Part shown: piece by piece, positions 1 to 64,000 of the stretch
Numbering within the stretch: the first letter of the stretch is position 1
Layout of the letters: each line of letters begins with the position of its first letter
Assembly: GCA_902362775.1 (NCBI GenBank)
Contig: CABIXV010000005.1
Coordinates: 34,079 to 98,078, forward strand
DNA: 64,000 nucleotides
Source: Clostridiales bacterium
GTDB lineage: Bacteria; Bacillota; Clostridia; Oscillospirales; Oscillospiraceae
Reading direction: 5' to 3'
Made by a program: the position numbers and the translations under genes
The notes under the pieces: generated by a model
The model's database searches: none
What the model was told of the DNA's origin: nothing
What the model saw: only the letters and a program-made list of their open reading frames with translations

Positions 1-26
1 GGGCTTTGTTTGATTCAGTCACAGGT

Positions 27-1754
27 TCAGCCTTTGAGACTCTCCGCCCAGACGGAGTATTTGGACACCTTTTCGTCGCACTCAGCCTGGGTCTGTCCAT
101 TGGCCAGGATATAGACCTTGACCTTGGGTTCGGTGCCGGAGGGTCGGACAATCAGGCTGGTCCCGTCGGTCATCTCATAGCGCAGGACATTGGAGCCGGA
201 CAGCTCCATAAAGGATTTGGAACCATCGGCCACAGCGACTACGGAGCCATCCTGGTAGTCCTTCTGCTCCTTTACCGCCACACCGGCAATCTCCACCGGG
301 GGCTGGGAGCGCAAGGACGCCATGAGCGCGGCCATCTTCTTTAGCCCGTCCAATCCAGGCATGACCAGATTCAGGGTCTTTTCCCCGTAGCAGCCGTACT
401 TTTGATAGAGCGCCTGGAGGGCATCGTAGAGCGTCATGCCCTGAGAGGCGTACCAGGCCGCCATCTCGGTGAGCTCCACACTGGCGGACACAGCGTCCTT
501 GTCCCGCACATAGTCACCCAGCATATAACCGTAGGACTCCTCGTAGGACATGATGACGCTGCCCTGGCCGCTTTCCTCCAGCTGGTCCTTCTTCTGGGCC
601 AGGAACTTGAAGCCAGTGAAGGTGTCATAGCACTGAAGGCCGTTGACCTCGGCCACCTTACGGGCCATCTCGGTGGTGACGATGGTTTTCAGAGCTACGG
701 GCTTGTCCGGCATCCTGCCTGTGCGGCGCTTGGCTCCGATCAGGTAGTCAAGCAGCAGTACGCCGGTCTGGTTGCCGGAAATGACCTTAAAGTTGCCGTC
801 CCCGGTCCTGACCATGATGCCCACCCGGTCCGCGTCCGGGTCGGAGCCCAGGATAAAGTCCGCCCCATGCCGCTTCGCCAGCTCCACCGCCAGGGCAAAG
901 CCCTCTGGGTTTTCCGGGTTGGGGGAGACCACGGTGGGGAAGTTCCCGTCCACCACCATCTGCTCCGGAACGCAGATGACGTGCTTCATGCCCAGACGGC
1001 GCAGGGCCTCGGGAATCAGTTGGTAGCCGGTGCCGTGGAAGGGGGTATACACCATTTTAAAGGTGTCCGCCACCTGCTCCACCACGGCTTTGTCATTGAC
1101 CTGCTCCATGACGTTGGCCAGGAATTTCTCGTCGGTCTCCGCCCCCATGAGGACGATTTGGCCGCTGGCTACGGCCTGGTCGTAATCCATGGTTTTTACA
1201 CAGGCAAACACGTCCAGCTCCTTCATCTTTTTGGCCACCTCGTCGGCGTGCCTGGGAGGGAGCTGGGCCCCATCCTCCCAGTAAACCTTATAGCCGTTAT
1301 ACTCCTTGGGGTTATGGCTGGCGGTGACATTGATACCGGCGATGCAGCCATACTCCCGGACGGCAAAGGAAAGCTCCGGCGTGGGGCGGAGCGCCTGGAA
1401 CAGACGGACAGGGACGCCGTTGGCGGCCATGACACAGGCGGCCTCTTTGGCAAAAATATCAGAATTGTTCCGGCAGTCAAAGCAGATCGCCACCCCCCGG
1501 GCGGCAGCTTGGGGCCCCTCCTCCAGAATCACCTGGGCAAAGGCCTGGGTGGCGTGGCGGATGACATGGACGTTCATCCGGTACAGTCCCACCCCCATGG
1601 TGCCCCGCAGGCCGGCTGTGCCAAAGGAGAGCTGATCGAAGAAACGGGATTCGATCTCCTTGGGGTCGTTCTGGATGGACTCCAGCTCCGCCTTCTCCGC
1701 GGCGGAGAGGGCAGGGCTGTGGAGCCACTCCTGGTATCTATCTTGATAGGACAT
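27..1754 (-). CDS. pgcA: Phosphoglucomutase / phosphomannomutase (alpha-D-phosphohexomutase)
   Basis: Interconverts glucose-6-P and glucose-1-P (possibly also mannose phosphates) in the cytoplasm. About 575 aa, the usual length for the long Firmicutes PgcA type. The phosphoserine loop TASHNP is at about residues 144-149, and the metal loop GSDPDADR and the sugar-phosphate end motif RPSGTEPK are both present. I start at the ATG at 1754, preceded by AGGAGGAT at the right distance; the open frame extends 17 codons further but without a ribosome site. The gene is single and leftward. Glucose-1-P is the precursor of the glycogen genes at 30.8-39.4 kb, so it likely supplies them as well as wall polymer synthesis. 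Family assignment is secure; exact sugar preference is not visible. Confidence 0.93.
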   Translation of the reverse strand: MSYQDRYQEWLHSPALSAAEKAELESIQNDPKEIESRFFDQLSFGTAGLRGTMGVGLYRMNVHVIRHATQAFAQVILEEGPQAAARGVAICFDCRNNSDIFAKEAACVMAANGVPVRLFQALRPTPELSFAVREYGCIAGINVTASHNPKEYNGYKVYWEDGAQLPPRHADEVAKKMKELDVFACVKTMDYDQAVASGQIVLMGAETDEKFLANVMEQVNDKAVVEQVADTFKMVYTPFHGTGYQLIPEALRRLGMKHVICVPEQMVVDGNFPTVVSPNPENPEGFALAVELAKRHGADFILGSDPDADRVGIMVRTGDGNFKVISGNQTGVLLLDYLIGAKRRTGRMPDKPVALKTIVTTEMARKVAEVNGLQCYDTFTGFKFLAQKKDQLEESGQGSVIMSYEESYGYMLGDYVRDKDAVSASVELTEMAAWYASQGMTLYDALQALYQKYGCYGEKTLNLVMPGLDGLKKMAALMASLRSQPPVEIAGVAVKEQKDYQDGSVVAVADGSKSFMELSGSNVLRYEMTDGTSLIVRPSGTEPKVKVYILANGQTQAECDEKVSKYSVWAESLKG

Positions 1755-1847
1755 AGAAAAATCCTCCTCTGGTGGTAAGATCAGGTTTCGCCCACAGTAT
1801 AACACAGAAAAAGGGAAATTTCCAGCCGCATTTGGGGGAAAACACCT

Positions 1848-2741
1848 CTAATCAGAGAGCAGGGCGGCCATATCCCCTGGCATCGGGCGGGAGAAGGACA
1901 GAAGGCGGCCAGTCAGGGGGTGAAGGAAGGAGAGCTCCGCCGAATGAAGGGCCGGGCGAGAGATCAGCGTCCGGTCTTCCCTCCCATACAGGAAGTCCCC
2001 GGTAAGGGGGTGGCCGAGATAGGCCATGTGGACCCGAATCTGGTGGGTTCGGCCGGTATCCAGCTCCAGACGGAGGAGGGAGCGGCCACTGTGGGCGGAC
2101 AGCACTCGATAGCGCGTGCGGGCCGGCTTGCCGTCTGGGCGGACCATCTGCTTCACCAGAGACCCGTCCTTCGGCCCCAGAGGGGCGCTGATGAGGCCGG
2201 AGGGGGGCTCCGGCCTGCCTTCACAGACCGCCAGATAGGTCCGTCGGAATCCCTCTGTGTGGAGTTGGCGTTTCAGAATCTCCTGGGCATGAGGGTGTTT
2301 GGCCGCCACCAGCAGGCCGGAGGTGCCACGGTCCAGCCGATGGACCGGGTGAAAGTCCGCAGAATCTCCCTCCAAATCGTAATGCCAGAGTAAAAAATTA
2401 CCCAGAGTATCATTATAATGCCCCGGACCGGGATGGACGGGGACACCGGGGGCCTTATTCACTACTATCAGGTCTTCATCCTCGTAGACGAGGTCCAAGG
2501 GGCCGGGGGCCGGGACAATGCCGCTACGCCGCTCCAGGTCATCCAGCCGGACGGAGAGAAGCTGGCCCACCTGGGGGCGGGCATCAGTTTGAACCCGCTG
2601 TCCATCCAGAAGAATGCCGTCCGGCCACCACTTAATCCGGCGGACCACCGTGCCCGACAGACCCAGCCGCTTTTTTAAAATAGTGTCCACTTTGCTCCCC
2701 TCCAGCTCCGGGGAAATGGACAACTCCAACCGGCGGCTCAC
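1848..2741 (-). CDS. RluA-family 23S rRNA / tRNA pseudouridine synthase
   Basis: Converts uridine to pseudouridine in structured RNA. About 297 aa. The N-terminal ~60 residues look like the small S4-type RNA-binding domain of the RluD branch (a basic segment with KKRLGL), followed by the catalytic domain with HRLDRGTSG, whose Asp is the nucleophile, and the RTHQIRVH motif. I choose the GTG at 2741, whose first bases overlap the stop of the upstream membrane-protein gene (GTGA overlap); upstream reading would run through that gene. It is the last gene of a three-gene leftward operon headed by a small HTH regulator. Which uridine is modified cannot be told from sequence. Confidence 0.9.
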   Translation of the reverse strand: MSRRLELSISPELEGSKVDTILKKRLGLSGTVVRRIKWWPDGILLDGQRVQTDARPQVGQLLSVRLDDLERRSGIVPAPGPLDLVYEDEDLIVVNKAPGVPVHPGPGHYNDTLGNFLLWHYDLEGDSADFHPVHRLDRGTSGLLVAAKHPHAQEILKRQLHTEGFRRTYLAVCEGRPEPPSGLISAPLGPKDGSLVKQMVRPDGKPARTRYRVLSAHSGRSLLRLELDTGRTHQIRVHMAYLGHPLTGDFLYGREDRTLISRPALHSAELSFLHPLTGRLLSFSRPMPGDMAALLSD

Positions 2742-3163
2742 AGCTTTTTGGTCCAGCGGTTCACATTGACCATGTAGAACACACAGTGGAGGGTGATGAC
2801 GACCGCCACTAGAGCGGTGGGAAATCCGCTGCCCAGCACCAACGTAAGAAAAAATACCGCCCACAGAAGATATAACGTCCAGTACCAGCTGGAATAGGCC
2901 GCCTTTTCCCGGATGGATACGTTGCGTTCGTCACGCTCCGCTCGCTCAATCTCCTTCCGCTCCTCCGGGGTCCAGGTCCGGTCAAAGTGGGCCATGAGGA
3001 GCCGGCTGCCGGAGAGACCGCCCAAAGCTCCGGCCAGGCCAAAGCACAGCCCACTGATAGGGGCCGTGAGGCGGTCCCCCAAAATAACCGCCGCTACGCC
3101 AAGTCCAACGGCGATCCCCAGACCGATCCCAGGGAAAAAATTTTTTGGTGGAAATTTTTTCAT
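2738..3163 (-). CDS. Small integral membrane protein paired with HTH regulator
   Basis: 141 aa of no recognised function. Two hydrophobic segments near the N-terminus (about residues 10-27 and 32-50, glycine-rich), a charged cytoplasm-like middle (about 58-82, rich in Glu and Arg), and two hydrophobic segments at about 88-110 and 112-130 suggest four membrane spans. Its ATG overlaps the stop of the HTH gene (ATGA) and its stop overlaps the start of the pseudouridine synthase. Small HTH plus small membrane protein pairs of this shape are common in Firmicutes; the membrane protein may sense a signal for the regulator, but that is inference. Confidence 0.75.
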   Translation of the reverse strand: MKKFPPKNFFPGIGLGIAVGLGVAAVILGDRLTAPISGLCFGLAGALGGLSGSRLLMAHFDRTWTPEERKEIERAERDERNVSIREKAAYSSWYWTLYLLWAVFFLTLVLGSGFPTALVAVVITLHCVFYMVNVNRWTKKL

Positions 3164-3363
3164 GGCTCATCCTCCTCAAACAAAAAGACTTCCTCGATGG
3201 TCAACCCAAAGTATTTGGAAATGCGGTGGGCCAGGAGAAGCGAGGCATTGTACCGGCCGTTCTCCAGGGAAATAATGGTCTGACGGGTGACGTCCACCTC
3301 GTCCGCCAGCTCCGCCTGAGAGATACGGCGCTCCTTCCGAAGCTCCGCGATGCGATTGGTCAC
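3160..3363 (-). CDS. Small XRE/Cro-type helix-turn-helix regulator
   Basis: 67 aa, essentially one HTH_3 domain: the QAELADEVDVTRQTIISLEN stretch is a textbook Cro/CI helix-turn-helix. The start is GTG at 3363 with AAAGGAGG just upstream. It heads the leftward operon with the membrane protein and pseudouridine synthase and is divergent from the phage head-tail module starting at 3536. A near-perfect inverted repeat lies between its promoter and its ribosome site, so it is probably autoregulated; the intergenic position also lets it control the phage module. A typical DNA-binding-only regulator; its ligand or partner is unknown. Confidence 0.9.
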   Translation of the reverse strand: MTNRIAELRKERRISQAELADEVDVTRQTIISLENGRYNASLLLAHRISKYFGLTIEEVFLFEEDEP

Positions 3364-3384
3364 CCAGACACCTCCTTTCGAGAT

Positions 3385-3400
3385 GTAAAGCGCACTTTAC
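3385..3400. promoter_or_regulatory. Candidate operator for the HTH regulator
   Basis: GTAAAG-CGCA-CTTTAC: two perfect 6-base arms around a 4-base centre, lying between the -10 box and the ribosome site of the HTH operon. A third copy of the half-site (CTTTAC) is at 3442-3447, on the other side of the promoter and facing the phage module. The size and spacing fit a Cro/CI-type dimer site. Confidence 0.6.
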
Positions 3401-3407
3401 AACAAGA

Positions 3408-3436
3408 AGTATAGCACACTTAACATTTTGTGTCAA
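3408..3436 (-). promoter_or_regulatory. Promoter of the HTH operon
   Basis: On the minus strand TTGACA (3431-3436), 17 bases, TATACT (3408-3413): a near-consensus sigma-A promoter about 45 bases upstream of the GTG start at 3363. Confidence 0.8.
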
Positions 3437-3535
3437 GCTGACTTTACTATTTAGAAAAAATTTTCATTTTTGCTCCTGCATGGACGGGAAGATACAACTT
3501 TTGGGGCGGGAGGGCACAGGGTGAGGAGGGATAGG

Positions 3536-3829
3536 GTGGCAAAGAAAAAGCTCCCTGGGAGGGAGGATATTTTAGAACGGATGTGGAAGCTGGCTAACGC
3601 CAGGGTGGAGGACGCGGTACGGCTGGCCTGCTGGCCGGAGGAGGAGCCGGGGCGGCTGGAGAAGTTGGAGCTGGACGGGCTCACCGAATTTAAGCGGGGG
3701 GCGAATGGGGTCATTGAGCTGAAGTTTACCGACCGGGCCAGATTGCTGGAGCTGCTGCTGGACGCGGCGGAACACAGCGGTCAGGAACAGGTGGATCGGT
3801 TCCTCCAGGCTATGGAGGGGCAGGAGTGA
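3536..3829 (+). CDS. Phage terminase small subunit (XtmA position)
   Basis: About 97 aa from the GTG at 3536, chosen because GGAGGG sits at ideal distance; the frame is open 22 codons earlier without a ribosome site. The protein is charged and helical, with a conserved-looking DGLTEFKRG segment in the middle. Its position directly before, and overlapping (GTGA), the large terminase is the main evidence. The subunit would recognise DNA and start packaging. It is small for the family (often 120-180 aa) and lacks an obvious N-terminal HTH, which would fit loose sequence recognition. Role by context; sequence similarity itself is weak to my eye. Confidence 0.6.
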   Translation: MAKKKLPGREDILERMWKLANARVEDAVRLACWPEEEPGRLEKLELDGLTEFKRGANGVIELKFTDRARLLELLLDAAEHSGQEQVDRFLQAMEGQE

Positions 3830-5088
3830 GAGAGCTGGTATTTTCCCCAAAACAACGGCGGGTGCTGACCTGGTGGCGGCCAGGATCTCCGGACCGGGAC
3901 AGGCAAGCTATTCTTTGCGACGGGGCAGTACGAAGCGGCAAGACACTGTGTACTGGCCTGTCCTTTTTTTGCTGGGCCATGGTGTCCTTTCACCGGAAGA
4001 ACTTTGCCCTGTGTGGCAAGACCATCCAGTCCATAGGCCGCAATCTGCTGGAGGAACTGCTGCCTCTGCTGGATGATATGGGATTCCGGTGCGAGAAAAG
4101 GACGTCCAAAAACCTGCTCACCGTCCGACTGGGGGGACGGGTCAACACCTTTTATCTGTTTGGAGGGCGGGACGAGGGTTCAGCGGCTTTGATCCAGGGG
4201 GTTACGCTGGCGGGAGCCCTGCTAGATGAGGTGGCGCTCATGCCTCGGTCCTTTGTGGAGCAGGCTGTGGCCCGGTGCTCGGTGGCGGGCAGCAGACTGT
4301 GGTTCTCCTGCAACCCGGAGTCTCCAGCCCACTGGTTTTATCAGGAGTGGGTACGAAAGGCGGAGGAGAAGAAAGTCCTGCGCCTCCCTTTTTCTATGGA
4401 GGACAATCCTGGGCTGACCCCTGAGGTATGTGAGAGATACCGTACCATGTTTCAGGGGACCTTTTACCGGCGGTTCGTTCTGGGAGAGTGGGTAGCCGCC
4501 GAAGGGCTGGTCTACGACTTTCTGGACGAGAGCTTTTGGAAAGAGGCCCCGGAGAACGGATTGGAGCGGTGGCACATCTCTGTGGACTATGGTACGGCCA
4601 ACCCCACCTCCATGGGGTTGTGGGGACAGCGAGATGGAGTCTGGTATCGGGTAAAGGAGTATTACTACAACTCAAGAGAGGAACACCGGCAAAAGACCGA
4701 CGAGGAGTACGCCGACGACCTAGCGGCTCTGGCGGGTGGACGGTCCATCCAGGGAGTAGTGGTAGACCCGGCTGCGGCCAGCTTCCTGGAAACTCTGCGC
4801 CGCAGGGGATGGCGGGTGCTGCCGGCTGACAACCGGGTCCTATCAGGTATTCGTCTCACCGCCAGGCTGCTAAAGGCCGGAAAGCTGGTCGTCTGCGCGG
4901 GATGCACGGCCGCCATCCGGGAGTTTTCCCTTTACCACTGGGACCCGGACTGCCAGGGGCGGGACCAGGTAAAAAAGGAGCACGACCACGCTATGGACGA
5001 AATCCGGTATTTCGCTGCCACGGTAGCCGCCCGAGAGGAGAGCCGAGGCGGTCTCTACGCCGGAGTGGTAGAGCGGAGCGGGTTTTAA
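3826..5088 (+). CDS. Phage terminase large subunit, PBSX type (XtmB)
   Basis: DNA-packaging ATPase/nuclease, 420 aa, full length for the PBSX family. The Walker A loop GAVRSGKT is at residues 33-40, and Walker B (GALLDEVALM, with the catalytic Glu) lies near residue 130. The C-terminal half carries acidic residues in the places expected of an RNase H-like nuclease (SVDYGTANPTS, VVVDPAA, HDHAMDEIRY). It starts GTG overlapping the stop of the small subunit. All motifs are intact, so the motor looks functional even though the element lacks other phage modules. It should dock on the portal encoded next. Confidence 0.93.
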   Translation: MRELVFSPKQRRVLTWWRPGSPDRDRQAILCDGAVRSGKTLCTGLSFFCWAMVSFHRKNFALCGKTIQSIGRNLLEELLPLLDDMGFRCEKRTSKNLLTVRLGGRVNTFYLFGGRDEGSAALIQGVTLAGALLDEVALMPRSFVEQAVARCSVAGSRLWFSCNPESPAHWFYQEWVRKAEEKKVLRLPFSMEDNPGLTPEVCERYRTMFQGTFYRRFVLGEWVAAEGLVYDFLDESFWKEAPENGLERWHISVDYGTANPTSMGLWGQRDGVWYRVKEYYYNSREEHRQKTDEEYADDLAALAGGRSIQGVVVDPAAASFLETLRRRGWRVLPADNRVLSGIRLTARLLKAGKLVVCAGCTAAIREFSLYHWDPDCQGRDQVKKEHDHAMDEIRYFAATVAAREESRGGLYAGVVERSGF

Positions 5089-5185
5089 AGACATAGTTCT
5101 CCCTTATTTTTGCGGCGGGAGATCAGACCCTGATTACCAATAGAGGCTGGTACTCTCAGATAATCCATAGAAAGGAGCAAACAGC

Positions 5186-6325
5186 ATGAAATGGTGGGAA
5201 CGAAAGCGGCGGGAGCCTCCCGCCCCGGTGGTCCAGGTACGTCAGGGAAAGGGACAGCCCTTCGGGGCGCTGGACCGTTATGTGCCCCTGAGCTCCGGTG
5301 AGGTGGAGCTGTACCGGGCGATCCGGGAGGGGGTCCCCCTAGTGGACGCCGCCATCTGGAAGCTGGTACGGCTGTGTGGCGGGACGACTCCCCGGTGTGG
5401 AGACGGCAGGGCTCAGGCGGGTCTGGATCGCTTTTGGCGAACTGTGGACACGGGCTGGGGGCAGCGGGGCGTCCAATCCTTCTTGGACCGGTATCTGGAC
5501 GACCTGTTCACCTGCGGCCACGGTCTGGGGGAGATGGTGCTGTCCGGCGACGGCAGGGATATCGCTGCCCTGCTCTGTGCCGATCCAGAGCAGGTAGAGG
5601 CGCGGCTGGGGGACAGCCCCATGGACTTCCTCCTGTGCCGAAGAGAGGCGGGGGCAGTCCGGGAGCTGCCCTGGCAGGAGCTGCTCCTGTTTACACCATT
5701 CCAGCCCACAGGAGACGCCCCCTGCGGGGTATCCCTGCTGCGCTCCATGCCCTTTCTGGCAGGCATCCTGCTGAAGATTTTTCAGGCCACCGGCCAGAAC
5801 TGGGAGCGGGCAGGTAACCTCCGCTTTGCGGTGGTATGCAGGCCGGGCCAGGGCGAGGAGCCCTTTGCCCAGGAGCGGTGCGGCCAGATCGCCCAGGAGT
5901 GGTCCTCCGCCATGGCCGCCGGCCGGGAGGGTCAGGTGCGTGACTTTGTAGCGGTGGGGGACGTGGACATCAAGGTCATCGGGGCGGACAGTCCGGTGCT
6001 GGACAGCCAAGTACCCGTGCGGCAGATTCTGGAACAATTAGTGGCCCGGACAGGCATCCCGCCCTTCATGCTGGGCCTGTCCTGGTCGGCCACGGAGCGG
6101 ATGAGCGCCCAGCAGGCCGACCTGCTGACCAGTGAGATCACAGCCATCCGCCGGACGGTGGAGCCGGCCCTGCTCCGTGTGGCGGAGCTGTGGCTGCGGC
6201 TCCACGGCTTTGACGACCGGGTGGAGCTGGAGTGGGAGGACATCGACCTGCAGGATATGGTGGAAGAAGCTCGGGCCGAGCTGTACCGGGCCCAAGCGGA
6301 CAAGTTGAGGGAGGAAATGGCATGA
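5186..6325 (+). CDS. Phage portal protein (XkdE position)
   Basis: 379 aa. Forms the dodecameric ring at one vertex of the head through which DNA is pumped. Recognisable features are the KIFQATGQNWERAGNLRF helix region, the segment GIPPFMLGLSWSATERMSAQ followed by QADLLTSEI, and the acidic C-terminus, all typical of PBSX/SPP1-like portals. It starts at ATG 5186 after AAAGGAG, and follows a 97-base gap after the terminase, the largest gap in the head half of the module. The stop overlaps the protease start (ATGA). Confidence 0.9.
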   Translation: MKWWERKRREPPAPVVQVRQGKGQPFGALDRYVPLSSGEVELYRAIREGVPLVDAAIWKLVRLCGGTTPRCGDGRAQAGLDRFWRTVDTGWGQRGVQSFLDRYLDDLFTCGHGLGEMVLSGDGRDIAALLCADPEQVEARLGDSPMDFLLCRREAGAVRELPWQELLLFTPFQPTGDAPCGVSLLRSMPFLAGILLKIFQATGQNWERAGNLRFAVVCRPGQGEEPFAQERCGQIAQEWSSAMAAGREGQVRDFVAVGDVDIKVIGADSPVLDSQVPVRQILEQLVARTGIPPFMLGLSWSATERMSAQQADLLTSEITAIRRTVEPALLRVAELWLRLHGFDDRVELEWEDIDLQDMVEEARAELYRAQADKLREEMA

Positions 6326-7254
6326 AGATCATAAAAGAGAGCCAGGGGGGGCAGGAAACAGAGGTGAGTCCGGAGGACCTGGCCCTGATCAACCAGCTGG
6401 CCCGCAAAGAGCTGACGGCGGAGGAGGTGTACACCTTTTCCGTTCGACTGTGTGACGACCAGGTGGACCGGGACTTTGAGCGGTTTTCTCCACAGACTTT
6501 GGAGGAGCTGGCCGGGCTGTTTGTGGGCAAGAGCGGAATTTTTGACCACCAGTGGTCCGCCCGGGGGCAGTCGGCCCGGATCTATAAAACGGAGGTGATC
6601 CGGGAGCCGGAAAAAATCACCTTGGCCGGGGACGGTTACTGCTGGCTGAAGGGCTACGCCTACATGGTGCGGACCGAGAGCGGCCGGGACCTGATCGCGG
6701 AGATCGAAGGAGGGATCAAGCGGGAGGTCAGCGTGGGCTGCGCCGTGGAGCGGGCGGTGTGTTCCATCTGCGGCGGGGACCTGCGGACTGGGGACTGCGG
6801 CCACCGGAAGGGCCAGGAATACGGCGGAAGGCTTTGTTTCGCCAGTCTGGAAGGGGCGAGCGACGCCTATGAGTTTTCCTTCGTAGCGGTACCCGCCCAG
6901 CCCCTGGCCGGGGTGATCAAAGGGGCGGGGCGGCATACCAGCCTGAAGGAGCTGGTCCGTCAGGCCCCCGGCTGTGCCCTGGAGCTGGAACGGCTGGAGG
7001 AGGAGGCCGAAACAGGTCGGCGTTATCTCTCCCGGCTACGGGAGGAGGTAGTCCGGCTTGGCATGCTAGCCCAGATAGGACTGGACCGGGACACCTTAAA
7101 AGGTGTGGCGGCCAAGCTGTCCTGGGAGGAGTTGCTGGCGATGGAAGATGGCTGCCGTCGCCGGGCGGCGGAGCGGTATCCGCTGCTCCCCCAGCTCCAA
7201 TATCAGCAGGACCAGGCCCCGGAGCGGGACAGGGACAGGGCGTTTTTGATCTGA
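6322..7254 (+). CDS. Capsid maturation protease / XkdF-like scaffold protein
   Basis: 310 aa from ATG 6322 (ATGA overlap with portal); the open frame upstream of this has no support. N-terminal half: an HK97-protease-like arrangement with His in GIFDHQWSARG (about residue 76) and Ser in KREVSVGCAVE (about 137-143). A treble-clef-like Cys/His cluster follows (CSICGGD..CGHRKG). Then the FSFVAVPAQPLAGV motif often seen in phage prohead proteases. The C-terminal ~90 residues are coiled-coil-like and charged, as in a scaffold. Function inferred from motifs and position between portal and capsid. The zinc-binding insertion is a family variant in clostridial elements. Confidence 0.75.
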   Translation: MKIIKESQGGQETEVSPEDLALINQLARKELTAEEVYTFSVRLCDDQVDRDFERFSPQTLEELAGLFVGKSGIFDHQWSARGQSARIYKTEVIREPEKITLAGDGYCWLKGYAYMVRTESGRDLIAEIEGGIKREVSVGCAVERAVCSICGGDLRTGDCGHRKGQEYGGRLCFASLEGASDAYEFSFVAVPAQPLAGVIKGAGRHTSLKELVRQAPGCALELERLEEEAETGRRYLSRLREEVVRLGMLAQIGLDRDTLKGVAAKLSWEELLAMEDGCRRRAAERYPLLPQLQYQQDQAPERDRDRAFLI

Positions 7255-7304
7255 GGACAGCGGCGGGGGATCTGCCCTGCCCTGCCAAATAAACAGAGGA
7301 GGAC

Positions 7305-7697
7305 ATGAGGATGAGCAAATTTTCCTTTGAAGAGATGGGAGCGGTGACGGTCAGCTTTGCCGCCGACACCGGCGTGAAGGGCGGCCAGGTGGTCAAGGTG
7401 ACATAGGATGGCACAGTTGGTCCCTGCGCGGATGGGGACGCCTTCTGCGGCGTGGCTCTGGAGCCCAGAAATGGGGCGGCGGCCGTCCAGGTGAAGGGCT
7501 TTACAAAAGTGTCCCGCACTGGGCAGCTGAACCTGGGCTGGGTGGAGCTGGCGGCGGACGGGCAGGGAGGCGTAAAGGCGGCCGAAGCCCCTTCGGTGAC
7601 TGTGGAAAGCGGAGCGGTCACACTGCCCTCCCCCGCCGGGGTCAGGGCCCTGGTGGTCAGCACGGCAGAGGACGGCACTGCTGTCCTCTGCCTGTAA
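7305..7697 (+). pseudogene. Head decoration / capsid-stabilising protein, split by an in-frame TAG
   Basis: A reading frame of about 130 codons with a good ribosome site (GAGGAGG) runs from ATG 7305/7311 to TAA 7697 and is interrupted only by one TAG at 7404-7406. Before it: MSKFSFEEMGAVTVSF and onwards; after it the same frame continues with DGTVGPCADGDAFCGVAL. One C-to-T change from CAG (Gln) explains the stop. The small beta-rich protein between protease and capsid is where decoration proteins sit. Either a nonsense mutation, a sequence error, or suppressed. Neighbouring module genes use TAG as a true stop (11397, 16550), so genetic recoding is unlikely. Confidence 0.75.
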
Positions 7698-7718
7698 TTT
7701 GGAAAGGAGCGTGTGAGC

Positions 7719-8732
7719 ATGGCGTTTTGTTACGATAATCTGAAGCTGGACAAGGGGATGTATCAGGAGGCGGGCAGTACCTTCACCCAGGTGCTAGAGC
7801 GCCAGGATCCCAGCGACCAGTACAAGGGAACCAGCCTGGAGGGGCTGGACGCTTTCCAGCGGCAGCTCAAGCGGTTTGATATCCGGGTAAAGGGAGCTGG
7901 CAGCGACGTAGTGGAAAAGTTTTTCCGAACCGCCGATTCCGCCGTCCTCTTTCCAGAGTACATCGCCCGGGCGGTCCGGCAGGGTATGGAGGAGAGCGAC
8001 ATTCTCCCCCACATCACTGCCGCTGTGACCCGTTTTGACGGCATGGACTACCGCTCCATCACCGCCGAGGCGGGAGGGGACAGTAAGGAGCTGCGCCACG
8101 TGGAGGAGGGCGCCTCCATCCCCGCCACCACAGTGCAGGTCCAGTCCAACCTGGTCCGGCTCCACAAGAGAGGACGGATGCTGGTAGCCAGCTATGAGGC
8201 GGTGCGCTATCAAAAGCTGGACCTGTTCTCGGTCACTCTGCGTCAGATGGGGGCCCACATCGCCCGGACACTGTTGGCCGACGGCGTGGAAGTGCTTATC
8301 CATGGGGACGGCAACGACAATGGGGCCGAGGCGGACCAGGTTAAGTCAACCGGCACTCTGACGTATGAGGACCTGGTGGACTTCTGGGCCAAATTTGACC
8401 CCTATGAGATGAACGCCCTGTTAGTGTCCGGGGATGTTATGGTCAAGCTGCTCAAGCTGACGGAGTTCCAGAACCCCCTTACCGGCCTGAATTTCCAGGG
8501 GACGGGCAAGCTGACCACCCCCCTGGGCGCCCAGCTGCTGCGTACCTCGGTCCTGCCTAGCGGCACCGCTATCGGGCTGGACAAGCGATTTGCCCTGGAG
8601 ATGGTCCAGGGGAGCGACGTAATGGTGGAGTATGACAAGCTTATCGACCGGCAGCTAGAGCGGGCCGCCATCACCACGATCTGCGGCTTCGCCAAGATCT
8701 TCCAGGGAGCCAGCCGGGTACTGGAGGTGTGA
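7719..8732 (+). CDS. Major capsid protein, HK97 fold (XkdG)
   Basis: 337 aa from ATG 7719 (AAAGGAG at good spacing; an in-frame GTG six bases earlier is too close to it). Composition and features fit XkdG-type capsid: N-arm region, SDILPHITAAVTRFDGMDYR (E-loop and P-domain area), the A-domain stretch TTPLGAQLLRTSVLPSGTA, and a C-terminal QLERAAITTICGFAKIF strand. Forms the icosahedral head shell. No truncation. Sits in canonical order after protease and decoration genes. Confidence 0.9.
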   Translation: MAFCYDNLKLDKGMYQEAGSTFTQVLERQDPSDQYKGTSLEGLDAFQRQLKRFDIRVKGAGSDVVEKFFRTADSAVLFPEYIARAVRQGMEESDILPHITAAVTRFDGMDYRSITAEAGGDSKELRHVEEGASIPATTVQVQSNLVRLHKRGRMLVASYEAVRYQKLDLFSVTLRQMGAHIARTLLADGVEVLIHGDGNDNGAEADQVKSTGTLTYEDLVDFWAKFDPYEMNALLVSGDVMVKLLKLTEFQNPLTGLNFQGTGKLTTPLGAQLLRTSVLPSGTAIGLDKRFALEMVQGSDVMVEYDKLIDRQLERAAITTICGFAKIFQGASRVLEV

Positions 8733-8733
8733 C

Positions 8734-9084
8734 ATGACGGAGGAGATCATGGCTCTGTGCCGAGCCATGGGAGCCACCGAGGACCAGGAGGGGCTGTTGC
8801 TCCCCTTGGCTCAGGCCAGCGCGCAGGCTTTGGAGCGGCGGCTGAAGCCGGGGACCTCCCCCGGCTTGTGTGGTCCCGCCTTCCCTCTGGCTGCCGCCAT
8901 GCTGGCGATGGATGGGCTGGAGCGGGCCGTGGGAAGCGGCCGAGTGTCCTCCTTCACCGCCGGAGAAGTGTCCATCCGTATGGGGGGAACGGCCGGAGAG
9001 GGCGGCCTGACCGCTACGGCGGAACGGCTGCTGGCCCCCTGGCTGGGAGAGACCGGCTTTGCCTTTCGGGGGGTGCGGGGATGA
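8734..9084 (+). CDS. Head-tail connector (XkdH position)
   Basis: 116 aa, starting one base after the capsid stop. Mostly helical, with a long Leu/Ala-rich helix at about residues 20-70 and a C-terminal tail; this matches gp6/gp15-type adaptors that dock under the portal. Direct similarity is weak; the call is mainly from position in the Xkd order. It overlaps the next gene by ATGA. Confidence 0.65.
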   Translation: MTEEIMALCRAMGATEDQEGLLLPLAQASAQALERRLKPGTSPGLCGPAFPLAAAMLAMDGLERAVGSGRVSSFTAGEVSIRMGGTAGEGGLTATAERLLAPWLGETGFAFRGVRG

Positions 9085-9401
9085 TGGAGCGGGAGTGGCG
9101 CTCCCTTCTGGCCATGTACGGCCAGGAGGTGACGCTGCGCTTGGAAGGAATGGAGGACCGGCCTCTGCGGGCTTTCCTCCAGCCAGTGCTGGACCGGGAG
9201 AGGGAGCAACGCCTCCCTTCTCCCCTGGGCCAGCGTCCGGAGGACCGGTATCTATATCTAGGACCTGCCGACATCCCGCTGGAGGCAGGGCGGAGCCAAG
9301 TGGAGTGGAAGGACCGGGCCTTTGAGGTGCAGTCGGCCCATCTGGTGGGGGACAGCCACTGGTGGGCCCTGCTGCGGCCCAGGGACAGGGAGGCAACATG
9401 A
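9081..9401 (+). CDS. Head closure / minor structural protein (XkdI position)
   Basis: 106 aa from ATG 9081, beta-rich and charged (EREWRSLLAMYGQEVTL at the start). Fits head-closure or minor capsid proteins that plug the connector. It overlaps both neighbours by four bases. Function by synteny only. Confidence 0.6.
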   Translation: MMEREWRSLLAMYGQEVTLRLEGMEDRPLRAFLQPVLDREREQRLPSPLGQRPEDRYLYLGPADIPLEAGRSQVEWKDRAFEVQSAHLVGDSHWWALLRPRDREAT

Positions 9402-9901
9402 GCGGAGGACTGGAAAACATCCGGGAACAGATGGTGGATTACCTGAAAGAGCGGGGAGTTCAGGCGTTCGCCGCCTGGCCCGCTGGGGAGCGCCCAGTTC
9501 AAGAAGGAGCACTGGTCGTGGTGTCCCTCCGGGGATGTCAGGCCGGTCCCGCCGGCTTTCAGCACTACCTGGGAGAGCGGTATGACGAGAGGACCGGCCT
9601 GTGGCAGGAGCTGTACGGCCGAAAGGCTGCCCTGACATTTGGACTGGACTTGTACGCCCCTCGGGGACAGGGGGATGTTGGCATTCAGACGGCCTTTGAC
9701 CAGGTGGTCCAGGCTTTCGCACAGGGCGCTCCCCAGGGGCTGGCCGTTCAGGAGGTGGCCTGCGGAGAGACAGTCTACGACGGCCAGGCCAAGCGGATGA
9801 AGCGGCCCGCCCAGGTGGTATGCCAGGCCTATCTCTACGCCGCGGCCCAGCCCGGAGGGCTCTTTACCGACTTTGAACTGAGAGGTGGAATCAAACCATG
9901 A
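9398..9901 (+). CDS. Tail terminator / tail completion protein (XkdJ position)
   Basis: 167 aa from ATG 9398 (ATGA overlap). Contains LENIREQMVDYLKERGVQAF, the start typical of tail-terminator proteins, then a mixed alpha/beta body. Such proteins cap the finished tail and join it to the head. Precedes the sheath gene as expected for contractile-tailed elements. Confidence 0.65.
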   Translation: MSGGLENIREQMVDYLKERGVQAFAAWPAGERPVQEGALVVVSLRGCQAGPAGFQHYLGERYDERTGLWQELYGRKAALTFGLDLYAPRGQGDVGIQTAFDQVVQAFAQGAPQGLAVQEVACGETVYDGQAKRMKRPAQVVCQAYLYAAAQPGGLFTDFELRGGIKP

Positions 9902-10956
9902 GCATAACAGTACATGAGCGTCCGGGGGTCTACTCCTCCTACGATGCCTCATCCCTGGTCAGCGGCCGGGGAAGCGGACGGCTGGTGGGACTGGCGGCAG
10001 TCAATACCGTAGCCGCTCCCGGAGAGACGCATATTATCACCAGCTATGACAGGGCGGTGGCCGCCTTTGGCTCGGAAGGGGCGGAGGGCATGGCGGAGCT
10101 GATTCGGCTAGCCCTGAAAAACGGAGCCTCCGGTGTGGCCGCTGTGGCGACAGCGGACGAGGCGGGCTATAAGGCCGCCTTCGCGCAGCTGTCAGAGGTG
10201 GAGGATATCGCCGTAGTCCTCTGTGACAGCACCGACACAGAGATACAGAAGCTGCTGCTGGACAGCGTGAAAGCGGCCTCGGCGGACCGCCGGGAGCGCC
10301 TTGCCCTGTTGTCTGGAGCCAAGGGGGAGAGTGTGGACGACCTGATCGACCGAGCAAAGGGACTGAACTCGGAGCGGGCGGTCCTGGTGGCCCCAGGTGG
10401 ATTGGACCAGGAGGGAGAGGACATTTCCGGGCTGACCGTGGCGGCGGCGGTGGCTGGAGCCCTGGCGGGGGAATCGGATCCGGCAGTCCCTCTGGGCGGA
10501 GCGGAACTGCTTGGACTGTACGGCCTGGAGGGCCGCTATGGAGAAAAGGACCTGGACCGGCTTATCCTGGGGGGCGTTACCCCGGTAGAGCAGGTAGGCG
10601 GCACAGTCAGCGTGGTACGGGGTGTGACCACCCGGACTGCCACTGGGGCTGCGGCGGACCCCACCTGGCGGGACCTGGCCACCATTCGGGTGGTGGACGA
10701 CGTAATCCCATCCCTGCGCCAAGCGCTGGCGGCCAAGTTTCGAAGAGCCAAAAACACACCCCAGAGCCGCGGCGCGATCCGAGCCCAGGTAGTGCTGGAG
10801 TTGGAGCAAAAGCTGTCCAGGGAGATTATCACTGGCTATGAGGATGTGGCGGTGAGCGCTGACCCTGAGGAGCCCACCCGATGCCTAGTGGACTTCTCCT
10901 TTACAGTGGCCCACGGTCTCAACCAGATTTGGCTGACCGCCCACATCACGGTATAA
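9898..10956 (+). CDS. Contractile tail sheath protein (XkdK)
   Basis: 352 aa. The N-terminus MSITVHERPGVYSSYDAS and the C-terminal domain containing TWRDLATIRVVDDVIPSLRQ and a VDFSFTVAHGLNQIWLTAHI end strand match phage sheath proteins of the PBSX/Mu class. Sheath subunits polymerise around the tube and contract to drive it through an envelope. Full length and intact; shows the particle, if made, is a myophage-type injector. Confidence 0.92.
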   Translation: MSITVHERPGVYSSYDASSLVSGRGSGRLVGLAAVNTVAAPGETHIITSYDRAVAAFGSEGAEGMAELIRLALKNGASGVAAVATADEAGYKAAFAQLSEVEDIAVVLCDSTDTEIQKLLLDSVKAASADRRERLALLSGAKGESVDDLIDRAKGLNSERAVLVAPGGLDQEGEDISGLTVAAAVAGALAGESDPAVPLGGAELLGLYGLEGRYGEKDLDRLILGGVTPVEQVGGTVSVVRGVTTRTATGAAADPTWRDLATIRVVDDVIPSLRQALAAKFRRAKNTPQSRGAIRAQVVLELEQKLSREIITGYEDVAVSADPEEPTRCLVDFSFTVAHGLNQIWLTAHITV

Positions 10957-11007
10957 TGGCCCCGCTGAAAAAAGACTGGGGCACAAGAGCGAGAAGGGGG
11001 TATTGAT

Positions 11008-11397
11008 ATGAGTATCGCTGGCTTTCCCACCAGCAGTGACATCTATCTGGAAGTGGATGGCACCCGGGTTGCGGTAGTCCAGAGCTACACCGCACGGGCT
11101 ACCAAATCCAGCACCGCCGTGGAGGCCTTTGGGGAATCGGAGCCGGTGGCCACCGTCCCCGGACAAGCCACCCACGTGGTGGAGCTGACTCGGCTGTACG
11201 CCACGGATGAGGCCGTCCGGGACGGCATTGACTTTTACAAGCTGTCCGGTTTCTCCCTGGTGATCTGTAAGCCGGATAAAAAAATCATCTACTCCGACTG
11301 CCAGTGGAGCGCCATTCAGGAGAGCGCCACTCTAGGCTCCATGGTGTTGGAGAAGGTAACCCTGGTAGCCTCCCGGCGCATCGAAACGGGGGTATAG
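11008..11397 (+). CDS. Tail tube (core) protein (XkdM)
   Basis: 129 aa, ATG 11008 with GAAGGGGG upstream. Beta-rich with ATKSSTAVEAFGESEPVATV and a C-terminal LGSMVLEKVTLVASRR segment typical of XkdM tube proteins; these stack as hexamers inside the sheath. Ends with TAG. The next start is GTG 11400. Confidence 0.85.
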   Translation: MSIAGFPTSSDIYLEVDGTRVAVVQSYTARATKSSTAVEAFGESEPVATVPGQATHVVELTRLYATDEAVRDGIDFYKLSGFSLVICKPDKKIIYSDCQWSAIQESATLGSMVLEKVTLVASRRIETGV

Positions 11398-11399
11398 GG

Positions 11400-11783
11400 G
11401 TGGACAGTTCTATTTTGGCACGGCAGGACCGCGTCCACCTAGATAACGGAATGGATTTGCGGCTATTGTCCGCTCTGGAGGTGCTCCAGGCCAGACGGGA
11501 GGCCGGGGAGCTGGCCTGTGAGGACCGGGAGCGGGCCCTGTGCTCCAACGCCTGCCTGCTGGCCAGGGCCCTGGAGCGGACAGAGAACCACACCCCCGTC
11601 TTTCCAGATGGGCAGAGCGTGTTGGCCGGACTGACGGTGGAGGAAATTGGGGCGCTGGCCGCCCGGTGGGCCCAGCTGCGCCGCCGATCCGATCCTGGAC
11701 TGGATGTGAGCCAAACGGAGTTGGAGGAACTAAAAAAAAACTTCGCGGGGCCCCCGCTGAACGGCTCCGATGGCGGGTGCTGA
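11400..11783 (+). CDS. Tail assembly chaperone, short form (XkdN-like)
   Basis: 127 aa from GTG 11400, two bases after the tube stop. Helical protein with SALEVLQARREAGELACEDR and LTVEEIGALAARWAQLRRR, the pattern of XkdN chaperones that coat the tape measure during assembly. Fourteen codons before its stop is a run of nine A with an A-AAA-AAC heptamer in the right phase, and the -1 frame is open for another 96 codons. The gene therefore makes a short form and, by -1 slippage, a long form, as lambda G/GT do. Confidence 0.85.
   Translation: MDSSILARQDRVHLDNGMDLRLLSALEVLQARREAGELACEDRERALCSNACLLARALERTENHTPVFPDGQSVLAGLTVEEIGALAARWAQLRRRSDPGLDVSQTELEELKKNFAGPPLNGSDGGC
11735..11741 (+). other. 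Programmed -1 ribosomal frameshift site
   Basis: The heptamer A-AAA-AAC (11735-11741) is in the correct phase relative to the GTG-11400 frame (codons CTA AAA AAA AAC), inside an A9 run. A GC-rich inverted stretch (GCGGGGCCCCCGC, 11745-11757) follows at about the distance of a stimulatory stem. The -1 frame continues to TGA 12031. Confidence 0.8.
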
Positions 11784-12031
11784 AGGAATTTCACGCCCTG
11801 CCCACCGAGGAGCGGGCCAGGGAGATGAAGGGAAGGGACTATCTCTGGTGCCTAGTCCATACTCTGCTGGACCGGGAGGATGAGCTGGAGCGTTTTTGCC
11901 CAGAGTGCAGGAGCCGGGGAGCGGAGGAGCGCTGCCCTGTGTGCGGCCGGCCGGCCTCCAGTTGGGCGGAGGGGAGCGTAAACATCTCCTTTGACATGGA
12001 GAAATTTGAACAGGGAGCTGGGAAGCCATGA
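11741..12031 (+). CDS. C-terminal extension of the tail chaperone, made by -1 frameshift; zinc ribbon
   Basis: Read in the -1 frame after the slip, 96 residues are added, giving a fused protein of about 210 aa. The extension has a helical part (ALPTEERAREMKGRDYLWCL) and two CxxC pairs (CPECRS..CPVCGRP) forming a probable zinc ribbon. No convincing independent start with a ribosome site exists at the beginning of this frame. Its stop overlaps the next start (ATGA). By analogy with lambda GT, the long form would link the tape-measure/chaperone complex to tube subunits. Confidence 0.75.
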   Translation, partial: LRGAPAERLRWRVLKEFHALPTEERAREMKGRDYLWCLVHTLLDREDELERFCPECRSRGAEERCPVCGRPASSWAEGSVNISFDMEKFEQGAGKP

Positions 12032-12594
12032 CCGACTATTTGGAAGAAGGGCCCGGCCAAGGGGAGGCGCTGCTCCAAGCGCTGGAGGCGATGGTCCTGT
12101 GGATCCCGGTCCCGGACGGCCGGACGGCGGAGGCGGATGGGGGCACCTCCCTCCCTGCCACGGATCTTTGTATACAGGGCAGTTTCGTTTCCCCGGCGGA
12201 TCGGCGGGAGCTGGGCCAGGAAGGTACCCCAGGGGCTTCCACCGGGGCGGAGGCCCCGCTCATCAGAGGGGGAAGGGAGGATGGGGAGGAAGCCCTCCCG
12301 CTGCTCTCCGTCCTCCTGGAGCGGGAACGGGCAGCGGCGGCCCTGAATGAAATCAGAACCGCCCAGGAGGCTTCCGGTATGCGCCGGTCCGGAGGAGGCC
12401 TAGAAGCTGGGCCTATCCCGCTCCACAGGCCATTTTCCCAAGTTGGCGGGCTGGGAATGGGCCCAGACAGCCGAAGACCGGAGCCGGACTGGGCGAGAGA
12501 GGCGGAGAGTTCCTCCGGGCCGTCCATTCGGCAGATGGACCAGGCCTTTCGCCGGGACAGCCGCCGCTATGACGGGGGCTTTTTCCTCTATTGA
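12028..12594 (+). CDS. Unrecognised 188-aa protein in the tape-measure slot
   Basis: Sits exactly where xkdO (tape measure, over 1000 aa in PBSX) should be, between the frameshifted chaperone and the LysM tail protein, but is only 188 aa. N-terminal helix (YLEEGPGQGEALLQALEAMV), a middle helix with LLSVLLERERAAAALNEIRT, long Gly/Pro/Ser-rich linkers, and a basic-aromatic end (FRRDSRRYDGGFFLY). No transmembrane segment or repeats of a classic tape measure. At roughly 0.15 nm per residue it would specify a tail of about 30 nm if it acts as a ruler. It may instead be a minor tail protein, with the tape measure deleted. Confidence 0.6.
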   Translation: MTDYLEEGPGQGEALLQALEAMVLWIPVPDGRTAEADGGTSLPATDLCIQGSFVSPADRRELGQEGTPGASTGAEAPLIRGGREDGEEALPLLSVLLERERAAAALNEIRTAQEASGMRRSGGGLEAGPIPLHRPFSQVGGLGMGPDSRRPEPDWAREAESSSGPSIRQMDQAFRRDSRRYDGGFFLY

Positions 12595-12635
12595 GCGGGC
12601 AGTCAGGCCCGCCGCCACAGAAGGAGGTATGCAGA

Positions 12636-13208
12636 ATGGACCTGTCACCCATGCGTTACAAGAGCTACACCTGGCCCCACAACCCCAGGGTGTACTCCAT
12701 CGACTATGAGAGAAAGATGGCCGTTCACAAGACACCCTTCGGCCTGTTCCGCCTCCAGGACCTGGGGCGGACCAACCGGATCATGGAGGGGGAGGGGGAA
12801 TTTGTGGGTCCGGACGCATACAGCCAGTTTGGGCAGTTGGCCAATATGTTCTACAACGGCGGTCCGGGACTGCTGATCCACCCGCTGTGGCAGGCGGCCA
12901 ACGCCTATTTCGTGTCTTTGCGGCTGGAACAAGAGCCCCGGCCTGACTTTGTGCGCTATTCTTTCACCTTTTGGGAGGACGACAGTTGGTACACCGGCCT
13001 GGCGGTCCGGCAGAACCAGGGCGGAGCGGGCGGCCAGACCGCCCAGGAGTGGGAGCCGTCCGCCGTCTACCACCGGGTGGTGTCGGGGGACACCCTGTGG
13101 GCGCTGGCGGGACAGTACGGCCTGTCCCTGGACGAGCTGGTAGCCCTCAATCCCCAGATCAAAAACCCGAATCTTATCCGGGTGGGCGAGGAGGTTCGAG
13201 TGCGGTGA
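12636..13208 (+). CDS. LysM-domain tail/baseplate protein (XkdP)
   Basis: 190 aa from ATG 12636, chosen for AAGGAGG eight bases upstream. The N-terminal ~130 residues match the XkdP fold that binds the tail tube end (SYTWPHNPRVYSIDYERK, GPDAYSQFGQLANMFYN). After a linker comes one LysM domain (about 145-190: VSGDTLWALAGQYGLSLDEL) that binds peptidoglycan glycan or acts as a structural module. Overlaps the next gene by GTGA. Confidence 0.88.
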   Translation: MDLSPMRYKSYTWPHNPRVYSIDYERKMAVHKTPFGLFRLQDLGRTNRIMEGEGEFVGPDAYSQFGQLANMFYNGGPGLLIHPLWQAANAYFVSLRLEQEPRPDFVRYSFTFWEDDSWYTGLAVRQNQGGAGGQTAQEWEPSAVYHRVVSGDTLWALAGQYGLSLDELVALNPQIKNPNLIRVGEEVRVR

Positions 13209-14155
13209 GAGGCTATGTGACAGACTGGCGGGGCAGGGAGTGGCTGCTGCCCTATCCCACTCAGTGGGAGCTGGAGTATACTGCCGGGGTGCCCTGTGAC
13301 AGCTTTACTTTTCGCTGTCCTTGGGAGATGGGGGGAGAGACCGCCCCTGGAGACTGGGTCCGCTTTTCCGCCCGGTACCAGGGAAAAGATATGTTCAACG
13401 GAGTGGTGGACGAGTGCCAGGTCACGCTGGACCAGGGAGGCTGCCAGCTGGAGATCAGCGGCCGGGGGCTGGCGGCCCTGCTGCTGGACAACGAGGCCAT
13501 TGGGCAGGACTACGGCACCGCCACCCTGGCGGACATCCTCCGGGACCATGTGACGCCCTACGGCATCCAGACCGCTCCAGGGGCGGCGCTGCCCGCTGTA
13601 ACCCGCTTCTCCGTGGCCACAGGAAGCAGTGAGTGGTCGGTGGTCTATGATTTCGCCCGCTATTACGGCGGCGTATGTCCCCGGTTTGACCGCCTGGGCC
13701 GTCTGGTCCTGTCTGGCTGGCAGGACAGCCAGGAGCGGCTCGTAGAGGATGGAACTCCGGTAACCACTCTGGTCCGCCGGGACCGGCGGTATGGGGTTCT
13801 ATCCCGAGTGCTGGTCCGGGACCGGTGGTCCGGGGCGGTACAGCGGGTGGATAACGGGGATTTTCTGTCCCAGGGAGGCAGTGCTCGGAGAGTGCTGACT
13901 ATGCCAGGCCGGAGCAACTATAAAACGATGCGGTACAACGGCCAGTTTCAGCTGGACCGGTCCGCCTCGGAACAGGAGCGGGTGGAACTGACCATCGCCC
14001 AGCCCTTCTGCGCCTGGCCTGGAGACCTGGTCTCCATCCGGCGGAGCAAGTGGGACTGGAACGGGCGATACCGGGTACTCCAGTCTGCCACAGGGATGGG
14101 TATGGAGGGTGCATGGACCAGGCTGGAACTGGCGCTCCCGGATTTTGTGGTCTGA
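13205..14155 (+). CDS. Tail hub / late-control-like protein (XkdQ)
   Basis: 316 aa from GTG 13205 overlapping the previous stop. Contains the hub-type segment SARYQGKDMFNGVVDECQV, then RGLAALLLDNEAIGQDYG and ATLADILRDHVTPYGIQT, typical of XkdQ/gpD proteins that form the trimeric hub under the tube. Intact. Confidence 0.82.
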   Translation: MRGYVTDWRGREWLLPYPTQWELEYTAGVPCDSFTFRCPWEMGGETAPGDWVRFSARYQGKDMFNGVVDECQVTLDQGGCQLEISGRGLAALLLDNEAIGQDYGTATLADILRDHVTPYGIQTAPGAALPAVTRFSVATGSSEWSVVYDFARYYGGVCPRFDRLGRLVLSGWQDSQERLVEDGTPVTTLVRRDRRYGVLSRVLVRDRWSGAVQRVDNGDFLSQGGSARRVLTMPGRSNYKTMRYNGQFQLDRSASEQERVELTIAQPFCAWPGDLVSIRRSKWDWNGRYRVLQSATGMGMEGAWTRLELALPDFVV

Positions 14156-14166
14156 GGTGATGGAAT

Positions 14167-14553
14167 ATGTGGACATCGGAGCGAGGCCGCCTGCCCCAGA
14201 GCCAGGAGCCGGCGGCAGAGGTAGGCGTAGTCACGCTGGGAGGAGATCCTGCCGCCGTGGAGTTAGGGGGAGAGCGGCGGTGGCTGCCGGTCTGCGCCCC
14301 AGGCGGCTATTCCTGGCAGCCCGGCGCCGGGGACAAGGTGCTGGTACTCAAGGCGGGCGTGGAACGGGAGAGCCCCTATATCCTGGGAAAGATCCAGGAG
14401 AATGTTGAGGAGGCGGGACCGATCCGTCTGTTCGGCCCAGGCAGCGCCCTTGGGCTGGACCAGGGCAGAGTGGAGCTGGAGGGGACGGTCTATCTCAACG
14501 GCCAGACTCTGGAGGCATATATCCAAAAAATTGTGGCCGAGATGCTGGGGTGA
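14167..14553 (+). CDS. Baseplate spike / gpV-like protein (XkdR position)
   Basis: 128 aa from ATG 14167, with GAGGTGA just upstream. OB-fold-like beta segment with CAPGGYSWQPGAGDKVLVLK near the middle and a C-terminal part with GRVELEGTVYLNGQTLE, as in phage baseplate assembly protein V and its relatives. It would be part of the puncturing tip. Weak similarity; position supports it. Confidence 0.65.
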   Translation: MWTSERGRLPQSQEPAAEVGVVTLGGDPAAVELGGERRWLPVCAPGGYSWQPGAGDKVLVLKAGVERESPYILGKIQENVEEAGPIRLFGPGSALGLDQGRVELEGTVYLNGQTLEAYIQKIVAEMLG

Positions 14554-14563
14554 GGAGGAAGAT

Positions 14564-14938
14564 ATGGAACGAAAGCTGATTGAGGGGGACTATGTGCCCG
14601 ACGGGGCGGGAGGACTGACCACCCTCACCGGCAGCGAGGAGGTACTGGCCCGGGCGTTGTACAGGCTCACCGCCCGGCGGGGCGGGCTGCCCTTTCTGCC
14701 TGAGCTGGGCAGCCGGCTCTACCAGGTGCCGCGGGAGAAGCCATCGGTCCGGCAGTCCTTGGCTGCCCGGTATGTGGCCCAGGCCTTAGAAGGAGAGCGG
14801 GAATTGAAGGTCAAAGACGTAGCCCTGGCACAGACAGGAGACAGAGCGGAGCTTCGGGTACAATTGGAATGGCAGGGTCAGCCGCTCTCCCTGGACCTGG
14901 AGCTGTCCCCCCGTGAAGCGGTGGAGGTGACATGGTGA
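14564..14938 (+). CDS. Baseplate wedge protein, gp25/GPW-like (XkdS)
   Basis: 124 aa from ATG 14564 after GAGGAGGA. Contains LARALYRLTARRGGLPFLPE and LGSRLYQVPREKPS, the signature of gp25-like wedge proteins, and a beta C-terminus. Frame upstream of 14564 belongs to a shadow of the previous gene. The stop overlaps the baseplate J start. Confidence 0.82.
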   Translation: MERKLIEGDYVPDGAGGLTTLTGSEEVLARALYRLTARRGGLPFLPELGSRLYQVPREKPSVRQSLAARYVAQALEGERELKVKDVALAQTGDRAELRVQLEWQGQPLSLDLELSPREAVEVTW

Positions 14939-15990
14939 AGACTGTGGAGGAGATCTATCAGGAGATGCTCTCCGCCTATGGAGAGAAGACAGGGGTGGCC
15001 CCGGCAGAGGGGTGTGATTTGTCCGCCCGCCTGTATGCCTGCGCCGCTCAGGTCTTTTCCCTTTATGTCCAGGCTGGCTGGGTGGCACGGCAGGCTTTTC
15101 CCCAGACGGCGGAGGGGGAGTATCTGGACCGCCACGCCCAGCTCCGGGGGCTGGAGCGGAAGGAGCCGGTGGCGGCGCGGGGCGTAGTCCGTTTTTCTGG
15201 CGAAATTTCAGAGAATACGGACCGGCCCATTCCAGCGGGGACGGTCTGTATGACAGCCGGCCTGATCCGCTTTGAAACGATCGAGGATGGTCTGCTAGCC
15301 GCTGGACAGGCCCACGTGGATGTCCCGGTCCAGGCTCTGGTCCCCGGCATTTCTGGGAATGTGGCAGCAGGAACCATCCTGTCCATGGCGGTAGCGCCCG
15401 CTGGAATATCCGCCTGCTCCAACCCGTCGCCCTGCCAAGGGGGAGTGGACCGGGAGGGGGATGAGCAGCTGCGTCAGCGGGTGCTGGATACCTTCCAGCG
15501 GCTGCCCAACGGGGCCAACGCCGCCTTTTATCAGCAGGGGGCCCTGTCCTTTGACCCGGTGGCGGCGGCAGTGATAGTACCCAAGCCCAGGGGAACAGGG
15601 ACGCTGGATGTGGTGGTGGCCACCCACCAGGGGCTTCCAGACCGGGACCTGTTGGATGAACTGGCCAAGTATTTTCAGCACCGCCGAGAGATCGCTGTGG
15701 AGGTCCAGGTGCGGGCGCCCCAGACACAGGCTGTCCAGGTGGCCGTCCAGGTGGCGCCCCACTCCGAATACCGGGCGGAGCAGGTGTTGGAGGAAGTAGA
15801 AGATGCGGTCCGGGGCTGGTTTACCGGACAGCGCCTGGGGCATGATGTATTGCTGGCCCAGTTGGGCAGCCTGATCTACGGCTGTGATGGCGTGGCAAAC
15901 TACGCCATCCTCTCCCCCACCACTGACGTGGAGGTGGAGCAGGATGTGCTGCCCGTTCTGGATACCCTAACTGTGGAGGAGATGCCATGA
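14932..15990 (+). CDS. Baseplate J-like protein (XkdT)
   Basis: 352 aa. N-terminal helices with GEYLDRHAQLRGLERKEPVA, the central beta region with PIPAGTVCMTAG and QALVPGISGNVAAGTI, and the later helix PNGANAAFYQQGAL are all hallmarks of the baseplate J family, the main wedge of contractile injection machines. Full length. Overlaps both neighbours. Confidence 0.92.
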   Translation: MVKTVEEIYQEMLSAYGEKTGVAPAEGCDLSARLYACAAQVFSLYVQAGWVARQAFPQTAEGEYLDRHAQLRGLERKEPVAARGVVRFSGEISENTDRPIPAGTVCMTAGLIRFETIEDGLLAAGQAHVDVPVQALVPGISGNVAAGTILSMAVAPAGISACSNPSPCQGGVDREGDEQLRQRVLDTFQRLPNGANAAFYQQGALSFDPVAAAVIVPKPRGTGTLDVVVATHQGLPDRDLLDELAKYFQHRREIAVEVQVRAPQTQAVQVAVQVAPHSEYRAEQVLEEVEDAVRGWFTGQRLGHDVLLAQLGSLIYGCDGVANYAILSPTTDVEVEQDVLPVLDTLTVEEMP

Positions 15991-16550
15991 GCCACAGCCA
16001 ATACCTCCGAGATCTGCTGCGTCCCCTGGGAATCTATGACCTAGAGGCACCCTTCAACGGCGGTGAGCTGGATGCCCAGGGGGAGGCTCTGGACAGGGCT
16101 ATGGCCGCCCTGGAGGAGATCCAGCGGGAGAGCAGCCTGACCACGGCAGAGAGCTGGGGACTGGAACAGGTGGCCCGGCTGTTTCTCCGGCGGCCAGTAG
16201 CCACCCAGCCCCGCCCGTTGGCAGATGCCTTGGCTGCACTGCTGCGCATCGGCGGGGACAGCTTTACCCTCGAGGCAATCAACGACACCATCCTGGGCTG
16301 CGGCATCCCCGCCAAAGTGGAGGAGCTGGGGGCCGCCGCGGTGGCGGTGTCCTTCCCCGGAGTGGCGGGAGAGCCCCCTGGCTTCGGGGAGCTGAAGCGG
16401 ATCATTGAGGACATCCTTCCCCCTCACCTAGATATTCAGTACCACTTCTGGTATTTAACCTGGGCGGAGTTGGAGGATAAGTTCTCCTGTTGGCGGGATA
16501 TCGAGGACCGGGACCTGACCTGGTCTGGTCTGGAGACTTGTGTAATATAG
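15987..16550 (+). CDS. Baseplate wedge / tail protein (XkdU, DUF2313)
   Basis: 187 aa. Contains SHSQYLRDLLRPLGIYDL at the start, then SWGLEQVARLFLRRPVA and GEPPGFGELKRIIEDILPPH. This matches XkdU-type proteins, which follow gpJ in PBSX and Mu. It is the last gene of the module: no fibre, holin or endolysin follows, and its stop is inside the shared terminator hairpin. Confidence 0.85.
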   Translation: MSHSQYLRDLLRPLGIYDLEAPFNGGELDAQGEALDRAMAALEEIQRESSLTTAESWGLEQVARLFLRRPVATQPRPLADALAALLRIGGDSFTLEAINDTILGCGIPAKVEELGAAAVAVSFPGVAGEPPGFGELKRIIEDILPPHLDIQYHFWYLTWAELEDKFSCWRDIEDRDLTWSGLETCVI

Positions 16551-16590
16551 AAAAGGGGCCCAACTCCTGGGAGTTGGGCCCCTTTTCTAT
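16547..16590. terminator. Two-way terminator closing the phage module
   Basis: A perfect 21-base inverted repeat (arms 16547-16567 and 16570-16590) whose arm ends are A/T runs on both strands. It ends the rightward phage module and the leftward dehydrogenase gene. Its stem contains the last phage stop codon. Confidence 0.9.
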
Positions 16591-16592
16591 AT

Positions 16593-17531
16593 TCATCGGA
16601 CTCGGTTTTTCAGCGGTTCTCCCGCCAGATAGCGCCGTAGGTTATCCTGGGCCATCTGGATACAAACGCGGCGGGTCAACTCCAGACGCATCCCTCCGGC
16701 CACATGGGGGGTGATGATTAGATTAGGAATATCCCACAGTGGGCTGTCGGTGGGAAGGGGTTCGGGCTCGGTCACGTCCAGGGCAGCACCCCATAGCCTG
16801 CCTCCCTTCATGGTCCGAGCCAGGGCCTCCTGGTCCAGCACAGAGCCCCGCCCGCTGCTGATGAGAATAGCGTCCTCCTTCATCAGGGACAGGCGGCCCT
16901 CATCCATAAGCCCGACAGTCTGGGCGCTGTGGGGCAGGACCAGCACCACCACGTCCGCCTGGGGCAGCAGGTCGTCCAAGTGGTCGATGGAAAATACCTC
17001 ATCAAATCCGGCAATGGGGCCGTTCACTGTACGCTTCAAGCCGATGGTATGAGCCCCCAGCCCCCGGCACATCGCGGCGAAGGTAGCGCCGATGTTTCCA
17101 GCCCCTACCACCAGGACGTTGGCGCCAAAGATGGTCTTCATAGCCCCGTGGTCCTCCCAGCGGTGGTCCCTCTGGGCGTCCCGGTAGGTGGGCAGGCGGC
17201 GGCACAGGGCCATGGTGAAGGCAAGGATATGCTCGGCCACCGACTGGCGGTTGGAGCCGCTGGAGGAGGTGAAGATGACTCCGGAGGGCAGGATGCCCTC
17301 CCCCTCGTACTCGTCGGTGCCGGCCCACATGGTCTGGAACCATTTGAGGCGGGCCGCCCCCTTTATGTCCCTGGGCCTGGGCCAGCCCAGGATAACGGTA
17401 GCCTGGGCAATCTGCTCCGAGGTGAGCGCCCTTCGGCCAGCATAGACATGAACGGCATCTGGTGCGATGGCCTCAAACTCCGCCTTTTCTGCCTCTGTAA
17501 CCGGAAGGAGGTTTAGGATATATTCAGACAT
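16593..17531 (-). CDS. D-isomer-specific 2-hydroxyacid dehydrogenase
   Basis: 312 aa NAD(P)-dependent oxidoreductase that reduces 2-keto acids. Rossmann loop GAGNIGATFA is near residue 147. The catalytic set is visible: Arg in SSGRGSVLD, Glu in the following helix region and His in LIITPHVAGGM. The substrate domain includes the conserved VAEHILAFTMAL helix. It is a single gene, convergent with the phage module. Substrate (lactate, hydroxyisocaproate or another) is not decidable from sequence. Confidence 0.88.
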   Translation of the reverse strand: MSEYILNLLPVTEAEKAEFEAIAPDAVHVYAGRRALTSEQIAQATVILGWPRPRDIKGAARLKWFQTMWAGTDEYEGEGILPSGVIFTSSSGSNRQSVAEHILAFTMALCRRLPTYRDAQRDHRWEDHGAMKTIFGANVLVVGAGNIGATFAAMCRGLGAHTIGLKRTVNGPIAGFDEVFSIDHLDDLLPQADVVVLVLPHSAQTVGLMDEGRLSLMKEDAILISSGRGSVLDQEALARTMKGGRLWGAALDVTEPEPLPTDSPLWDIPNLIITPHVAGGMRLELTRRVCIQMAQDNLRRYLAGEPLKNRVR

Positions 17532-17636
17532 AGTATTCTCTCCTTAGAGGGAAGATAAAACGATTTTAGAAGAATTACATCCATCATACCACACTCTGTC
17601 CCCCGCCGCAAGACGGGACAAAAGACATTCTTCGCC

Positions 17637-17665
17637 TTTACTCCCATCGTGTTCTATGATAAAAT
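17637..17665 (+). promoter_or_regulatory. Probable recG promoter
   Basis: TTTACT (17637-17642), 17 bases, TAAAAT (17660-17665), about 37 bases upstream of the recG ATG at 17702. Confidence 0.55.
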
Positions 17666-17701
17666 AATTTGTTAGAATATTCCGGAAAAGGGGGGACAGA
17701 G

Positions 17702-19798
17702 ATGGCCGTCGGTCCGGATACACCCATTACCCAGTTAGCCGGCGTGGGAGAGGCGCGGGCGAAAAAGCTGGCCAAGCTGGGGCTGGCCCAGGCCGCCGAC
17801 CTGTTGACCTACTATCCCAGGGACTATGAGGATCGGAGGAAGATATATGCTCTGCGGGAGGCCCCTGTGGGACAGCGGGTATGTGTGGCCGCCATGGCGG
17901 CGGAGCACCCGCGGAAGGCCCGCATCCGCCAGGGGCTGGAGCTGGTCCAGCTGAAGGTGGTGGACCACACCGGAGCCCTTCACCTCACCTTCTTTAACCA
18001 GGGATATGTAGAGAAAGCCCTCCGGGCCGGGGAAGAATATATCTTCTTCGGTACTGTCGAGGAGCAGGGCCGCCGCCGCGCCATGGTCAATCCCATCTTC
18101 GAGCGGGCGGACAGCCAGTCCTTTACCGGCCGCATCATGCCCATCTACCGGCTGACTGCGGGGATCTCCAATCACCTGATGGCCTCCCTGATACGGCAGG
18201 TCCTCCCGTGCGCCGACAGCCTGGCGGATACCCTGCCCCAGCGCATCCGCCAGGAGCAGGGGCTGGCCTCCACCCAATTTGCTGTCCAGAATATCCATTT
18301 CCCCGCTGACGAGGAGGCCCTGGAGCTGGCCCGGAAACGGCTCACCTTTGAGGAACTGTTTTATTTCTCCGTGGGGCTGTCTTTCCTGAAGGGGCGACGG
18401 GAGGGGGACTGTTCCGGCTGCTCCATCCTGCCCCGTCCTTTGGAGGAGTTTCGGGCCCTGCTCCCCTTTGAACTCACCCAGGCCCAGCGCCGGGTGATGG
18501 AAGAAATGGCCGACGACATGGCCGCAGGCCGCCCTATGAACCGGCTGGTCCAGGGGGATGTGGGCTCCGGGAAGACAGTGGTGGCCGCCTATGCGGCCTG
18601 GCTGACAGTGAAAAATGGTCACCAGGCCGCCCTGATGGCCCCCACAGAGGTACTGGCCGAGCAGCACGCCAGATCCCTGTCCAGCCTGCTCTCCCCGGCC
18701 GGAGTCCAAGTGGCTCTGCTCACCGGCTCCATGGGGGCGGCGGAGAAAAAACGGGTCCGGACAGCACTGGCTTCTGGTGACATCGACTTTGTGGTGGGTA
18801 CCCACGCCCTGATCTCGGACGGGGTGGAGTTTCGGGACCTGGCGCTGATGGTGGCTGACGAGCAGCATCGGTTCGGCGTCGCTCAGAGAGCTGCGCTGGC
18901 AGCCAAAGGGGACAGGCCCCCCCATGTGCTGGTCATGTCCGCCACACCCATTCCCCGTACCCTCGCTCTGATCGTATATGGGGATCTGGACATATCTGTT
19001 ATTGACCAGTTGCCGCCAGGACGGACTCCGGTGGAGACCTTTGTGGTTCGTGAGGATAAGCGCCAGCGGATGTATGGATTTGTCCGCAAGCAAGTCCAGG
19101 AAGGCCGGCAGGTCTATATCATCTGTCCGGCGGTAGAGGAGCGATCTGAAGAGGAGCTGGCCCTCGCCGCCCGTGAGGGAGCCTCGCCGCCCATGGACCT
19201 GAAGGCGGTAAAGACCTACGCTGTCCAGCTCCAGGAGCAGGTGTTCCCCGATCTGAAGGTGGACTTCCTTCACGGCAGGATGAAGTCCCGGGAAAAGGAG
19301 GCCGTGATGGCCGCCTTCCACCGAGGAGATACCCAGGTGCTGGTATCCACCACCGTAGTCGAGGTGGGGGTGGACGTGCCCAACGCCTCTCTCATCATTG
19401 TGGAGAATGCTGACCGCTTCGGCCTCAGTCAGCTCCACCAGCTGCGGGGCCGGGTGGGCCGCGGCAGGCACCAGTCCTACTGCGTCCTCATCACCGCTAC
19501 CCGTAATCCGGAGTCCATGGTCCGGCTGCGGACGCTGGCCTCCACCACAGATGGGTTTAAGATCGCGGAGGAAGACCTGAAGGCCAGGGGGCCGGGCGAC
19601 TTCTTCGGCAACCGGCAGCATGGCCTGCCCCAGATGAAGATTGCTGACCTGGCTGGGGATATGAGGCTGCTGAATCTGGCCCAGGAGGCGGCGAAGCAGC
19701 TGCTGGAGGAGGACCCGGAGCTGTCTGCTCCGGAGGACCGGCCTGTGCTGGAGCGGGTGCGGCAGCTCTTTGCCGCCACCCCTGATATTTTCAACTAG
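17702..19798 (+). CDS. recG: ATP-dependent DNA helicase RecG
   Basis: 698 aa from ATG 17702, with GGGGGGA upstream. Remodels stalled replication forks and branch-migrates Holliday junctions. N-terminal wedge/OB domain (about 1-250), then the helicase motor: Walker A GDVGSGKT, Walker B VADEQHRFGV, motif III MSATPIPRTLAL, motif V TTVVEVGVDVPNAS, motif VI HQLRGRVGRG. Complete and of usual length. Likely co-transcribed with the acetyltransferase 10 bases downstream. Confidence 0.97.
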   Translation: MAVGPDTPITQLAGVGEARAKKLAKLGLAQAADLLTYYPRDYEDRRKIYALREAPVGQRVCVAAMAAEHPRKARIRQGLELVQLKVVDHTGALHLTFFNQGYVEKALRAGEEYIFFGTVEEQGRRRAMVNPIFERADSQSFTGRIMPIYRLTAGISNHLMASLIRQVLPCADSLADTLPQRIRQEQGLASTQFAVQNIHFPADEEALELARKRLTFEELFYFSVGLSFLKGRREGDCSGCSILPRPLEEFRALLPFELTQAQRRVMEEMADDMAAGRPMNRLVQGDVGSGKTVVAAYAAWLTVKNGHQAALMAPTEVLAEQHARSLSSLLSPAGVQVALLTGSMGAAEKKRVRTALASGDIDFVVGTHALISDGVEFRDLALMVADEQHRFGVAQRAALAAKGDRPPHVLVMSATPIPRTLALIVYGDLDISVIDQLPPGRTPVETFVVREDKRQRMYGFVRKQVQEGRQVYIICPAVEERSEEELALAAREGASPPMDLKAVKTYAVQLQEQVFPDLKVDFLHGRMKSREKEAVMAAFHRGDTQVLVSTTVVEVGVDVPNASLIIVENADRFGLSQLHQLRGRVGRGRHQSYCVLITATRNPESMVRLRTLASTTDGFKIAEEDLKARGPGDFFGNRQHGLPQMKIADLAGDMRLLNLAQEAAKQLLEEDPELSAPEDRPVLERVRQLFAATPDIFN

Positions 19799-19808
19799 GA
19801 GAGATACT

Positions 19809-20261
19809 ATGCTGACTTTTCGTAACATGACCATACAGGACCGGGACCTGGTCCTGCCCATGGTGGAGACCTTCTATCAATCGGACGCGGTGGATCACCC
19901 CGTGGAACGGGAGATCCTGGAGCGGTCCTTCCAGGCCGCTGTGGACCCCGGCGAACCCCTGCTCCGGGGAATCCTGGTGTACCAGGGCCAGGAGCCGGCA
20001 GGATATATTTATGTGACCCAGTGCTACTCCGCCGAGGTGGGGGGCAGGTGCGTTTTTATCGAGGAGATATTTTTAGCCGCCCCCTTCCGGGGACAGGGGT
20101 TAGGCAGGGAGATTATGGCCTGGCTGGAGCGGGAATACCCCGCTGCCCGGCGTTTCCGCCTGGAGGTGACCCAGATCAACCAGGGGGCTATCCGGTTATA
20201 TAAGAAGAGCGGATACCAGTATCTGCGGTATGACCAGATGGTACTGGATAAGATCAAATAA
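19809..20261 (+). CDS. GNAT-family N-acetyltransferase
   Basis: 150 aa from ATG 19809 (the longer frame overlaps recG). Acetyl-CoA-binding segment EEIFLAAPFRGQGLGREIM (R/Q-x-x-G-x-G) near residue 90, and C-terminal GAIRLYKKSGYQYLRYD typical of GNAT enzymes. Substrate unknown. Sits between recG and the Cys-rich gene, apparently one operon. Confidence 0.85.
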   Translation: MLTFRNMTIQDRDLVLPMVETFYQSDAVDHPVEREILERSFQAAVDPGEPLLRGILVYQGQEPAGYIYVTQCYSAEVGGRCVFIEEIFLAAPFRGQGLGREIMAWLEREYPAARRFRLEVTQINQGAIRLYKKSGYQYLRYDQMVLDKIK

Positions 20262-20280
20262 AAGAGAAAGGGAGATAGAA

Positions 20281-20670
20281 ATGAGCCACATAGAGCGAGT
20301 GAAAGAGGTACGGGCCATTGTGGAGCCCCACTACAACTGCGGTCAGTCTATCCTGGTTCCCTTCTGTAAGGAGCTGGGCATGACTGAGGAGCAGGCCTAT
20401 GCCCTGGGGGCCCACCTTGGGAAGGGAATGCGCCACGGCGGCACCTGCGGGGCCCTATCCGGCGCCCTGCTGGTGCTGGGTGCCATGGGATTTAGCGAGG
20501 AGGAGGCCGCGGCGTTTATCCAACAATTTCAGAAGCGCCGCGGGGACACCGCCTGCGGTGTGCTGATCAGCGGATTTTCTGATCCAGACAGCCAGGACCG
20601 CAAGGACTTCTGCAACGACCTGGTCCTGGAGACCGCTGCCGCTCTGGACCAATTGACTGCCCAGAAATGA
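20281..20670 (+). CDS. C_GCAxxG_C_C family (Cys-rich, probable redox) protein
   Basis: 129 aa from ATG 20281. Four conserved Cys-containing motifs are visible: YNCGQSIL, GGTCGALSGALLVLG, DTACGVLI and RKDFCNDLV, the pattern of the C_GCAxxG_C_C family of putative redox or metal-cluster proteins found in anaerobes. Precise role not known for the family. Ends in a strong terminator. Confidence 0.82.
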   Translation: MSHIERVKEVRAIVEPHYNCGQSILVPFCKELGMTEEQAYALGAHLGKGMRHGGTCGALSGALLVLGAMGFSEEEAAAFIQQFQKRRGDTACGVLISGFSDPDSQDRKDFCNDLVLETAAALDQLTAQK

Positions 20671-20673
20671 ACA

Positions 20674-20721
20674 ATCAAACCACAGAGGGACGCCCATACA
20701 GGCGTCCCTCTGTGGTTTGAT
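20674..20721 (+). terminator. Terminator after the recG operon
   Basis: Perfect 21-bp stem (20674-20694 with 20701-20721) around a 6-base loop. T content is in the right arm rather than a long T tail. Confidence 0.75.
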
Positions 20722-20905
20722 CTGGAAGGATGGATGAAAAAGGAATGTTAGGACGAAAGGACTTTCCCGACATTCGGAAGAGCGGCCACCGAATATCGTT
20801 AAATTTTTAACCCTTGTCCTGCAATTAATTTACCACTGGGCCCTGGAAATTGCCATCCCCAAATCCGTTATACTCAACATTACGAAAAGGTTATAATTTC
20901 TCCCG

Positions 20906-20934
20906 TTGCCCGCATCCAAAAACCGGAGTATAAT
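20906..20934 (+). promoter_or_regulatory. mutY promoter
   Basis: TTGCCC (20906-20911), 17 bases, TATAAT (20929-20934), 33 bases before the mutY start. The 185 bases between the terminator and this promoter show no gene; AT-rich tracts near 20800-20830 and 20880-20900 are otherwise unexplained. Confidence 0.75.
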
Positions 20935-20967
20935 CAGGGGGAGAAATCTTGCGCCAGGAGGTCTGCT

Positions 20968-22014
20968 TTGAAGGAATTGGAACAGCTTGTTATCCCGCTG
21001 CTGGTGTGGTACCGGGAAAACGCCAGGGTCCTGCCCTGGCGAAGTGATCCCACCCCCTACGGGGTCTGGATCTCAGAGATTATGCTCCAGCAGACCAGGG
21101 TGGCCGCGGTATTGGACTACTATCGCCGTTTTTTGGAGGCCGCCCCTGCTGTGGCCGACCTGGCCGCCATGCCGGAGGATCAGCTGATGAAGCTGTGGCA
21201 GGGACTGGGCTATTATAGCCGGGCCAGAAATTTACAAAAGGCCGCCCGCCAGATCATGGAGACTCATGGCGGGGTATTCCCAAATACTTATGAGGAGATC
21301 CGGGCCCTGTCCGGAGTTGGGGATTATACGGCAGGAGCCATCTCATCCATTGCCTTTCACCTGCCTGTACCCGCGGTGGACGGCAACGTACTGCGGGTGG
21401 CAGCCCGCGTTTGTGGAGATAGCAGCGACATTACCACGCCCGCCATGAAGAGGAAGGTGACACAGATGCTGGCCCAAATCATTCCTCTGGAGGCACCGGG
21501 AGATTTTAACCAGGCCATGATGGAGCTGGGGGCCACGGTCTGCCTTCCCAACGGCGCGCCACTGTGTGAGCGGTGCCCCGCCGCCCCCTTCTGTCGTGCT
21601 TTTCAGGAGGGGAGGACAGGGGAGCTGCCCGTCAAAGCCGCAAAGAAGGCACGGAAGGTGGAGGTACGGACTGTCTATCTCCTGTTCTGCCAGGGCCGGG
21701 TGGCCCTTCGCCGCCGAGGGCCAAGAGGACTGTTGGCCGGACTGTGGGAATATCCCAACGAGCTGGCGGACGGCACGGACTGGCCAGCCTCCTGGGGCCT
21801 GGATACGGTGCCGTTGGAGCGGCTGGGCGCTGGAAAGCACATCTTTACCCACATCGAGTGGCATATGACCGCCATGGGTGGGGAGCTGGGCAGCGCCGAT
21901 CTGCCGGAAGGCTGGGTTTGGGCTGACCGGCGGGAACTGCGGGATATCTACGCCATCCCCAATGCATTTCAAAGCTTTGCCCAGGTCGTGGCTGACCAGT
22001 TGGGCCGGTTTTGA
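20968..22014 (+). CDS. mutY: A/G-specific adenine glycosylase MutY
   Basis: 348 aa. Removes adenine paired with 8-oxoguanine. Helix-hairpin-helix and catalytic region LSGVGDYTAGAISSIAF with PAVDGNV. The 4Fe-4S loop has Cys in spacing C-x7-C-x2-C-x5-C (CLPNGAPLC..C....FC), the usual Firmicutes variant. A C-terminal NUDIX-like domain for 8-oxoG recognition (about 230-348) includes the GLLAGLWEYPN motif. The start is TTG 20968, with CAGGAGG upstream. Head of a rightward group with the radical SAM protein and nucleotidase. Confidence 0.95.
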   Translation: MKELEQLVIPLLVWYRENARVLPWRSDPTPYGVWISEIMLQQTRVAAVLDYYRRFLEAAPAVADLAAMPEDQLMKLWQGLGYYSRARNLQKAARQIMETHGGVFPNTYEEIRALSGVGDYTAGAISSIAFHLPVPAVDGNVLRVAARVCGDSSDITTPAMKRKVTQMLAQIIPLEAPGDFNQAMMELGATVCLPNGAPLCERCPAAPFCRAFQEGRTGELPVKAAKKARKVEVRTVYLLFCQGRVALRRRGPRGLLAGLWEYPNELADGTDWPASWGLDTVPLERLGAGKHIFTHIEWHMTAMGGELGSADLPEGWVWADRRELRDIYAIPNAFQSFAQVVADQLGRF

Positions 22015-22060
22015 ATTTGGGCGGAAGCTCAACCCTTGATTTTGAGAAAGAAGGCGTTCT

Positions 22061-22939
22061 ATGCTCTGCACCCAATGCCCCCGGAGCTGCGGGGCGCTCC
22101 GTACAGACACACGGGGAGACGGACTGTGTCGGATGCCTGCCCTGCCGGTTTTGGCTCGGGCGGCTCTCCACCACTGGGAGGAGCCCCCAATCTCCGGCAC
22201 CAGAGGATCGGGGACCATCTTTTTCTCCGGCTGCTCCCTGGGCTGTGTGTTCTGCCAAAATGAGAAAATCAGCCATCAGGATTTCGGAAAGCCGGTGACG
22301 ATGGCCCGCCTGCGGGACATCTGTCAGGAGTTGGCGGACCAGGGGGCACACAATTTGAACTTTGTCAACCCCACCCACTACGCCCATACGCTGCGAGAGC
22401 TGCTGGAAAACTGGCGGCCGCCCATTCCCGTGGTTTGGAACTCCGGAGGGTATGATCGGGTGGATACACTCCGTTCCCTAGAGGGGTTGGTAGACATCTA
22501 CCTGCCCGATCTGAAATATTTGGACAGCGGAGTGGCCGCCCGGTATTCCGGGGCGCCGGACTATCCCGAAGCAGCTGTCGCTGCCCTCCGGGAGATGGTA
22601 AGGCAGACGGGTCCCTGTCAATTTGACGGGGATGGCCTGCTGAAAAGTGGGACGATTATCCGCCACCTCATCCTGCCCGGTCAGGTGGGCGAAGCCAAGG
22701 CGGTTATGGACTGGATATCTGCGGAATTTGCGCCGGGGACGGTGCTTTTCTCGTTGATGAGCCAGTATACTCCCTGGGGAGATCTGGAACGCTATCCAGA
22801 GATCAGCCGCCGGCTACGGACCAGCGAGATGCGGGCAGCTCTGGAATATATGGAAAATCTAGGTCTGGCGGGCTTTACCCAGGAGCGAACCTCGGCTAAG
22901 GAAGAATACACCCCACCCTTTGACCTGACGGGGATATGA
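22061..22939 (+). CDS. Radical SAM protein, PflA/PflX-like activase (COG1313 type)
   Basis: 292 aa. The cluster motif CSLGCVFC (CxxxCxxC) near residue 58-65 binds the 4Fe-4S cluster that cleaves S-adenosylmethionine. An extra N-terminal Cys set (CTQCPRSC) is typical of the PflX-like subgroup. Later features include VVWNSGGYD and GTIIRHLILPG. Members resemble pyruvate-formate-lyase activating enzymes but their targets are mostly unknown. No glycyl radical enzyme gene is adjacent here. Confidence 0.88.
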   Translation: MLCTQCPRSCGALRTDTRGDGLCRMPALPVLARAALHHWEEPPISGTRGSGTIFFSGCSLGCVFCQNEKISHQDFGKPVTMARLRDICQELADQGAHNLNFVNPTHYAHTLRELLENWRPPIPVVWNSGGYDRVDTLRSLEGLVDIYLPDLKYLDSGVAARYSGAPDYPEAAVAALREMVRQTGPCQFDGDGLLKSGTIIRHLILPGQVGEAKAVMDWISAEFAPGTVLFSLMSQYTPWGDLERYPEISRRLRTSEMRAALEYMENLGLAGFTQERTSAKEEYTPPFDLTGI

Positions 22940-22958
22940 TAAGAGAAAGGAGCATCCT

Positions 22959-24800
22959 ATGAAGAAGCTGTGCCGGTTTTGCCTGCTTGCCGTTCTGCTG
23001 CTGGGGCTGGTCGTCCCTTCCCTGGCGGCGGGGCCTGACAAGGAGGGACCCATTGTAATCCTCCATACCAACGATGTCCATGCCAGCCTGGACCACTACC
23101 CCGCGGTGGCCGGCTATAAGAAGCGGTTTGAGGCGGAGTACGGCGCCGACCGGGTGTTTCTGGTGGATGCTGGCGATGCCATTCAGGGCGGCCCCATCGC
23201 CACACTGACCCAGGGGGCTAGTGTAGTGGACATGATGAACTTCGTGGGTTATGATCTGGCCATCCCAGGCAACCATGAGTTTGACTATGGCATGGACGTG
23301 TTTCTGGACCTGGCGCAAAATCAGGCGGAGTACCTCTACCTGTCGGAAAATTGGAAGGGAAGAGATGCGTACGCCGGATGGACCACTGTGCTGCCCGGAG
23401 CTTATATGGCCAGATGTGGGGATACAAGCATCGCCTTCGTTGGAGTCACCACACCGGAGACCCTGACCAAATCCGATCCCACCCACTTTCAGGACGGAGA
23501 GGGAAACTATGTCTACACATTTTCAGAAGGGGACGGCGGCCGGGCGCTCTATGAGGATATCCAGCAGACCGTGGATTCCCTGCGGACCGCCGGCGGAGCG
23601 GACTATGTGATTCTGCTGGCCCACCTGGGCATAGAGGGTATTACTGAGGAGTGGACCTCCGCCGCCCTGATCGCCAGCACCACTGGTATCGACGCGGTCA
23701 TCGACGGGCACTCCCACGAGGTATACCAGCAGCAGGCGGCCAACAGGGACGGCCAGCTTATCCCTCTGACTCAGACCGGAACAAAGCTGGCCAGCCTGGG
23801 CTGTCTGATCCTGGACCCAGATACTGGGGAGATATCCACCCAGCTTCTGCCCTTGGAGGGGGAGGGCGTCCCGGCAGACCAGGAGACACAGATCTATCTG
23901 GACCAGTTGAGCAGCCAGTTCCAGGTCCAGCTGAATCGGGTGGTCGGCACTGCGGCCGCGGATCTGATGGCCACCGAGGCTGACCAGTGGAACTGGGCTG
24001 TCCGTGTCCGGGAAACCAATCTGGGGGACCTGGTGGCCGACGCCTACCGGACGATGATGGGCGCCGATATAGGCTTTGCTAACGGGGGCGGCATCCGGGC
24101 CAATGTCGCGGCTGGCGATATCACCTATGGGTCGCTGATTTCCGTCCAGCCCTATGGGAACGAGCTGTGCCTGGTCGAGACCACCGGGCAGGACATTCTG
24201 GATGCCCTGGAGCTGGGGGCCAGCCGCTATCCGGAAAGCAGCGGCGGCTTCCTTCAGGTGTCCGGCCTGACCTATACTCTGGATCCCTCCACTCCCTCCT
24301 CGGTGGTTCTGTCAGACAAGGGTATGTTTCAGCGGGTGGAGGGGCCCTACCGGGTATCCGACGTAAAGGTGGGCGGCCAGCCCCTGGTGCTGGACCAGGT
24401 ATATACTGTGGCCTCCCACAACTATATGATCAAGTCTGGAGGAGACGGCTTTTCCATGTTCCAGGACGACCGACTGCTGAAGGACTGTACCATGCTGGAC
24501 AACCAAGCCCTTATCAGCTATGTGGCAGAGGAGCTGGACGGGCTGGTAGGCGCGGCCTATCAGGACCCCGCCGGACAGGACCGCATTACCATCTTGTCCG
24601 ATGTGTCGGAACCAGAGCCAGTGACAGGAACACAGCCCCAGGACCGGACTTATACGGTCCAGAAAGGGGACTGCCTGTGGAGCATCGCCGCGCGGCAGTT
24701 GGGAAACGGCCGACGCTGGCAGGAGATCTATGACCAGAATCGGGACATCCTCTCCAATCCCCACCGTATCTATGTGGGTCAGCAGCTCAGGCTGCCATAG
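22959..24800 (+). CDS. Secreted 5'-nucleotidase / 2',3'-cyclic phosphodiesterase with LysM wall anchor
   Basis: 613 aa. Signal peptide (MKKLCRFCLLAVLLLGLVVP, cleavage near SLAAG). Metallophosphatase domain about 30-280 with ILHTNDVHAS, DAGDAIQGG, GNHEFDYGMD and IDGHSHEV metal ligands. Nucleotidase C-terminal substrate domain about 330-520 (GDLVADAYRTMMGA, NGGGIRANV). The last ~50 residues are one LysM domain (TVQKGDCLWSIAARQLG), which would hold the enzyme on peptidoglycan. It would dephosphorylate external nucleotides for uptake of nucleosides and phosphate. Follows the radical SAM gene by 19 bases with a good AAAGGAG site. Confidence 0.93.
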   Translation: MKKLCRFCLLAVLLLGLVVPSLAAGPDKEGPIVILHTNDVHASLDHYPAVAGYKKRFEAEYGADRVFLVDAGDAIQGGPIATLTQGASVVDMMNFVGYDLAIPGNHEFDYGMDVFLDLAQNQAEYLYLSENWKGRDAYAGWTTVLPGAYMARCGDTSIAFVGVTTPETLTKSDPTHFQDGEGNYVYTFSEGDGGRALYEDIQQTVDSLRTAGGADYVILLAHLGIEGITEEWTSAALIASTTGIDAVIDGHSHEVYQQQAANRDGQLIPLTQTGTKLASLGCLILDPDTGEISTQLLPLEGEGVPADQETQIYLDQLSSQFQVQLNRVVGTAAADLMATEADQWNWAVRVRETNLGDLVADAYRTMMGADIGFANGGGIRANVAAGDITYGSLISVQPYGNELCLVETTGQDILDALELGASRYPESSGGFLQVSGLTYTLDPSTPSSVVLSDKGMFQRVEGPYRVSDVKVGGQPLVLDQVYTVASHNYMIKSGGDGFSMFQDDRLLKDCTMLDNQALISYVAEELDGLVGAAYQDPAGQDRITILSDVSEPEPVTGTQPQDRTYTVQKGDCLWSIAARQLGNGRRWQEIYDQNRDILSNPHRIYVGQQLRLP

Positions 24801-24915
24801 CCGCAATGAAGCGCCGGTATTTGATCGGCGGTCCCACGGCCGCGGGCAAGGCCTCCGGCCTGACACTGGGGGAAGCGGCACAGTGGCTTCAGCGATTCGA
24901 TTCAAATATTAAGAA

Positions 24916-24951
24916 AGAGGGAGGCGCTGCCCAACGGCAGCGCCTCCCTCT
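24916..24951. terminator. Two-way terminator between nucleotidase and rlmH
   Basis: 16-bp perfect stem (24916-24931, 24936-24951) with a 4-base loop. T run follows on plus (CTTTTATTT) and on minus (TTTCTTAATATT), so it serves both converging genes. Confidence 0.9.
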
Positions 24952-24963
24952 CTTTTATTTATT

Positions 24964-25446
24964 TTATTTATGATAGTTGGAACCCTCATTGATTTTAAAG
25001 GCCCGGTAGAGCTGCTCCAGCACCATAACCCGTGCCAAATGGTGGGGAAAGGTCATGGGGGACATGGACAGGCGCACCCAAGCCTCCGCCTTCAGGCTCT
25101 CCGCCAGCCCAAAGGACCCTCCGATGACAAAGGCCAGATGCTTGGCGCTGTTGTGCTCCCAGGTTTGGACCAGGGAGGCCAGTTCCTCGCTGGACCGAAG
25201 CCTGCCCTCCACACACAGGCAGACGAGGCTGGTGTTGGGGGGGAGCTTGGAGCGGATGGCCTGTCCCTCCTTCTCCAAGGCGGCATCGATCTGCCCCTGG
25301 GATGGGGACTGTGGCAGTCGCTCCTCCGGCAGTTCCAATAAAGTCAGCTTGCAGTATGGGGACAGCCGCTTTAAGTACTCAGCGCAGGCATCCTGGTAGA
25401 ACCTCTCCTTCAGCCTGCCTACACAGACTAGATATATACTCAGCAC
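24964..25446 (-). CDS. rlmH: 23S rRNA (pseudouridine-1915 N3)-methyltransferase RlmH
   Basis: 160 aa SPOUT methyltransferase acting on assembled ribosomes. The family pattern is clear: AFVIGGSFGLAESLKA and the C-terminal SMSPMTFPHHLARVMVLEQL followed by YRAFKINEGSNYHK, which is nearly invariant in RlmH. I place the start at GTG 25446, with AGGAGG upstream; it overlaps the stop of the metallo-hydrolase by seven bases. Ends with the expected NYHK. Confidence 0.96.
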   Translation of the reverse strand: MLSIYLVCVGRLKERFYQDACAEYLKRLSPYCKLTLLELPEERLPQSPSQGQIDAALEKEGQAIRSKLPPNTSLVCLCVEGRLRSSEELASLVQTWEHNSAKHLAFVIGGSFGLAESLKAEAWVRLSMSPMTFPHHLARVMVLEQLYRAFKINEGSNYHK

Positions 25447-26252
25447 AGGACAGCCTCCTCCCGGTTCATCTGGCACACCGGCCCCATTTCGCTCCGGGGG
25501 GCCACCCACAGGGCGATGTCCCGCTCCGGATCACAGCCCATGGCGGACAGGCGGCGGCAGACCGTCTGCCGGGCTCGGGAGGGAGTGTTATTCTCGGCGG
25601 ACAAGTGGGCCAGCGCCACCTGCCGGGTGCCAGACTCCACGGCCAGAGCGGCCAGTTCCGCCCCCGCCTCGTTGGACAGATGGCCCCGGTCCCCCAGGAT
25701 GCGGGCCTTCAAGTGGTAAGGATACGGGCCTGAGCGGACCCAGTCCTCGTCGTGATTGGCCTCGCACACTAACAGATCGCAGCCCCGGACGGCCTGTTTC
25801 ACCTGGTCGGTGACATAGCCAAGGTCGGTGCAGAGTACCACCCGATGGCCGCCGCCGGTGATAGAGTATCCTACGCTGCCCGCCGCGTCATGGGGCGTGG
25901 GGAAGGACTCTATCCACAGATCCCCTAGCTGGATGCCGGTTCCAGGCTCCTGCTGTCGGATCAGGTCGTCCATGAATGGGACACGGTAGCAAAGCTGCCG
26001 TCCGGTGGGGCCGGAGGTGACAACGGGGAGCCGGAACCGCTTGGTCAGCACCTGGAGCCCGCTGATGTGGTCGTGGTGCTCATGGGTGATCAGGACGGCG
26101 GCCAGAGCTTCGGGCGCTATGCCCAATGACTTTAGCCCGGCGGTGATGCGCTTGGCCGATATCCCGGCGTCCAGCAGTACATGGGTATTTCCACAGGATA
26201 CCAGGGCGGCGTTGCCGCTGGAGCCGCTGGCCAGTGTTGTAAATGTAAGCAA
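25440..26252 (-). CDS. MBL-fold metallo-hydrolase, YycJ/WalJ-like
   Basis: 270 aa. Metal-binding motif HEHHDH (HxHxDH) near residues 57-62, further His in FPTPHDAAGS and a conserved CEANHD segment. The N-terminus TFTTLASGSSGNAALVSC is the hallmark of YycJ proteins, thought to act in DNA repair or replication-wall coordination. No walRK genes are adjacent here. Overlaps rlmH, so the two are translationally coupled. Confidence 0.88.
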   Translation of the reverse strand: MLTFTTLASGSSGNAALVSCGNTHVLLDAGISAKRITAGLKSLGIAPEALAAVLITHEHHDHISGLQVLTKRFRLPVVTSGPTGRQLCYRVPFMDDLIRQQEPGTGIQLGDLWIESFPTPHDAAGSVGYSITGGGHRVVLCTDLGYVTDQVKQAVRGCDLLVCEANHDEDWVRSGPYPYHLKARILGDRGHLSNEAGAELAALAVESGTRQVALAHLSAENNTPSRARQTVCRRLSAMGCDPERDIALWVAPRSEMGPVCQMNREEAVLC

Positions 26253-26271
26253 ATCAGATCCCTCTCAAAAA

Positions 26272-26345
26272 ATCAGGAATTAGAAATGAGGAATCAGGAA
26301 TGGGACCATAGACCGGTTCCTGATTTCTAACTCCTAATTCCTGAT
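26272..26345. repeat. Imperfect 29-base inverted repeat
   Basis: Arms 26272-26300 and 26317-26345, about six mismatches, loop of 16 bases. Each arm itself contains two copies of an ATCAGGAAT/TTAG-like unit. It lies in the gap between murA and the YycJ gene. Could act as terminator or transcript stabiliser, or be a small mobile repeat. Confidence 0.7.
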
Positions 26346-26355
26346 GCGGTGCTGC

Positions 26356-27660
26356 TTATCCTACCTGTGGCTGGCTCTCCTCGTCAGGCACGGTGACGGT
26401 CTGGATCTCGGCGCCCACAGCGGCCAGCTTCTCCACAAGAGTTTCATAGCCCCGCTCGATATGATGGATGCTGTCGATCTCCGTGACCCCCTGTGCGGCC
26501 AGTCCGGCAATGACCATGGCGGCCCCCGCCCGCAGGTCGCAGGCATGGACCGGCGCCCCAGTCAGTGCCTCCACCCCTTCAATAACGGCTACTTTTCCAT
26601 CCACCTGGATCTGGGCGCCCATGCGGCGGAACTCATCCACATAGCGGTAGCGGTTTTCCCATACTCCTTCTGTCAAAACGCTGGTCCCCCGTGCCAGGCA
26701 CAGGACTGCGGCGATTTGAGGCTGCATGTCAGTGGGAAAGCCAGGATAGGGCATGGTCTTCACATTGACCCGGCTGATGGGGCCATTCCGGCGGATGAGC
26801 AGCGCGTCGTCCTGCTCCTCCACCTCTACCCCCATCTCCACCAGCTTGGCGGTGATGCAGTCCAGGTGCTTGGGGATGACGTTTTTGATCAAAACCTCGC
26901 CCCCAGCGGCAGCTACTGCGGCCATATAGGTGCCCGCCTCAATTTGGTCGGGAATGATGGAATAGGAGCCACCCCGCAGCCGCTCCACACCCCGGATCTT
27001 GATGACATCAGTACCGGCGCCCATGATGTCGGCGCCCATGGAGTTGAGAAAGTTGGCCAGGTCTACAATATGGGGCTCCTTTGCGGCGTTCTCAATCACA
27101 GTCATGCCGGCGGAAAGGACCGCAGCCAGCATAATATTCATGGTCGCGCCCACGGACACCATATCTAGGTACACCTGTCCCCCAGCCAGACGGCCGCCGC
27201 CGGGCACCTGGGCGTAGATCAGGCCGTTGCGCACGTCCACCTCGGCCCCCATGGAGACAAAGCCTTTGATGTGCTGATCAATGGGACGGCCGCCCAGATC
27301 ACAGCCGCCGGGCAGAGGTACCTCCGCCCAGCCAAAGCGGCCCAGGAGAGCCCCGACCAGATAATAGCTGGCCCGGATCTTCCGCGCCAGCTCATAGGGG
27401 ACCTGACGGTTGCGGATGTGGGAGCAGTCCACATCCACAGTCGTGCGGTTGACAGTCTTTATATCCGCCCCCAGCTCCCGCAGGATCTGGAGGATCAGGG
27501 TCACATCGCTGATTTGAGGGATATTCTCAATGCGGCACACCCCATCTACCAGCAGAGCGGCGGGGATGATAGCCACAGCGGCATTTTTGGCGCCGCTGAT
27601 CTCGATAGTACCGTGCAGGGGCCTTCCGCCACGGATCTGATACTTGGTCAAATATTGCAC
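26356..27660 (-). CDS. murA: UDP-N-acetylglucosamine 1-carboxyvinyltransferase MurA
   Basis: 434 aa, first committed step of peptidoglycan synthesis: transfers enolpyruvate from PEP to UDP-GlcNAc. The catalytic cysteine loop is intact (PLPGGCDLGGRPIDQH), so it should be fosfomycin-sensitive. N-terminal IEISGAKNAAV and the FPTDMQPQ motif are also present. I start at GTG 27660 (preceded by GAGG); the frame is open another 45 codons but that part is the AT-rich leader with promoter and terminator. Gram-positives often have two MurA genes; only this one is in view. Confidence 0.93.
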   Translation of the reverse strand: MQYLTKYQIRGGRPLHGTIEISGAKNAAVAIIPAALLVDGVCRIENIPQISDVTLILQILRELGADIKTVNRTTVDVDCSHIRNRQVPYELARKIRASYYLVGALLGRFGWAEVPLPGGCDLGGRPIDQHIKGFVSMGAEVDVRNGLIYAQVPGGGRLAGGQVYLDMVSVGATMNIMLAAVLSAGMTVIENAAKEPHIVDLANFLNSMGADIMGAGTDVIKIRGVERLRGGSYSIIPDQIEAGTYMAAVAAAGGEVLIKNVIPKHLDCITAKLVEMGVEVEEQDDALLIRRNGPISRVNVKTMPYPGFPTDMQPQIAAVLCLARGTSVLTEGVWENRYRYVDEFRRMGAQIQVDGKVAVIEGVEALTGAPVHACDLRAGAAMVIAGLAAQGVTEIDSIHHIERGYETLVEKLAAVGAEIQTVTVPDEESQPQVG

Positions 27661-27722
27661 CCTCTTTTGCTCCAAATGGTGGAATTTATGGATTATACGG
27701 CCAAAACGGCCATATGTAAGCC

Positions 27723-27795
27723 AAAAAAAGCCCTGTATCTTCACCAGGGCGCTATAAAACAAATATATTATAGCACTATTATATCCGAGTAGCAA
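27723..27795 (-). promoter_or_regulatory. murA leader: promoter followed at once by a terminator
   Basis: Minus strand: TTGCTA (27790-27795), 17 bases, TATAAT (27767-27772). About 10-15 bases after the expected start comes a hairpin with 6-bp GCCCTG/CAGGGC arms (27730-27735, 27745-27750) and seven T (27723-27729). Downstream, TTACAT-16-TATAAT-like boxes lie closer to murA, next to a doubled TGGCCGT. Confidence 0.6.
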
Positions 27796-27911
27796 CAGAT
27801 TTTACATAGCCGGCCTCGAATTGTAAAAAAATACAGAGTGGTCTCATAAAACGGCCTTTGGGCTGTCTGATGGCGCAAAAAAAACGGTCTGTTTTTGACG
27901 AACTTGGGTCC

Positions 27912-29159
27912 TTACTCCCCCTTTCGCTTGGTAAACTGCTGTCGGGCCCGAGGCAGCAGATCAGACAGTTCGGACTGCTCCTGCCGCTCCAACAAATCAC
28001 CGATGAGCTGGTTGGACAGCAGAAAGCCCTGGGGCGTCAACCGCCAGCGGCCCTCCGCCGTCCGCTCCGCCCAGCCCTTATCACAAAACTGCTCCAACCG
28101 GGCCTCCAGGGGGGCGAAATCCATAAAATAGGTTCCCCGGTATTCCCACTCCTCGATGCCCTGGGCGGTACGCAGGCGGAGCATCAGATACTCCCCGCTC
28201 CGCTCCCGGCGGGGAATCAGCTCCTCGCTGTCGATGAGGCTGCCCCCGCGGAGCACACCATCAATATATCCGTCCAGGTCCCGGACAAAGGAGTAGCGCC
28301 GTCCGCCGAAGTCGGAGTGGGCCCCGGGCCCAAATCCGATATAGGGCCGGGTGAGCCAGTAGCGCAGGTTGTGCCGGGACTCCATACCGGGCTTGGCAAA
28401 ATTGGAGATCTCATATTGGGGCAGACCGGCCCGCTCCAAGCGGCCCACGGTCCACAGGTACAGGTCCGCCTGGGCGTCGTCGTCGGGCAGCTGCTCCCCC
28501 GCCGCCACCCGGGCGGCCAGCCGCGTGCCCTCCTCCACCTTCAGCCCATAGCAGGACAGGTGCTGGGGAATGAGGGACAGGGCGTGTTCCACTGTGGCCT
28601 TCCAGCTGTCCATGGTCTGGCCCGGCAATCCGTAGATCAGGTCCAAGGACAGGTTTTTAAATTTAGCTTTCCTAGCCGCAGCCACCGCCTGGTCTACCTG
28701 CTGGACGGTATGGGGGCGGTGGACCGATTCCAGCTCCGCTGGGCAGGCGGACTGCATCCCTAAGGAAAGTCGGTTGAAGCCTGCCTTGCGGAGGCGGCGC
28801 AGGGCCCGGACATCCACGCTGTCCGGATTGGCCTCCAGAGTGATTTCCGCGTCCTGGGTAAGCTGGAACTGCTTTTGAATGGCTCCCAGCAGTTCCCGCA
28901 GCCGCTTATCCCCAAAGAAGCTGGGGGTACCGCCGCCGAAATAGACCGTGTCCACCGGGATCCCCTGGGCCAGGGGAGCTGTCTCTTTGATGTGGGCCAG
29001 CAGTGCCTTCTGATAGCTGTCCATCCGGTCCTCTCGACCGGCCACAGAGTAGAAGTCGCAGTAGTCACATCTGCTGCGGCAAAAAGGGATGTGGATGTAA
29101 ATGCCAAGACTGTCCCCTGTGGGGGCCTTGGGTTGGGTTTCTTTCTTTTTTCCAAACAC
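27912..29159 (-). CDS. hemW: Radical SAM HemW-type protein (coproporphyrinogen-III-oxidase-like)
   Basis: 415 aa. The 4Fe-4S motif is IPFCRSRCDYC (CxxxCxxC). The glycine motif YFGGGTPS, LGMQSACPAELESVHRPH and the HemW C-terminal winged-helix region near 330-400 are present. HemW is thought to be a heme chaperone; older annotation calls it oxygen-independent coproporphyrinogen oxidase. I prefer the GTG at 29159 with AGGGAGGG seven to eight bases upstream. The earlier ATG at 29183 overlaps the likely transcription start and has no ribosome site. Confidence 0.88.
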   Translation of the reverse strand: MFGKKKETQPKAPTGDSLGIYIHIPFCRSRCDYCDFYSVAGREDRMDSYQKALLAHIKETAPLAQGIPVDTVYFGGGTPSFFGDKRLRELLGAIQKQFQLTQDAEITLEANPDSVDVRALRRLRKAGFNRLSLGMQSACPAELESVHRPHTVQQVDQAVAAARKAKFKNLSLDLIYGLPGQTMDSWKATVEHALSLIPQHLSCYGLKVEEGTRLAARVAAGEQLPDDDAQADLYLWTVGRLERAGLPQYEISNFAKPGMESRHNLRYWLTRPYIGFGPGAHSDFGGRRYSFVRDLDGYIDGVLRGGSLIDSEELIPRRERSGEYLMLRLRTAQGIEEWEYRGTYFMDFAPLEARLEQFCDKGWAERTAEGRWRLTPQGFLLSNQLIGDLLERQEQSELSDLLPRARQQFTKRKGE

Positions 29160-29187
29160 GGGGCGTCCCTCCCTCTTTCTCATCAGT

Positions 29188-29215
29188 ATTATATCGAATG
29201 TGAGCGAAAATGCAA
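29188..29215 (-). promoter_or_regulatory. hemW promoter
   Basis: Minus strand TTGCAT (29210-29215), 16 bases, TATAAT (29188-29193). The expected transcript start is near 29181, which supports the GTG start at 29159. Confidence 0.75.
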
Positions 29216-29452
29216 ATGGGGGAGAAAAATTTTGATCCGCAGAAGCGTGTGGACAAGCGGCAGAGGCAATAAAATCCAAAATTTACCATTCCAGGCTCCT
29301 TTCGCCCGCCTTCGACACATCTTGCCGTCTCTATGCGCTATGGTAATAAGTGAACAGCCAGAAAAAAATACCGCAGTTTCTCTCTGTATAGAAAAGTTTC
29401 TCTCTCCATATCCTGACCTTACCGACAAATGAAGGATCAGGAGGAACCTTTT

Positions 29453-30598
29453 ATGAAACGCTTGTCCACGATTTTTCTGGCTGTCCTGCTGCTCGCCGGC
29501 CTGTTTCCCGCGGCTGCTGTGGGGGAGGATGCGGGACTATCCCTGTCCTGCCCCTCGGCCATCCTGATGGAGAAGGAGACCGGGACCATCCTCTATGAGC
29601 AAGATGCCCACCAGAAGCTGGAGCCCGCCAGTGTCACCAAGATCATGACCCTTCTGCTGGTGATGGAGGCGGTAGACAGCGGCAGGATTGCCCTGGACGA
29701 CACCGTCACCGTTTCCGCCTATGCCGCTGGAATGGGCGGCTCCCAAGTCTATCTAAAGGAAGGGGAGCAGATGTCGGTGGCCGAGATGATCAAATGTGTC
29801 ACCGTTGTGTCCGGCAACGACTGTGCTGTGGCTCTGGCCGAGCATCTGGCCGGCAGTGAGGGGGCCTTTGTTTCCCTGATGAACCAGCGGGCCCAGGAGC
29901 TGGGGATGGCGGACACTACCTTCCTCAACTGCACCGGGCTGCCCGCCCAGGGACATCAGACCTCCGCCCATGATATCGCTCTCATGTCTCGGGAGCTCAT
30001 TCTGAACCATCCCTCCATCCGGGAGTACGCCACCATCTGGATGGACTCCATCCGAAACGGCGCCTTCGGCCTGACCAACACCAACCGCCTCATCCGCTTT
30101 TACCAGGGAGCCACCGGCCTGAAGACCGGCTCCACCGACTCAGCGTTGTACTGTATGTCCGCTACCGCGGAGCGGGATGGCATGGAGCTCATCGCCGTGG
30201 TCATGAAGGCCCCCACCACCGCCCAGCGCTTTGACGATGCCAAGGCCCTGCTGGACTATGGCTTTGCCAACTATGCCCTGGTGGATGTGTACCCGGACGC
30301 CCCCCTGGCTCCGGTAGATGTGCTCCTGGGTACAGTGAAGCAGGTCCAGCCGCAGCTCAATCGTGACTGCCGCCTGCTGGTCCGCAAGGGGGAGGAGAGC
30401 CAGGTGACCACCCAGCTGACCGTGGCTCAGGACGTGGAAGCCCCCGTGGACCAGGGTCAGACTCTGGGGCAGATGGAGGTCTATGTGGGCGGGGAGCTGC
30501 GGGACACCATTCCCATCGTCTCCGCGCAACAGGTGGACAGGCTTACTGTCCCTGGCATCTTTGGCCAGCTGCTACGGCAGTTGCTCATGGCGCGCTGA
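29453..30598 (+). CDS. D-alanyl-D-alanine carboxypeptidase (PBP5/DacF type)
   Basis: 381 aa from ATG 29453, with AGGAGG eight bases upstream. Signal peptide at the N-terminus (hydrophobic LSTIFLAVLLLAGLFPAAAV). All three active-site motifs are intact: SVTK (SxxK), SGN and KTG (LKTGSTD). C-terminal beta-sandwich domain from about residue 280 and a short hydrophobic/amphipathic end (FGQLLRQLLMAR) for membrane contact. Removes the terminal D-Ala from peptidoglycan stem peptides and so controls cross-linking. The 293 bases before it hold only the divergent hemW promoter and a doubled GTTTCTCTCT element at about 29387-29412. Confidence 0.93.
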   Translation: MKRLSTIFLAVLLLAGLFPAAAVGEDAGLSLSCPSAILMEKETGTILYEQDAHQKLEPASVTKIMTLLLVMEAVDSGRIALDDTVTVSAYAAGMGGSQVYLKEGEQMSVAEMIKCVTVVSGNDCAVALAEHLAGSEGAFVSLMNQRAQELGMADTTFLNCTGLPAQGHQTSAHDIALMSRELILNHPSIREYATIWMDSIRNGAFGLTNTNRLIRFYQGATGLKTGSTDSALYCMSATAERDGMELIAVVMKAPTTAQRFDDAKALLDYGFANYALVDVYPDAPLAPVDVLLGTVKQVQPQLNRDCRLLVRKGEESQVTTQLTVAQDVEAPVDQGQTLGQMEVYVGGELRDTIPIVSAQQVDRLTVPGIFGQLLRQLLMAR

Positions 30599-30677
30599 AC
30601 CAGGCCGGGCTTATTTGCCCGACCCTACATAGCGCGAGAATATTGAAAGAAAATGGGAGGCTTTACCTCTATTTTAC

Positions 30678-30706
30678 TTGACGTGGCACCACCGCCGTTG
30701 TATAAT
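30678..30706 (+). promoter_or_regulatory. Promoter of the glycogen operon
   Basis: TTGACG (30678-30683), 17 bases, TATAAT (30701-30706). A leader of about 80 bases separates it from glgB. Confidence 0.85.
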
Positions 30707-30792
30707 TTATATAAATATACTATCAAACTATCCGTTTAATATTGTTACTTTGGCCGATAGGCGGCAGAAGCACTTATTTTTGAGGTGAAAAA

Positions 30793-32856
30793 ATGTTGAA
30801 ATATCAGGGAAGTTTGTCTTCTTTTGACTTGTTTTTGGAATTGGAGGCATTTTCAGAGGGACGTTCCACCCATGCGTGGCGGTGTTTCGGCGCCCACCCG
30901 GCGGAGGATGAGGCCGGCAGAGAGGGCTATCTGTTCCGGGTGTGGGCCCCCAACGCCCCTAAGGTCACCATCATCGGCGACTTCAACGGCTGGGACCTGG
31001 AAGCCACCCCCATGACTAAGCTGGAGGGCGGCATCTGGGAGGCGTTTGTCCCAGGGCTGCACCGCTATGACGCCTATCAGTATGCCATACATAAAGAGGA
31101 CGGCTCCTTCGTGGGCAAAGCCGATCCTTACGGCTTCCACGCCGCTACCCGGCCCGATGTGTCTACCAAGATCTATGATCTGTGGGAGAACGCCTACCAG
31201 TGGGGCGACCAGTCCTGGCTGGAGTATCGGTCCAAATATGTCCCCTATACCGGCCCGATGAATATTTATGAATGTCACCTGGGCTCCTGGCGGCGCACCG
31301 GCGAGGGGGAGTTCCTCAGCTATCGGGATATCGCCTCCTATCTGGTACCCTATGTAAAGGAGATGGGGTTCACCCATGTGGAGCTCCTGCCGGTCACCGA
31401 GCACCCCCTGGATGCCTCCTGGGGCTATCAATGCACCGGATACTTTGCCGCTACCAGCCGCTTCGGCACCCCTGACGATCTCAAGTATCTCATTGACCAA
31501 CTCCACCAGGCGGGTATCGGGGTCATCATGGACTGGGTCCCGGCCCACTTCCCACGGGATGCCTTTGGGCTATATCACTTTGACGGCACCCCCACCTATG
31601 AGTATGCCGACCCCAGGAAGGGGGAGCACCCGGACTGGGGCACCCAGGTCTTTGACTATGGGCGAAACGAGGTCCGCTCCTTCCTGTTCTCCTCGGCCAT
31701 GTTCTGGCTGGAGGAGTACCACATGGACGGCCTGCGGGTAGACGCGGTGTCCTCCATGCTCTATCTGGACTACGGCCGACAGGACGGGGCCTGGATGCCC
31801 AACATCCACGGCGGCAAGGAGAACCTGGAGGCCATCGAGTTTTTCCAGCAGCTGAACACCGCCGTCTTTGCCGCCCATCCCGATGTGCTGATGATCGCCG
31901 AGGAATCCACCGCCTGGCCCAAGGTGACCAAGCCCGTCCATGACGGGGGTCTGGGGTTCAACTTCAAGTGGAACATGGGCTGGATGAACGACATCTGCCA
32001 TTACATCAAGCTGGACCCCTATTTCCGGCAGTACAATCACCGGGATATCACCTTCTCCCTGATGTACGCCTTTTCTGAGAATTACATCCTCCCCCTGTCC
32101 CACGACGAGGTGGTCCATATGAAGGGCTCCTTCTTTGGCAAGATGCCGGGGGACAACCCCATGAAATTCGCCGGAGTCCGGGCCTTCTATACCTATATGC
32201 TGACCCATCCGGGGAAAAAGCTTACCTTCATGGGGGCAGAGCTGGCTCAGTGGAACGAGTGGCACTACGAGTACTCCCTGGACTGGCACCTGCTCCAGTA
32301 CGAGCCCCACCGCCAGACCCAGGCATTTTTCAAAACGGCCAACAACTTCTACCTCTCCCAGCCCCCCCTGTGGGAGCAGGACGACTCCTGGCAGGGCTTC
32401 CAGTGGCTATGTGCCGATGATAATCAAGCCGACACCATTTCCTTCCTCCGGTGGGACAAAAAGGGCAACCCTTTGATTGTGGTGTGCAACTTCTCCCCGG
32501 AGCACCGGGACGGCTATCGGGTAGGCACCCCCTTCGGCGGGCGGTGGGCCGTGGTCCTCAACACCGACGACCAGCAGTTCGGCGGCCAGGGACTGGGGGA
32601 CAAGGAACCGCTTAAAACTGAGAAGGTCCCCTGCCATGACCAGCAGCAGTCCCTGGTTATCGACCTGCCTCCCATGTCGGCGGTCATTTACCGCTGTGTG
32701 CGGAAAAATCCGGCACGCAGGTCCAAGGCAGACAAAGAGGAGGGGGCAAAGGCCGAGAAGGCGGCCCCTGTCAAAGGCAAAAAAGCGCCAGCCAAAGAAA
32801 AAAAGGCTCCCACCAGGGAGAAAAAGACCCCTGCCGGGAAAAGCCCTAAGCACTGA
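30793..32856 (+). CDS. glgB: 1,4-alpha-glucan branching enzyme GlgB with a lysine-rich tail
   Basis: 687 aa. Makes alpha-1,6 branches in glycogen. N-terminal CBM48 (about 35-125, [20 protein letters not shown]), then the GH13 barrel with the four conserved regions: [17 protein letters not shown] (nucleophile Asp), IAEEST (acid/base Glu), [11 protein letters not shown]-terminal beta domain ends near residue 635. The last ~50 residues are unusual: about 18 of 50 are Lys or Arg in Ala/Pro/Glu-rich repeats such as [18 protein letters not shown], like a histone H1 tail. First gene of the glycogen operon. Confidence 0.95.
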
Positions 32857-32933
32857 TTGGAAATTCCAGAGCTCTGCGCCCTGATTTCACGTTTTCCTTC
32901 CCCCGCGCTCGAAACAGACAAGAGGTGAACAGC

Positions 32934-34142
32934 ATGAAGAAAGAAGTTGTGGCCATGTTGCTGGCCGGCGGCCAGGGCAGCCGCCTCTACGCTCTGACCA
33001 GCCATGTAGCCAAACCTGCCGTCCCCTTTGGGGGCAAGTACCGCATCATTGATTTTCCCCTGTCCAACTGTGTCAACTCCGGCATTGATACCGTCGGTGT
33101 CCTGACCCAGTACCGTCCCCTGGAGCTGAACAGCTACATCGGCAACGGGCAGCCCTGGGACCTGGACCGGTCTGACGGCGGCGTACACATCCTCCCCCCC
33201 TATATGCGGGAGGGCGACCAGGGCACCTGGTACAAGGGTACGGCAAACGCCATTTACCAGAACATTGGCTTTCTGGACCTGTATGACCCGGAGTATGTGG
33301 TCATCCTGTCCGGTGACCACATCTATAAAATGAACTACGCCGACATGGTGGACCTGCATAAGAAGTCCGGGGCGGCCTGCACCATTTCCGTCCTGGAGGT
33401 CACGATGGAGGAGGCCACCCGCTTCGGCATCATGAATGTGGACGAAAACGACCGGATCTACGAGTTTGAGGAGAAGCCGGCCCAACCCAAGAGCAATCTG
33501 GCCTCCATGGGCATTTATGTGTTCACCTGGTCCAAGCTCCGGCAGTACCTCATTGACGACGAAGCTGACCCGGCCTCTACCAACGACTTCGGGAAGAACA
33601 TCATCCCCAACATGCTCGCCGCCAACGAGGTGATGATGGCCTACCGCTTCCACGGCTACTGGAAGGATGTTGGCACCATCAATTCTCTGTGGGACGCTAA
33701 CATGGATATGCTGGCCCCCCGGAACAGCATCGACCTGTATGACCCAGACTGGCCCATTTACGCCAGAACTCCCGTGAAACCTCCCCATGTCACAGGCCCC
33801 AACGCCCACATCTCCCACTCTCTGGTGACCGGCGGCAGCCGGGTGGACGGGACGGTGGAGAACTCTGTACTGTTTCACTCTGTCACTGTAGAGGAAGGAG
33901 CCAGCGTTCAGTACTCCATCCTCATGCCAGGGGCGGTGGTCCGAGCCGGAGCCCAGGTGTCTTACGCCATTGTGGCAGAGGCTGCCGTCATTGAGGCGGG
34001 CGCCGTAGTGGGCTCCGCTCCCAACGATGATCCCAAATGGGGCATCGCCGTGGTGGCCAGCGGCGTCACCGTGGGGGAACAGGCTGTGGTGTCCCCCGGC
34101 GCCATGGTTCGGGAAGCAGTGAAGGGAGGTGATCGGGCATGA
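32934..34142 (+). CDS. glgC: Glucose-1-phosphate adenylyltransferase, catalytic subunit GlgC
   Basis: 402 aa from ATG 32934 (AGAGGTG six bases upstream). Makes ADP-glucose from glucose-1-P and ATP, the controlled step of glycogen synthesis. Nucleotide-binding N-terminus [30 protein letters not shown], catalytic area [11 protein letters not shown], substrate loop [10 protein letters not shown] and the C-terminal left-handed beta-helix with hexapeptide repeats. Catalytically complete. Overlaps glgD by four bases, so the two subunits are made together. Confidence 0.95.
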
Positions 34143-35254
34143 ATGATCTCCACGGCATTCTCTTCGCCTATCGCTCTAACGCCAATCTGGGAGAGCTGAC
34201 CAGGCCCCGCAACACCTGCTCCCTGCCCTTTGGCGGGCGGTACCGCCTGATCGATTTCATGTTGTCCAGCTATGTCAACGCGGGTATCACCGACGTGGGG
34301 CTGGTGGTCCATGAGAGCTATCAATCTCTGCTGGATCACCTTGGAACCGGGAAGGACTGGGACCTGTCCCGCAAACACGGCGGCCTGCGCATCCTGCCCC
34401 CCTTCGGATATCAGGGCAAGGGAGGCGGCGAGTATCGGGGCAACATGGAGGCTCTGGCCGGCGTAGCCGGATATCTTCAGAATATCCGCCAGGACTATGT
34501 TATCATGGGCTGGGGCGATATCGCTGTTAACCTGCCCGTGGCCCAGGTACTGGAGCAGCACATCGCCTCCGGGGCCGACGTGACTATGGTGTGTACCCCC
34601 ACCCTGAAAGGGGCTCCTCAGTTTTCGGAGTATGTGGAGGTCAGCGGGGAGGGCCGGATCACGGATCTGTCCATCCATCCCACTACTGCGGACCAGGCCC
34701 TGGAGTCCCTGGAGGTGTACATCCTGTCCAAGCAGCTGCTGCTGGATATGGTAGAGTACTGTTCCGCGCACGATATCCACAGCTTCAGCCGAGGTGTCCT
34801 GCGCCCCCGGCTCAAGAGCTTGAAGATGATGCCTTACATCCACCAGGGCTATGTGGCCCGCTTCCAGTCTGTAAGCGACTACTTCCAACACTCCATGGAT
34901 CTTCTGGATCCCAAGGTCCGCGCTGACTTGTTCAACATCAGCCGCCCCATCCGCACCAAGGATCAGTCCAACCCCTCCACCTACTACGGGCCCGACGCGG
35001 TGGCGGTCCAGTCCCTGGTAGCCGACGGCTGCTATATTGAGGGCGTGGTGGAAAACTCCATCCTCTCCCGCGGCGTCATTGTAGAAAAGGGCGCCAAGGT
35101 GTCCAACAGCGTATTGATGCAGGGTACGGTGGTCAAAGCCGGAGCTTCTCTGGCCTATGTCATCGCGGATAAAAACGTGGTGATCAATGAGGACCGAATG
35201 CTCATGGGCCACGCTACATATCCCCTGGCCATCGCCAAAAATTCGGTGGTATGA
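34139..35254 (+). CDS. glgD: GlgD, regulatory subunit of glucose-1-phosphate adenylyltransferase
   Basis: 371 aa. Same fold as GlgC but the N-terminal loop is altered ([20 protein letters not shown] instead of GGxGxRL), which marks the non-catalytic GlgD subunit of Firmicutes. It forms hetero-oligomers with GlgC and tunes its activity. C-terminal beta-helix with repeats around [24 protein letters not shown] overlap with glgC. Confidence 0.92.
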
Positions 35255-35305
35255 CCGTCTCTTTCATCCACTCCAGTTTGAATCTTTTGAAAAGAGGAAT
35301 CGTCT

Positions 35306-36742
35306 ATGAAGATCCTATTTGCCTCCTCCGAGGTTGCTCCCTTTATTAAGACCGGCGGACTGGCCGATGTGGCCGGCTCCCTGCCCCAGGCTCTGGCTCG
35401 GGAGGGCCACGAGGTCAAGGTCATCCTTCCTCTGTACGAGGGCATCGGCCAGGAGTGGCGGGAACAGATGACCTTTCTCAAATACTTCAATGTCACCCTG
35501 TCCTGGCGGCAGGTCTACTGTGGCATCTTCCAGCTGGAGCGGGAGGGGGTCGCCTACTGGTTTGTAGACAACGAATACTACTTCAAGCGTTGGCAGCTCT
35601 ATGGACATTTCGACGACTGCGAGCGGTTCGCCTTCTTCTCCAGGGCTATCATCGAAACTCCGGGACAGCTGGACTGGGCCCCAGATATCATCCACTGCAA
35701 CGACTGGCAGACCGCCCTCGTCCCCGTCTATCTGCTGGAGGAGAAATACCGCATCCCTCAGCTGGGAGGGACCAAGAGCGTCTTTACCATTCACAACATC
35801 GAGTACCAGGGCCGCTACGGCGACCAGGTCCTTCAGGATGTCATCGGTCTGGACAAGAGCTATCTCAACGAGGGGATGCTGGCCTACCATCGGGACGTGA
35901 ACCTGATGAAGGGCGCTATTATGGCCTCCAACTTCGTCACTACGGTATCCCCCACCTATGCCCAGGAGCTGCGCACTCCCTTCTACGCCCATGGGCTGGA
36001 CGGGGTCATCAATCAGCAGAGCGGCAAGCTGGAGGGCATTCTAAACGGCATCGATGTGGACCTCTACGATCCAGCCACCAACCCTGGCCTTGCCGCCAAC
36101 TTTACCCCCCGCGCCTTGGTCAAGGGCAAGAACCAGTGTAAGCAGGCCCTGCAGCAGGCCGTTGGCCTTCAGGAGAATCCTGATGTGCCCATCATCGCCT
36201 GCGTGTCCCGTCTGGTTGGCCACAAGGGCTTCTCCCTGGTGACAGACTCCCTTCAGGAGATTATGGGCCTGGACGTGCAGATGGTGGTGCTTGGCACCGG
36301 CGACTGGCAGTATGAGGAGGCGTTCCGCCACGCTCAGAGTCAGTACCCCGGCCGCTTCGCCGCCCAACTGACCTATTCCGCCCCTCTGTCCACCATGATC
36401 TATGCCGGAGCCGACCTGTTCCTGATGCCCTCGGTCTCCGAACCCTGCGGCCTGTCTCAGATGATCGCCATGCGCTTCGGCACCATCCCTGTGGTTCGGG
36501 AGACTGGCGGCCTGAAGGACACCGTTGTCCCCTACAATAAGTTTGATGGGACCGGCCGTGGCTTCACTTTTGCCAACATCAACGCGGGGGACATGGTCTG
36601 GGTGCTGCGGGAGGCCGTAGACCTCTACCACAGCAACAAAAAGGCTTGGCGGGCTCTGCAAAGAGAGGGAATGACTGCCGACTTCTCCTGGGACAACTCG
36701 GCCAGGCAGTATCTGGACATCTATCAGCGCATCCTCGGCTGA
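35306..36742 (+). CDS. glgA: Glycogen synthase GlgA (ADP-glucose)
   Basis: 478 aa GT5 enzyme. ADP-glucose-binding start MKILFASSEVAPFIKTGGLA (KTGGLADV), HNIEYQGRYG, and C-terminal GT-B motif PSVSEPCGLSQMIAMRFGT with ETGGLKDTV. Extends alpha-1,4 chains from ADP-glucose supplied by GlgCD. Fifty-one bases after glgD and followed by a strong terminator, so the operon is glgBCDA. Confidence 0.96.
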   Translation: MKILFASSEVAPFIKTGGLADVAGSLPQALAREGHEVKVILPLYEGIGQEWREQMTFLKYFNVTLSWRQVYCGIFQLEREGVAYWFVDNEYYFKRWQLYGHFDDCERFAFFSRAIIETPGQLDWAPDIIHCNDWQTALVPVYLLEEKYRIPQLGGTKSVFTIHNIEYQGRYGDQVLQDVIGLDKSYLNEGMLAYHRDVNLMKGAIMASNFVTTVSPTYAQELRTPFYAHGLDGVINQQSGKLEGILNGIDVDLYDPATNPGLAANFTPRALVKGKNQCKQALQQAVGLQENPDVPIIACVSRLVGHKGFSLVTDSLQEIMGLDVQMVVLGTGDWQYEEAFRHAQSQYPGRFAAQLTYSAPLSTMIYAGADLFLMPSVSEPCGLSQMIAMRFGTIPVVRETGGLKDTVVPYNKFDGTGRGFTFANINAGDMVWVLREAVDLYHSNKKAWRALQREGMTADFSWDNSARQYLDIYQRILG

Positions 36743-36765
36743 CAGCTCTGTCTGACATAATCAGA

Positions 36766-36810
36766 GGGCCCCGGACGATGTGTATAGCGTCCGGGGCCCA
36801 TCGATTTTTA
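36766..36810 (+). terminator. Terminator after glgA
   Basis: 12-bp perfect GC-rich stem (36766-36777, 36788-36799) and a tail ATCGATTTTTA. Confidence 0.85.
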
Positions 36811-36850
36811 CAAGGCATCTTTTCTTATGAAAAATGTTGAGAAATCCCCG

Positions 36851-36910
36851 GAAACGCCCATATCTTGGGCGTTTCTGCCCATTGACGCTCCTGCCCAAAC
36901 CTGATACAAT
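36851..36910 (+). promoter_or_regulatory. glgP promoter with an upstream hairpin
   Basis: TTGACG (36882-36887), 17 bases, TACAAT (36905-36910). Directly upstream is a perfect 10-base inverted repeat GAAACGCCCA-TATCT-TGGGCGTTTC (36851-36875) that has no T tail; it could be an operator or regulator site. Confidence 0.7.
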
Positions 36911-36985
36911 GGCTGGGCAAAGACCGCTTTTTGCAATTTTTCCTGCGTGCGGAAGCACCGATTTTGATATTACAGGAGGCTCTCT

Positions 36986-39421
36986 ATGGCAGAATATACC
37001 AAGGCCCAGCTCACCGAGATGATTATCGGTAAGCTCCAGCGCAACTTCGGCCGCACTGTGGAAGAGGCCACCCCCAACCATATGTTCAAGGCCTGTGCCC
37101 TAGTCCTCCGGGACATCATGTCCCGCCATCAAATCGAAACGGGCAACCAGGTGTGGGAGGGGCAGCGGCGTCAGGTCCACTACCTGTCCCTGGAGTTCCT
37201 CATGGGCCGCTCTCTGGAGAAGAACGCCTATAACTTGGGGCTGCTGAATACACTCAAGGAGACGCTGGAGGGACTGGGCTTCTCCGCCGCCGATCTATTT
37301 GAGCAGGAACCCGATGCCGGCCTGGGCAACGGCGGCCTGGGCCGTCTGGCCGCCTGCTACCTGGACTCCATGACCACCCTGGAGATCCCCGCCACCGGCT
37401 ACTCCATCTGCTACGAGCTGGGCATCTTCAAGCAGAAGATCATCGACGGCAAACAGGTAGAGCTGGCGGACAACTGGCTAGGTCTGGGGGATGCCTGGCT
37501 CATCCCAAAGCTGGATGAGACGGAGGAGGTCCGCTTCGGCGGAAAGATTGAGGACCGATGGGATGAAAACGGCGTCAACCACCCTGAGCATGTGGGCTAT
37601 ACCGCCGTGCTGGCCATTCCCCGGGACATGGAGATCGCCGGCTACCAGACCCGGCATACCAACACCCTGCGCCTGTGGGACGCCAAGAGTCCGGTCCCGG
37701 TGGATATGTCCCTCTACTCCCGGGGCGAGTATCTCAAGGCTGTGGAGCAGCAGGCCATGGCGGAGGTCATCGCTAAGGTCCTCTACCCCGACGACAACCA
37801 CTACGAGGGGAAATCCCTGCGCCTGAAGCAGCAGTATTTCTTTGTATCCGCCACGGTCCAGTCCATTGTCCGCAAGCACCGGGCCCAGTATGGCACCCTC
37901 CACAATTTCCATGAAAAGCATGTCATCCAGATCAACGACACCCATCCCACCCTGGTCATCCCGGAGCTAATGCGCATCCTGTTGGACCAGGAGGGCTATT
38001 CCTGGGACGAGGCATGGCATATTGTCACCCATACCGTGTGCTACACCAACCATACCGTCTTGGCCGAAGCTCTGGAGCGGTGGCCCCAGGCCTTGATTGA
38101 GAGCCTGCTCCCCCGTGTGTGGCAGATCCTGAAGGAGATCGCCCACCGCTACCAGGGGGAGCTGGAGCGGCGCTACGGCAGCGACCAGGGCAAGATCGCC
38201 CACATGGCGATCATCTGGGGGGGCGAGGTGCGCATGGCCAACCTGTGCGTCTGTGCCTGCCAGTATATCAACGGCGTTTCCGCCCTCCACTCCGATATCC
38301 TGAAACGGGAGGTATTCCATGACGCCTATCTGGCCGCCCCGGGTAAGTTCAAGAATGTGACCAACGGCATTGACCACCGCCGCTGGCTGTCTCAAATTAA
38401 CCCCAAGTTGGACGCCCTGATCCGGGACTGCTCCGGAGGAGACGAGTACCTCATCCACCCGGAGGCCATTCGGAAGCTGGAGAACTGCAAGGACGACAAG
38501 TCCGTGCTGAAGCAGCTGGAGGCCATCAAAGGGGAGAACAAACGCCGCTTTGCCGCCTATGTGGCCCGGGAATCCGGCGTTATCCTGAACACCGACGCCA
38601 TCTTCGATGTCCAGGTCAAGCGCCTCCACGAGTATAAGCGACAACTGCTCAATGTCCTCCACATCGTCTATCTGTATCAGCAGTTGCGGGATAATCCCAA
38701 CATGGATTTCACCCCCCAGACCTTTCTCTTTGGTGCCAAGGCGGCTCCCGGCTACCATGTGGCCAAAGAGATCATCCAGCTCATCAACTCCCTGGCAGCC
38801 CAAATCAGCAGGGACCCGGTCTGCAAGGATAAGCTTCAGGTGGTTTTCCTGGAGAACTACCGGGTGTCCCTGGCGGAGAAGCTGATGCCCGCCAGTGAGC
38901 TGTCCGAGCAGATCTCCACCGCCGGTAAGGAGGCCAGCGGCACCGGCAACATGAAATTCATGATGAACGGTGCGCTGACCATCGGTACTCTGGATGGCGC
39001 TAATGTGGAGATGCACCAGCAGTTGGGGGACGAAAATATTTTCCTCTTCGGCCTGACCGCCGAGCAGGTGAACCAGCGCAAGCGGGAGGGCTACCGCTCC
39101 CTGGACCTCTACCAGCGGGACCATGGGCTGAAGCGGGTCATTGACCAGATCGCCGCCGGCTTTGACGACCATGTGTCGTATAGCAGCATCACCGACCGCC
39201 TCCTCTTTGGCGTTGGGGGCTCTATGGCGGACGAATATATGCTGCTGGCCGATTTCTCTAGCTACTGCCAGGCTCACAAGCGGGCGCTGGAGGCCTATGC
39301 CGACCGCCAGCGATGGAATCAGATGTCCCTCATCAACATCGCCCGTTCCGGCCTCTTTGCTGCCGACAGGTCAATCAGCGACTACGCCAGAGAGATCTGG
39401 CATGTTCCTGTCCGAAAATAA
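36986..39421 (+). CDS. glgP: Glycogen phosphorylase GlgP
   Basis: 811 aa. Releases glucose-1-P from glycogen with phosphate, using pyridoxal phosphate bound at the Lys in EASGTGNMKFMMNG (near residue 655). Other conserved regions: EQEPDAGLGNGGLGRLAACY, QINDTHPTLVIPELMRIL, QVKRLHEYKRQLLN. Usual length. It has its own promoter separate from glgBCDA, so breakdown can be controlled apart from synthesis. Confidence 0.96.
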   Translation: MAEYTKAQLTEMIIGKLQRNFGRTVEEATPNHMFKACALVLRDIMSRHQIETGNQVWEGQRRQVHYLSLEFLMGRSLEKNAYNLGLLNTLKETLEGLGFSAADLFEQEPDAGLGNGGLGRLAACYLDSMTTLEIPATGYSICYELGIFKQKIIDGKQVELADNWLGLGDAWLIPKLDETEEVRFGGKIEDRWDENGVNHPEHVGYTAVLAIPRDMEIAGYQTRHTNTLRLWDAKSPVPVDMSLYSRGEYLKAVEQQAMAEVIAKVLYPDDNHYEGKSLRLKQQYFFVSATVQSIVRKHRAQYGTLHNFHEKHVIQINDTHPTLVIPELMRILLDQEGYSWDEAWHIVTHTVCYTNHTVLAEALERWPQALIESLLPRVWQILKEIAHRYQGELERRYGSDQGKIAHMAIIWGGEVRMANLCVCACQYINGVSALHSDILKREVFHDAYLAAPGKFKNVTNGIDHRRWLSQINPKLDALIRDCSGGDEYLIHPEAIRKLENCKDDKSVLKQLEAIKGENKRRFAAYVARESGVILNTDAIFDVQVKRLHEYKRQLLNVLHIVYLYQQLRDNPNMDFTPQTFLFGAKAAPGYHVAKEIIQLINSLAAQISRDPVCKDKLQVVFLENYRVSLAEKLMPASELSEQISTAGKEASGTGNMKFMMNGALTIGTLDGANVEMHQQLGDENIFLFGLTAEQVNQRKREGYRSLDLYQRDHGLKRVIDQIAAGFDDHVSYSSITDRLLFGVGGSMADEYMLLADFSSYCQAHKRALEAYADRQRWNQMSLINIARSGLFAADRSISDYAREIWHVPVRK

Positions 39422-39423
39422 TG

Positions 39424-39454
39424 GGAAAAGCGGGCCCTCTGGGCCCGCTTTTCC
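39424..39454 (+). terminator. Terminator after glgP
   Basis: 14-bp perfect stem with a 3-base loop; the right arm ends CCGCTTTTCC. Confidence 0.85.
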
Positions 39455-39514
39455 ATCCTTCCCCCTTGCAAAAACAGGGGAAAGGCACTACAATAGGGAA
39501 GAAGGAGGTGGGCC

Positions 39515-40318
39515 ATGTATCTTACAGACTACCACACGCACTCCTGCTGTTCACCGGACAGCACCGCCCGGCTGGAGGACATGGTCCGGGCGGCACGCAG
39601 GGCCGGCCTCCGGGAGCTGTGCACCACCGACCACTGTGACCTGCAGGACGAAAACGGAGCTCCTCTGGGCGGCTGGGACTGGACGCCCATCTTGGACCAA
39701 TACTGGCGGGCCCGTGACAAAGGCGGCAGCGAGGTGAAGGTGCTGCTGGGCCTCGAGCTGGGCGGGGCCTATACGGACCCCGGCCGGGCTGAGGCTCTTG
39801 TGGCCGCCGCCCCCCTGGATTTTGTCATCGGCTCCATCCACAATCTGAGCCCAGAGGCGGGAGGTCGAGATTTTTTCTATTTGGACTACCGCTCCGAGGA
39901 GGCGTGCTACACCACGTTGGATGACTATTTCGCCAGTATGCTGGCTCTGACCCGGCTGGACTGCTACGACGCCCTGGGCCATATTATCTATCCCCTCCGC
40001 TATATGAACGGCAGAGCAGGCTGGCACATCACCTTGGACCGGTATGGGGACCAGCTGGACCAGCTGCTCCGTGCCGTCATCCAAAACGGGAAGGCAATCG
40101 AGGTCAACACCCACGGCGGCCGGGAGGTGGAGGATTGGCGCCCCATCCTTAGACATTACCATCAGTTGGGGGGCGAGTTGGTCACTACCGGCTCTGACGC
40201 CCACTCCCCCGGAAATGTGGGACGCGGCATCTCCCAGGCTGTGGCCCTCCTTTGTGAAACAGGATTCCATCGCTTTGCCGTCTATCGGAAGCGGCGGCCT
40301 GAATGGATCAAACTATAA
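39515..40318 (+). CDS. PHP-family histidinol-phosphatase (HisK type)
   Basis: 267 aa metal-dependent phosphatase of the PHP fold. N-terminal DYHTHSCCSPDS, TDHCD, GSIHNLSPE and the late TGSDAHSPGNVG supply the metal ligands. Likely last-but-one step of histidine synthesis, though no his operon is nearby, so another phosphate ester is possible. Ribosome site GAAGGAGG. Upstream of rpiB by 19 bases, probably co-transcribed. Confidence 0.85.
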   Translation: MYLTDYHTHSCCSPDSTARLEDMVRAARRAGLRELCTTDHCDLQDENGAPLGGWDWTPILDQYWRARDKGGSEVKVLLGLELGGAYTDPGRAEALVAAAPLDFVIGSIHNLSPEAGGRDFFYLDYRSEEACYTTLDDYFASMLALTRLDCYDALGHIIYPLRYMNGRAGWHITLDRYGDQLDQLLRAVIQNGKAIEVNTHGGREVEDWRPILRHYHQLGGELVTTGSDAHSPGNVGRGISQAVALLCETGFHRFAVYRKRRPEWIKL

Positions 40319-40337
40319 GAATTGGAGGATATTTATT

Positions 40338-40772
40338 ATGATCGCAATCGCATCTGACCATGGCGGCTATAATTTGAAGGAGCATATCAAGGCCTATCTG
40401 GTAGCCAAGGGCATCTCCTGCCAGGACTTCGGTACAGACAGTACCGCCAGCTGTGACTACCCTGTATTTGGCAAGGCCGCCGCCGAAGCTGTGGCTTCCG
40501 GCGCCTGTGAGAAGGGGATTGTCATCTGCACCACCGGCATCGGCATCTCCATCACCGCCAACAAGGTGAAAGGTATCCGCTGCGCCCTGTGCGCCGATCC
40601 CCTGTCCGCCGAGTTGACCCGCCGCCACAACAACGCCAATATGCTGGCGATGGGCGCGGGGATGATCGGGCCCAACCTGGCAGAGCGCATCGTAGACGTG
40701 TTTTTGACCACGGACTTTGAGGGAGGGCGCCACGCCCGCCGCGTGTCCCAAATCATGGATATGGAGAAATAA
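40338..40772 (+). CDS. rpiB: Ribose-5-phosphate isomerase B
   Basis: 144 aa. Interconverts ribose-5-P and ribulose-5-P in the pentose phosphate pathway. Start IAIASDHGGYNLKEHI, active-site ICTTGIGISITANKVKGIR (the Cys/Thr loop) and HNNANMLAMGAGMIG are diagnostic. I use ATG 40338, after TTGGAGGAT; the longer frame runs into the phosphatase gene. In LacAB/RpiB enzymes the active-site Cys replaces the RpiA Glu. Confidence 0.95.
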   Translation: MIAIASDHGGYNLKEHIKAYLVAKGISCQDFGTDSTASCDYPVFGKAAAEAVASGACEKGIVICTTGIGISITANKVKGIRCALCADPLSAELTRRHNNANMLAMGAGMIGPNLAERIVDVFLTTDFEGGRHARRVSQIMDMEK

Positions 40773-40777
40773 AGGGC

Positions 40778-40812
40778 AAGGACCTGGGGGCGTGGCCTCC
40801 AGGTCCTTTTTA
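40778..40812 (+). terminator. Terminator after rpiB
   Basis: Stem AAGGACCTGG / CCAGGTCCTT plus inner pairs, followed by TTTTT. Confidence 0.85.
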
Positions 40813-40859
40813 TGGGAAGAGACCCGATGGCAGACTCTCTTTGAACAGAATTGTATTAT

Positions 40860-40923
40860 AATTTCCAAAAAATGTATGAAACCGTCCCACTCCGGGGCGG
40901 TTTCTTATGTTAGATAGAAAGGG
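40860..40923. repeat. Dispersed hairpin repeat, copy 1
   Basis: About 63 bases, roughly 86% identical to 61136-61200. The core folds as GAAACCGTCCC / GGGGCGGTTTC; the differences between copies fall mainly in the loop. Lies after the rpiB terminator. Confidence 0.75.
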
Positions 40924-41007
40924 TTACGCTGCGGCTCCGGCCCGACTGACCGGCAGAGGGGCGCATGCAGGGCATCACAACTAGGCGTGCCGTATTTTAC
41001 AGGCCCC

Positions 41008-41035
41008 TTCAGACAATCCTGTCAAAGTGTATAAA
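41008..41035 (+). promoter_or_regulatory. Possible promoter of the orphan tail-like gene
   Basis: TTCAGA (41008-41013), 16 bases, TATAAA (41030-41035), about 60 bases before the start. The rest of 40924-41007 shows no gene. Confidence 0.45.
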
Positions 41036-41093
41036 AAAGGCGTACCCCGCAAAAGCCACACCCTTAACCTTACTCATTAAAGGAGGAACCATC

Positions 41094-41600
41094 ATGTCAA
41101 CCAACAAGACCCAACACTACCAGCTTCACCAATGGGAGGCGGAGGATAAGGTGCTCCGCACAGAGTTCAATGAGGACAATCAGAAGATAGACCAGGCGCT
41201 CCAGGAAAAGGCGGACCAGGAGGCGCTGACCGCCCTTCAAAGCCTAGTGTCTCAAAAGGCGGACAGCACCGACCTGGAGGAGATGCGGAGCAATTTAGTA
41301 CAGATCGCGGCGGGGGCTTATACGGGGGACGGAGCGGCCAGCCGGCTGATCTCCCTTCCATTCTCACCTAAGGCGGTCTATCTGTGTGACAAGCAGGGCA
41401 GGACCTACGCCAGCGGCGCCAATCTGGCTACTTACTATTACGGAGGGCTGGCGGTAACTGGGAATCCGGCAACCGCTGGAGAGACCGCTTTGGTCACCTT
41501 GGAGGCGGGGGGCTTCCGGGTGGTACACAAAAGTTCGAACGGCGATTACTATGCCTCGAATGAAAAAAATACTGTATTTCACTATTTGGCCTTGGGATAA
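41094..41600 (+). CDS. Orphan phage tail-fibre-like protein
   Basis: 168 aa with a very strong AAAGGAGG site. The N-terminus (HQWEAEDKVLRTEFNEDNQK and then IDQAL) is the pattern of Firmicutes phage tail fibre or receptor-binding proteins. A short coiled coil follows (about 30-65), then a beta-rich C-terminal domain (about 75-168) with TGDGAASRLISLPFSPKAVY that could be a receptor-binding head. No signal peptide. It is a single-gene unit with its own terminator, 24 kb from the head-tail module, which itself lacks a fibre gene. Confidence 0.7.
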   Translation: MSTNKTQHYQLHQWEAEDKVLRTEFNEDNQKIDQALQEKADQEALTALQSLVSQKADSTDLEEMRSNLVQIAAGAYTGDGAASRLISLPFSPKAVYLCDKQGRTYASGANLATYYYGGLAVTGNPATAGETALVTLEAGGFRVVHKSSNGDYYASNEKNTVFHYLALG

Positions 41601-41605
41601 GAGGA

Positions 41606-41637
41606 AAAGCACCCCCGGAAATACCGGGGGTGCTTTC
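41606..41637. terminator. Two-way terminator between tail-like gene and S-layer gene
   Basis: AAAGCACCCCCGG / CCGGGGGTGCTTT, 13-bp stem with a 5-base loop. Confidence 0.88.
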
Positions 41638-41681
41638 AGTTTAGGTGTCCAATCGCTCTAGAGTTCTAAAGAATAGAATTC

Positions 41682-44633
41682 TTAGGCCTCAGGAACGGTC
41701 ATGGAGCCGGTGAAGAACTCGATATCACCGATGGTCTTGTTGCTCAGAGTCAGGGTGACACGGATCTTATCGCCGGAGGACAGCAGGTCGCTGCTGAATT
41801 TGATGCCGTTGGAGTCAGCGACAACAGACTTCTCAGCGGTGAAGTCCTCTTCCACAGTCTCCAGCTCATCCCAGCCCTTGTTGTAGAGCTCGATCTTGGC
41901 GGACAGGGTGACGTCGCCCAGATTCTCGTAGTTCTCGTCGCCCTTCTGGACCTTGACATTCTTCAGAGTGAACTCGCCATTCTTATCAACGGTGAGCTCA
42001 ATCTTCTTGCCAGAGAGAGAAACGACCTTGTAATCGCCGTTGTTGTTGTCATCCTCAATCACGGTGTCCTCGTCGGGCACGATGACCAGAACGACCTCGG
42101 CCATAGGAGTATCGTCGCCGTCATCCTCAACGGTGACCACGAACACGCCGGTACGGCCTTCCGCGTCGGTCTCGATGTCGCTGACACCGCCCACATAGAC
42201 GGAGTCCACGTCGGTGTTGTCCTTCTTCAGCTCCACGACCACGAAGGTGGTGTCGTTGTTATAGCTGAAGTCAGACTGGCTGCCAGCGGTCAGGTTGCCA
42301 TCGCCGTCATTCAGGGACAGGATGTCCTTCTTGGCGTAGGTGGCATAGGACTCAAAGGCCTTCAGAGCGCCGCTCTCGTAGTTGCCCTTCTTGTCGGCAG
42401 TGGCGTCCACAACCAGCTTTACCTCGGTGGCGTGATCGTCGTTGTCACGCTTGGTGACCTGGTACAGGCCCTTGGTGACAATGTCGTCCTTAGCGGAGCT
42501 GCTGGAAACAATGAAGCCGCCCTCGACCTTCTCGCCGTTGATGTAGGCGCTGTTGTACTGGTACAGCTTGTCGCCGTTGTCGTTGACGACCTCAGGATCA
42601 GTGCCGCTGATGAAGACGAAGTCGTCGTCCTCGGCGGAGGAGCCGCTGGAGCTGGACATGAACAGGATGGTGATCACGCCGTCATCCTTCACAGCGGCGC
42701 CCACGATGTCCTCCTGGCTGGAGACGTTCTTATAGCCAGTCCACACCTTGTCGTCGTCGGTGTTGATGAACACGGTGTCGCTGTCAGCGGTGCCGATACG
42801 GTCGCTGCCACGATACACGGAGGCGTTGTCGCGCTCCACCTTGCCCTTACCATTGGAGGCATCAAACAGGATCTGCTCGAAGTTAGCATAAGAGGCGGAT
42901 TCCAGGTCGTACTCGCTGCCGCTCTGGTTCCACTTGTAGATGTGGCCTTCAGTGGGGACGCGCTTGTCACCGGTGCCCTTCCAGTAAGCATCCACACCGT
43001 CGATTTCGTCGATGTCGATCTTCTCCTCGGTGCCGTCAGCGAAGACGACCTTGGCGGACACGTCGCCATAGGCGGAGTCAACGCCAGTGACGAACAGGTA
43101 GTCGTCCACGGAGTCCTCAGCGCCCTCGATGGCCACGGCGTTGCCGTAGGTATCCAGGTACAGAACGACCTCGTTGTCAACGTCAGGGTTGGTGAAGTTG
43201 TCACCGTCGTCCAGGTTGACCAGGCCCTTAGCGGAATTGATCACGGTGGTGCAGTAAGCGCGGTTGTAGTTGTAGGTGGTGCCGTCCAGCTTCACATAGT
43301 CGTTGTCCTTGACGGAGCTGACGGTGCCCTCAACGATCTCGGCCTTGGCCATGGACTGAATCTCAGTTCCGCCGATGGTCAGGACCACGATGTCCTCCTT
43401 GGAGAACTTCTGATCGGTGTCAAACTCGTTCTCGGCCTTGGAGGGCTTATCGCTCTTGTAGGAAATGGTCACGGTGTAGTCGTCGCCATTGTCCTCCACC
43501 TTGGTGACCTCAGCCACGAAGGTGTCGATGATGGTCACAACGACATCTTCCTCAGTGGAGTCCACATACAGCTCGGTCAGCACGCCGTTGCCAGTCTCCT
43601 GCCAACGCTCGCTGCTGGTCTTGCCATAGTCCAGAACGTCCTTGCCGTTTACGCGGTCCATGTCCTCAACGACCTCGCCGTTGCGGTACACAGTCCACTT
43701 GTAGTTGTCATAGGCGGCGGAACCAGCGGCAGTGTACAGGTCCTTCTCGCTGACCTTGCCAGTCCAGGTCTGGTCGGCAGAGTCGGAGTAGGTGCCGATG
43801 GTAGAGCTCTTGTAGCTCCAGGTGGTGGCGGGGCGGCCGAAATCGTCGGTCTCGTCCTTGCACTCCAGGTCGCCGTCATACAGGTCCTCGCCCAGCTCCT
43901 TGGTGTAGCCGGAAACGTTGGACATGCTCAGGCCGGTGCGGTCGTCAATGGCCTTGTACATCTTGTCATTGCTGACCAGCTGATAGTACTTGACGCTGCC
44001 GCCGCTGACGGACACGCCGTTGCCATTGACATTGATGGTGTCGTTGTCAGCCTCAACCTGATAGGACTTCAGGGTGTTCAGAGCCAGCTGGGCAACATCG
44101 TTGCGGGTCATGGGGGCCACAGCGGTGGCGTTCACGTCCTTGTACAGGTCGATCTTGTTGGCCTCGCGGATGGTGGCCATCTGCCAGTCCTCGCCGAAAT
44201 CGGACTGATACTGGAAGTAGCCCAGGGCCTTCATCATCATCAGAGCGGCCTGGGCGGCGGTGACGGAGTCGCTGCCGCCAAAGGTCTTGGCGTCGTAGCC
44301 GGAAATGATGCCGTGGGTGTAGCAGGCGGCCACATAGGGTTCAGCCCAGGAAGGCACGTCGGTAAAGGGAGCGGTGCCAGCGTAGTTGGACACCTTGTAG
44401 TCCAGCATGTTGGACATGATGACGGCCATCTCGTTGCGGGTGACGTTGGCGTCGGGGTTGAACTTGCCGTTCTCGTCGCCGGTCATGACACCGACTTTCT
44501 GGAGAACTTCGATGGCTTCCACGTTGTTTTCGGAAGACACATCGACGTAGCTCGCGCCGGAACCGACTACCATCAGGCCCATGACCATGACGGAAGCCAG
44601 AGCCAGGCTAAGAGCCCGCTTCAGGTTTCTCAT
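41682..44633 (-). CDS. S-layer protein with SLH domains
   Basis: 983 aa from ATG 44633 (AAGGAGG upstream). Signal peptide (MRNLKRALSLALASVMVMGL, cleavage after SGA). SLH region about 25-210: VEAIEVLQKVGVMTGDENGK with TRNEMAVIMSNML, then PYVAACYTHGIISGYDAK, then a third partial unit with TRNDVAQLALNTL. SLH domains bind pyruvylated secondary wall polymers. The rest is very acidic, rich in Asp/Gly/Thr/Val and beta-prone, the surface lattice part. Codon choice is strongly biased, which suggests very high expression and produces a long antisense open frame. Paralogue of the gene at 61466. Confidence 0.93.
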   Translation of the reverse strand: MRNLKRALSLALASVMVMGLMVVGSGASYVDVSSENNVEAIEVLQKVGVMTGDENGKFNPDANVTRNEMAVIMSNMLDYKVSNYAGTAPFTDVPSWAEPYVAACYTHGIISGYDAKTFGGSDSVTAAQAALMMMKALGYFQYQSDFGEDWQMATIREANKIDLYKDVNATAVAPMTRNDVAQLALNTLKSYQVEADNDTINVNGNGVSVSGGSVKYYQLVSNDKMYKAIDDRTGLSMSNVSGYTKELGEDLYDGDLECKDETDDFGRPATTWSYKSSTIGTYSDSADQTWTGKVSEKDLYTAAGSAAYDNYKWTVYRNGEVVEDMDRVNGKDVLDYGKTSSERWQETGNGVLTELYVDSTEEDVVVTIIDTFVAEVTKVEDNGDDYTVTISYKSDKPSKAENEFDTDQKFSKEDIVVLTIGGTEIQSMAKAEIVEGTVSSVKDNDYVKLDGTTYNYNRAYCTTVINSAKGLVNLDDGDNFTNPDVDNEVVLYLDTYGNAVAIEGAEDSVDDYLFVTGVDSAYGDVSAKVVFADGTEEKIDIDEIDGVDAYWKGTGDKRVPTEGHIYKWNQSGSEYDLESASYANFEQILFDASNGKGKVERDNASVYRGSDRIGTADSDTVFINTDDDKVWTGYKNVSSQEDIVGAAVKDDGVITILFMSSSSGSSAEDDDFVFISGTDPEVVNDNGDKLYQYNSAYINGEKVEGGFIVSSSSAKDDIVTKGLYQVTKRDNDDHATEVKLVVDATADKKGNYESGALKAFESYATYAKKDILSLNDGDGNLTAGSQSDFSYNNDTTFVVVELKKDNTDVDSVYVGGVSDIETDAEGRTGVFVVTVEDDGDDTPMAEVVLVIVPDEDTVIEDDNNNGDYKVVSLSGKKIELTVDKNGEFTLKNVKVQKGDENYENLGDVTLSAKIELYNKGWDELETVEEDFTAEKSVVADSNGIKFSSDLLSSGDKIRVTLTLSNKTIGDIEFFTGSMTVPEA

Positions 44634-44784
44634 TCGGGATTCCTCCTTAAATTTTTTCGGGGTGATTTCTTGAAAATCCCCCGCATTTTTGAGGTTTTGA
44701 GGACTTTTAGGGACACTTAGCCCTGTATAACGCCCCTTGCACAGCAAAAAAGGTGAGGAAAATCCGCTAAGAGCAAATAAAAAA

Positions 44785-44906
44785 GGGCGCTTTTTCAAAG
44801 AAAAAGTGCCCTTGGTAGACATCTGGTAGACACCCAGAAAATGGAAAAGCGGGAAAGCCCTGTTTCCCAGCGCTTTCCCGCTTTTTTTGGTAGACATTTG
44901 GTAGAC
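44785..44906. repeat. Tandem TGGTAGAC repeats with hairpins upstream of the S-layer gene
   Basis: Four copies of TGGTAGAC in two pairs (44813 and 44824; 44888 and 44899), 75 bases apart. Each pair is preceded on plus by a hairpin: 44785-44812 (AAGGGCGC..GTGCCCTT) and 44845-44885 (13-bp arms AAAAGCGGGAAAG / CTTTCCCGCTTTT, then T7). The rest of the 455-base gap 44634-45088 has the S-layer ribosome site and the ABC-F promoter; I see no gene in it. Confidence 0.7.
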
Positions 44907-45021
44907 CAATGAGAAAAGAGTATGCGTCGGCGGCAAAAGAGCATTTTAGGCCTTTTCGGTCAGGTATCACAGTTATCCCCACAATCAGCCTACGATTTCA
45001 ATCAAAAAGGTGCTATCTTTT

Positions 45022-45050
45022 TTGGAGCGCATATGTTAAGATGATATACG
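45022..45050 (+). promoter_or_regulatory. Probable promoter of the ABC-F gene
   Basis: TTGGAG (45022-45027), 17 bases, TATACG (45045-45050), 39 bases before the start. Confidence 0.55.
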
Positions 45051-45088
45051 GATAATTTTGACGATTTGGAAAAGGAGCAGAAGACGAC

Positions 45089-46684
45089 ATGATCACTGTC
45101 ACCGATTTAAGCCTGAATTACAGCGGCACCCCGCTGTTTTCTCACGTGGACTTGCAATTCCTCCGGGGCAACTGTTATGGCATCATCGGGGCCAACGGCG
45201 CTGGCAAGTCTACCTTTCTCAAGATTCTGTCCGGTGAACTGGACTCCACATCCGGAGAAGTAAATATCCTGCCCAATATCCGTATGTCTGTCCTCAAGCA
45301 GGACCAGAATGCTTATGACGCCTACAACGTGATGGACACCGTAATCATGGGCAACCAGCGACTGTACGACATCGGCAAGGAGAAGGAGGCCCTCTACGCC
45401 AAAGAGGAGATGACCGACGAGGACGGTATGCTGGCCTGCCAGTTGGAGGAGGAGTACGCCGAGCTGGGGGGCTGGGAGGCGGAATCAGACGCCAGCCGCA
45501 TCCTCCAGGGGCTGGGTATCGGTACGGAGCTGCACTACAACGACATGGCCACTCTGGACCCCCGGCTGAAGGTGAAGGTGCTGCTGGCCCAGGCCCTGTT
45601 TGGTAATCCCGATCTGCTGATGATGGACGAGCCCACCAACAACCTGGACATTGACGCGGTCAACTGGTTGGAGGACTTCCTGCTGGACTTTGAAGGCACG
45701 GTTATTGTGGTATCCCATGACCGCCATTTCCTGAACACTGTATGTACCCACATCGTGGACATCGACTATAACAAGATTAAGATGTATGTGGGCAACTACG
45801 ACTTCTGGTATGAGTCCTCCCAGCTGGTGCAGCAGCTGATTAAGAATCAGAACAAGCGCAACGAGGAGAAGATCAAGGAGCTGCAGGACTTCATCTCCCG
45901 CTTCTCCGCCAACAAGTCCAAAAGCAAGCAGGCCACCGCACGACGGAAGCTACTGGATAAGCTGACGGTGGAGGAGATGCCTGCCTCCTCCCGCCGTTAT
46001 CCCTGGGTGGCCTTCTCTCCCGACCGAGAGGTGGGCAAGGATATCCTTTTTGTCACCGACGTATCCAAGACCATTGACGGGGTAAAGGTGCTGGACAAGG
46101 TGTCCTTCATCGTAGGCCACGGGGACAAGATCGCCTTTGTGGGCGACAACGAGAACGCCCACACCGCCCTGTTCAAGATCCTGGCCGGAGAAATGGAGCC
46201 AGACGAGGGCACCGTGAAGTGGGGGCAGACCGCCACCTTCTCCTACTTCCCCAAGGATAACACCCCCTACTTCCAGGACAACGACGACAACCTGGTCCAG
46301 TGGCTGCGCCAGTTCTCCCCCGATCCCCAGGAGCAGTACCTCCGGGGCTTCCTGGGCCGGATGCTCTTCTCCGGGGACGAGGTATACAAGCCGGTGAAGG
46401 TCCTCTCCGGCGGTGAGAAGGTGCGCTGTATGCTGTCCCGGATGATGCTCTCTGGGGCCAACGTCCTCCTGCTGGACCAGCCCACCAACCACCTGGACCT
46501 GGAGTCCATCGCCGCCTTGAACAAGGGCCTGGAGGCCGTGAAATGCAACGTGCTCGTAGCCTCCCACGACCACCAGCTCATCCAAACGGTATGTAACCGA
46601 GTCTTTGACTTCACTGCCGATGGAAAGCTCATCGACCGGAAGACCACCTATGACGAGTATCTGGAGAGCCAGAAGGCCGAGTAA
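45089..46684 (+). CDS. ABC-F family ATPase (YbiT-like) with one degenerate ATP site
   Basis: 531 aa, two ABC domains joined by a linker with helical basic part (about 255-300), no membrane segment. ABC-F proteins bind the ribosome E site and rescue or regulate translation. Domain 1: Walker A GANGAGKST, Walker B LLMMDEPTNNLD, switch His VVSHD intact, but the signature is TLDPRLKVK instead of LSGGQ. Domain 2: signature LSGGEKVR intact, but Walker A reads GDNENAHTALF with no Lys, and Walker B LLLDQPTNHLD has Gln for the catalytic Glu. So one composite ATP site is intact and the other has lost all three elements. Own promoter and terminator. Confidence 0.92.
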   Translation: MITVTDLSLNYSGTPLFSHVDLQFLRGNCYGIIGANGAGKSTFLKILSGELDSTSGEVNILPNIRMSVLKQDQNAYDAYNVMDTVIMGNQRLYDIGKEKEALYAKEEMTDEDGMLACQLEEEYAELGGWEAESDASRILQGLGIGTELHYNDMATLDPRLKVKVLLAQALFGNPDLLMMDEPTNNLDIDAVNWLEDFLLDFEGTVIVVSHDRHFLNTVCTHIVDIDYNKIKMYVGNYDFWYESSQLVQQLIKNQNKRNEEKIKELQDFISRFSANKSKSKQATARRKLLDKLTVEEMPASSRRYPWVAFSPDREVGKDILFVTDVSKTIDGVKVLDKVSFIVGHGDKIAFVGDNENAHTALFKILAGEMEPDEGTVKWGQTATFSYFPKDNTPYFQDNDDNLVQWLRQFSPDPQEQYLRGFLGRMLFSGDEVYKPVKVLSGGEKVRCMLSRMMLSGANVLLLDQPTNHLDLESIAALNKGLEAVKCNVLVASHDHQLIQTVCNRVFDFTADGKLIDRKTTYDEYLESQKAE

Positions 46685-46708
46685 GATTTTTCGCAACAGC
46701 CAGAAAGA

Positions 46709-46745
46709 AGAACCGCTCATGGGAGTCCATGAGCGGCTCTTTTTT
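46709..46745. terminator. Two-way terminator between the ABC-F and HAD genes
   Basis: 14-bp stem with one mismatch (46709-46722, 46727-46740) and T6 on plus; the leftward HAD gene ends inside it. Confidence 0.85.
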
Positions 46746-47439
46746 ACAGGGACAACGTCAGGATCTCTCTCACCTGGTTCAAGTCCTGGATGTGGTAGTG
46801 GACCGTGAGTCCCTGGGGCAGAGGGCGGTCCTCTGGGTCGTACCAGCAGCACAGAATACCGGCGTTATTGCCCCCCTGAATATCGCTGGTCAGAGAATCC
46901 CCCACGATCAGGACCTCCTCTGGGGCGATGGGGCCGACATGGTTAAATACCGCCCGGAAAAAATCTGGGCTGGGCTTTTCGGCCCCTACCTGCTCAGAGA
47001 TGAACACCCCGTCAAACAGCCGGATGAGCCCTGACTTGTCCAGCTTCCGCTGCTGGGCGACGGCAGTGCCATTGGTAACGGCATACTGCCTGACCTGGCC
47101 CTTCAGGTCCCTGACCAGCTCATAGCCGTGATCCCGAAAGACCACGGTTTCTCCCAGCTGAATCTGATAGGCGTGGTTAAACCCCTCGATATCGGAGAAC
47201 TCGATGCCCTCTGACTGGAAAAACTCCTGGAAGCGGCCGGACAGTACCTGGGGCTTGGTCAACTCTCCCCGCTCCAGGGCATTCCAATATTTCTGGTTGA
47301 TAGACGAGTATCGGGCCAGCATATCGTCAGGGCATTCCCCCAGGCCGAAGCGGATAAAGCAGGCCCGGATCGCCGCCTTCTCTGCCAAGCCGAAATCCAG
47401 CAGTGTGCCGTCGATATCCCATAAAATGACTTGGATCAT
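46744..47439 (-). CDS. HAD-superfamily hydrolase (YjjG/YfnB-like nucleotidase type)
   Basis: 231 aa from ATG 47439. HAD motifs: LWDIDGTLLDF (nucleophile Asp), VTNGT, Lys in GAEKPSPDFF and VGDSLTSDIQGG. The order and the TNGT/EKPSPDFF wording fit the YjjG branch, which acts on nucleoside monophosphates including unusual pyrimidines. Start chosen at the ATG preceded by GGGGGA. A palindrome sits on its promoter. Confidence 0.85.
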   Translation of the reverse strand: MIQVILWDIDGTLLDFGLAEKAAIRACFIRFGLGECPDDMLARYSSINQKYWNALERGELTKPQVLSGRFQEFFQSEGIEFSDIEGFNHAYQIQLGETVVFRDHGYELVRDLKGQVRQYAVTNGTAVAQQRKLDKSGLIRLFDGVFISEQVGAEKPSPDFFRAVFNHVGPIAPEEVLIVGDSLTSDIQGGNNAGILCCWYDPEDRPLPQGLTVHYHIQDLNQVREILTLSL

Positions 47440-47465
47440 CCTGAGATCCCCCTCCATTTGGATAT

Positions 47466-47507
47466 ATGGTATGGATACCATGATATCGGTCCCGCAAAAA
47501 AAGTCAA
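47466..47507 (-). promoter_or_regulatory. HAD gene promoter with a palindromic operator
   Basis: Minus strand TTGACT (47502-47507), 16 bases, TATCAT (47480-47485). ATGGTAT-GG-ATACCAT (47466-47481), 7-base arms, overlaps the edge of the -10 and the transcript start, where a repressor would act. Confidence 0.6.
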
Positions 47508-47585
47508 GAAAATTCTTGCCCATGGCATACTCAAAAAGGATGCGTCTCTTTTTCGTAAAGAAATGTTAAACCTGTGTTAAATCTG

Positions 47586-47614
47586 TTGACGGTTGACACG
47601 GGGGATTTTATAAT
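47586..47614 (+). promoter_or_regulatory. Promoter of the Na/Pi transporter gene
   Basis: TTGACG (47586-47591), 17 bases, TATAAT (47609-47614). A leader of about 165 bases follows. Confidence 0.75.
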
Positions 47615-47653
47615 AAATACTGCCAAAAATTGAAAGACTAAGAGGAAATCGTC

Positions 47654-47710
47654 ATGATGCAGCCAGCCGACTGGTACCAGATCAGCGGAGGAAGAGGATA
47701 TGAGGCATGA
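47654..47710 (+). CDS. Possible 18-aa leader peptide
   Basis: ATG 47654 with AGAGGA seven bases upstream, reading MMQPADWYQISGGRGYEA then TGA at 47708. It lies in the leader of the Na/Pi transporter. Too short to be sure it is translated. Confidence 0.3.
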   Translation: MMQPADWYQISGGRGYEA

Positions 47711-47787
47711 CCTGCTCCTGAACATTCAGGCGCGGGCTGTGTCTTTTTTCTTGCCGGGAAGGGCTGCGAGAGAAAGGGAAGAAAGAG

Positions 47788-49479
47788 ATGGGCATTTCAG
47801 AAATATTGGGGCTGCTGGGCGGCCTGGCATTGTTTTTGCATGGGATGCAGATGATGAGTTCCGGCCTGGAGGCTGCCGCCGGCGCACGGATGAAGAGTAT
47901 TCTGGAGCGGCTTACCGCCAACCGCTTTTTGGGCGTGCTGGTGGGTGCGGCCATCACCGCTGTCATCCAGTCCTCCTCCGCTACCACAGTGATGGTGGTA
48001 GGCTTTGTAAACGCCGGGATGATGACTCTGGGCCAGGCGGTCTGGATCATCATGGGCGCCAACATTGGTACCACGGTTACCGGCCTGCTCATTGCCCTGG
48101 ATGTGGGTGAGCTGGCCCCTATGTTTGCCTTTGTGGGCGTGGTGCTGATGGTCTTTGTCAAGGAGCCGAAGCTCCAGCACATCGGCCAGATCCTGGCCGG
48201 GTTGGGCGTGTTGTTTATCGGAATGGGCATGATGAGCTCCTCCATGTCTCCATTGCGGGATTCCGAACCCTTTATCCGTATCATGTCCACCTTCTCTAAT
48301 CCTCTGTTGGGAATCCTGGCCGGCGCGGCCTTTACTGCCGTCATCCAGTCCTCCTCCGCCTCGGTGGGTATCCTCCAGGCTCTGGCCAGCAGCGGCGTGA
48401 TCAGCTATGCCAGCTCAGTTTTTGTCCTGTTCGGCCAGAACATCGGCACCTGTATCACCGCCGTGCTGGCAGCCATCGGTACCAACCGGAATGCCAAGCG
48501 GGCTACTCTTATCCACTTGATGTTCAACCTGATTGGCACCGCGATCTTTACCACTCTGTTTGTTCTCTTTCCTATCGCTGCCGTGGTAGAAGGCACCTTA
48601 GTTCTTCCGGGTGAGGTGGGCAGGACCTTGTCCCATCTGATCCCCACTGACCCCATGGCTCAAATCGCCATGACCCATACTGTCTTTAACATCACGACTA
48701 CCCTGGTCCTGCTTCCTCTGGGCAATTATCTGGCCAAGCTGGCTATCCGCATCCTACCCGACCAGGCTGTGGAGACCGAAGACCAGGAGAGCATGACCCT
48801 GGCCTATCTCACCCCCATCCAAGCCGGAGGCAAAGAGGGCGGCCTGGGTGTATCTGCCATTGTCATCGATCAACTGCGCAACGAGCTCAACCGGATGCTG
48901 TCCATGGCACGGGACAACGTGGCGGACAGCTTCCGGGCCGTACTGGCCCGGGATCAGGAGCAGCTGGTCCAGGTGGAGCAGCGGGAGGAGTATATCGACT
49001 TTTTGAACCGGGAGATCTCCCGCTATGTGTCTCACCTGATTTCTATTGAAACCAACGAGCAAGGCTCCGCTGTGGTCAGCAGCTTCTTCACCATCTCTGG
49101 CAACATCGAGCGTATTGGCGACCACGCGGACAATCTGGCTGGCTATACCCGGATGCTGGTGGGCAAAAATATCTCCTTCTCCGAAACAGCCCAGAGTGAG
49201 ATCAGTGCTATGCGTGACATCTCTCTGGAGGCCATCTCCGCCCTGCTCCACTACCAGGCCGGTCAGCCCCAGTGGCTGTCCGAGGTGGCCCAGATGGAGC
49301 AGAAGATCGATGATATGACCGACAGCTTCCGCCGCGGTCAGCTGCAGCGAATGAAGGAGGGCACCTGCAACCAGGAGGCATGCATCCTCTACTCCGAGCT
49401 GCTCACCGACTTTGAACGCATTGGCGACCATGTGCTCAACATCGCAGAGGAGCTGACCAAGGCCCAGACCGGCCTGTAA
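47788..49479 (+). CDS. Na+/phosphate symporter family protein with PhoU-like domain (YjbB/NptA)
   Basis: 563 aa. Two inverted-repeat membrane halves carry the twin QSSSA motifs (TAVIQSSSATTVMVVGF near residue 55 and TAVIQSSSASVGILQAL near 180) that bind substrate and sodium. About eight to nine membrane segments end near residue 325. The C-terminal ~200 residues are a cytosolic PhoU-like helical domain (SGNIERIGDHADNLAGYTRM and DFERIGDHVLNIAEEL). Imports or exports phosphate with sodium and may report phosphate status. Stand-alone gene. Confidence 0.92.
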   Translation: MGISEILGLLGGLALFLHGMQMMSSGLEAAAGARMKSILERLTANRFLGVLVGAAITAVIQSSSATTVMVVGFVNAGMMTLGQAVWIIMGANIGTTVTGLLIALDVGELAPMFAFVGVVLMVFVKEPKLQHIGQILAGLGVLFIGMGMMSSSMSPLRDSEPFIRIMSTFSNPLLGILAGAAFTAVIQSSSASVGILQALASSGVISYASSVFVLFGQNIGTCITAVLAAIGTNRNAKRATLIHLMFNLIGTAIFTTLFVLFPIAAVVEGTLVLPGEVGRTLSHLIPTDPMAQIAMTHTVFNITTTLVLLPLGNYLAKLAIRILPDQAVETEDQESMTLAYLTPIQAGGKEGGLGVSAIVIDQLRNELNRMLSMARDNVADSFRAVLARDQEQLVQVEQREEYIDFLNREISRYVSHLISIETNEQGSAVVSSFFTISGNIERIGDHADNLAGYTRMLVGKNISFSETAQSEISAMRDISLEAISALLHYQAGQPQWLSEVAQMEQKIDDMTDSFRRGQLQRMKEGTCNQEACILYSELLTDFERIGDHVLNIAEELTKAQTGL

Positions 49480-49502
49480 TTACGGACCCCTTCCACTTTT
49501 TC

Positions 49503-49531
49503 TTGACGAATGACCGGGAGAACGGTATGAT
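49503..49531 (+). promoter_or_regulatory. Promoter of the hydroxyacid oxidase gene
   Basis: TTGACG (49503-49508), 17 bases, TATGAT (49526-49531). Confidence 0.75.
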
Positions 49532-49560
49532 TGGGAGAGAAAAGTGAGGAGGGGTTTTTT

Positions 49561-50574
49561 ATGACCTATCAAGAGATACTGGAGGCAGCCCGCACCTGCA
49601 GCGGCCCATACTGTAAAGCCTGCCCCGTATGCAATGGCCGGGCCTGTAAGAATACCATGCCGGGCCCCGGAGCAAAGGGCAGCGGCACTGTGGCCATCCG
49701 AAACTACGAGGCATGGCAGGACATCTGTCTGAATATGGATACCATCACAGTCAACCAGCCGGTAGACACTAGCTATACCTTTTTCGGCCAGAGGTATGAG
49801 CTGCCTGTCTTTGCCGGCCCAGTGGGCGCGGTCAAGCTCCACTACGGGGACAAGCTCACCGACTTGGCCTACAACGACATCCTGGTCCCCGGCTGTGCCC
49901 AGGCGGGGATCGCCGCCTTTACCGGAGATGGGGCAGACCCGGAGGTCTTTGCCGGGGCCGCCAAGGCCATTGGACAGAACGGCGGGAAGGGGATCCCCAC
50001 TGTCAAGCCCTGGGACCGGGATACCATTTTTGCCAAGCTGGATGACGCCAAGGCCTCCGGCGCCAAAGTATTTGCCATGGACATCGACGCTGCGGGACTG
50101 CCCTTCCTGAAGGGGTTGACCCCGCCGGCGGGCTCCAAGACGGTGGCAGAGCTTCGAGAGATCATCGACTATGCGGGCGTGCCCTTTCTCATCAAGGGTG
50201 TCATGACCGTCAAGGGAGCCAGAAAAGCCCTGGAGGCGGGCGCCGCTGGTATTGTGGTGTCCAACCATGGAGGACGTGTGCTGGATGGAGTTCCCGCCAC
50301 CGCGGCCGTCCTGCCTGCCATTGCGGATGCGGTAAAAGGCCAGATGACAGTCCTGGTGGACGGCGGCATCCGCACTGGCGTGGATGTGTGCAAGGCGCTG
50401 GCCCTGGGGGCTGACGCGGTCATTCTGGCCCGGCCCTATGTCACCGCGGTCTACGGCGGTGGGATTGAGGGCGTCAAGGCGCTGACGCGGAAGCTGAAGG
50501 GAGAGCTGGAGGACACCATGGCCATGTGCGGTGTCCACTCCCTGGCTGAGATTAGCCGGGATATTATCTTTTAA
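49561..50574 (+). CDS. FMN-dependent alpha-hydroxy-acid oxidoreductase with N-terminal Cys cluster
   Basis: 337 aa from ATG 49561 (GAGGAGG upstream). TIM barrel of the lactate oxidase/glycolate oxidase family: catalytic His-Arg in VVSNHGGRVLDGVP, FMN-phosphate loops LVDGGIRTGVDV and ADAVILARPYV, and the Lys in LIKGVMTVKGA. N-terminal ~35 residues hold four to five Cys (CSGPYCKACPVCNGRACKN), which in anaerobe homologues could bind an Fe-S cluster or metal. In an anaerobe it is probably a dehydrogenase or transhydrogenase rather than an oxidase. Substrate unknown. Confidence 0.85.
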   Translation: MTYQEILEAARTCSGPYCKACPVCNGRACKNTMPGPGAKGSGTVAIRNYEAWQDICLNMDTITVNQPVDTSYTFFGQRYELPVFAGPVGAVKLHYGDKLTDLAYNDILVPGCAQAGIAAFTGDGADPEVFAGAAKAIGQNGGKGIPTVKPWDRDTIFAKLDDAKASGAKVFAMDIDAAGLPFLKGLTPPAGSKTVAELREIIDYAGVPFLIKGVMTVKGARKALEAGAAGIVVSNHGGRVLDGVPATAAVLPAIADAVKGQMTVLVDGGIRTGVDVCKALALGADAVILARPYVTAVYGGGIEGVKALTRKLKGELEDTMAMCGVHSLAEISRDIIF

Positions 50575-50585
50575 AAACAGTGTGG

Positions 50586-50612
50586 GAGCCGCCCGATGGG
50601 CGGCTCTTTTTT
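50586..50612 (+). terminator. Terminator after the hydroxyacid oxidoreductase
   Basis: GAGCCGCCC-GAT-GGGCGGCTC followed by TTTTTT. Confidence 0.9.
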
Positions 50613-50682
50613 CAAATATTTTTACCGCCGTGCAGCAAAATGCCCTGTTAAAACGTCTAAATTTACGAAAGGAGGTGGCCCT

Positions 50683-51189
50683 ATGCCCCATATATCCAAC
50701 CGGCCGGTGGATTGGGAAGCCCTAGTCACAGACAACGAAAACCGCCTGTATCGGGCAGCGCTGGCCATTCTGGGTGATTCTCAGGAGGCGGAGGACGCGG
50801 TGCAGGATGCCTTTCTGGTATTTTTGGAAAAAGCCCCGGCGGACCTGGATCGTCCGGACGCCTGGCTGATGCGGGTGCTGGTCAACGGCTGTAAGAGCCG
50901 CCTTAGACTCGCTTGGCGGCGGGTGGGCCCCCTGCCGGACACGCTGCCCGCCCCCGCCCTGGAGGAGAGGGCAGAGCTGGAGGAGCTGTTTTCTCTCCCC
51001 CCGGAGGACCGAACGGTCATCCATCTTTTCTACTATGCGGGATACTCCACTCGGGAGATTGCCCATATGACCGGACAGCGGCCGGGCACAGTCCGCTCCC
51101 GTCTGACCAGAGCCAGACAGAGGCTGAAGAAGCTGCTGGAGTCAGAAGAGGACTGCAAGGGCGGACAACGAAAAGGAGAATTTAAATGA
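50683..51189 (+). CDS. ECF-type RNA polymerase sigma factor
   Basis: 168 aa from ATG 50683 with AAAGGAGG. Sigma region 2 at about 18-80 (YRAALAILGDSQEAEDAVQD, typical DAEDAVQ motif) and region 4 at about 105-155 (PPEDRTVIHLFYYAGYSTRE then IAHMTGQRPGTVRSRLTRAR). No region 3, as expected. Overlaps by ATGA the membrane protein that probably holds it inactive. A CGTCTA at 50654-50659 resembles an ECF -10 box and may mean self-control. Second, -35-like, box is not convincing. Confidence 0.93.
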   Translation: MPHISNRPVDWEALVTDNENRLYRAALAILGDSQEAEDAVQDAFLVFLEKAPADLDRPDAWLMRVLVNGCKSRLRLAWRRVGPLPDTLPAPALEERAELEELFSLPPEDRTVIHLFYYAGYSTREIAHMTGQRPGTVRSRLTRARQRLKKLLESEEDCKGGQRKGEFK

Positions 51190-52652
51190 AATATTACAAA
51201 TCGTATCTTGAACGGCAGGAAATTTCCCAGGAAACCCATAAACGGCTCCTGGCCCTGGGGGAAAATAGTCTGTCAACAGGCCGGGCAGTCACCAGTCGGA
51301 CAAGGTGGGGACACAGGTGGGGGGCGTTGGCGGCCTGCTGTGCCTTGGCCCTGGGACTGGGCGTGTGGCATTTGGCCCAACCAGCCCCGCCAGGGGGACA
51401 GACGGCTGCCGACGCCATCTATCCAGGGATCAAAGACACCTACGGCCCTGGGGAGGAACCCCCGTCTGGGTTCACTGTGGCAGAGGGGCCTGACGGAGAA
51501 AAAATGATGCTGCCATGTATTCCCTATGTGAACTACCAGAGGGTGGACGGAGAATTGGCGGCGGACGCCGCCCCGGCCCGGTATCTGATAGAGGGTTCTT
51601 TCTCCCAGGAACTGACAAAAGAGCAGATCCAAAGGACCTTTTGGGGGCCAGAGGGCAAGCCGGAGGTAGAAAACCCAAAAAACGATTCAGGAAATCTGCC
51701 CTGGATGCTGTTTTGGCAGGGCTACACACTCACCGGCTCGGCCCTGTACGATAGGAGCGGGAGCCTGCTGTGGCTGAATATTTGGGGGGAAAATGAGGAG
51801 GCGGACAGTTCTTTTACCTTGACCTTGCGGCCGGGGGAGCTGCCCCTCCAGTGCGGTCTTTACTCCGATGTAGAGAGTACCGATGTGATGGGGACCCCGG
51901 TCACCGGCTGGAGCCGAGAAGAAGGCGGCCTTTATACCTGCTGCAGCGAGTTCATGGCCGGAGAGGTGGGCGTCCGGTTTGAAAATTCAGGTGGAATTTT
52001 TGGTTCGGAATATGGAGAGAGTGCCTCGCTGGTCCAGGGAGGCGCACAGATGTTCAATGCCCTGCTGGTGCGGCAGGCCCTGTCCCAGGATGGCGGCCTG
52101 TACCTGGACCACCTGTTGAAGGCGGAGGAGGTGCCGGAGTGGCGGGCGGCGGAATTTTCCTCCCTGGAGGATGCCCGGCAGGAGGTGGATTTCGTCTCCT
52201 ATCTTCCTGCGGAAGATCTCTCCGGCTATGACGAGTTCTACAGCAGGATGACCTACCAGGAGGGCAGCGAGCACACACTGTACCTGCGTTGGAGCTGGGG
52301 ATATGACGATGTGACTATCCGGGTGGAGCTGCCCGAGGGAGATGCGGAGTGGGGAAATCTGGTGGATACGGCCCGGCCAGAAACCTACGATGTGCGCCTG
52401 TACTCCATCCCCTGGGCGGACAGTGTGCCGGAAGAATACTACGACACCTTCCATTCCCCAGTGTTCCGGGCAGTGGACATGAGCCGGGAGATAGTGGAAG
52501 CCAGGGCCTATACCCTGGCTGACCAGGGGGATTCCGACGGCCCCCGTGTGAGCTTTTCCGTCCTCCATGATGACGGAGCCCTGGTGACCTACTCCTGCAA
52601 GGGGCTTTCCATAGACCAGGTATGGGCGCTGGTGGAGGAAACATTGGTGTGA
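51186..52652 (+). CDS. Single-pass membrane protein, likely anti-sigma factor with large external sensor
   Basis: 488 aa. Short cytosolic N-terminus (about 1-44, with EISQETHKRLLALGE), one membrane span about 46-64 (GALAACCALALGLGVWHLAQ), then ~420 residues outside, beta-rich and acidic with many Trp/Tyr. Translationally coupled to the ECF sigma factor, so an anti-sigma role is the best guess; the cytosolic part is too short for a classic zinc anti-sigma fold and has no HxxxCxxC. The external domain is not recognised; it contains repeated sigma-associated DUF4367-like wording (LKAEEVPEWRAAEF..DDVTIRVELPEG). Confidence 0.7.
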   Translation: MKYYKSYLERQEISQETHKRLLALGENSLSTGRAVTSRTRWGHRWGALAACCALALGLGVWHLAQPAPPGGQTAADAIYPGIKDTYGPGEEPPSGFTVAEGPDGEKMMLPCIPYVNYQRVDGELAADAAPARYLIEGSFSQELTKEQIQRTFWGPEGKPEVENPKNDSGNLPWMLFWQGYTLTGSALYDRSGSLLWLNIWGENEEADSSFTLTLRPGELPLQCGLYSDVESTDVMGTPVTGWSREEGGLYTCCSEFMAGEVGVRFENSGGIFGSEYGESASLVQGGAQMFNALLVRQALSQDGGLYLDHLLKAEEVPEWRAAEFSSLEDARQEVDFVSYLPAEDLSGYDEFYSRMTYQEGSEHTLYLRWSWGYDDVTIRVELPEGDAEWGNLVDTARPETYDVRLYSIPWADSVPEEYYDTFHSPVFRAVDMSREIVEARAYTLADQGDSDGPRVSFSVLHDDGALVTYSCKGLSIDQVWALVEETLV

Positions 52653-52767
52653 ACTCCGGGTCGATTCAGTAGGCGGATGCCTGCCTGTATGCCCCGACCG
52701 CGCTCTGTCAAAGTTTTGGGGCGGGGCTGGAAAAATTTAATTTTTTATGAATACACCTCTTTCCCCC

Positions 52768-52796
52768 TTGTCGAAGGCAGACGAAACCGCTATACT
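52768..52796 (+). promoter_or_regulatory. Promoter of the LCP gene
   Basis: TTGTCG (52768-52773), 17 bases, TATACT (52791-52796). Expected transcript start near 52803. In the 179-base gap after the sensor gene I see no clear terminator. Confidence 0.75.
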
Positions 52797-52831
52797 GAAA
52801 GGGTATTCGCACGGGAAGGGGGAGGATCGCC

Positions 52832-53959
52832 CTGGAAGAAAAATATGTCAGCGTATCCCGCCAGGGTGGTGCTCGCCGGACAGCACCCAGGCGGGAGCCG
52901 GCCCGTCCCCAGCGCCGGGGAGGGCCGCCCAGGAAAGGCAGCGGGCACAAATCCTTATTCTGGGGATTTTATAAATTCCTGGTTTTTCTCTCCGCTGTAA
53001 TCGTAGCCGTCTATGTGGGCTGGACAATGACCATCAAGCCGCCCCCAATCCAGACCCCTGATCCGACCCCCGTGATCAACGGGGGGCAGGAGGATGGGAG
53101 CGGAGATACCGATATTAGCACGCCTCAGGGGCCCCAGCGCCGGGAGCTGGTGTATAATTTCGTCCTACTGGGCAAAGACGTGGACAGTGGCAACACGGAC
53201 AGCATCATCGTGGTCAGCTTTGACATTCCAAATCGGAAAGTGGGAATGATCTCCATCCCGCGGGACACGGCGGTGGAGCGGACCTGGCGCAAAAATCCCA
53301 AAATTAACGGGGCTTTCTACGGGGCAGGGCCGGACGTATTGAAGGAAGAGATCGAGCACACCTTTGGCATCCCCATTGACTACTACGTTCTGGTGGACTT
53401 GGAGGGCTTTATAGCCCTGGTGGATGAGCTGGGCGGCGTAGAACTGGATATCCCCTTAGATATGAACTACGATGACCCATACCAGAATCTGCATATTCAT
53501 TTTACCAAGGGGGTCCACAAGGTGGACGGGCAGGGCGCCATGGAGGCGGTCCGCTACCGCCACGACAATGAGGACAGTCCCAATTATAGGGCTAACCAGT
53601 GGTACAGTGATGTACAGCGGGGGGAGATGCAGCGGCAGCTGCTGACCCAACTGGCCAAGAAGGTGGTGTCCTGGAACTCAGTCACAAGGGTAACAGAATT
53701 TATCAAGATTTTCCAGACCTATGTTAAAACGGACCTGGAGCTGGAGGAAATGATCTACTTTGCTACCCAGGCCCTCCAGGTAGATCTCTCCACTGGGATC
53801 CGCCAGGACACGCTAAAGGGGGACGGCACCAAGACCTATAAGGGCTTTTCATACTGCTTCCTCTACCAGGCGGAGGATATCCTGCCAACGCTCAATGAGC
53901 TGGTCAATCCCTACGACACCCCCCTGACCGAGGCGGATCTCCACCTGCCCCAGTCATAA
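52832..53959 (+). CDS. LytR-CpsA-Psr (LCP) family wall-polymer ligase, probable CTG start
   Basis: About 375 aa. The conserved domain lies in the last ~270 residues: FVLLGKDVDSGNTDSIIVVS, ISIPRDTAVE (catalytic-site Arg/Asp), YYVLVDLEGFIALVDELGGV, EAVRYRHDNEDSPNYRANQW. Attaches teichoic acid-like or capsule polymers to peptidoglycan from outside. The first ATG/GTG-type start (53015) would remove the membrane anchor; the same frame upstream encodes a basic stretch then a membrane helix (GFYKFLVFLSAVIVAVYVGW). The frame opens after TGA 52796 and contains no ATG, GTG or TTG before the helix; CTG 52832 has GGGGGAGG six bases before it. Start by inference. Confidence 0.82.
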   Translation: MEEKYVSVSRQGGARRTAPRREPARPQRRGGPPRKGSGHKSLFWGFYKFLVFLSAVIVAVYVGWTMTIKPPPIQTPDPTPVINGGQEDGSGDTDISTPQGPQRRELVYNFVLLGKDVDSGNTDSIIVVSFDIPNRKVGMISIPRDTAVERTWRKNPKINGAFYGAGPDVLKEEIEHTFGIPIDYYVLVDLEGFIALVDELGGVELDIPLDMNYDDPYQNLHIHFTKGVHKVDGQGAMEAVRYRHDNEDSPNYRANQWYSDVQRGEMQRQLLTQLAKKVVSWNSVTRVTEFIKIFQTYVKTDLELEEMIYFATQALQVDLSTGIRQDTLKGDGTKTYKGFSYCFLYQAEDILPTLNELVNPYDTPLTEADLHLPQS

Positions 53960-53964
53960 GAGAT

Positions 53965-54002
53965 AAAAAGAGAGCGGATACTTCTGTATCCGCTCTCTTT
54001 TT
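53965..54002. terminator. Two-way terminator after the LCP gene
   Basis: 17-bp perfect stem (53965-53981, 53986-54002) with T run on plus and A run at the left edge, so it also ends the leftward gene. Confidence 0.9.
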
Positions 54003-54243
54003 ACGGCTCAGTCCCCAGGGTCTGAATCAGCAGATTGCGTAGGGAGATGGCGCTCTGCCGGTTCATTACGATGGAGGCCACATAGTCAGCGGCGGGCGTG
54101 GAGATATTCTCCATCCCTTTTGGTGTGACGGTCATGGCGGTCTCCATATATTTATAGGCGATATCCAAGGTGACCTCCAGGACCTCTCCCTCCTTGTCCG
54201 ACACCTTGCGGATACCAAAGGTATTGGCGTATTCAGGCTTCAT
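54001..54243 (-). CDS. Small conserved-type hypothetical protein
   Basis: 80 aa from ATG 54243, with AAAGGAGGG upstream. Mixed alpha/beta, no signal, no membrane segment, no metal motif. Contains VSDKEGEVLEVTLDIAYKYM and SIVMNRQSAISLRNLLIQT. Downstream of the NUDIX gene by 53 bases and probably co-transcribed. I do not recognise it. Confidence 0.7.
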   Translation of the reverse strand: MKPEYANTFGIRKVSDKEGEVLEVTLDIAYKYMETAMTVTPKGMENISTPAADYVASIVMNRQSAISLRNLLIQTLGTEP

Positions 54244-54296
54244 GCTCAACCCTCCTTTCTGTCTTGGAAACAAGGACTCGTGCAGGGCACGCACCC

Positions 54297-54800
54297 TCAT
54301 TCTGAGTAGCTAAGTTCCCCACCCATAGGCCCTCCCTTCAGATGCCGGCCATTCAGAACGGCCTCCACCAGCTTGTCCCCCACATAGCTCAACTTCAGGG
54401 AAAAGAAGGGGGCCTCCTGGTCTAAAAGGTCGAGAAAGATGTGGTCCCCATCCCAAAGGGGGAGCTCTTTTAGCCTGGCTTTGGGGACCCACTCTAGATC
54501 CCCCTCGTCGCACTCCTTCAGCTCACCTGTCCAGCTGTGGACAGTAAACAGGTGCATATACTCAGTGGGCCAGCGGTCGGAGAGGAATGTTACGAGTCCG
54601 CGGTAGCGGTAGCCTGTCGCGGTAAGGCCGGTCTCCTCCCGTATCTCCCGCAAGGCACAGTCCTCCGGGCTCTCCTTGTCCTCGAACTTGCCTCCTACAC
54701 CGATCCACTTGTCCTGATTCAGATCGTTTTCCTTTTTGACCCGGTGGAGCATGAGGTATTCCTCGCCCCGCTGGAGATAGCACAGGGTGGTATTGATCAT
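54297..54800 (-). CDS. NUDIX hydrolase (8-oxo-dGTP diphosphatase type)
   Basis: 167 aa from ATG 54800. Complete Nudix box: G-K-F-E-D-K-E then REIREETGL (GX5EX7REUXEEXGU). N-terminal NTTLCYLQRGEEYLMLHRVK is typical of MutT-like 8-oxo-dGTPases. Sanitises oxidised nucleotides, complementing MutY at 21 kb, though other nucleoside diphosphate substrates are possible. Confidence 0.88.
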   Translation of the reverse strand: MINTTLCYLQRGEEYLMLHRVKKENDLNQDKWIGVGGKFEDKESPEDCALREIREETGLTATGYRYRGLVTFLSDRWPTEYMHLFTVHSWTGELKECDEGDLEWVPKARLKELPLWDGDHIFLDLLDQEAPFFSLKLSYVGDKLVEAVLNGRHLKGGPMGGELSYSE

Positions 54801-54821
54801 ACGATCCCTCTTTTCTCTCAA

Positions 54822-54850
54822 AGTATACCATGATGTCCGGTCTAGGGCAA
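54822..54850 (-). promoter_or_regulatory. NUDIX gene promoter
   Basis: Minus strand TTGCCC (54845-54850), 17 bases, TATACT (54822-54827). Confidence 0.75.
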
Positions 54851-54936
54851 CCAAAAACTAAGAACATGAGAAGGCCGGCCCTCACCAGGGAGGTATTCTC
54901 CCGTGTAAGCGCCGGCTGGACAACCCCGCTGAAGGG

Positions 54937-56181
54937 TCATCTGTTGTCTTCCTGTGGGTCTACCAGAGCCACATCTACTGTGTAGCTCTGTCCATCCCGG
55001 AGATAGGTCAGGGATACCGTATCGCCCAGCCCCAGGGACTGCTTCAGCCGGGTCAGATCCTGGGTGCTGGTGATGGTCTGGCCGTTGGCGGCCAATAGGA
55101 TATCGCCGGGGCGGATGCCTTTGGCGTAGGCGTCGCTGGATGGGGTCACATCCATGATCTCCAGGCCCCCGCCCTCTGCGGGAAAGGTGTACACAGTAAA
55201 GCCGAAGACTCCGGTGTGGATGACCTGTCCGTCGATTAGCCGGTCCACCACATATTTCACCCGCGTGGTGGGGATAGCGAAGCCCAGTGCCTCGGCAGAG
55301 CCGTCCTCCGTGACGATCTTAATGGTGGTCACCCCCACCACCTGGCCATATTGGTTGATAAGGGCGCCGCCGGAGTTGCCAAAGTTGATAGCCGCGCTGG
55401 TCTGGATCAACACCATGGTAGTACCATCTACCTCTACCTCCCGGTCCAGGGCGGAGATGATGCCGTCCGTAATGGTGGAGCGGTAGCCCAGCGGGTCCCC
55501 GATGGCGGCGACCGGATCGCCGATGCGCAGCGCGGCGGAGTCCCCAAACTCCGCCGGAGTCAGTCCGGAGGCATCCACCTTCAACACCGCTAAGTCCTCA
55601 TCCGCGTCGAATCCTACCAGGCTGGCCTGTAAAACGCTGTTGTTCGACAGGGCGACCCGGACCTCGTCAGCGCCAGCTACTACATGGGCATTGGTGATGA
55701 TATAGCCGTCTTCCGTCATGATGATGCCTGTACCTGTTCCATATTCCGACTGGCTCTGGGACTCGATGGACACGATGGAGGGGGCGTTCTTCTCATAGAT
55801 CTGGGTATAGGTCAGCGCCGGTCCGGCAGCTGCCTGGAGCGGAAGGGTCACCCCGGTCCCCGTGGGCGCCTGCCGGATGTTCGGCGGATCGGTGCTGTAT
55901 TCCTCCTGCTGGGCCCACCAGTCCTCCCCTGGGCTTGCGGGCAGATAACCCGGCCCGCTCAAAGAGAAGGACAGGTGGCGCCCCAGCACAACAGTAAGCA
56001 GACACAGGGCAAGGACCAAAATGGCCAGCCCAGTGATCCAAGGCCACTTTCTCCTCCTCTTTCTGGGGCGCAGGACGGGAATCCCCGCTGCTGGGACAGG
56101 GATGTAGGGCAGGTTGGGCACCGGCTGGCTGGGCTGTTCCCAGGGGCCGCCCTGCCAGAGACCGTCATGTTTGTTGTCCAT
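54937..56181 (-). CDS. Membrane-anchored HtrA/DegP-like serine protease with PDZ domain
   Basis: 414 aa. Cytosolic basic N-terminus, one membrane span about 47-68 (WITGLAILVLALCLLTVVLG), trypsin-like domain about 120-300 with catalytic His (ITNAHVVAG), Asp (DEDLAVLKV) and Ser (NFGNSGGALIN), and one PDZ domain about 315-405. Degrades or refolds damaged exported proteins outside the membrane. It is the third gene of a leftward operon with a response regulator and histidine kinase, as in the CssRS-HtrA envelope-stress systems of Bacillus. Confidence 0.93.
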   Translation of the reverse strand: MDNKHDGLWQGGPWEQPSQPVPNLPYIPVPAAGIPVLRPRKRRRKWPWITGLAILVLALCLLTVVLGRHLSFSLSGPGYLPASPGEDWWAQQEEYSTDPPNIRQAPTGTGVTLPLQAAAGPALTYTQIYEKNAPSIVSIESQSQSEYGTGTGIIMTEDGYIITNAHVVAGADEVRVALSNNSVLQASLVGFDADEDLAVLKVDASGLTPAEFGDSAALRIGDPVAAIGDPLGYRSTITDGIISALDREVEVDGTTMVLIQTSAAINFGNSGGALINQYGQVVGVTTIKIVTEDGSAEALGFAIPTTRVKYVVDRLIDGQVIHTGVFGFTVYTFPAEGGGLEIMDVTPSSDAYAKGIRPGDILLAANGQTITSTQDLTRLKQSLGLGDTVSLTYLRDGQSYTVDVALVDPQEDNR

Positions 56182-56211
56182 AAACTCCCTCCAAACCGGG
56201 ATGTCCGAATG

Positions 56212-57648
56212 TCAGGCCAACGTCAGGGTAAAGGTAAACTGAGTGACGCCGTCCTCGCTGGTCGCTGTGATAGTCTCCTTTAGGTTGCCCAAAATCGTCT
56301 TGACGATATACAACCCCAGCCCCACACCCTCCCGGTCCATGGAGCGGGAGTAGTCTGCCTTGTGGAATCGCTCAAAGAGGAGGGGCAGTTCATCCTTGGG
56401 GATCGTAGAGCCCAGATTTCGGATGGTGGTGTAAGCCTTCCCATCCTTCTTTGTGATCTGGACAGTGATAGCAGTACCGGCGGCGGCAAACTTCGCCGCG
56501 TTGTCCAAAAGATTATAGCAGACCTGGGTGATGGAATCCGGGTCCCCCCAGACCATTAGCTTCTCGTCGGGCATCTGGACGTCTACATCCAAATTCCGGC
56601 CGGTGATCTTGCTCTCCAGGCTAATGATAACCTGGGACACCACCTCGGTGAGGTCGAACTGCTCCTGGGCGGTGACGGTGTTCTCTGTCAGGGCGTTGAG
56701 CCGAGCCAGATCCAGCATCCGCCGGACTAACCGGGACAATCGCCTGGTTTCAGATACCACGATTTGTAGAGATTCCTTCTCCCGTTCGGGCGGGATGGTC
56801 CCGTCCAGGATTCCCTCGGCAAAGCCGGAGATGGTGGTCATGGGGGTCTTCAGCTCGTGGGATACATTGGCAATAAATTCTGATCGCTGGCTCTCTACCT
56901 TGGCCAGGGAGTTGGCCATGGTATTGAACGCCTCAGCCAGGGTGCTGATCTCATCACACCGCCCCTCATAGCTGGTGACCCGGACATCAAACTCTCCACG
57001 GCCAAATTTTCGGGCTGCCTCGGCCATCTCGTTTAGAGGCCGGGCCTGGTGGGCGGAAAAGAGGGAGCTGGCGACGAAGGCAATCAGCAGCACCACCACA
57101 GCGGTAAAAAAGAAAATGGTGGCGGTGGCCGACCACATCTCCGCCAGGCTGGAGGCGTCGGCAGACACCAGCACCAGCCCCTGGGTGACTGACAGGTTAT
57201 TCAAGCTGACGGTAATAGGCAGGCTGGCCAGATAGCGCCGCTCCGGGAAGATTCCGCCCAGACTGGTCATACCGGCATAAGAGCCCCGTTCCAGCACCTG
57301 GGACACCACTGACTCAGGGACTTTGCTGTTTTCATACGCATAAAAATTGACGCCGTCCGTAGCATAGATGATCTCGCCATCCGGGGCGGCTACAATCACA
57401 TAAGAATCTGAGATCAGGGCGATGGAGGCGACATAGTTCTGGAACGGCTCACTGCGAAGCTGCTGATAAAAGGAGGAGGCAAACATAGCGATATAGCCGG
57501 CATTGCGTTCCATCGCGTCCCGTTTCTCTGAAATGATATAGCGGTAAGAGAGCATCATAAAGGCGGTGGACAGAAGAGTAAAGGACAGCGCGACGATCCC
57601 CACCATCATAGCTAGCTGACGTTTATATAACGAACGCAAAGGCTTCAC
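56212..57648 (-). CDS. Sensor histidine kinase
   Basis: 478 aa. Two membrane spans (about 13-35 and 172-195) enclose an external sensor of about 135 residues. HAMP linker about 196-248, phospho-acceptor region with FIANVSHELKTPMTT (His), N box NLLDNAAKFA, and G boxes GVGLGLYIVKTIL. Partner is the response regulator encoded immediately upstream. Signal likely misfolded exported protein or wall stress, from the linked HtrA gene. Confidence 0.94.
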   Translation of the reverse strand: MKPLRSLYKRQLAMMVGIVALSFTLLSTAFMMLSYRYIISEKRDAMERNAGYIAMFASSFYQQLRSEPFQNYVASIALISDSYVIVAAPDGEIIYATDGVNFYAYENSKVPESVVSQVLERGSYAGMTSLGGIFPERRYLASLPITVSLNNLSVTQGLVLVSADASSLAEMWSATATIFFFTAVVVLLIAFVASSLFSAHQARPLNEMAEAARKFGRGEFDVRVTSYEGRCDEISTLAEAFNTMANSLAKVESQRSEFIANVSHELKTPMTTISGFAEGILDGTIPPEREKESLQIVVSETRRLSRLVRRMLDLARLNALTENTVTAQEQFDLTEVVSQVIISLESKITGRNLDVDVQMPDEKLMVWGDPDSITQVCYNLLDNAAKFAAAGTAITVQITKKDGKAYTTIRNLGSTIPKDELPLLFERFHKADYSRSMDREGVGLGLYIVKTILGNLKETITATSEDGVTQFTFTLTLA

Positions 57649-57689
57649 CTCCTTAGGCAGTTTGTCATATCCATCCGATGTCAGCGGGT

Positions 57690-58382
57690 TCAGGCATTTC
57701 CGCCCACCTCAAATTTATAACCCACACCCCAAACAGTCTTCAGCCGCCACTGGTCACTGACATTCTCCAGCTTTTCCCGAAGCCGCTTGATATGGACGTC
57801 CACAGTCCGGCTGTCACCGAAATAATCGAAGCCCCATACCTCGTCCAGAAGCTGGTTTCGGGTAAATACCCGGTTGGGAGCAGAGGCCAGATGGAACAAC
57901 AGCTCCAATTCCTTGGGGGGCGTATCCACCCGCTGGCCGTCTACCAACAGCTCATAGGAGTCCAGGTTGATGACCAGCTTATCGAAGGTCAGCTTTTTGC
58001 TGGTCTGCTCCTCCTCCCCCATGGTACGGCGCAGAACGGCATGAATACGGGCCAGCACCTCTTTCATCTCGAAGGGTTTGACAATGTAGTCATCGGCGCC
58101 CTGCTCCAGACCTGTGACCTTGTCCTCCGTTTCGCCCTTTGCGGTGAGCATAATAACAGGGGTCTTATCCCCCTCCCGAATCTTCTTCAGCACAGACCAG
58201 CCGTCCATAATGGGGAGCATAATATCCAGAAGCACTAGATCGGGCTGAAAGGAGCGAAACAGCTCTACACCCTTACCGCCATCCTGGGCTACCTGGGTTT
58301 CGAACCCCTCTTTCTCCAGATAGAGGTGGAGCAGCTCGGCGATGTTGCCATCATCCTCCACGATCAAAACCTTCTTTGGCAT
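57690..58382 (-). CDS. OmpR/PhoB-type response regulator
   Basis: 230 aa from ATG 58382. Receiver domain about 1-120 with acidic pocket VEDDGN, phosphorylation Asp in DLVLLDIMLP and conserved Lys in VIMLTAKGETE. Winged-helix DNA-binding domain about 130-228 (FTRNQLLDEVWGFDYFGDSR and TVDVHIKRLREKL). First gene of the operon; a TATAAT at 58429-58434 (minus) lies about 50 bases upstream. Confidence 0.95.
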   Translation of the reverse strand: MPKKVLIVEDDGNIAELLHLYLEKEGFETQVAQDGGKGVELFRSFQPDLVLLDIMLPIMDGWSVLKKIREGDKTPVIMLTAKGETEDKVTGLEQGADDYIVKPFEMKEVLARIHAVLRRTMGEEEQTSKKLTFDKLVINLDSYELLVDGQRVDTPPKELELLFHLASAPNRVFTRNQLLDEVWGFDYFGDSRTVDVHIKRLREKLENVSDQWRLKTVWGVGYKFEVGGNA

Positions 58383-58487
58383 AGCCGTACCCTCTTTTCT
58401 CAATGTAATTTGTGTATGGGATACCTTTATTATAGCGCGAAACCCCAGTGTTAGGTGAATAATTTGTAAATTGCTCCCACATTTCCC

Positions 58488-59663
58488 CTATCCCTGGTCA
58501 CCGGAGGCCACATAAGAGTGGTCCACCTGGATGACGGGGAAGTAATGGCCGGACAGCCCCTTAATTCCCTCGGTAAGCTGTTCCCGCACCTGGGCATCCT
58601 TCAGCCGGAACCCATATGGTACCATGACGTCAAAAATTAGGTTAGTGTGAATTGGGCCAGGGGTAATGCGGAAATCATGGATGGTGAGCACGGGGTCGAT
58701 CTTCCGGGCGATGGCGGCCACCTGCTCTCGAAGAGCGGAGGTGCTGTCGTCACATACGACCGGGTCCATATGGATGGAGGTGTCAATGTGGTGCTTCTCC
58801 TTCAGTTCCCGCTCGATATGGTCGATAATGTCATGGAGCTCCAAAAAATCTCCGTCCGCTGGGACCTCGGCGTGGAAGGACATCATGGCTCGACCGGGGC
58901 CATAATCGTGGTAGACCAGGTCGTGGATGCCCAGAATGTGGTCGTGGCCCAGCACGATGCGGTCGATGTCCGCGGCGAGCTCCGGGTCCATGGGCCGCCC
59001 CAGCAAAGGGTCCAGGGTGTCCCTGGCGGCCTCCCACCCTGTCTTGAGAATAAAGGCGGCCACCAGCAGGCCGGCCAATCCGTCCACCTGAAGCCCCCAG
59101 AAATGGTCGGCAAGGGTGGAGAGAAGGACTACGCCGGTGGACAGGCAGTCGGACAGGGAGTCTGCGGCGGTGGCCTCCATGGCGGTGGAGTCAATGGCCC
59201 GGCCCAGGCCGCGGTTGAACCAGTACATCCAAAATTTCACCAGGATGGCCGCCGCTAGAATGACCAGAGCCACTGGCGAAAATTGAGTTTCAGACTGGCC
59301 GAACAGGGACTCCAGGGCAGACCGGCCCACCTCCACCCCCATGAGCAGAATAGCCATCGCCACGATCAGTCCGGCAATATATTCCACGCGCCCGTGGCCG
59401 AAGGGGTGGTCCTCGTCCGCCTCCTGGCCAGCGAGCCGAAAGCCGATGAGGGTGACCACCGAGGTCGCGGCGTCAGATAAGTTATTTACCGCGTCAGCCA
59501 CCATGGCCACAGAGGAGGTGAGCGTGCCGGCGATCACCTTACCCAGAAACAGCAGCACATTGAGAAAGATGCCTGCGGCGCCGGAGATGGTGCCGCAGCG
59601 AAGCCTGGTGGCAGGAGCCTGGGGCGCGCCGCCCCCCAGACAGGCACGGATCAAAAAGTTCAT
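58488..59663 (-). CDS. Cation diffusion facilitator (CDF) metal exporter
   Basis: 391 aa from ATG 59663 (GGGAGG upstream). Six membrane segments in the first ~215 residues; metal-site motifs DAVNNLSDAATS in span 2 and TAADSLSDCLSTGVV in span 5 (DxxxD-type). Cytosolic C-terminal domain about 220-300 with a MSFHAEVPADGDFLELHDII dimerisation motif, then an extra ~80-residue domain of the same kind ending near YVASGDQG. Exports Zn, Mn, Fe or similar; the motif does not settle which. Confidence 0.9.
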   Translation of the reverse strand: MNFLIRACLGGGAPQAPATRLRCGTISGAAGIFLNVLLFLGKVIAGTLTSSVAMVADAVNNLSDAATSVVTLIGFRLAGQEADEDHPFGHGRVEYIAGLIVAMAILLMGVEVGRSALESLFGQSETQFSPVALVILAAAILVKFWMYWFNRGLGRAIDSTAMEATAADSLSDCLSTGVVLLSTLADHFWGLQVDGLAGLLVAAFILKTGWEAARDTLDPLLGRPMDPELAADIDRIVLGHDHILGIHDLVYHDYGPGRAMMSFHAEVPADGDFLELHDIIDHIERELKEKHHIDTSIHMDPVVCDDSTSALREQVAAIARKIDPVLTIHDFRITPGPIHTNLIFDVMVPYGFRLKDAQVREQLTEGIKGLSGHYFPVIQVDHSYVASGDQG

Positions 59664-59806
59664 AGCTGACAGATGCCTCCCGAACCGGCCAAGGATGACC
59701 GGATTGATCTGTATCATTTTATTATCCCACGGCAACTGGCCTCCGTCAAGAAAAAGGCGGGGCCGGACAGGTAAATTTTTCCGTCCTCTTGGAAGGCCGG
59801 AGAGAA

Positions 59807-60120
59807 GTATTTACAAACTGTTCATACCAGGGTCATTGTTTTGCCTTAATTCTATTCTATGATAAAACCGTTCCAAGGGAACAAAATGCATCTTCCATTT
59901 CTCCCTCTCCTTTACAACACACAGATGGAGACCTCCGGCATGCCGGAGGTCTTCGTCGTTTATAGGGCTGACAGTGTTTACAAAAAATTCATGGGGAGGA
60001 CACAGTATTGCCTTAATTCTATTTTATGATAAATCCGTACTCAAGATATCTTCCTTTTTCTCCTCCCTTTTACAACACACAGACAAAGGCCCCTGACCTT
60101 CCTGGTCAGGGGCCTTTGTC
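59807..60120. repeat. Tandem duplicated intergenic unit, each ending in a different hairpin
   Basis: Two copies offset by 167 bases share a TTTACAAA..TTCAT start (59807, 59974), a TTGCCTTAATTCTATT..TATGATAAA core (59841, 60008) and a TTTACAACACACAGA box (59911, 60069). Copy 1 ends in a 24-base perfect palindrome (59929-59952), copy 2 in a 16-bp stem with 5-base loop (60083-60119), each followed by GTCGTT. Hairpin sequences differ while flanks are conserved. They fill most of the gap 59664-60122; the rest (59664-59806) shows no gene. Confidence 0.75.
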
Positions 60121-60122
60121 GT

Positions 60123-61037
60123 TCAGGATTCCGATGTCGTGGCCCCATCTCTGGAACCCTCCCAGCGGTCCCGGCCCACAGCGCCGCTGCTGGCCTCCAT
60201 CCGGTTCATTTTCCGCTTCCGTGCGGAGGAGCGGGCCAGCTTCTCGCTCAACCCCTCCAGGTCCCCGGACTGGATAGCCTGACGGTACTGTCGGATGTTC
60301 TCCTCCAACTGCTCCAGGGCCCGGCCCAAGGCCTCAGCGTTCATGGAGAAGAGCTGGGTCCACAGGGGCACATCCAGAGCGGCCACCCGGGTGCAGCCCC
60401 GGAAAGAGTCCCCCTCAAAGCCCTGATAGTCGAATAGGCTAGGGTCGTCGCACACGGAAACGGCGATAACGTGCATCATCTGGCTGGTGTAGGCGATGAT
60501 GGCGTCGTGCCGCTCCGCCGTGGTCTGGACCACATCCGCGCAGCCGATGTACCGAGCCAGCCGCTCCATAAGAGCCAGATGCTCCGGGCTGGATTGGTTA
60601 TTCGGGGTTAGGATATAGTGGGCCCCGTGGAACATATTGGCCAGGGCGTGCTGAATGCCGGAGAACTCCGTCCCCGCCATGGGGTGCCCTCCCACAAAGG
60701 AAACAGTGTCAGGCAGTACCCCGGCCCCCTTCAAAATGGCCCCCTTTACCCCGCACACATCGGTCACCATGGAGCCAGGCCTGAAATGGTCCCGGTGCTC
60801 GGTCATAAATTCTACGATGCCCTGGGGATGGAGGCATAAAAATACCAGGTCGCCCTCCGCCAGCGCCCGGACTGGGTCCGCCTCGGCCCGGTCCACGATA
60901 TCCTGTTCCATGGCGTAGCGAAGGGTGGGCTGGCTCACGTCCACGCCGATGATCTCATAGTCCTCAAAGCCCCGGAGGGCCTTGGCAAGGGAACCGCCGA
61001 TCAGGCCCAGCCCCACAATGACCAGACGCTTTTTCAT
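60123..61037 (-). CDS. tyrA: Prephenate dehydrogenase TyrA
   Basis: 304 aa from ATG 61037. NAD-binding start LVIVGLGLIGGSLAKALRGF, then CGVKGAIL, GGHPMAGTEFSGIQHA and LTPNNQSSPEH, all typical of prephenate/arogenate dehydrogenase. Oxidative decarboxylation in tyrosine synthesis. No other aromatic genes are next to it. C-terminal helical dimerisation domain ends with a charged Ser/Arg-rich tail. Confidence 0.93.
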   Translation of the reverse strand: MKKRLVIVGLGLIGGSLAKALRGFEDYEIIGVDVSQPTLRYAMEQDIVDRAEADPVRALAEGDLVFLCLHPQGIVEFMTEHRDHFRPGSMVTDVCGVKGAILKGAGVLPDTVSFVGGHPMAGTEFSGIQHALANMFHGAHYILTPNNQSSPEHLALMERLARYIGCADVVQTTAERHDAIIAYTSQMMHVIAVSVCDDPSLFDYQGFEGDSFRGCTRVAALDVPLWTQLFSMNAEALGRALEQLEENIRQYRQAIQSGDLEGLSEKLARSSARKRKMNRMEASSGAVGRDRWEGSRDGATTSES

Positions 61038-61135
61038 GATATAACCTCGTTTCCACACCGTGTCCGGCGAATAACGGAACTGTATCACATTTGCCCGCCG
61101 AAATCAAGATGGTATTCAAGGCAGAAGGGCACTGT

Positions 61136-61200
61136 AATTTCCCAAAAAATGTAGGAAACCGTCCCATTTCAGGGCGGTTTTTTGTGTTGGATAGAGAGGG
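61136..61200. repeat. Dispersed hairpin repeat, copy 2
   Basis: Partner of 40860-40923: same AAAAAATGTA, GAAACCGTCCC..GGGCGGTTT stem and GTTRGATAGARAGGG end. Confidence 0.75.
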
Positions 61201-61385
61201 CTTGGGCGGCAGTCCAAAGCCTCCCCCTGTGGGGAGGGTGCCGAGCTGTGTGCCCCGATACCGAACCCCTCAGTCCTCTTGCAGGGGCGGCCACATGGGG
61301 CCGCCGTGTGGAGGGGCAAAACCCGCCCCAGTCGCCTCCTCAGTCAGCCTATGGCTGACAGCTCTCCCCTCCGGGGGAGCCAAAT
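61201..61385. repeat. Hairpin-rich intergenic element, probably a dispersed repeat
   Basis: No gene. Contains at least four small hairpins in a row: CCTCCCC..GGGGAGG, GCGGCCACATGGGGCCGC, CAGCCTATGGCTG and CTCCCCTCCGGGGGAG. Pattern resembles repeat sequences scattered between genes of related Clostridia, from memory. Confidence 0.5.
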
Positions 61386-61402
61386 CAACAATTCTAATAA
61401 TT

Positions 61403-61440
61403 AAAGGGCCCCCTTTGGCTTGGGCTAAAGGGGGCCCTTG
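61403..61440 (-). terminator. Terminator of the second S-layer gene
   Basis: 13-bp stem AAGGGCCCCCTTT / AAAGGGGGCCCTT (61404-61416, 61427-61439), with T-rich tail on the minus strand. Confidence 0.8.
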
Positions 61441-61465
61441 GTATTTGCTGTTTCAGCGGGTGAGA

Positions 61466-64000
61466 TTATTCCACGGTGAAAGCGCCGTAGACGTCATCAG
61501 TACCGCCGATGATAGAGAAGGCGTAGGTGCCCTTGGCAGCTTCCTCACCAGGAGTGGCATTTCCGGCGTCCTCGCTGACCCAGGCGCCGCTCTTACCGTC
61601 AGCGGCGGCGTTATGGCCGGTCAGGCTGACATAGAAGCGGAAGGTGCCGCCCTTGCTCATCTCGCCGGTCTCTTCCTCGTAAACCACATCACCATCGGAG
61701 TCGGTGATGGTCAGGGTGATCTCGTCGCCCTTGGAAGCCTCGAAGGCCAGGAAGACGTGGCCGCCCTCGGCCATGTCGGAGGGAGCGCCAGTGATTCCAT
61801 CAATGTCATCCTTGTCGCCCACCAGCACGTCGCCGGCTTCCATCTCGTTCATGTTATCAATATCATCGGGAGTCAGGGTGGAGCCGGTGATACCATCGCT
61901 GGAGCCCTTGACTACCACGTACAGAGTGCCCAGCTCGTCGTTGTCATCCTCGGTGGTGACAGCGTAGAAGGTGCCGGAAACGGCATAGCCCTTCAGGGAG
62001 CTCTCCAGGCCGCGGGCGGAAACAGAGTAGACCTCGAAATCAGCGGCGCTGTCGGTCATCACATCGCCGGCGCCCTTCATGAGGACCAGGTTGATCTGGG
62101 CGTCCTCAGCAACGGTGAAGTCGGTGGTGCCCACGCGCAGAGCGCCGGAGCTGTACTCTACAGTAGCGTTGACTAGAGCGACCTTTCGGTACTCACCGCC
62201 AGCAGCAGTGGTGAACACCTTGCTGTCATCCGTGACGCGCTCATCACTGTCGGTCTTGATCTTGTAGTACATCTCGCCCACAGTCAGAGTGTCGGTGGAC
62301 TCCACGGTGGTCTTCTCGCCGTTCAGCACCACATCATAGACGTTCACGGTGTCGTTGGCGTCCTTGTAGGTCTTGTTCAGCTTCAGCACGAACATCAGGT
62401 CGCTGGAAGCGGTGCTGTCGTCAATAGTGGCATCGGAGGCGTCCACAAAGACCAGGGATGCGTAGCTCTTGCTGGCCTTGTCGTCCACCTTCAGGTAGGA
62501 CACGATGACATCTTCACCACTCTTTGCAGTAACAGTGGGGGCGCTGTTCACGCCGGTGTAGACGGTGATATCGCTGCCGTCGTCCACGATAAACACGGTG
62601 TCGCTGTTGCCCCGGATGCTGGTGTCAGCAGTCAGGAAGCGGACGGATTCGCCCACCACATCGCTCTTAACGGTCTTGCCGGTGGAAGTGACAGTCAGGG
62701 TGTAGCGGTCGCTGGAGTCCACAGTATAGGAATACCAGTTCTTGTGTGCGGTATTGAAGGGGGCAGAAGCACCCTTACCAGTGAGATACTCGTAAATCTC
62801 AGTGGCATCGGTAATCTCGTCCACACCGGAACCACCCACATTATCGCCCTTGATCTTCTTAACGGTGATCTCGTCATAGGTGCCGTCGGCGGTGTAGGCG
62901 CCGGCCACGGCGTTCTTGCCCAGCATGGTGGTGTCGGCGGCGTCCACATAGATGTAGTTGCCCACGGACAGGCTGGCGTCGTCCACCCAGATCAGCTTGC
63001 CATAGGCGTCCAGCACGATGCTGGCGTTCTCACCGGCGGTGAAAGCGGTCAGGCCGTCCTCGCCGCCAGCGGCAGTATCATCGGAGCGGACCTTGGCGTA
63101 GCTGTAGCTGGTGCCGTCGATGGTGACGGAGTTCTTGGTGGAGGACTCAACCTCGCCCTGGACCAGGGTGGCCTTGGCGATGGTCTGCACCTCATTGTTG
63201 GCGTAGGTATACAGGATATAGTCATCCTCGCCGTAAGCGGCCAGGGTGTCAAAGTCCTCCAGATCCAGGGAGTTCTCCTTGGCGGGGCCGGACAGGACAT
63301 CCACGTTCAGAGTCTCCTTGGACTCGTTGTAGTCGCCAGTGGCCTGCATCACATAGGTGTTGATCACGCAGATCTCAATGGTGTAGGCGCTGTTGTCCAC
63401 ATAGACCTCAGTCTGTACGCCGTTTCCAGTCAGGTTCTTGCCATCACCCTGGATGTGGGCGGAGCTGTTGGAGTCAAACAGATCGCCCTTGCTGACAGTG
63501 ACGGGGGTGCCGTCCACAGACACGGTGACACCGTACTTCTGATTGTTAACGTCAGCAGTACCGATGGTGGAGTTGATGTTGTTGACAACAGTCTTGCCCA
63601 CGTCAGAGTACAGGGTGCCCTTGGTCACCTTGCCCACATAGGTGTAGTCGGGGGCCTCGGAGTAGGTGCCGACCTCGGTGCTCTGATACTTCCAGGAGTT
63701 GGCGGGACGGCCAAAGTCGTCGCTGCCGGGACGCTTGGTCAGATCGCCGTCGTACAGGTCCTCGCCAAGTTGCACAATGTACTTGCCATTGTTGTTGGCG
63801 CTCTCGTCGTTGATTTTGCCGTACTTCTTGTCGGTGCTGGTGCGGTCATCATAGGTGGCCTTGCCAGTGGTGATCTCATAACCGTCGCCCTTGATGGTGG
63901 TGCCGCCGTTGCCGCTGTACTGGACCATTGTGGCCTCCAGAGCGTTCAGGACCATCTGGGCCACATCGTTGCGGGTCAGAGCCTGGGTGGCGCCGGTGTC
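61466..64000 (-). CDS. Second S-layer-type protein (5' end outside the window)
   Basis: At least 844 aa; the frame is open to the window edge, where it encodes the end of an SLH unit (ALTRNDVAQMVLNALEA), so signal peptide and first SLH domains lie beyond 64000. The body matches the gene at 41682: both have LGEDLYDGDL, then DDFGRPA and GTYS, in the same order just after the SLH region. The rest is acidic, Thr/Val/Asp/Ser-rich and beta-prone. Ends with AKGTYAFSIIGGTDDVYGAF. Two paralogous S-layer genes may be alternative or layered coats. Confidence 0.9.
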   Translation of the reverse strand, partial: DTGATQALTRNDVAQMVLNALEATMVQYSGNGGTTIKGDGYEITTGKATYDDRTSTDKKYGKINDESANNNGKYIVQLGEDLYDGDLTKRPGSDDFGRPANSWKYQSTEVGTYSEAPDYTYVGKVTKGTLYSDVGKTVVNNINSTIGTADVNNQKYGVTVSVDGTPVTVSKGDLFDSNSSAHIQGDGKNLTGNGVQTEVYVDNSAYTIEICVINTYVMQATGDYNESKETLNVDVLSGPAKENSLDLEDFDTLAAYGEDDYILYTYANNEVQTIAKATLVQGEVESSTKNSVTIDGTSYSYAKVRSDDTAAGGEDGLTAFTAGENASIVLDAYGKLIWVDDASLSVGNYIYVDAADTTMLGKNAVAGAYTADGTYDEITVKKIKGDNVGGSGVDEITDATEIYEYLTGKGASAPFNTAHKNWYSYTVDSSDRYTLTVTSTGKTVKSDVVGESVRFLTADTSIRGNSDTVFIVDDGSDITVYTGVNSAPTVTAKSGEDVIVSYLKVDDKASKSYASLVFVDASDATIDDSTASSDLMFVLKLNKTYKDANDTVNVYDVVLNGEKTTVESTDTLTVGEMYYKIKTDSDERVTDDSKVFTTAAGGEYRKVALVNATVEYSSGALRVGTTDFTVAEDAQINLVLMKGAGDVMTDSAADFEVYSVSARGLESSLKGYAVSGTFYAVTTEDDNDELGTLYVVVKGSSDGITGSTLTPDDIDNMNEMEAGDVLVGDKDDIDGITGAPSDMAEGGHVFLAFEASKGDEITLTITDSDGDVVYEEETGEMSKGGTFRFYVSLTGHNAAADGKSGAWVSEDAGNATPGEEAAKGTYAFSIIGGTDDVYGAFTVE

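Follow-up and report, generated by a model that had tools for sequence, protein, structure and literature searches.

The stretch of DNA analysed here, in the following called the window (64,000 nucleotides), carries at positions 3536-16550 a compact operon of terminase, portal, capsid, contractile tail and baseplate genes, recognized by Pfam and PHROGs searches and closed by a bidirectional hairpin. The question raised by this locus is whether these genes are what is left of a prophage or a system kept by the host. Our reading is that the module is probably a particle operon which the Oscillospiraceae have domesticated and pass on vertically, most likely a contractile-tailed gene transfer agent (GTA). 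It is based on single-copy occurrence, trees congruent with RpoB, the chromosomal neighbourhood, purifying selection, the lack of an integrase match, a truncated small terminase subunit (TerS), and a short protein in the tape-measure slot. Judged from the compared sequences, neither an ordinary prophage nor a decaying one accounts for the module at the family level, and the particles would most likely be filled with fragments of the host's own DNA.

All genes of the module lie on the forward strand, and the Pfam and PHROGs matches bore out the packaging, head and contractile-tail order and gene identities given in the initial annotation. The operon starts with TerS (3536..3829; 97 aa) and TerL (3826..5088; 420 aa; phrog_2, E 6.6e-47; PDB 5oe8 'Large subunit terminase', E 1.5e-128), which contains the motifs GAVRSGKT, LLDE, VDYG, VVDPA, and HAMDEIRY. 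The head genes encode the portal (5186..6325; phrog_30703, E 8.3e-152), a protein at the prohead-protease position (6322..7254; phrog_16951, E 1e-123, a family without assigned function), a decoration-type protein with one in-frame TAG at 7404-7406 (7305..7697; phrog_4588, E 9e-5 on its second part), the major capsid protein (7719..8732; Phage_capsid_4, E 1e-16; phrog_3922, E 5e-106), a head-tail adaptor (8734..9084; phrog_442, E 4e-4), and a neck protein without family match, named by its position, which is the same in the relatives (9081..9401). A protein at the tail-terminator position (9398..9901; phrog_25177, E 2.6e-35, without assigned function) is followed by the contractile tail sheath (9898..10956; Phage_sheath_1 and 1C; phrog_279), the tail tube, named by position (11008..11397; phrog_27038, E 1.6e-61, also without assigned function), a short ORF without family match that is a tail assembly chaperone by position (11400..11783), and an overlapping zinc-ribbon ORF, likewise in chaperone position (11777..12031; sub-threshold DZR match, longer reading frame). 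The tape-measure slot is taken by a protein of 188 aa with the C-terminus FRRDSRRYDGGFFLY (12028..12594), assigned by slot length and C-terminal motif across loci. The baseplate genes comprise a LysM hub (12636..13208; LysM, E 1.9e-12; phrog_184), which scores against endolysin families too, a gp44-like hub (13205..14155; phrog_177, E 2.9e-34), an OB-domain spike (14167..14553; phrog_25991, E 2.5e-17; Phage_base_V sub-threshold), a gp25-like wedge (14564..14938; phrog_975, E 1.4e-4), and baseplate J (14932..15990; PF04865, E 2e-53). The last gene encodes a gpI-like tail protein (15987..16550; phrog_521, E 1.3e-11).

The module is bordered by host genes on both sides, PGM and RluA on the left and HADH, RecG and MutY on the right. 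The HADH stop lies 43 bp past the last module gene, and a 19-bp stem (16548..16590; −35.7 kcal/mol) forms a bidirectional hairpin terminator common to both, as annotated before, where a simple terminator scanner reported a weak site only. Also on the left are a regulator of the XRE type and what is probably a membrane protein, both named by eye, which accompany RluA in relatives; because the regulator moves with RluA, it was rejected as a repressor of the module. No match to integrase, holin or fibre families was obtained among the module ORFs searched with Pfam and PHROGs, in line with the initial annotation. The module of the window had no receptor-binding match either, and linked integrase or replication genes were not found in the module and the selected flank genes examined. 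The window of 64 kb contains no tRNA genes, and none of the 20 listed of 39 direct-repeat families joins both module ends, which agrees with the previously noted lack of visible attachment sites.

The module portal was present in 130 of 300 genomes drawn from the host family and had no match in 170; 129 of the carriers had one hit. Within two genera it was found in 55 of 61 and in 44 of 61 genomes, respectively. As a control, an HK97 portal model scored above its cut-off in 13 of the 61 genomes of the former genus, and at E ≤ 0.001 in 33 of 61, many of these being the same weak local match. Many related gut bacteria keep this particle-gene set, in most cases inherited as one copy. Homologues also turn up as short contigs in virus collections.

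Inheritance was analysed by comparison with RpoB, for which one ORF per genome was chosen by motifs typical of RpoB; genome G059 was dropped. For TerL and portal combined, 29 genomes gave a Mantel correlation of 0.870 (reached in 0 of 2000 permutations), 17 of 26 common splits and no conflict at a support of at least 0.95, while baseplate J alone gave 0.877 and no conflicts in 24 genomes. These agreements support vertical inheritance, with strong conflicts remaining in the single-gene trees of portal (4) and TerL (3). A comparison using the longest ORF as RpoB (Mantel 0.21, 37 strong conflicts) was discarded because this rule had picked antisense ORFs in many genomes.

With regard to the chromosomal site, a dacA-glg (glycogen) flank adjoins terS in 9 of 35 fetched genomes, and HADH and/or RecG lie downstream in 10 of the 35, in addition to the window; both flanks (dacA and HADH/RecG) occur together in 3. 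In 6 of the 9 genomes with the dacA flank, neither HADH nor RecG is present within the fetched downstream stretch, so that conservation of the site is one-sided there. The proposed inheritance at the same site thus holds as a shared neighbourhood in part of the family, but in these six genomes for one side only. Upstream and downstream neighbours vary between clades. This variation, the few strong single-gene conflicts and the contigs in virus collections would be expected if the module were the structural cassette of an active phage or a satellite re-entering chromosomes repeatedly, with target preference accounting for the shared sites. Considering the nearly constant single copy per genome, the combined TerL and portal tree that follows RpoB, the lack of an integrase match and of an att-like repeat among the listed families, we regard such a cassette as very improbable. 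An intact empty site, named in the initial annotation as evidence against domestication, was seen in 2 of 61 genus members. Loss is the simpler reading for both, because in the RecG tree they lie inside a group with carriers (0.96), their exact placement being unsupported (0.10).

Two features appear to be GTA traits by sequence, namely the truncated TerS and the short conserved protein in the tape-measure slot. The TerS match to PF03592 covers positions 64-128 of the 141 of the profile only and, with 16.7 bits, stays under the curated cut-off (26.1); the missing N-terminal part of Terminase_2 is usually the DNA-binding part that recognizes phage DNA. The truncation is not family-wide, because relatives on the Oscillibacter side retain the N-terminus. 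A normal-sized tape-measure gene is absent from the module, which was not listed in the initial annotation, and in 91 of 93 loci the protein in its slot has RDxRR[YF] close to its C-terminal end.

The GTA of Rhodobacter capsulatus (RcGTA) is not known to have a sheath on its tail or an integrase in its cluster. The module differs by its sheath and resembles RcGTA as a head-tail cluster in which TerS has no specific DNA-binding domain and the tape measure is short. No PDB chain matched portal, capsid, tube or sheath at the limits used for sequence comparison, with RcGTA chains assumed to be included. The RcGTA tape measure comprises 113+83+20 residues (PMC7296036), similar in size to the 188-aa protein, and its TerS lacks a specific DNA-binding domain (PMC7296036, PMC7947584). 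FpGTA I and II of Faecalibacterium, gut bacteria of the same order, were compared by description only: they have a TerS without obvious DNA-binding domain and a short stand-alone operon, like the module, and FpGTA I was present in 12 of the 12 Faecalibacterium genomes examined there (PMC12946183). A podovirus-like particle is considered most likely for FpGTA there, and a separate second operon holds the baseplate, fibre and lysis genes (PMC12946183), whereas the module keeps sheath and baseplate in one operon.

For the contractile-tailed GTA that we favour, TerL and the truncated TerS would package host DNA irrespective of its sequence, a contractile particle with a short tail would assemble, and its baseplate would deliver the DNA to kin. 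Release would occur through a holin, which adjoins the module in some relatives and is presumably located elsewhere in others. One holin model matched in 10 of 18 genomes; G061 and G065 were the only ones in which the match directly follows the module, and this search did not reveal a constant lysis locus.

GTA-like packaging events have been reported for Oscillospiraceae (Onthomonas, 3/25), with no operon identified in that MAG and the one strong candidate operon located in another MAG (PMC12946183). The module family is a candidate source of this packaging. No paper describing it was found in the literature searched, the scope of which left subscription papers and preprints aside and most hits of which were judged from listings. 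Because this inherited family is widespread, has one copy in almost every carrier and occurs in named isolates, with Oscillibacter valericigenes Sjm18-20 and Pseudoflavonifractor phocaeensis An858 among the cultured carriers, sharing of chromosomal DNA via domesticated particles becomes directly testable. In modules of bacteria of the Caproiciproducens/Acutalibacter type, no sheath was detected and there is little room for one. We tentatively consider, at slightly less than even chances, an order-wide GTA lineage that predates the split between the host family and this type, with contractile and sheath-less branches and loss of the DNA-binding half of TerS inside the contractile one. If true, this lineage would provide the missing genes for the reported events.

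Selection was analysed on close pairs only, leaving out saturated pairs with higher dN/dS, after removal of the exact copies L021, L006, L033, and L038 (of L098, L081, L113, and L125). All 18 genes tested, a set without the decoration gene and the slot protein, had dN/dS below 0.45, so that the expected values well below 1 were obtained for these genes. The value was 0.15 between the window and a 99.3% identical relative (L001), with a median of 0.21 over 43 close, non-independent pairs. Capsid (pooled w 0.14), tube (0.16), TerL (0.18) and portal (0.19) are among the most constrained genes. Inheritance, neighbourhood and dN/dS hence speak for the suggestion that the host keeps the module as a particle-forming system; a GTA function is what we infer beyond this.

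Vertical inheritance and selection are equally compatible with a bacteriocin, i.e. a domesticated PBSX-like killer particle that packages host DNA and delivers no genes. The contractile tail, the lack of a linked fibre and the packaging-head-contractile tail-baseplate order, which is that of PBSX of Bacillus subtilis, would fit as well. However, a bacteriocin consisting of a tail alone would have no use for the strongly constrained capsid, TerL and portal, and the LexA/SOS-type box GAACN4GTTC, searched as one exact pattern with a chance expectation of 0.7, does not occur in the window; both points are still compatible with a DNA-packaging killer. PBSX is controlled by a region that responds to damage, has its lysis and fibre genes linked and possesses a tape measure of full length. 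The module has no full-length tape measure and gave no holin or fibre match, and so does not conform to a PBSX type whose operon includes these three components. A control region of the PBSX kind was not found, with the one exact box as the pattern searched. We consider the killer particle unlikely.

The last alternative is a decaying prophage remnant, for which the TAG in the decoration gene had been put forward. This TAG is not a family feature, because neither L001 nor the other listed loci, as far as they align, contain it, but L001, a close relative, has its own frameshift, a 1-bp indel in the head-tail adaptor. These private lesions in both seen copies of the window species are sequencing errors or early decay. 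Decay would also agree with the lack of an integrase, the missing module in two genus members and the shortened forms of a minority of ORFs among the relatives. It is nevertheless very unlikely in view of dN/dS well below 1, trees congruent with RpoB, and the same gene set, mostly with open frames, in 85 loci. Shortened ORFs were seen for TerL in 6 of 153 loci, for the sheath in L125/L038 (one contig) and in a few other cases. Internal stops were mostly located at alignment ends; those within alignments affected the major capsid gene of L065, baseplate J of L154, and the chaperone gene of L093.

Domestication of the 13-kb particle module is well supported. On the + strand (3536–16550), it forms a single run of genes for packaging, head, contractile tail and baseplate in what we take to be PBSX-like order, with host genes on the left and right. 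Gene identities are Pfam and PHROGs matches, while several neck, tube and chaperone genes were assigned by position only. The initial annotation had the module closed by a terminator shared with a host gene, and a bidirectional hairpin with a 19-bp stem was indeed found, common to the module end and the gene HADH, which lies 43–80 bp past the module in the window and in the relatives G010 and G164. Integrase and fibre genes had likewise not been seen, and the module ORFs searched gave no match to integrase, holin or fibre families.

Purifying selection had been proposed as a check, and over 18 genes, a set without the decoration gene or slot protein, pooled per-gene dN/dS was lowest for the capsid (0.14) and highest at the chaperone position (0.44). 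All values are NG86 estimates from draft and metagenome sequences. For 43 mutually non-independent pairs with dS <0.5, the median was 0.21 (range 0.078–0.67). The window and its 99.3% identical copy L001 differ by 61.5 synonymous and 27.5 non-synonymous changes (dN/dS 0.150); of these, 5.5 and 8.5, respectively, fall in the adaptor, which is frameshifted in L001 by a 1-bp indel at window position 8982 and has only two real mismatches.

Vertical inheritance at the same site had also been suggested as a check. The TerL+portal tree follows that of RpoB in 29 genomes (Mantel 0.870; 17/26 splits in common), recovering 14 of 18 well-supported RpoB splits with zero conflicts at support ≥0.95. Baseplate J alone gave 0.877 and zero conflicts in 24 genomes, portal alone 0.830 with 4 conflicts and TerL alone 0.757 with 3. 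The chromosomal neighbourhood is shared in part of the family: among 35 genomes fetched, dacA and the glycogen operon adjoin terS in nine, HADH and/or RecG occur downstream in ten, and both flanks were found only in G010, G164 and G040. In these three, HADH/RecG follows the module immediately (G040: RecG only), while in the other seven it lies 0.6–9 kb farther downstream; the remaining six dacA-flank genomes had neither HADH nor RecG in the fetched downstream stretch, which is short in some. Neighbourhoods of other kinds are retained in other clades. The downstream side of the window module carries HADH, RecG and MutY. PGM/RluA occupy the place of the relatives' dacA, and dacA with the glycogen operon, adjoining the module in nine relatives, is located 12.9 kb downstream (29429–39421); therefore, we infer a local rearrangement. 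Named by eye, the gene pair at 2738–3363 comprises a regulator of the XRE type and a probable membrane protein of 141 aa, and it accompanies RluA in relatives.

The portal profile matched 55/61 genomes of one genus, 44/61 of a second, 130/300 drawn from the family of G003 and 43/295 of an order-wide sample, the latter with a single match apiece. In the family sample, 129 of the 130 carriers had one match each and G147 had two pieces on a single contig; portals contained internal stops in G015 and G042 and were present only as fragments in G068, G091 and G202. Three of the 55 genus carriers had two matches, which look like split contigs in G322 and G343 and are a full copy plus a fragment in G350. 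Of the 61 genomes of the first genus, 13 exceeded the cut-off of a control HK97 portal model and 33 reached E 0.001, many through one weak local match; this comparison is not strictly matched, as the portal profile was built from the family's own members whereas the HK97 model is a curated one. Because genome completeness was not reported, some portal absences may be gaps. Portal relatives, including P0023 and P0164, are labelled 'serine/threonine protein phosphatase' in public records, apparently a misannotation.

An intact empty site in close relatives, named in the initial annotation as evidence against domestication, was seen in two of the 61 genus members. Of the six lacking the portal, G340 and G335 have 201 and 250 bp, respectively, between HADH and dacA, with no module match at E <0.01 in this interval; the other four show a different arrangement around RecG. 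We read the two empty sites as module loss, since G335 and G340 group with the carriers G040 and G010 in the RecG tree (split support 0.96). Their closest placement is unsupported (0.10), and they may instead never have had the module.

A tape measure of normal size is absent from the window module. In its place lies the 188-aa slot protein (12028–12594), which had neither a Pfam nor a PHROGs match. Tube and LysM matches were both present in 84 of 85 loci having TerL, sheath and baseplate-J matches, and in these 84 the slot between them has space for short ORFs only. The motif RDxRR[YF] was found ≤16 residues from the ORF C-terminus in 91 of 93 slot-bearing loci, which include three exact duplicate pairs, and was missing in L071 and L072; 70 of the 91 ORFs have the fuller motif RDxRR[YF]DxGF. 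Measured between stop codons, the motif-bearing ORFs are 140–297 codons long, with a median of 204; the protein bodies are dissimilar between loci, and the window copy retrieves few relatives. In the phage MACPNOA1, with a 31% identical portal, the annotated tape-measure CDS has 4314 bp. According to PMC7296036, the RcGTA tape measure consists of a helix of 113 residues, a strand-and-loop part of 83 and a further helix of 20.

Eight TerS sequences were tested for Terminase_2. Those of the window and G005 covered only positions 63/64–128 of 141, under the cut-off, and G121 gave no match, while the match begins at position 1–7 in G007, G234, L261, L263 and L071. By eye, TerS is longer in five Oscillibacter-side genomes (G007, G008, G148, G197 and G234). 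The part missing in the window is presumably the DNA-binding domain.

GTA function would be the most likely use of the module. PMC12946183 reports GTA-like packaging in Ruminococcaceae and Oscillospiraceae, FpGTA operons in Faecalibacterium, 3/25 GTA events for Onthomonas, and a strong candidate operon in one F. prausnitzii MAG among the MAGs searched there.

Accessory genes occur at some module ends. A holin model matched directly past the module in G061 (C7:1967698) and G065 (C1:710438), and in 10/18 genomes overall. Directly after gpI, G005, G009 and G170 carry an ORF of 153–158 aa, on visual inspection a possible carbohydrate-binding tail tip. Six divergent carriers (G487, G557, G585, G610, G536 and G576; L307–L324) belong to another host group. 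Their modules gave no sheath match and, in G585, a weak tube match; LysM, matched in 5/6, lies ~0.75–1.5 kb past the capsid gene. Five downstream flanking genes are common to G487, G557 and G585 (best identities 70–85%), and among the best 120 of ~7,900 relatives for each of two divergent-carrier portals, those named include Caproiciproducens, Caproicibacter, Thermocaproicibacter, Acutalibacter and Scatolibacter.
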